DNA of 16,470 bases from an uncultured Ruminococcus sp. (GTDB lineage Bacteria; Bacillota; Clostridia; Oscillospirales; Ruminococcaceae). The stretch's first letter is position 1. Each line of letters opens with the position of its first letter. Below the pieces are notes generated by a model. That model did no database searches. It was not told where the DNA came from and saw only the letters and a list, made by a program, of their open reading frames with translations. Below, piece by piece: positions 1-16,470 of the stretch. Position numbers and translations under genes: made by a program. The stretch is taken from positions 1 to 16,470 of the forward strand of contig USCU01000005.1 of NCBI GenBank assembly GCA_900553335.1, given 5' to 3'.

Positions 1-494
1 TTCTCCAGCAGCGCGGCGCCCTCCGCGTCGAAGTCGGTGCAGCCGTCGCCCAGGCGGCGCTTCAGCCCGGCCAGCAGACCCGCCCGGTCCGCGCCGGGCA
101 GATCCATCTTGTTGATGAATACAAAGGTGGGGACGCCGTACTGCTCCAGCAGCCGCCAGAGGGTGCGGGTGTGGGCCTGGACCCCGTCGGTGCCGCTGAT
201 GACCAGGATGGCGCAGTCCAGCACCTGGAGGGTGCGCTCCATCTCGGCGGAGAAATCCACGTGCCCCGGCGTGTCCAGCAGGGTGACCTCCACCCCCTCC
301 AGGGGGAGCACCGCCTGTTTGGAAAAGATGGTGATGCCCCGCTCCCGCTCCAGCGGTTCGGTGTCCAGAAAGGCGTCCTGGTGATCCACCCGCCCCAGCT
401 TTTTCAGCCGCCCGCTGTGGTAGAGCAGGGCCTCCGACAGGGTGGTCTTTCCCGCATCTACATGGGCCAATATACCTACGGCCAGTTTTTTCAT
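1..494 (-). CDS. EF-G/TetM-like translation factor GTPase, N-terminal part (runs off left edge)
   Basis: This gene reads leftward and has no stop in the window; about 164 N-terminal residues are present. They form the G domain of a translational GTPase: a P-loop AHVDAGKTT (about residues 10-18), a switch I region with ERGITI, the G3 box DTPGHVDF and the G4 box NKMD. The order and spacing match EF-G and the TetM/TetO ribosomal-protection proteins, which bind the ribosome and hydrolyse GTP. The start ATG at 494-492 has a GAGGAAG ribosome binding site a few bases upstream. Many Clostridia carry chromosomal copies annotated as 'translation factor GTPase family'; these are not proven tetracycline-resistance genes. 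With only the G domain visible, resistance should not be inferred. GTPase identity is certain, subfamily less so. Codon use is strongly GC-rich. Confidence 0.9.
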   Translation of the reverse strand, partial: MKKLAVGILAHVDAGKTTLSEALLYHSGRLKKLGRVDHQDAFLDTEPLERERGITIFSKQAVLPLEGVEVTLLDTPGHVDFSAEMERTLQVLDCAILVISGTDGVQAHTRTLWRLLEQYGVPTFVFINKMDLPGADRAGLLAGLKRRLGDGCTDFDAEGAALLE

Positions 495-529
495 ATCCGC
501 TTCCTCAAATGCAAAATCTCGTTTGCAGT

Positions 530-538
530 ATTGTACCA
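530..538 (-). promoter_or_regulatory. extended -10 promoter for the EF-G-like gene
   Basis: On the minus strand the sequence TGGTACAAT lies about 35 bases before the ATG, giving a TG-extended -10 (TACAAT). No good -35 hexamer sits 16-18 bases upstream, so it would depend on the extended element. The rest of the 280-bp gap between the two divergent genes is AT-rich from about 600 and holds nothing else I can assign. Confidence 0.4.
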
Positions 539-707
539 CAGTTTTGCCGTACAGGATAGCGCTCTCCCTGTTTTGACTTCTGCCGGGCCGCTCCATTTTT
601 GAAGTCTCCGCTTTACTTATACTCTATATTTTGTGTTTTATTTCTTGCAAATACAATATTTGGTTATTTTGCAAAAATTCCTCTCCAAATTTTGTGTAAA
701 AAACGTA

Positions 708-735
708 TTTCATTTTTGTATCGGTCCTATATAAT
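708..735 (+). promoter_or_regulatory. probable sigma-A promoter for the 70-aa ORF
   Basis: A perfect -10 (TATAAT, 730-735) lies in AT-rich DNA 40 bases before the start codon at 775. The -35 region (TTTCAT near 708) is weak, so the call rests mainly on the -10 and its placement. Confidence 0.45.
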
Positions 736-774
736 ATGATTCTGTAAGTAAATTACAAAAAAGGAAGTGGATTT

Positions 775-987
775 ATGGCCCCGCCACATTATGAGATGGT
801 CTCCCAGCAGTATGATGAGCTCTGCACGGTATACGGTATGATCTGTTCTGTGGACGGTCTCGCGGCGGAGACGTGCGGAGACATCTCAAGCAACGCCGGA
901 CTGGTGGGAAAAATGGTGGAACTGTTCAATCTGTGCGAGCTCCCGCCGGATCGAATGAAGCGCGTTATCATCGACCTGCTCCCTTAG
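775..987 (+). CDS. small DUF6514-like protein
   Basis: A 70-residue soluble protein without signal peptide or membrane segment. The start ATG follows AGGAAGTGG at good spacing, a TATAAT box lies upstream and a strong terminator follows the stop, so this is a complete single-gene unit. The pattern YGMIC (about residues 20-24), a central ISSNAGLVGKMVELFN helix and a C-terminal L-PPDRMKRVIIDLL segment resemble the DUF6514 family of short Clostridial proteins (YGI-C ... IS ... V--LV-L-N ... L-P-HL-DV--D-L). That family has no known function. The resemblance comes from recalled pattern only and needs a profile search. Codon use matches its GC-rich neighbours. Confidence 0.7.
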   Translation: MAPPHYEMVSQQYDELCTVYGMICSVDGLAAETCGDISSNAGLVGKMVELFNLCELPPDRMKRVIIDLLP

Positions 988-995
988 ACCGCAGA

Positions 996-1027
996 GCACC
1001 GGGCCCAGACGGGCCCGGTGCCTTTTT
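996..1027 (+). terminator. rho-independent terminator after the 70-aa ORF
   Basis: A perfect 11-bp GC-rich stem (GCACCGGGCCC, 996-1006, pairing with 1011-1021), a 4-base loop AGAC and a run of five T at 1023-1027, starting nine bases after the stop codon. Confidence 0.92.
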
Positions 1028-1108
1028 GACTGTTTGGTGGCTCGTTCGTCCCCCGCACACGCCCGGCGAGGCTGGCATAGCATGGGATAGCATATGGGAG
1101 GTGCGTCC

Positions 1109-1768
1109 ATGAACGAATCATGCTTAAATATCGGGGACCAGGCCCCTGCGTTTACCGCAGCCACCACCTTTGGGCCGGTCAGCCTCAGCGATTACCAGGG
1201 GAAATGGGTGATTCTTTTCTCTCATCCCGGCGACTTCACGCCGGTCTGCACCACAGAATTCATTGCATTTGCCAAGGCGCAGCCACAGTTTGAGGCCCTC
1301 AACGCACAGCTGCTGGGTCTGAGCATCGACAGCTCGGCCTCTCATCTGGCCTGGGTGTACGCCATCTACGCCGCCACAGGGGTCCAGGTCCCCTTCCCGG
1401 TCATTGCCGACCGGGATGGGAGCATCGCCCGTCTGTACGGAATGATCGCCCCCAACGCCAGCACGCAGGAAACGGTCCGGAATGTATTCTTCATCGACCC
1501 GGAGCAGACCGTGCGCGCCATTCTCGTCTATCCCCTCACCAACGGGCGCAGCATCCCGGAGATCCTGCGTCTATTGGCCGCGCTTCAGGCCACGGATCAA
1601 GATCACGTGGTCACCCCCGCAAACTGGCAGCCGGGCCAGCCTGCCATGGTTCCTCCCCCCAAGACCTACGAGGGGCTCTTGGAGCGGCAGGCCAAGCCCA
1701 ATCCTCAGGGCCTGGAGTGCCGGGACTGGTATCTGTGTTACCGGCAGATGCCGCCGACCCAGGACTAG
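1109..1768 (+). CDS. 1-Cys-type peroxiredoxin (Prx6 / archaeal thioredoxin peroxidase group)
   Basis: A 219-residue peroxiredoxin that reduces hydrogen peroxide or organic peroxides in the cytoplasm. The active-site motif PGDFTPVCTTEF is at about 40-51, with peroxidatic Cys47, Thr44 and Pro40; conserved VRNVFFIDP and RAIL strands follow. The long C-terminal extension ends in EC-RDWYL-C, placing Cys204 and Cys210 six residues apart. In the archaeal Prx6 type (for example Aeropyrum), a Cys pair with this spacing resolves the sulfenic acid. The start is the ATG at 1109, not the in-frame ATG at 1094, because GGAGGT sits seven bases before it while 1094 overlaps that site. No reductase gene is adjacent. 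The family is clear; the electron donor is unknown. Upstream, ATAGCATGGG and ATAGCATATGGG form a short tandem repeat (1077-1098). Confidence 0.95.
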   Translation: MNESCLNIGDQAPAFTAATTFGPVSLSDYQGKWVILFSHPGDFTPVCTTEFIAFAKAQPQFEALNAQLLGLSIDSSASHLAWVYAIYAATGVQVPFPVIADRDGSIARLYGMIAPNASTQETVRNVFFIDPEQTVRAILVYPLTNGRSIPEILRLLAALQATDQDHVVTPANWQPGQPAMVPPPKTYEGLLERQAKPNPQGLECRDWYLCYRQMPPTQD

Positions 1769-1793
1769 CGGCAAGCGCCCGCCTCCGCCCGCG

Positions 1794-1837
1794 CTGTGAA
1801 AGGCCGCGGCCCCAATTGGGGCCGCGGCCTTTCACAG
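1794..1837. terminator. perfect 44-bp palindrome, likely strong bidirectional terminator hairpin
   Basis: CTGTGAAAGGCCGCGGCCCC (1794-1813) pairs perfectly with 1818-1837 around the loop AATT. It begins 25 bases after the peroxiredoxin stop. A T-tract is nearly absent (AAATTT follows), so it is not a textbook intrinsic terminator, though the stem is very stable. The following 160 bases, up to the GNAT promoter, show nothing else. Confidence 0.65.
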
Positions 1838-2000
1838 AAATTTGGAAAGAGAAAAGAGGATGAAAGGAAGAGGATCTTGGCTGCCTGGCTAAACCTAGGA
1901 TAGCCCATTTCCGCCTAAAATGGATGACTTGGCTTTGAACGAACTGTAAAGGATTTGTAAACCGTGGTCAAAGTCGGTACGGAATTATTTTCTCTGATTC

Positions 2001-2029
2001 TTGTCATCTCTCTCAAAACCTGCTATACT
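2001..2029 (+). promoter_or_regulatory. sigma-A promoter of the GNAT gene
   Basis: TTGTCA (2001-2006), a 17-bp spacer and TATACT (2024-2029), with TGC just before the -10 forming an extended -10. The predicted start point is near 2036, leaving a leader of only about 12 bases that is essentially the GAGGTGA ribosome binding site. Confidence 0.8.
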
Positions 2030-2047
2030 GGCCCCGAGGTGAACAAT

Positions 2048-2323
2048 ATGGATTTCCAGCATGAGAAAGGCCGTATTTTTGCGCTTGATGCAGACGGCAA
2101 GCTTCTGGCAGAGGTGACGTTCCCGGCTGAAAACGGCGTGGCCACGATCACGCATACCTTTGTGGACGACTCCCTCCGCGGTCAGGGCGTGGCATCTCAA
2201 ATTCTGGCAGAGGCCGCCGAGCAGATCCGCGCCTCTGGACTGCGCATGAACGCGACCTGCCACGTCGCCGCCAAGTGGATCGCCAAGCATACGGAGTTCT
2301 CCGATCTGACCACCGCCCCCTGA
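2048..2323 (+). CDS. small GNAT-fold N-acetyltransferase (YjdJ / Acetyltransf_CG type)
   Basis: A 91-residue protein matching the short single-domain GNAT family (PF14542 type). Strands EKGRIFALDADGKLLAEVTF and GVATITHTFVDDSLRGQGVASQIL lead into the acetyl-CoA-binding loop RGQGVA (about residues 45-50), a helix ILAEAAEQIRASGLRM and the late strand-helix ATCHVAAKWIAKH. Such proteins bind acetyl-CoA; the acceptor is generally unknown. The start is the ATG at 2048: GAGGTGA lies six bases upstream and the promoter just before it excludes the longer reading frame from 1964. The terminator overlaps the stop codon, so this is a compact single-gene unit. Confidence 0.88.
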   Translation: MDFQHEKGRIFALDADGKLLAEVTFPAENGVATITHTFVDDSLRGQGVASQILAEAAEQIRASGLRMNATCHVAAKWIAKHTEFSDLTTAP

Positions 2324-2342
2324 CCGGGGCGGTTTTCTTTTT
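2313..2342 (+). terminator. rho-independent terminator overlapping the GNAT stop codon
   Basis: CCGCCCC (2313-2319) pairs with GGGGCGG (2326-2332) around a 6-base loop, followed by TTTTCTTTTT. The TGA stop (2321-2323) lies in the loop. Confidence 0.85.
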
Positions 2343-2508
2343 GCAGGGCTGTTTTTCTGTTCCGGACCCGAAAGGCCGCCCGGCAGCCTGTTTTTCCACC
2401 CACATCGGGCTGGAAGGGAGGATATGGGCTGGTCCCGCCGCCTCTGGTTCTGTCTCCAATCGCCCCCGGCCGACATATCCTATCATATATCCATAGGAGG
2501 TGCCGAGC

Positions 2509-2925
2509 ATGATCATGCAGGCTGTTGTAATTGAAGTGCAGTGGGGGCGCCTGCTCGTACTGGACCTGGATGCACGACAGAGAGTCCTTGTCAACACACC
2601 GGATGCGTCCCGGTTTCGTCCCGGAGATACCATTCGTATCTGGTATGACGGCGTGATGACCGCCAGCATACCGCCGCAGATCAACGCATGGGGGATCGCC
2701 GCGATGCCGCCCCATGAATTCCCGCCCACCTTGCCTCCGCCTGGAGCAGGTCCGCCGGTCGTGTGCCCGCCCAATGGCTGCCTACCGGCGGTGCGCCCAC
2801 CGGTGATCTTTCCGCCCGTCATATGGCCGCCCGTCCTCTTCCCGCCGGTGGTGCACCCGCCCCGTCCACCTGTGCGCCCGCCGTTCAGGCCCCGTCCGCC
2901 CCGTCCCAGGGGCAGGTCCAGGTGA
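2509..2925 (+). CDS. hypothetical protein: small beta-rich N-terminal domain plus proline-rich tail
   Basis: A 138-residue protein I do not recognise. The start ATG at 2509 has AGGAGG about nine bases upstream; a GTG at 2500 overlaps that site and is unlikely. Residues 1-65 are compact and strand-rich (QAVVIEVQWGRLLVLDLD, RQRVLVNT, GDTIRIWYDGVMTASIPPQI), looking like a small OB-like or SH3-like barrel. From about residue 70 the chain changes to an extended tail with repeated PPV-- units (VIFPPVIWPPVLFPPVV), ending in an Arg/Pro-rich basic stretch RPRPPRPRGRSR. There is no signal peptide or membrane segment. Many PP motifs suggest dependence on EF-P. A role in an envelope or spore assembly is only a guess. 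A bidirectional terminator follows. Confidence 0.75.
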   Translation: MIMQAVVIEVQWGRLLVLDLDARQRVLVNTPDASRFRPGDTIRIWYDGVMTASIPPQINAWGIAAMPPHEFPPTLPPPGAGPPVVCPPNGCLPAVRPPVIFPPVIWPPVLFPPVVHPPRPPVRPPFRPRPPRPRGRSR

Positions 2926-2960
2926 CGCCAGTCTCCCCCTGGGGGGCATTTACTACATGC

Positions 2961-2997
2961 AAAAAACACCTGAAATCTTCGATTTCAGGTGTTTTTT
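2961..2997. terminator. bidirectional rho-independent terminator
   Basis: A perfect 17-bp stem (2961-2977 with 2981-2997) with loop TTC. The inner 11 bp are mixed sequence and the outer arms are A6 and T6, so it has a T-run on either strand. It can end both the rightward proline-rich gene and the leftward tRNA transcript, which finishes at 3000. Confidence 0.9.
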
Positions 2998-2999
2998 GT

Positions 3000-3075
3000 T
3001 GGTGGAGACAACAGAACTCGAATCTGTGACCTCTCGCGTGTGAGGCGAGCGCTCTACCAGCTGAGCTATGCCTCC
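3000..3075 (-). tRNA. tRNA-Val (anticodon CAC)
   Basis: A 76-base cloverleaf with CCA encoded. Acceptor GGAGGCA pairs with TGTCTCC (one G:U). D stem GCTC/GAGC, anticodon stem CTCGC/GCGAG with loop CTCACAC (anticodon at 3040-3042), T stem ACAGA/TCTGT with loop TTCGAGT. Last gene of the cluster, directly before the terminator. Confidence 0.97.
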
Positions 3076-3090
3076 ATATGGGGAACGTGT

Positions 3091-3165
3091 TGGTGACGCG
3101 TATGGGAATCGAACCCATGTTACCGCCGTGAAAGGGCGGTGTCTTAACCTCTTGACCAACGGGCC
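3091..3165 (-). tRNA. tRNA-Glu (anticodon TTC), with acceptor-stem mismatch
   Basis: A 75-base cloverleaf with CCA encoded. Anticodon stem ACCGC-type core with loop CTTTCAC (anticodon at 3130-3132); T stem ATGGG/CCCAT with TTCGATT loop. Acceptor arms are GGCCCGT and ACGCGTC: every pair forms except position 4:69, which is C:C (bases 3162 and 3098). Usual bacterial tRNA-Glu pairs GGCCCGT with ACGGGTC. The 3' arm seen here would pair perfectly with GGCGCGT. This suggests the two halves come from different genes (see findings). Confidence 0.95.
3098..3162. other. probable assembly junction between two genomes, inside tRNA-Glu
   Basis: Left of this interval the DNA is GC-rich with G/C-ending codons; right of it AT-rich with A/T-ending codons. 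The interval is bounded by the two bases of the C:C acceptor mismatch and contains the highly conserved tRNA-Glu core (about 3119-3149), a sequence shared by many Clostridia and so a natural crossover point for an assembler. Inference, not proof. Confidence 0.6.
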
Positions 3166-3167
3166 AT

Positions 3168-3244
3168 TGGTGGCTGTAATTGGATTCGAACCAATGACAC
3201 TCCGGGTATGAACCGAATGCTCTAGCCAACTGAGCTATACAGCC
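3168..3244 (-). tRNA. tRNA-Met (anticodon CAT, elongator type)
   Basis: A 77-base cloverleaf with CCA encoded. Acceptor GGCTGTA pairs perfectly with TACAGCC, D stem GCTC/GAGC, anticodon stem TTCGG/CCGGA with loop TTCATAC (anticodon at 3208-3210), T stem ATTGG/CCAAT with TTCGAAT loop. The CGGTTCATACCCG core fits elongator Met. Initiator is excluded by the paired acceptor first base; tRNA-Ile2 (CAT) is less likely. First gene of the cluster, two bases from tRNA-Glu. Confidence 0.95.
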
Positions 3245-3267
3245 GTAGCATTTACAGCGACTAGATT

Positions 3268-3296
3268 ATTATATACTACTTTTTTTTGTTTGTCAA
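3268..3296 (-). promoter_or_regulatory. consensus sigma-A promoter of the tRNA cluster
   Basis: On the minus strand a perfect TTGACA (3296-3291), a 17-bp spacer and a perfect TATAAT (3273-3268), 24 bases before tRNA-Met. This is the expected strength for a stable-RNA operon. Confidence 0.95.
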
Positions 3297-3345
3297 GGGG
3301 TTTGTACGGATTTTTGCAGGTTTTTTCAAAAAAACAAAAGCTTCG

Positions 3346-4818
3346 TTACCTTAAATCAAAACCTTGCTCTGCAAACTCCTCTAATACATTTTTCAGCGGA
3401 AAGTTTTTTACTTTGTGATAAGACGTTTTTTCTGAATTAACGTATATTTTAAGATCGCATTGTTTGTTGAAATACTGAGCTACCGTCTGTTTGGTAGTTG
3501 CAATAGAAATACGTTCGATCGGAACTACAACTGTGTGAAAGCTGTAAAACCGACAATAGCTGAGCGTTGCATATCCATCGTGAAAGCCTATTCCCGTCGT
3601 GAAAATTGATGCGAACTTAACAACGATAAACCAAAATCCCGGAATCAAAAACATCATCATCATAAACATTATGATAGACTCCCATTCCGGAAATATCCAT
3701 GCGATTATATAAGCTGCCACAGGAACTAATGCGACAACTAGAATCGGAGTTGTGAGAAAAGACAGTATTGATAAAAGCCGGCTTCTAAGCGTGAGCGTAG
3801 GACGTGGAATTTTCGGAACCAAAACCTTGAGCGACATAAGCATCTCTTCATTGGTAGTAATAGGGACTAAAACCGAAATGTGTTCATTGCTTTTTCCGTA
3901 TCCCGCACAGTTTATGTGAACCGAACATATTTTAAACATTCTCATAAGAAAGCTCTGTCTTGTATCTATAAAATTAATCCGGTTTATATCTATAATGTTT
4001 ATCTGACGGGTGATAATTCCCGATTGTATGATTATGTTTGAACCTTGCCTTACAGCGGTAAAATCCCAATGACGTATGAGATTTATTAAAAAGGAATAAA
4101 GCCACCCCACAACTATCACCAAAACAATAGCTATGGTTATCGGCGGAAGATTTACCGTCATAAACCGTGCCACCTGATTGTTTATATCAAGAAGAAACTG
4201 CTGTTCGATCTCTCTTCCGACAATTCTTGAACCTTGATAAAGAAGCGTTGCGATAAGCACAACACCCGAAATCGTTGACGAAAACAAAAACGAGAAAATA
4301 AAAAGCTGCGTCTTTTTAGGCTGGTATGAAAACTTAGCCAAACCCTCTCCGTGACCTTTGATAATGCTGTATATCTTGTCGAATTCGCTCTTTTTTATTA
4401 TAAGCGTAACGTTATGCTTGTAAAACAGCCTTTTATTCGAGTTTGTGTCAATGTTTATTTTATATGCTCTGAACAAACGAAGAAAGGCGCCTTGAGAACA
4501 GGTTATCGACGAGGCTTCTTTATAATATATTTTCGATTTTAAAAGTCCGAAATACCCTGTTCCTGTCTGGATATATTCTTCCTCTATTATAAAAGATATA
4601 AAAAACCACCTTAAAAACGCAAACCCGAAAATAATGGATACTATCAAAATATCAAGCCATGCACCCTTAAGCCATTCGGCAATATTGAACTTCATTGCTA
4701 TAAGACTTCTTGTAAGAGGGATAAGCAAAAGCCAAAATCCTCTGGTGATATAATTAAAAATCGTAAGCGGATGCTGACGGTATTTAAAAATATAAGAAAA
4801 AATACTCTTTTCTCCCAC
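3346..4818 (-). CDS. bacterial PH-domain (DUF304/bPH2) membrane protein, YdbT-like
   Basis: About 490 residues, the size of Bacillus YdbT. Several hydrophobic segments are visible: near the N-terminus (FWLLLIPLTRSLIAM), about 50-75 (DILIVSIIFGFAFLRWFFISFII), about 175-195, about 220-240 (IAIVLVIVVGWLYSFLINLI) and about 365-410. They separate three soluble bPH2-type units, the first marked by EEEYIQTGTGYFGLLKSKIYYKEASSIT, the second by RQGSNIIIQSGIITRQINIIDINRINFI and the third by GYATLSYCRFYSFHTVVVPIERIS. GGAGGG precedes both TTG (4821) and GTG (4818); I prefer GTG for spacing and codon. It lies 37 bases downstream of the YdbS-like gene, the same order as in Bacillus, where this pair has been linked to antimicrobial-compound resistance. 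The biochemical role is unknown. Confidence 0.88.
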   Translation of the reverse strand: MGEKSIFSYIFKYRQHPLTIFNYITRGFWLLLIPLTRSLIAMKFNIAEWLKGAWLDILIVSIIFGFAFLRWFFISFIIEEEYIQTGTGYFGLLKSKIYYKEASSITCSQGAFLRLFRAYKINIDTNSNKRLFYKHNVTLIIKKSEFDKIYSIIKGHGEGLAKFSYQPKKTQLFIFSFLFSSTISGVVLIATLLYQGSRIVGREIEQQFLLDINNQVARFMTVNLPPITIAIVLVIVVGWLYSFLINLIRHWDFTAVRQGSNIIIQSGIITRQINIIDINRINFIDTRQSFLMRMFKICSVHINCAGYGKSNEHISVLVPITTNEEMLMSLKVLVPKIPRPTLTLRSRLLSILSFLTTPILVVALVPVAAYIIAWIFPEWESIIMFMMMMFLIPGFWFIVVKFASIFTTGIGFHDGYATLSYCRFYSFHTVVVPIERISIATTKQTVAQYFNKQCDLKIYVNSEKTSYHKVKNFPLKNVLEEFAEQGFDLR

Positions 4819-4855
4819 CAAAGATCCCTCCTTTTAAACAATTCAGCAAAACCGT

Positions 4856-5308
4856 TTAGTTCAAATTGTCCTTTTTCTTTATATATTCTTCAAGAAAGCT
4901 TATGATTTCAAGCGCATCGTTTCTTGACAAGAACATGAATATAACACGTCCTCCAAAGGCGTTTATCGTAACAAAATTCAGCCCCGTAAACTGTGAAAGC
5001 GGAAATATTACCGAAGAAACATACTGTATAGACTCGAGCTTCATATACTGCTTTGTGAAAAAAAGCATTCCTGCTTGTTTCCTTATATCTTTAGGTCCTA
5101 TCGTATATCTCGATGACTTAGCATAAATCGGAAGAAATATACAGCCGTACAAAACTGTCACCGTCACAAAAAGTCCGATAACAAGCCACATGATAATAGG
5201 ATAATCGGAAAGATAAACAAAGCTCAGATATGTGACAATAAGGGTAATCAAAATCATCGCCAGTCTGATAAAGTTTATTGCCGCTTTGTTCATTTTATAC
5301 GTTTTCAT
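4856..5308 (-). CDS. bacterial PH-domain (DUF304/bPH2) membrane protein, YdbS-like
   Basis: 150 residues with two adjacent transmembrane helices (about 13-33 and 37-60) followed by one bPH2 unit: RYTIGPKDIRKQAGMLFFTKQYMKLESIQYVSS and a C-terminal helix EIISFLEEYIKKK. This is the YdbS architecture: a two-helix anchor with a cytosolic PH-like domain, presumably partnering the larger YdbT-like protein next to it. The start ATG has AAAGGAGAG ten bases upstream; a second in-frame ATG at codon 6 is possible. It sits 36 bases after the dUTPase-like gene, and all three genes are probably cotranscribed. Confidence 0.86.
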   Translation of the reverse strand: MKTYKMNKAAINFIRLAMILITLIVTYLSFVYLSDYPIIMWLVIGLFVTVTVLYGCIFLPIYAKSSRYTIGPKDIRKQAGMLFFTKQYMKLESIQYVSSVIFPLSQFTGLNFVTINAFGGRVIFMFLSRNDALEIISFLEEYIKKKDNLN

Positions 5309-5344
5309 TTAAGCTTCGCTCTCCTTTAAGAAAAAGACGTCCCC

Positions 5345-5752
5345 TTAGTTTTTCTTTATATCTCCTGCTGTTAAGCTCGGAATAGATACACGGGTTACAA
5401 CAAGCCTTGCGATTTTTTCTCCGTTACTTATCGTTCTCATAACCTTCGAGCCGTTCATTAGCGCTACAGCTATCTCACCCTTATAGTCGCCTGCAATAAC
5501 TCCTATGTTATTTGCAAGATAAATCTGCTTTTCAGTAACAAGTTCATTTGCAGGCATAAGCAGCAAAGACAGATCAGGGAATTCTCTTTCTTTCATCTCG
5601 AAGGCTATAGCCGTTCTTATTATTTTAATATCTCCCGGAAACAGAACCTTATCCTCATCTAAATATGCGTAAAGCTCAAAAGCCGGTGCTTTTCCTTTAG
5701 ATACTGTAGGGACCTTTGCGTCCTCTTTTACCTTTTTAAATACTAGCTTCAT
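5345..5752 (-). CDS. dUTPase-fold protein lacking the catalytic motifs (pseudo-dUTPase)
   Basis: 135 residues that align along their length with trimeric dUTPases: PT--KG-APAFELYAYLDEDKVLFPGD (motif I region), TAIAFEM, a motif II region, IYLANNIGVIAGDYKGEIAVALMN (motif III) and ISNGEKIARLVV (motif IV). True dUTPases hydrolyse dUTP to dUMP and pyrophosphate. Here the motif II P-R-S-x is P67-A-N-E, the motif III catalytic Asp (E. coli I-D-S-D-Y) is Ala87 in I-A-G-D-Y, the motif I Asp is Glu26, and the C-terminal Gly-rich motif V is absent. It keeps Tyr90 and the fold-defining glycines. It is therefore probably inactive as a dUTPase and may act as a structural or regulatory homologue. The start has AGGAG ten bases upstream. 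It is first of the three-gene set with the PH-domain genes. Confidence 0.78.
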   Translation of the reverse strand: MKLVFKKVKEDAKVPTVSKGKAPAFELYAYLDEDKVLFPGDIKIIRTAIAFEMKEREFPDLSLLLMPANELVTEKQIYLANNIGVIAGDYKGEIAVALMNGSKVMRTISNGEKIARLVVTRVSIPSLTAGDIKKN

Positions 5753-5772
5753 AGTTTATACACTCCTTAAAC

Positions 5773-5815
5773 AAATTCCGAATTTAATTGTCCATTATCA
5801 ACTGTCAATTAATCT
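5773..5815. repeat. AT-rich intergenic repeat, copy 1
   Basis: Between the U32 and dUTPase-like genes: AAATTCCGAATTT (near-palindrome) followed by CAATT/TTGTCCATTATCA and TGTCAATTAAT motifs, running into the U32 stop codon. The same ATTCCGAATT and GTCAATTAT words recur at 12,470-12,555 and 14,331-14,365. Confidence 0.5.
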
Positions 5816-7845
5816 ATTCCTCTATAATAAAGCCCTCTTGTGAACTCGCCTATAGGCTTGCTGCCAGAGAAATATGCATCTATTATCTTCTTTGCGCTGT
5901 CTGCATCCTCACTTGTAAGCATTATGGTTTTAAAGTCAGCATTTTTAATATCCTTATCCAAAAGATAAAGGACCTCTGAATTTAAAAGCTCAAAATACCC
6001 CTTTCCCTTGTGGCAGCTTACCCTAAACGCTTTTCCCACTCTGTCGTATATTTTCTTGTTACAGCCCTTGCAGCTTCCGGTTTTAGCTTTTATCGGGCAG
6101 TTTCTAAAAAGCATAAGCGGAAGATATCCGTAAACTATAATTCCCGTTTTTATAGGGCGATTCAAATCGCTTATCTTTCTTTCCTTTAGCTCAAAAGAAA
6201 GCTCAGCATCAGCTGCTCCCATTTCGCTTATCTTTTCTAAAGAATCCGAGTTTGTAATGTTCATACCAAATCCGGCATGGATAACTCCCTTATCTCTTAA
6301 AAACTCAAAGTGTGCAATATTTTGTGCAAGAAAGTGCGTTATGCCAATTTCCTTCACCCGATCTATCTGCGCCTTTACCGTTTGCTCGTCGGTCATAAAT
6401 CTGTCAAGACTTAAACAAAGCTTCTCTTTTTTTATATCAGTCTTTAAAATTTCCGAAAACGGAAGCGAGATAAGCTCCGCTTTGTCTGTGTCGATTTTTT
6501 CAAGCTGATCTGCCTTTTGCGCCCTTATTCTAAGCGTTGCAGCAGACAAAAAACTGCTGCCGCTCGGTTTTAACGGCTTAATTATTTTATAGTCTTTTAT
6601 AACGGTGTTTTTCTCGTACCTTTTTTTATCGAGCCTTTCTACCGCTGCCCTCCTGAGCGAATTTATTTGAGAAACGGGGATATAAACATCCTCATCAATA
6701 TCGCTTTTTACTTCATGCAGAGTGTAAATTGTATCTTTGAGCTTAATGAGCTGTCTTTTAATTATATCATCATTCATTGCTCGGTTTTTGGCGATATCGG
6801 GAATATTACCGTAAACCTGAGCGCTGACTCCGTCACTGTCGGTTACGGAAAGAGAAATTTTTTCTCCGCTCTTTGCCTTAATATAAAATACTATCTCCGA
6901 GCGTTTAAACGGCGACCTATATTCATTTCGTATTCCGCTGAATGTATCTTTCGCTGACAGCACGTCCTGCTTTTGACGAAAGCCAAACATACTGCCGTCT
7001 ACTTTATCATCAATATAACCGTTTGTAAATCCGCTTCTTGAAAAAACATCCTGCAAAAGCTGTTTGTTGAAATTCCCTTTGCTAAGAGCATTTTTACACT
7101 CTCTCGTTGCCGCCGCAACATATTCGGGGCGCTTCATTCGTCCCTCTATTTTAAATGAAACAACTCCTGCCTCATCGAGCTTCCTTATTCTCTCCAATGC
7201 ACACAGATCCTTAAGCGAAAGTGCATACTCGCCGTTTTTCTTTTCCTTTACACTGAAAGGAAGTCTGCACGCACCTGCACAAAGACCTCTGTTCGCGCTT
7301 CTTGATCCGAGCATTGCAGAAAGATAGCATTGCCCCGAAACAGACATACAAAGCGCACCGTGAACAAAGATCTCTGTTTCGATCCCTGTTTTTACGATTT
7401 CTTTTATTGTTTCAAGTGAGCATTCCCTCGATAAAACGACTCTACTGAATCCAAGCTTCTGTGCTTTTATTGCACCCAACGGCGAATGAATTGTCATTTG
7501 TGTAGACGCATGAAGAGGCATATCGGGAATACATTTCTTTGCTAAGCTAAGAACTCCCAAATCCTGAACAATAATTCCGTCAACTCCGACAGCGCCTGAA
7601 AACTCAAGCTCCTTTAAAACCGCACTCTGCTCATCGTCAAAGTAAACGGTGTTTATAGCCTGATATATTTTTACGCCCCTTTTATGACATTCAAAAACAG
7701 CATCACAAATTTCATCTCTTGTAAAGTTTGCGGCATTATGTCTTGCAGAAAAATGCTCCGAACCAAAATATACAGCGTCCGCTCCGCTGTCAAGGGCAGC
7801 CATCAGCGACTCAAAGCTGCCGGCAGGGGATAATATCTCACTCAT
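5809..7845 (-). CDS. U32 family 'peptidase' (RlhA/TrhP-like RNA-hydroxylation family)
   Basis: 678 residues. The N-terminal TIM-barrel starts ILSPAGSFESLMAALDSGADAVYFG and carries the U32 signature HGALC-MSVSGQC-YLS-LGSRSANRGLCAGACRLP: Cys166, Cys173, Cys189 and Cys193, spaced as in the Fe-S-binding members RlhA and TrhP. A middle insertion (about 300-400) resembles DUF3656, and a C-terminal part has further cysteines (NCPI, GSCKGCNKK). Members studied in E. coli hydroxylate 23S rRNA C2501 or tRNA U34; despite the family name, peptidase activity is doubtful. Which RNA this protein acts on cannot be told from sequence. Its ATG overlaps the zapA stop by one base (TAATG), so translation is probably coupled to zapA, a frequent pairing in Clostridia. 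Confidence 0.92.
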   Translation of the reverse strand: MSEILSPAGSFESLMAALDSGADAVYFGSEHFSARHNAANFTRDEICDAVFECHKRGVKIYQAINTVYFDDEQSAVLKELEFSGAVGVDGIIVQDLGVLSLAKKCIPDMPLHASTQMTIHSPLGAIKAQKLGFSRVVLSRECSLETIKEIVKTGIETEIFVHGALCMSVSGQCYLSAMLGSRSANRGLCAGACRLPFSVKEKKNGEYALSLKDLCALERIRKLDEAGVVSFKIEGRMKRPEYVAAATRECKNALSKGNFNKQLLQDVFSRSGFTNGYIDDKVDGSMFGFRQKQDVLSAKDTFSGIRNEYRSPFKRSEIVFYIKAKSGEKISLSVTDSDGVSAQVYGNIPDIAKNRAMNDDIIKRQLIKLKDTIYTLHEVKSDIDEDVYIPVSQINSLRRAAVERLDKKRYEKNTVIKDYKIIKPLKPSGSSFLSAATLRIRAQKADQLEKIDTDKAELISLPFSEILKTDIKKEKLCLSLDRFMTDEQTVKAQIDRVKEIGITHFLAQNIAHFEFLRDKGVIHAGFGMNITNSDSLEKISEMGAADAELSFELKERKISDLNRPIKTGIIVYGYLPLMLFRNCPIKAKTGSCKGCNKKIYDRVGKAFRVSCHKGKGYFELLNSEVLYLLDKDIKNADFKTIMLTSEDADSAKKIIDAYFSGSKPIGEFTRGLYYRGID

Positions 7846-8309
7846 TATTTAAAAAACGAAGTCTGTCCGTTTTTAGACATATCAACAGCTGATGCTTGCT
7901 CTTTTCCGTCATGCTTCGGATTTACAAACACATTGCTCTGCGGCTGCTTTTGAAACGGCTTTACATGAGTCGCATTACACTTTTGCTCAAGCTCCGTTAT
8001 TCTTTTTTGAAGTTTCGCAATTTCATTGTCTTTTTCAACAATCTCCTGTCTTGCCTTTGATACGTCATCGGCATAGGACTTTATTTGCTGACGAATGTTT
8101 TTAGCGCTCTCTTCGCTTCTTACCGCCTTGTCCAGACAGTCAAGCGATACCAAAACCGCTGCATCGGAAAGAGTCATATTTCCGACTCCCAAAACGATTT
8201 CGGAAAGCTTCTCGTTCAGTCTGTCAGCAAGCGCCTGCGTGTATTCAAGCGTTTCGTTTGTTGTAATATTAAGGTCTTTGTTAAATATCTTTATTTTATA
8301 GGTATTCAT
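7845..8309 (-). CDS. zapA: cell division protein ZapA
   Basis: 154 residues. The N-terminal ZapA domain is clear (MNTYKIKIFNKDLNITT, then EYTQALADRLNEKLSEI and MTLSDAAVLVSLDCLDKAV), followed by a long coiled coil (about 70-115, with NEIAKLQKRITELEQK) and a low-complexity polar tail. ZapA crosslinks FtsZ protofilaments and stabilises the Z ring; the tail makes this copy longer than the roughly 85-110 residues common in other Firmicutes. The start at 8309 is chosen because GGGAGAGG lies eight bases upstream; a longer frame from 8411 would cross the promoter. It is the first gene of a zapA-U32 operon. Confidence 0.88.
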   Translation of the reverse strand: MNTYKIKIFNKDLNITTNETLEYTQALADRLNEKLSEIVLGVGNMTLSDAAVLVSLDCLDKAVRSEESAKNIRQQIKSYADDVSKARQEIVEKDNEIAKLQKRITELEQKCNATHVKPFQKQPQSNVFVNPKHDGKEQASAVDMSKNGQTSFFK

Positions 8310-8351
8310 AAAACATCCTCTCCCTTTATGAATCATGTTACAACCCAAGAC

Positions 8352-8380
8352 ATTGTACCACAATATCACAAAAAAGTAAA
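8352..8380 (-). promoter_or_regulatory. sigma-A promoter of zapA-U32
   Basis: TTTACT, a 17-bp spacer and TACAAT preceded by TGG (extended -10) on the minus strand, about 45 bases before the zapA ATG and just after the terminator of the upstream GH42 operon. Confidence 0.8.
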
Positions 8381-8410
8381 GCATCAGCTTAATATCAAAA
8401 ACTCTATGCA

Positions 8411-8442
8411 AAAATCCCCTGTGCCTTTTTGCACAGGGGATT
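8411..8442 (-). terminator. rho-independent terminator of the GH42 operon
   Basis: A perfect 12-bp stem (AATCCCCTGTGC with its complement, 8413-8424 and 8431-8442) with a 6-base loop, ending in a run of five T on the minus strand. It starts about 16 bases after the stop of the second GH42 gene and separates it from zapA. Confidence 0.9.
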
Positions 8443-8457
8443 ATTACCGAACATCTC

Positions 8458-10398
8458 TTAAGCTCTTTGTATCTTCATTTCAAAGGGCTTGAGCGCCAGG
8501 GTTTTGCCGAAAAGTTCAAAAGATTTTTCCTTATCGGTGTTATTAAAGATAAACCATACCTTTTTGTTTTGTGATTCCCTGGTCGTTATCTCGATTCCAT
8601 CGGGAATGCCCTCTATAAAGTCCACGCCCGAAAGCTCTAGCGCCTCTTTGACTATTTTTTGATAAAGCTTCTTTTCGCCGACTGTCCCTATATAAAAAGC
8701 TGTTCCTTTTTTGACATTATTTTTTGCAGCAGCACATTTTCCTTTAAAATAATCCCCGTCATAAAAGGCGATAGGTTCGGCTGTTTCAGGATTTATAATA
8801 TCGCACCATTGCTTGGCCTTAAAAACCTCACCGTCTGCGAACCGAATATCTACGCTGTCATAGCCTATAGGATCATATTCCTCCACACTTGCACCGACAA
8901 GCGTTCTGAATACTGTCGGAAGCGGTGACATGATACAGTTGTTATGATTGTCCTTAACCCCGCACCTGTTAGTTAAAATTACGCTTGCTCCGTTTTCTGC
9001 CGCCGCATAAAGCCTTTTTGCTACAAACTCATCTGCGACATAAAGCTCCGGTGCGGCAATTACCTTATATCCTTCAAACGAATCTTTTTCACTTACTATA
9101 TCAACGTTTACGCCTAGTTTTAAAAAAGCGTTATGCAATAGCTTTAATTGCTCAAGATAATACATTGTATCCGTCTGCGGCTGAATTTTAAATGCATATT
9201 CGCTGTCGGCCGAGTAGAGTATAGCAACCTCCGACTTTATTTCAGACCCCCTTAAATCCTCAAGCGCTTTTGCTGTCTTACAAAGCTCCTTAAACTCAAA
9301 AAAACGCCTTGAAGGAACATTTGAGTGATCAATCAGTCCGTGCCAGTGCATTTCCGCTCCGCCTACCGCTGTTCTCCAACGAAAATGAACTACCGTGTCC
9401 GCTCCGTGTGCGAACGCCTGCAAGGAATAACCGTTTATCATGCCGGGTGACGGCATTCGGCTCATTGGCGCCCAGCTTCCCATTCCTCCGCTTAACTGTT
9501 CCATTACCCAAAAGTTTTGCTTTTTTATCCCTCTCATAAGGTCGAGGTGAAAGGCATGAGAATAGCATTCTTCAGGATTTTCAGGAAGCTTGGTTGTCGG
9601 GTAATTGTCATAGGATACAAAATCAAGCTCTGAAAACTCCCTGTAAAAATCAATCATCTTTTCACAAAACCATGTGTTCGTAGTAATTTTTACATCAGGG
9701 CAGTTTTTCCTTATTATATCTCGCTGACGCTTAATGTATTCAATTGCATCATCGGACGCAAATCTGTTAAAATCAAGCATATATGCCGGATTAAACCAAG
9801 CGTAATTATAGCTTCCAAACGGCGGATTCACTTGATTCCATGACGAATACTCTCCGCTCCAAACGTTGTTTTTATAGGCCTTGTTTATATTCTCAAGGGT
9901 TTGGTATTTTTCCTTAAGCCATTCACGGTAACGTCCTGTACAAGTTTCACAAAAGCAGAAATTTGCTTCAAGCTCGTTGTCTATCTGCCATGCGACCACC
10001 GCTTTGTTGTCCTTATACCTGCTTGTCAAAAGATCGACAATTCTATCCGCCAGTCTTAAAAAATCCGGATCATTATAACAACGGTGTCCTCTTATTCCTA
10101 TTGCGATTTTCCTGCCGTCACGTCCGGTCTGCACTGCGTTCGGATATTTTTCATACAACCAAAGAGGGGGACAGTTTGTAGGAGTGCAAAGTACAACCTC
10201 AATACCCTTTGAAGAAAAAAGCTCTATGACCTCGTCAAGCCAAGAAAAATCAAACTCTCCCTCTCTCGGCTCAAGTCTGCTCCATGCAAACTCCGCAAGA
10301 CGCACAACCGAAACGCCTGTTTTTTTCATTAAAGATGCGTCCTCTTCCCACAACGCTTTATCCCAATGCTCAGGGTAATAATCAACGCCTATTTTCAT
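8458..10398 (-). CDS. beta-galactosidase, GH42 (second of a tandem pair)
   Basis: 646 residues with the full GH42 layout: an N-terminal TIM barrel starting GVDYYPEHW, a middle trimerisation domain and a small C-terminal beta domain ending FELFGKTLALKPFEMKI. The acid/base is Glu142 in WQIDNELE and the nucleophile is Glu300 in FWVMEQLSGG. Four cysteines (107, 148, 150, 153) match the zinc cluster of GH42 enzymes such as Thermus A4. No signal peptide, so it acts on imported galactosides; GH42 enzymes typically cleave terminal beta-galactose from oligosaccharides rather than lactose in many species. Its ATG overlaps the previous gene's stop (ATGA), so translation is coupled to the first GH42. A terminator follows. 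Confidence 0.96.
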   Translation of the reverse strand: MKIGVDYYPEHWDKALWEEDASLMKKTGVSVVRLAEFAWSRLEPREGEFDFSWLDEVIELFSSKGIEVVLCTPTNCPPLWLYEKYPNAVQTGRDGRKIAIGIRGHRCYNDPDFLRLADRIVDLLTSRYKDNKAVVAWQIDNELEANFCFCETCTGRYREWLKEKYQTLENINKAYKNNVWSGEYSSWNQVNPPFGSYNYAWFNPAYMLDFNRFASDDAIEYIKRQRDIIRKNCPDVKITTNTWFCEKMIDFYREFSELDFVSYDNYPTTKLPENPEECYSHAFHLDLMRGIKKQNFWVMEQLSGGMGSWAPMSRMPSPGMINGYSLQAFAHGADTVVHFRWRTAVGGAEMHWHGLIDHSNVPSRRFFEFKELCKTAKALEDLRGSEIKSEVAILYSADSEYAFKIQPQTDTMYYLEQLKLLHNAFLKLGVNVDIVSEKDSFEGYKVIAAPELYVADEFVAKRLYAAAENGASVILTNRCGVKDNHNNCIMSPLPTVFRTLVGASVEEYDPIGYDSVDIRFADGEVFKAKQWCDIINPETAEPIAFYDGDYFKGKCAAAKNNVKKGTAFYIGTVGEKKLYQKIVKEALELSGVDFIEGIPDGIEITTRESQNKKVWFIFNNTDKEKSFELFGKTLALKPFEMKIQRA

Positions 10399-12452
10399 AG
10401 CTGTTCCTCATCATCAGGTGTTATTATTCTTGCTGAAAATCCGCCTGCTTCAAGAGTTCCGTTTAAAATCTCTCCGTTCAAAACATCTTTATATTGCTTA
10501 TCAAGAGCAAGCGTTTTCTTATGCTCATCAAAGTTTTGTACAAAGATTATTTTTTTGCCCGACTTTTCTCTGTAGGTTACGCTCACACCCTTTGGAATTT
10601 CGGTGTTCATTGCTCGTTCAAGTTCCGCTTCGTCAGCAAGATATGCAAAAAAGTCATCATAAAAGTCCTGATGAGCTGTCGCTGCAAGGTGATAAGCCGT
10701 ACCGCCAAAGTACTTATTTTTTGTAAAAGCAGGCGAACCCTTGTAAAAATCGTTTTGATAAACCGCAAGCACCTCGCAGGTTGTAGGATGAAGTATCTCG
10801 CAAAGCTCATAAAGCTTATATTCTTTTTCCTGCCATGTCATACCGTTTTCTTCGCTGTCATAAAGGCTGTCAGTTTCTTCAACCCACATTCCCAAGACGT
10901 CCGAGAGCTTTTCCTCTGTGTCCTCTCCCATAAAGCAAAGATCGGTTTCATCGGCAACTCCGCTGAAAGCAGTTGTAACAAGCGTTCCGCCGTTTTTAAC
11001 AAAACGTCTTAACTTTTCAGCGATATTTCCTCTGAACATATAAAGCATAGGTGCGATAACAAGGCTGTATTTATCAAAATCAAATTCGCTGTCAACAATG
11101 TCTACACCTATTCCGTTTTTCCAAAAATAGTTGTAGCACTTTTGCAAAACACCGAAATAATCAAGTCCTGCGTTTCTCGGCCCTTGACATTTATCAAGCG
11201 CCCATTTGCTTTCTACATCAAATATTATCGCTGCTTTTGCAGGATTATCGCTCGAATAAACTGTATCGGACAGCTTCTTTATCATCTCGCCGACATCAGA
11301 TACCTCTTTAAACACCCGGGCATTCTCAGAGGACGTATGAGAAATAACCGCAGAATGAAACTTCTCGGCGCTTCCTCTGCTTTGTCTTAGCTGAAAATAC
11401 TGAATAGAATCCGCTCCGTGCGCTATTGCATTTACAGCGGAAAGCATATGCATTCCCGGCTTTTTAAGCTTGCTTATCTGACGCCAATTTGTAGTCGATG
11501 GAGTGCATTCCATAAGCAAATACGGACGCTGTTTAACCGAGCGCATCATATCGTGCGAAAGGCTTTCGTTTCTCGCCATTATTTCATTTGCTCCGGGCAA
11601 GTGCCATTCGGGATAGCTGTCCCACGAAACTATATCAATCTCCCTGCCAATTTTGTAATAATCAAGTCCGTACACATAAATTCCCATCAGGTTAGCGGTT
11701 ACGGGAATATCGGGATTTACCGCCTTTACCGCAGATATTTCCTCTTTCATGAAATCTATCGTCTGATGAGTCACAAATCTTTTCCAGTCAAGATCAAGTC
11801 CATGCACTGATGTTTCGCCTATCCAGCTCGGGCTGTGAATCTGTTCCCAAGAGGTATAGGTATGCGACCAAAAGTGCGCCCACCAAGCATGGTTTAAGTT
11901 ATCAAGCGTTTTGTACTTTTCCTTTACCCACTCTCTGAATGCTTTCTGGCAAAGCTCGCAATGACACTCTCCGCCAAACTCGTTGGAAATATGCCACAAT
12001 ATAACCGCAGGATTGTTTGCATATCTCTCGGCAAGCTTAGTATCTATGATTTTTACTCTCTCACGGTATGCCTTTGAAGTATAGCAATGGTTATGACGAT
12101 GCCCATAAATATTTCTTTGTCCGGTTTCTCCTACCCTTAAAACCTCCGGGTATTCCTCAGCAAGCCACTGCGGGCGGGAGCCGGAGGGTGTTGCCAAAAC
12201 AGTATAAATTCCGTTTTCGTAAAGATTATCAATTATTTCGTCCAGCCACTCGAAAGTGAATTTGTCCTTCTTTGGTTCTAAATTTGCCCACGAAAATATA
12301 CCTAAGCTGACGCAATTTATTCCTGCCTTTTTAAACAGCTCAATGTCCTGCTTCAAAACTTCCGGATATTTCAGCCATTGCTCAGGGTTATAATCTCCTC
12401 CGTGAAGCATATGAGGAAACCTTGGTGTTGCCGGTGAAAATTTATTTTCCAT
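10395..12452 (-). CDS. beta-galactosidase, GH42 (first of a tandem pair)
   Basis: 685 residues. The barrel opens HGGDYNPEQW; the acid/base is Glu158 in WHISNEFG, the nucleophile Glu315 in LLMECTPS, and Cys123, 163, 165 and 168 form the zinc-binding set. It has no signal peptide and is cytoplasmic. It is clearly diverged from the downstream copy (for example WHISNEFGGE against WQIDNELEAN), so the two probably differ in substrate and the pair is not a recent duplication. The start is the ATG at 12452: GGAG lies six bases upstream, whereas the in-frame TTG at 12470 precedes the ribosome binding site. No sugar transporter or regulator gene is adjacent. The leader is long, about 220 bases from the putative promoter. 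Confidence 0.96.
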   Translation of the reverse strand: MENKFSPATPRFPHMLHGGDYNPEQWLKYPEVLKQDIELFKKAGINCVSLGIFSWANLEPKKDKFTFEWLDEIIDNLYENGIYTVLATPSGSRPQWLAEEYPEVLRVGETGQRNIYGHRHNHCYTSKAYRERVKIIDTKLAERYANNPAVILWHISNEFGGECHCELCQKAFREWVKEKYKTLDNLNHAWWAHFWSHTYTSWEQIHSPSWIGETSVHGLDLDWKRFVTHQTIDFMKEEISAVKAVNPDIPVTANLMGIYVYGLDYYKIGREIDIVSWDSYPEWHLPGANEIMARNESLSHDMMRSVKQRPYLLMECTPSTTNWRQISKLKKPGMHMLSAVNAIAHGADSIQYFQLRQSRGSAEKFHSAVISHTSSENARVFKEVSDVGEMIKKLSDTVYSSDNPAKAAIIFDVESKWALDKCQGPRNAGLDYFGVLQKCYNYFWKNGIGVDIVDSEFDFDKYSLVIAPMLYMFRGNIAEKLRRFVKNGGTLVTTAFSGVADETDLCFMGEDTEEKLSDVLGMWVEETDSLYDSEENGMTWQEKEYKLYELCEILHPTTCEVLAVYQNDFYKGSPAFTKNKYFGGTAYHLAATAHQDFYDDFFAYLADEAELERAMNTEIPKGVSVTYREKSGKKIIFVQNFDEHKKTLALDKQYKDVLNGEILNGTLEAGGFSARIITPDDEEQL

Positions 12453-12469
12453 AACTCGCTCCTTTTCCA

Positions 12470-12555
12470 ATTCGGAATTATAAATGCGGAATTCAAAGAT
12501 TATTACTAACCTTAATCCAAATTCCGCTTTCCAAATTCAATTGTCAATTATCGGC
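12470..12555. repeat. AT-rich intergenic repeat, copy 2 (in the GH42 leader)
   Basis: Holds AATTCGGAATT, GCGGAATT (12486-12493) with its inverted partner AATTCCGC (12520-12527), and CAATTGTCAATTATC (near 12539-12553). These words are shared with the two other copies. In the GH42 transcript the inverted pair could fold a hairpin close to the ribosome binding site. Confidence 0.5.
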
Positions 12556-12680
12556 AAGTTTATCTCTTAACTAAATTAACTTGTTAAAGTTTTGGGCATA
12601 AAACAGCCGATTTTTTACTTTAATCACACAATTTGTTTGGGCTTACTGATTTTCTGCTGCCAAAGTGTTGCCACGCATTT

Positions 12681-12708
12681 ATTATAGCAAATCCTCACAG
12701 ATTGACAA
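12681..12708 (-). promoter_or_regulatory. probable promoter of the GH42 operon
   Basis: On the minus strand TTGTCA (12708-12703), a 16-bp spacer and a perfect TATAAT (12686-12681). The transcript would have a leader of about 220 bases. A short dyad TTAAC-TT-GTTAA (12576-12587) in that leader could be an operator, but the evidence is thin. Confidence 0.6.
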
Positions 12709-12721
12709 CTTATTTTTGAAA

Positions 12722-12835
12722 TGTTACGCAATAGAAGCCCATTTTCGGGACGATAGGCATAAAATACTACCTATGCGCCTATTGCGTTTGGAATAGCTTG
12801 AAATATAAGGCTTCCAAAGTACCAAAAGCGTAACA
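12722..12835. repeat. MITE-like structured element with terminal inverted repeats
   Basis: TGTTACGC (12722-12729) and GCGTAACA (12828-12835) are perfect inverted ends of a 114-bp segment without a credible gene. Nested inside are GAAGCC (12734-12739) with GGCTTC (12809-12814), and ACGCAATAG (12726-12734) with CTATTGCGT (12779-12787). It directly follows the GrpB-like gene and may also serve as its terminator. No target-site duplication is obvious. Confidence 0.45.
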
Positions 12836-12862
12836 CCTGATACCTTAATAAACTGAAAGTTA

Positions 12863-13429
12863 TTAATATCTTCCTGCATAAACTCTTTTAGCTTCAGATG
12901 TCCATTTTCTAATAAACTCTGTTTTTGCGTTAGTATAAGCATCTCTATTATGTTCAAACAACTTCCACAATTGCAATTTCATCGTTTCATATTCCTTGGC
13001 TGTTTGTGCATGTTCATTCAAATAATCTCTAAAATACAATTCATCATTGTCTCCAGTATAGCGAAGGTGTATATGATAAACTTTGTCTGCAAATCCGTCT
13101 TTTGTATATCCGCGATTAAACGATATTCTATGCATCTCTGTTGACATACAAATAAAGCCATTCTTTTCAATTACCTTTGCGGTATTTTGAATATCGGAAT
13201 CCTTTGATACTTCAATCAGTACATCAACAATATCTTTTGCCCATATCCCAGATATAGCAGTACTTCCAATATGACTAATTCTCTCAATCGAGCACTCAAA
13301 CAATATGTTTTTTAAGAAAGATTCTATTTCATCATAAAATATATTCCATTTATCATTATGTGCCACAAGGGATATGGGAAACAATTCCCATAATTCTTCT
13401 ATAGACATTTCCGATAGTTCTTTTCCCAT
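12863..13429 (-). CDS. GrpB family protein (UPF0157, nucleotidyltransferase fold)
   Basis: 188 residues. The family core is present: RISHIGSTAISGIWAKDIVDVLIEV, with HIGST at about 53-57 and Asp66/Asp69 at the positions of the metal-binding acidic residues of the fold; later HIHLRYTGDNDELYFRDYLNEHAQTAKEYETMK and a C-terminal KTEFIRK. Functions in this family are poorly known; some members are fused to dephospho-CoA kinase. The start ATG at 13429 is preferred: GAGG lies ten bases upstream, whereas the TTG at 13435 is only four bases from it. Base use is AT-rich and third positions look different from the flanking GH42 and popT genes, hinting that this gene and the neighbouring HAD gene came in together. 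Confidence 0.88.
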   Translation of the reverse strand: MGKELSEMSIEELWELFPISLVAHNDKWNIFYDEIESFLKNILFECSIERISHIGSTAISGIWAKDIVDVLIEVSKDSDIQNTAKVIEKNGFICMSTEMHRISFNRGYTKDGFADKVYHIHLRYTGDNDELYFRDYLNEHAQTAKEYETMKLQLWKLFEHNRDAYTNAKTEFIRKWTSEAKRVYAGRY

Positions 13430-13548
13430 TTCCAACTTTCCTCAATCATATTCTTGCTAACGCATTCTGACACCAGTTAAACAATACAGAAAAGGCTACA
13501 TCAAAATCATATCAAGCATAAATCAGACTCCCGCATTACTTATCATGC

Positions 13549-14238
13549 TTATAAATCCAAAATAGAAAAAATGCCACTTAAAGATTCCAATGTATAATCC
13601 TGTCCAAAGTCCTTTATTTCTTTACTTCTGTTAATAAGGGCAGAAACAATTCCAAGCTTCTTGGCTCCAATAATGTCTTTTTCTTCATCTCCAATAAAAA
13701 TCATGTCATTAGGGTAAATCCCCAGAGAATCAAGCAGTTTCAAATATCCTGCGGAGTTTGGTTTTCTATAACCAACATCAACAGAGGTAATAGCAACATC
13801 AATGAAATCGGAAAGTACAGAAATATCCTCTAAAGAAAAAACATTATCCATTCCATAGGCAACATCCGTTAAGACTCCTATTTTTATCCCATACTGTTTT
13901 AGCTTTTTCATTGTGTCAATTGTTTCAGGATACGGCTCGGCATCTGCTTTAAAAAAAGAATAAAATTCGGATTTTATAGTATATAAATCTGTCTGCATCC
14001 CCCACCTTTTTAATATTTCATTAAAAATGCAATCAGAAGTTGTTTCCCATTCCCGATAGTTCACTCTGGTGTTATACTTCAAAAGAACATCTGCTGCTGC
14101 CAAAATCATATCCTCTGACAAAGTAATATTGGCGGCAGCGGCAGCATACTCCAGCCCTGAGCGATAAAGTCCCTGCCAGTTCAGTGGATTATTATATTTA
14201 ATAAGTGTATGTCCCACATCAAAACCAATTGCCTTCAT
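13549..14238 (-). CDS. HAD-superfamily hydrolase (FCP1/haloacid dehalogenase-like, subfamily I cap)
   Basis: 229 residues with all four HAD motifs: Asp7 in FDVGHTL (motif I), Thr124 in GVLTD (II), Lys159 in GYRKPN (III) and GDEEKD (Asp184, Asp188) (IV), with a helical C1 cap between I and II. The fold hydrolyses phosphate esters through an aspartyl-phosphate. The usual second Asp of D-x-D-x-T is Gly9, removing the normal general acid; similar D-x-G-x-T variants occur in HAD subgroups, so catalysis may be slow or altered. The substrate is unknown. GAGG lies seven bases before the ATG and is embedded in an inverted repeat of the leader. AT-rich codon use is like the GrpB gene downstream. Confidence 0.9.
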   Translation of the reverse strand: MKAIGFDVGHTLIKYNNPLNWQGLYRSGLEYAAAAANITLSEDMILAAADVLLKYNTRVNYREWETTSDCIFNEILKRWGMQTDLYTIKSEFYSFFKADAEPYPETIDTMKKLKQYGIKIGVLTDVAYGMDNVFSLEDISVLSDFIDVAITSVDVGYRKPNSAGYLKLLDSLGIYPNDMIFIGDEEKDIIGAKKLGIVSALINRSKEIKDFGQDYTLESLSGIFSILDL

Positions 14239-14244
14239 TCTTTT

Positions 14245-14290
14245 ACCTCGTTTTTGAATACCACATTGTATAAACGAGGTTTGTACAATG
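14245..14290 (-). promoter_or_regulatory. possible pseudoknot/attenuator leader masking the HAD gene's RBS
   Basis: On the minus strand two interleaved perfect stems occur. Stem 1: CATTGTA (14290-14284) with TACAATG (14270-14264). Stem 2: ACCTCGTTT (14280-14272) with AAACGAGGT (14253-14245). Stem 2 contains the Shine-Dalgarno GAGG. The 5' arm of stem 2 lies in the loop of stem 1 and the 3' arm of stem 1 lies in the loop of stem 2, the H-type pseudoknot order, with connecting loops of 3, 1 and 10 bases. Seen in sequence; function is inferred. Confidence 0.5.
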
Positions 14291-14318
14291 GGTGCATTTC
14301 GCTCTCAGACATATAGAT

Positions 14319-14327
14319 ATTATACCA
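14319..14327 (-). promoter_or_regulatory. extended -10 promoter of the HAD gene
   Basis: TGGTATAAT on the minus strand: perfect -10 with TG extension, about 80 bases before the ATG, so the predicted transcript includes the whole structured leader. The -35 region is weak. Confidence 0.55.
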
Positions 14328-14330
14328 TTG

Positions 14331-14365
14331 CCAATTATCAATCAATTTTGCATTCCGAATTAATT
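14331..14365. repeat. AT-rich intergenic repeat, copy 3
   Basis: CAATTATCAATCAATTTT followed by ATTCCGAATTAATTTA, directly abutting the popT stop codon. Shares the ATTCCGAATT word with copy 1 and the CAATT/ATC words with copies 1 and 2. Confidence 0.45.
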
Positions 14366-15264
14366 TACTTATTAGTTTTTTCCATAACTCTCTTTAAAAG
14401 CTGAAGTCCTAAAATAACTGCTCCGCCGATTATAAACGCTATCACACAGCCGACCGTTACCTTGTCAAACGACAGCATCTCCTGCGGAGTATCGAGCGTT
14501 GTCGGTCCCATAACTATCGCATAAAGCGATCCGAGCATCAGTCCCAAAACAAGATAGATAGTCTGCGGACGGAATTTCACAAGGCTCTTTTTTATTATCT
14601 TTACAACCGTTACAAATCCGATTATTATTCCTATTCCAAAGCAAATAAGCATCGGAGCTGCATGAAAATCAAAATGTAAAATATCCTTTATTCCCGAAAT
14701 GATAGATACATAAAGACCGAAAATAAGCATAAGCGTTGAGCCTGAAATTCCCGGCAGAACCATTGCCGAAATAGCGATAGCTCCCGCTAAAAGCGAATAT
14801 GCGCCAAGACCAATGCTGAACGAATCTGTATTGATTCCTCCGTCAGATCCGGCAGGGTTAAAATATGTTATGAGCGAAACGACAGCAATTCCGATAAGCA
14901 CAAAAATCAAATGCCAAGCCTTTGAATTCTTTAAAGTTTCTTTTTCTTCCTTAATAATTATCGGCAAGGCGAAAATTATAAAGCCTAAAAACAACGAGGA
15001 AATAACGTAAATATGCGATTCAAAAACGCTTGTCAACACCAAAACCGCCGAGATAAAGCCTATTATCCAGCCGATTCCAAGCTTTACAAGAAATTTAAGC
15101 GCCGCTATTTTTTCCTGCTTCTTACCCGAAATAAGTGCGTCTATCGATCCTATAAAATCATCATAAATTCCCATTATAAAAGCGATCGTTCCGCCCGAAA
15201 CTCCCGGAACGCTGTCTGCAAGCGCCATTAAAAATCCGCCGATAGATGTCATGATACTCTTCAT
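14365..15264 (-). CDS. popT: DUF368 membrane protein, PopT-type undecaprenyl-phosphate translocase
   Basis: 299 residues with about eight or more hydrophobic segments. The two family signatures are present as an internal repeat: SVPGVSGGTIAFIMGIYDD (PGVSGGT at 20-26) and VLPGISGSTLMLIFGLY (PGISGST at 171-177), typical of DUF368. Members (PopT) return undecaprenyl phosphate, the lipid carrier for peptidoglycan and other envelope polymers, from the outer to the inner face of the membrane. The start ATG has GGAGAT six bases upstream; the length is normal for the family. It stands alone between a promoter and an AT-rich repeat; no DedA-type partner is nearby. Confidence 0.93.
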   Translation of the reverse strand: MKSIMTSIGGFLMALADSVPGVSGGTIAFIMGIYDDFIGSIDALISGKKQEKIAALKFLVKLGIGWIIGFISAVLVLTSVFESHIYVISSLFLGFIIFALPIIIKEEKETLKNSKAWHLIFVLIGIAVVSLITYFNPAGSDGGINTDSFSIGLGAYSLLAGAIAISAMVLPGISGSTLMLIFGLYVSIISGIKDILHFDFHAAPMLICFGIGIIIGFVTVVKIIKKSLVKFRPQTIYLVLGLMLGSLYAIVMGPTTLDTPQEMLSFDKVTVGCVIAFIIGGAVILGLQLLKRVMEKTNK

Positions 15265-15324
15265 GTTTAAATCTCCTTTTTTCGGAAAACTTTATTTCCG
15301 ATTTTATCTATATTTATCTTCCAT

Positions 15325-15353
15325 ATAATATCATAGATATTGCTCATTTGCAA
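15325..15353 (-). promoter_or_regulatory. promoter of popT
   Basis: TTGCAA (15353-15348), a 17-bp spacer and TATTAT (15330-15325) with TGA before the -10 (extended) on the minus strand; about 60 bases before the ATG. Confidence 0.65.
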
Positions 15354-15360
15354 GTAAAAT

Positions 15361-15386
15361 TACTGTAAAGTCTTGCATTTACAGTA
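15361..15386. promoter_or_regulatory. 9-bp perfect dyad just upstream of the popT promoter
   Basis: TACTGTAAA (15361-15369) and TTTACAGTA (15378-15386), spacer 8. It ends 8 bp from the -35, so it could be an operator; with the T-rich run after it on the plus strand it could also be a weak terminator. Confidence 0.4.
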
Positions 15387-15420
15387 TATTTTTAAAAGGA
15401 CGCTAGGTGCGCTAAAATAA

Positions 15421-15446
15421 AAACCGGCGGACAAAATATCCGCCGT
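15421..15446 (-). terminator. distal GGCGGA hairpin, terminator-like
   Basis: CGGCGGA (15425-15431) pairs with TCCGCCG (15439-15445), loop of 7, followed on the minus strand by GGTTTTTATTTT. It has the same GGCGGA/TCCGCC stem as the hairpin next to guaB. Confidence 0.6.
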
Positions 15447-15484
15447 TTGAGTCTGCAGAAAAACCTCGTAGTAAATCAAAAAAA

Positions 15485-15546
15485 GGGGACGCTTTCACTT
15501 GCAAAGCATCCCCTCTTTTAAAACAGTCCACCGGACTGTTTTAAAA
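15485..15546. repeat. two adjacent hairpins in the guaB-popT gap
   Basis: First: GGGGACGCTTT (15485-15495) with AAAGCATCCCC (15502-15512), one C/A mismatch. Second: a perfect 14-bp stem, TTTTAAAACAGTCC (15516-15529) with 15533-15546, loop ACC. Either could act as a terminator or be part of a structured repeat. Confidence 0.6.
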
Positions 15547-15601
15547 TTCACCCCTTGAAAAGCGCCCGACGTAAAAGGATTTCGACGTCTGCGGACGGCG
15601 A

Positions 15602-15645
15602 CCAAGGCTCTGCCTTTGGAAACCGCAAGCTTTTGAAAAAGCTTG
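15602..15645. repeat. hairpin pair of a probable dispersed Clostridial intergenic repeat
   Basis: CCAAGGC-TCT-GCCTTTGG (15602-15619) and CAAGCTTTTGAAAAAGCTTG (15626-15645). The wording GGAAACCGCAAGCTTTTGAA resembles intergenic sequence I recall from several low-GC gut Clostridia; that is memory, not a search. No gene is visible between 15387 and 15682. Confidence 0.45.
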
Positions 15646-15682
15646 ACCAAAACTTTAATTTTAACTTTTATCGACAATATAA

Positions 15683-15708
15683 AACGGCGGACTACGAAAT
15701 CCGCCGTT
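15683..15708 (-). terminator. rho-independent terminator of guaB
   Basis: AACGGCGGA (15683-15691) pairs with TCCGCCGTT (15700-15708), loop of 8, followed on the minus strand by TTTTAT. It lies about 20 bases after the guaB stop. Confidence 0.82.
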
Positions 15709-15727
15709 ATATTTTTTAAAACCATGA

Positions 15728-16470
<743 letters not shown>

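Follow-up and report, generated by a model that had tools for sequence, protein, structure and literature searches.

The tRNA-Glu gene of the window (the whole 16,470-nt stretch of DNA analysed here) lies at a break in base composition, and the two arms of its acceptor stem clash at a single position. This arrangement raises the question of whether the genes on the two sides belong to one chromosome or were joined within the tRNA gene. The relevant features are given below, where G179 and G400 are genomes of the same genus and L numbers denote matching sequences.

1–173, minus strand: part of a gene for a translation-factor GTPase of the EF-G / ribosomal-protection type, matching G400 exactly; being a fragment, it is assigned to its family below the curated cut-offs
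174–207, minus strand: switch zone and probable third join, matching neither G179 nor G400 exactly
208–3077, no strand: GC-rich segment derived from a genome close to G179 (17 substitutions, one 1-nt gap versus L061); the exact match stops at 3077
3000–3075, minus strand: tRNA-Val(CAC) (ARAGORN; Rfam RF00005)
3000–3077, minus strand: 78 nt shared exactly by G179 and G400 (tRNA-Val plus 2 nt), proposed second join, from the overlap of matches
3000–3146, minus strand: bridge piece identical to G400 (tRNA-Val, 15-nt spacer and 3′ part of tRNA-Glu), a 147-nt exact match to L092
3091–3165, minus strand: tRNA-Glu(TTC), a hybrid with a C4:C69 clash (ARAGORN)
3098, minus strand (G on the plus strand): C69 of tRNA-Glu, the type of 9 of the 11 genomes of the G179 genus
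3123–3146, minus strand: 24-nt core common to G400 and the AT-rich relatives, proposed join site, from the overlap of exact matches
3123–16422, minus strand: AT-rich segment assigned to a Ruminococcus-like gut clostridium, running from the 5′ part of tRNA-Glu through tRNA-Met and a PH-domain gene to guaB, with the gene order of relatives as far as a zapA-like gene
3162, minus strand (G on the plus strand): C4 of tRNA-Glu, the type of the AT-rich side
3168–3244, minus strand: tRNA-Met(CAT) of the AT-rich side (ARAGORN), with exact 42- to 50-nt matches to L001, L004 and L005
16423–16470, no strand: sequencing adapter left untrimmed, made up of 33 nt, TCTACTCT and GTGTAGA in that order, which ends the guaB frame

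The tRNA-Glu gene and the composition break

Rfam places three tRNAs at the same sites as the ARAGORN calls of tRNA-Met, tRNA-Glu and tRNA-Val, with the tRNA-Glu at 3094–3165. The acceptor arms of the tRNA-Glu are GGCCCGT and ACGCGTC. The 1:72, 3:70, 5:68, 6:67 and 7:66 pairs are Watson–Crick, the 2:71 pair is a G–U wobble, and bases 3162 and 3098 face each other as C:C at 4:69. The initial annotation had described an acceptor stem mismatched solely at 4:69, which is true, and its coordinates correspond exactly to these two bases.

The distribution of the clash was determined using a tRNA-Glu pattern that was first verified on the retrieved loci. These loci contain 16 genes of the C4/G69 type and 10 genes of the G4/C69 type (18 and 11 loci, respectively, some representing one gene twice); C4/C69 is found only in the window, and G4/G69 is found in none. 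In the pattern search of the order, none of 394 genomes contained C4/C69. With C4/G69 in its place, the pattern was observed in 52 of 147 genomes, and with G4/C69 in 0 of 147; the ACGCGTC arm therefore appears to be confined to the G179 genus among the sampled genomes. The initial annotation had named, as an observation that would speak against a junction, a complete genome carrying the identical tRNA-Glu together with the two flanks. Such a genome was sought through the tRNA-Glu alone, and an exact 71-mer of the gene was present in no contig of a collection of 84,980 species.

The base composition and codon use of the genes shift at the tRNA-Glu, as had been noted from the sequence. The G+C content is 0.587 at 1–2999 versus 0.392 at 3166–15500, and the third-position G+C content is 0.68–0.88 in four left ORFs versus 0.26–0.45 in eleven chosen right ORFs. 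The G+C content is uneven within each side: in 500-base windows, the left side spans 0.44–0.66 and the right side 0.33–0.49; the lowest left window (501–1000) is partly noncoding. A tetranucleotide comparison of the two sides, proposed as a check, gave a mixed answer. The left side is near G179 (distance 0.180) and far from the right pieces (0.378–0.468), but the distances of the right pieces to G400 (0.289–0.375) overlap those among the right pieces themselves (0.259–0.333). Judged on these values, composition is a weaker test than it appears, and the case for a junction stands on sequence identities rather than on tetranucleotide distances.

Genomes matching the two sides

The initial annotation had proposed a separate search of each half against reference genomes, and this search separated the halves: G179 matches 208–3077, the relatives of the right side match from 3123 onward, and neither carries both sides. 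The left match resides on L061, a G179 contig of 2.28 Mb. The matching segment contains the start of a GTPase gene, a peroxiredoxin gene, a GNAT-type gene, a proline-rich ORF, a terminator-like hairpin and tRNA-Val. Among the best 120 of 7999, the peroxiredoxin (1094–1768) has similar proteins under the names of Oscillibacter and other clostridia. Some match to it was found in 135 of the 394 genomes of the order, the best being G179 with 100% identity; it was found in none of the five closest right relatives (G001–G005), and among the seven genomes searched, G007 has a 30% match. A perfect 44-nt palindrome at 1794–1837 of the window is also found in G179.

The tRNA genes of G179 follow the order Met, Glu, Val, as in the window. 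Past its own tRNA-Met, the G179 contig goes on at a G+C content of 0.67, and a blastn comparison of this contig with the window beyond 3244 gave no match. The PH-domain gene was found in 0 of the 11 genomes of the G179 genus in a search run without an internal positive control.

The right side is tied to its relatives by the PH-domain protein (3346–4821), whose cluster occurs on 20 contigs, the longest of 184,020 bases. Among 7996 candidates scored, 64 proteins match it with E ≤ 0.001, its own cluster counted; four of them are named, comprising three Ruminococcus sp. proteins and one weak archaeal match. A PH profile scan of the species-genome collection yielded 30 loci; the identity is ≥ 53% in 15 of these, and 23 of the 30 records bear the name Lapin. 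In 14 of the 30 loci, tRNA-Met and tRNA-Glu lie directly downstream of the PH gene; L019 has tRNA-Met at the cut end of the PH locus, and L025 has the tRNA-Met/tRNA-Glu pair elsewhere. No tRNA-Val(CAC) follows tRNA-Glu in any of the 14 loci with the pair, and L010 carries tRNA-Val(TAC) ∼1.3 kb beyond tRNA-Glu.

The tRNA-Glu genes in all 14 PH-linked loci have the arms GGCCCGT and ACGGGTC, in agreement with the earlier proposal that the GGCCCGT arm of the AT-rich side would pair with ACGGGTC. At positions 4, 16 and 19, 13 of the 14 genes have the letters of the window, and nine of these 13 differ from it at position 26; L022 departs at positions 16 and 19. The window is identical to L001, L002, L004 and L005 over tRNA-Glu positions 1–43 (window 3123–3165), an exact match that was confirmed separately for L001, L004 and L005, and differs from these four loci at positions 44, 46, 56, 63 and 68. 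The nearest relatives are 85–87% identical to the window in the PH protein, and the tRNA-Glu of the right source itself is inferred from them, with GGCCCGT and ACGGGTC as its predicted arms.

Between the PH gene and a zapA-like gene, all five loci L001–L005 have their genes in the order of the window. Within this group, GH42 and VCA0040-like genes are present in L003 and L004 only, and genes for guaB (IMP dehydrogenase by Pfam), GrpB and HAD are found in none of the compared stretches. The window contains two adjacent GH42 β-galactosidase genes (8458–12470), with one good counterpart in each of L003 and L004. Its GrpB-like and HAD-like genes (12863–14238) have a low third-position G+C content (0.26–0.30) and sit between the GH42 and VCA0040-like genes, which adjoin in L003 and L004.

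Joins in the tRNA cluster and a probable switch at the left end

The ACGCGTC arm had been assigned to the GC-rich side, on which it would pair with GGCGCGT. This pairing exists in the GC-rich genome G400, whose tRNA-Glu has the arms GGCGCGT and ACGCGTC, but G179, the main source of the GC-rich flank, has GGCCCGT and ACGGGTC. The spacer between tRNA-Glu and tRNA-Val in G179 is also unlike that of the window. The two-source model of the initial annotation is incomplete in this respect, and G400 enters as a third genome; the sequence identities point to three sources, not two. DNA of the window at 2990–3125 has some match in all 11 genomes of the G179 genus, and G400 is 100% identical over 126 bases. 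The GGCGCGT/ACGCGTC type occurs in 9 of the 11 genomes, twice in G402, and G179 has the other type; no tRNA-Glu locus corresponding to the bridge was found in G405. The two tRNA-Glu/tRNA-Val(CAC) clusters of G402 (L068 and L073) lie on separate contigs, through possible duplication or contamination.

The exact matches at 3000–3146 (L092) and 3123–3165 (L001, L004 and L005) overlap, and the right-side join is thus placed within 3123–3146. The conserved core of tRNA-Glu had been suggested as the site of a wrong join, and the two sources indeed share 24 nt there. G179 lacks the ACGCGTC arm, and G400 has both this arm and tRNA-Val; a second join is therefore placed inside tRNA-Val, where the exact matches at 2960–3077 (L061) and 3000–3146 (L092) overlap and the sources share 78 nt.

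The left end probably contains a third switch between G400-like and G179-like sequence at 174–207. Bases 1–173 match L105 (G400:C1, near 255 kb) exactly over 173 nt. The tRNA cluster of G400 is located at 2963.6 kb of the same 3,224,506-base contig; the GTPase match lies 2.7 Mb from it, a distance that would fall to about 516 kb on a circular contig. The 34 bases at 174–207 are identical at 33 positions to L096 and L098 and at 29 positions to G400, and no clean overlap of two genomes is observed there. A single genome carrying the left end without a break was sought in the genus and in the family. For 1–300, the best match in the genus was G400 (96% over 1–291; 10 of 11 genomes matched), and for 120–300, the best match in the family was G179 (93% over 124–300; 102 of 185 genomes with E ≤ 1e-20). 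This switch may be another wrong join or a product of natural recombination.

Origin of the joins

The guaB frame is open to 16422 and terminates within adapter sequence. Bases 16423–16455 read CTGTCTCTTATACACATCTGACGCTGCCGACGA; TCTACTCT comes next, and GTGTAGA closes the contig. We take the 33-mer to be the Nextera read-1 adapter and the 8 bases that follow it to be presumably the i5 index (N504, reverse complement). The adapter at the end and the closure of the guaB frame within it indicate that the window record is an untrimmed short-read assembly. What the adapter reveals is a badly trimmed far end; it does not show the tRNA join itself. The same 33-nt adapter was found in at least 120 stretches of a viral collection; in the matches listed (L106–L185), its distance from an end of the stretch is at most about 120 bases, with the exception of L107. 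The 33-mer is given as a trimming sequence in PMC6460022, in a passage that also names assembly words of 21 and 33.

The window is piecewise identical to different genomes, has stretches shared by the sources at both tRNA joins and ends in adapter. It is very probably a chimeric metagenome contig in which several gut bacteria were joined at shared tRNA sequences, that is, an assembly artefact. The favoured cause is assembly on short shared words, ahead of PCR chimerism and of a living recombinant. The assembler path would start in the Ruminococcus-like genome on the right and cross the 24-nt tRNA-Glu core, which is longer than a word length of 21 and would permit a join on shared words, into a G400-like genome. 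From there it would pass through the 78 nt shared in tRNA-Val to a G179-like genome, which belongs to the same genus, and at the left end probably back into a G400-like gene. As in other inter-genome chimeric contigs of short-read metagenomes, each tRNA join falls exactly within sequence that the sources share, the two flanks have different compositions and nearest relatives, and end trimming is poor. The window differs from such contigs in that its two joins lie in neighbouring tRNA genes of one cluster and leave an acceptor-stem clash.

The earlier view that gene order across the join has no biological meaning is borne out by the match of the two sides to different genomes and by the shared stretches at the joins. 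No gene neighbourhood or gene transfer should be read across 3000–3165. This removes a false neighbourhood of GC-rich peroxiredoxin genes beside an AT-rich PH-domain and β-galactosidase locus, together with a false case of transfer. Where composition breaks at a tRNA, a clash in the acceptor stem is a cheap, sequence-only sign that may expose a wrong join.

Chimeric molecules could also have formed during amplification of the library, when incomplete strands primed another genome at the tRNA core and the assembler followed the products. The conserved stretches at the joins are short (24 and 78 nt), as this scheme would have it, and the contig-end adapter presumably points to an amplified short-read library. 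The scheme requires two or three independent switches in 3.1 kb, each abundant enough for assembly, and is given only a slim chance. Slightly slimmer still is the chance of a real strain, in which a GC-rich bacterium gained a Ruminococcus-like chromosome block and recombination between tRNA genes across identical stretches of 24 and 78 nt fused blocks of three gut lineages, with a mispaired hybrid tRNA-Glu as the outcome. Because tRNA-Met lies next to tRNA-Glu in both lineages, short homology for such recombination would be available, and tRNA genes are frequent integration sites; as in genomic islands integrated at tRNA genes, the composition of the window breaks at a tRNA gene. Integrases, however, normally leave the whole tRNA restored, and this tRNA-Glu keeps its C4:C69 clash. 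The far end of the window, where a second attachment copy would be expected, consists of adapter.

The contents of the window also depart from those of tRNA-integrated islands. An integrase gene beside the tRNA, the mark of such an island, was not recognised by Pfam scans in any of the fifteen window translations, three of which had no match (one of these was assigned once in the right frame). The eleven translations of the right side likewise contain no integrase family, and one of them lacks any match. The far side holds housekeeping genes, the AT-rich block being ordinary chromosome that includes guaB, and two different GC-rich genomes are mixed inside 3 kb, which also argues against a recombinant strain. 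Acceptor stems do sometimes carry single mismatches, and the clash could in principle be a natural trait of one genome's tRNA-Glu with the composition change marking an ordinary island. This reading is given a negligible probability, as C/C tRNA-Glu is missing from all 394 genomes of the order and the matching genomes carry properly paired versions of each half.
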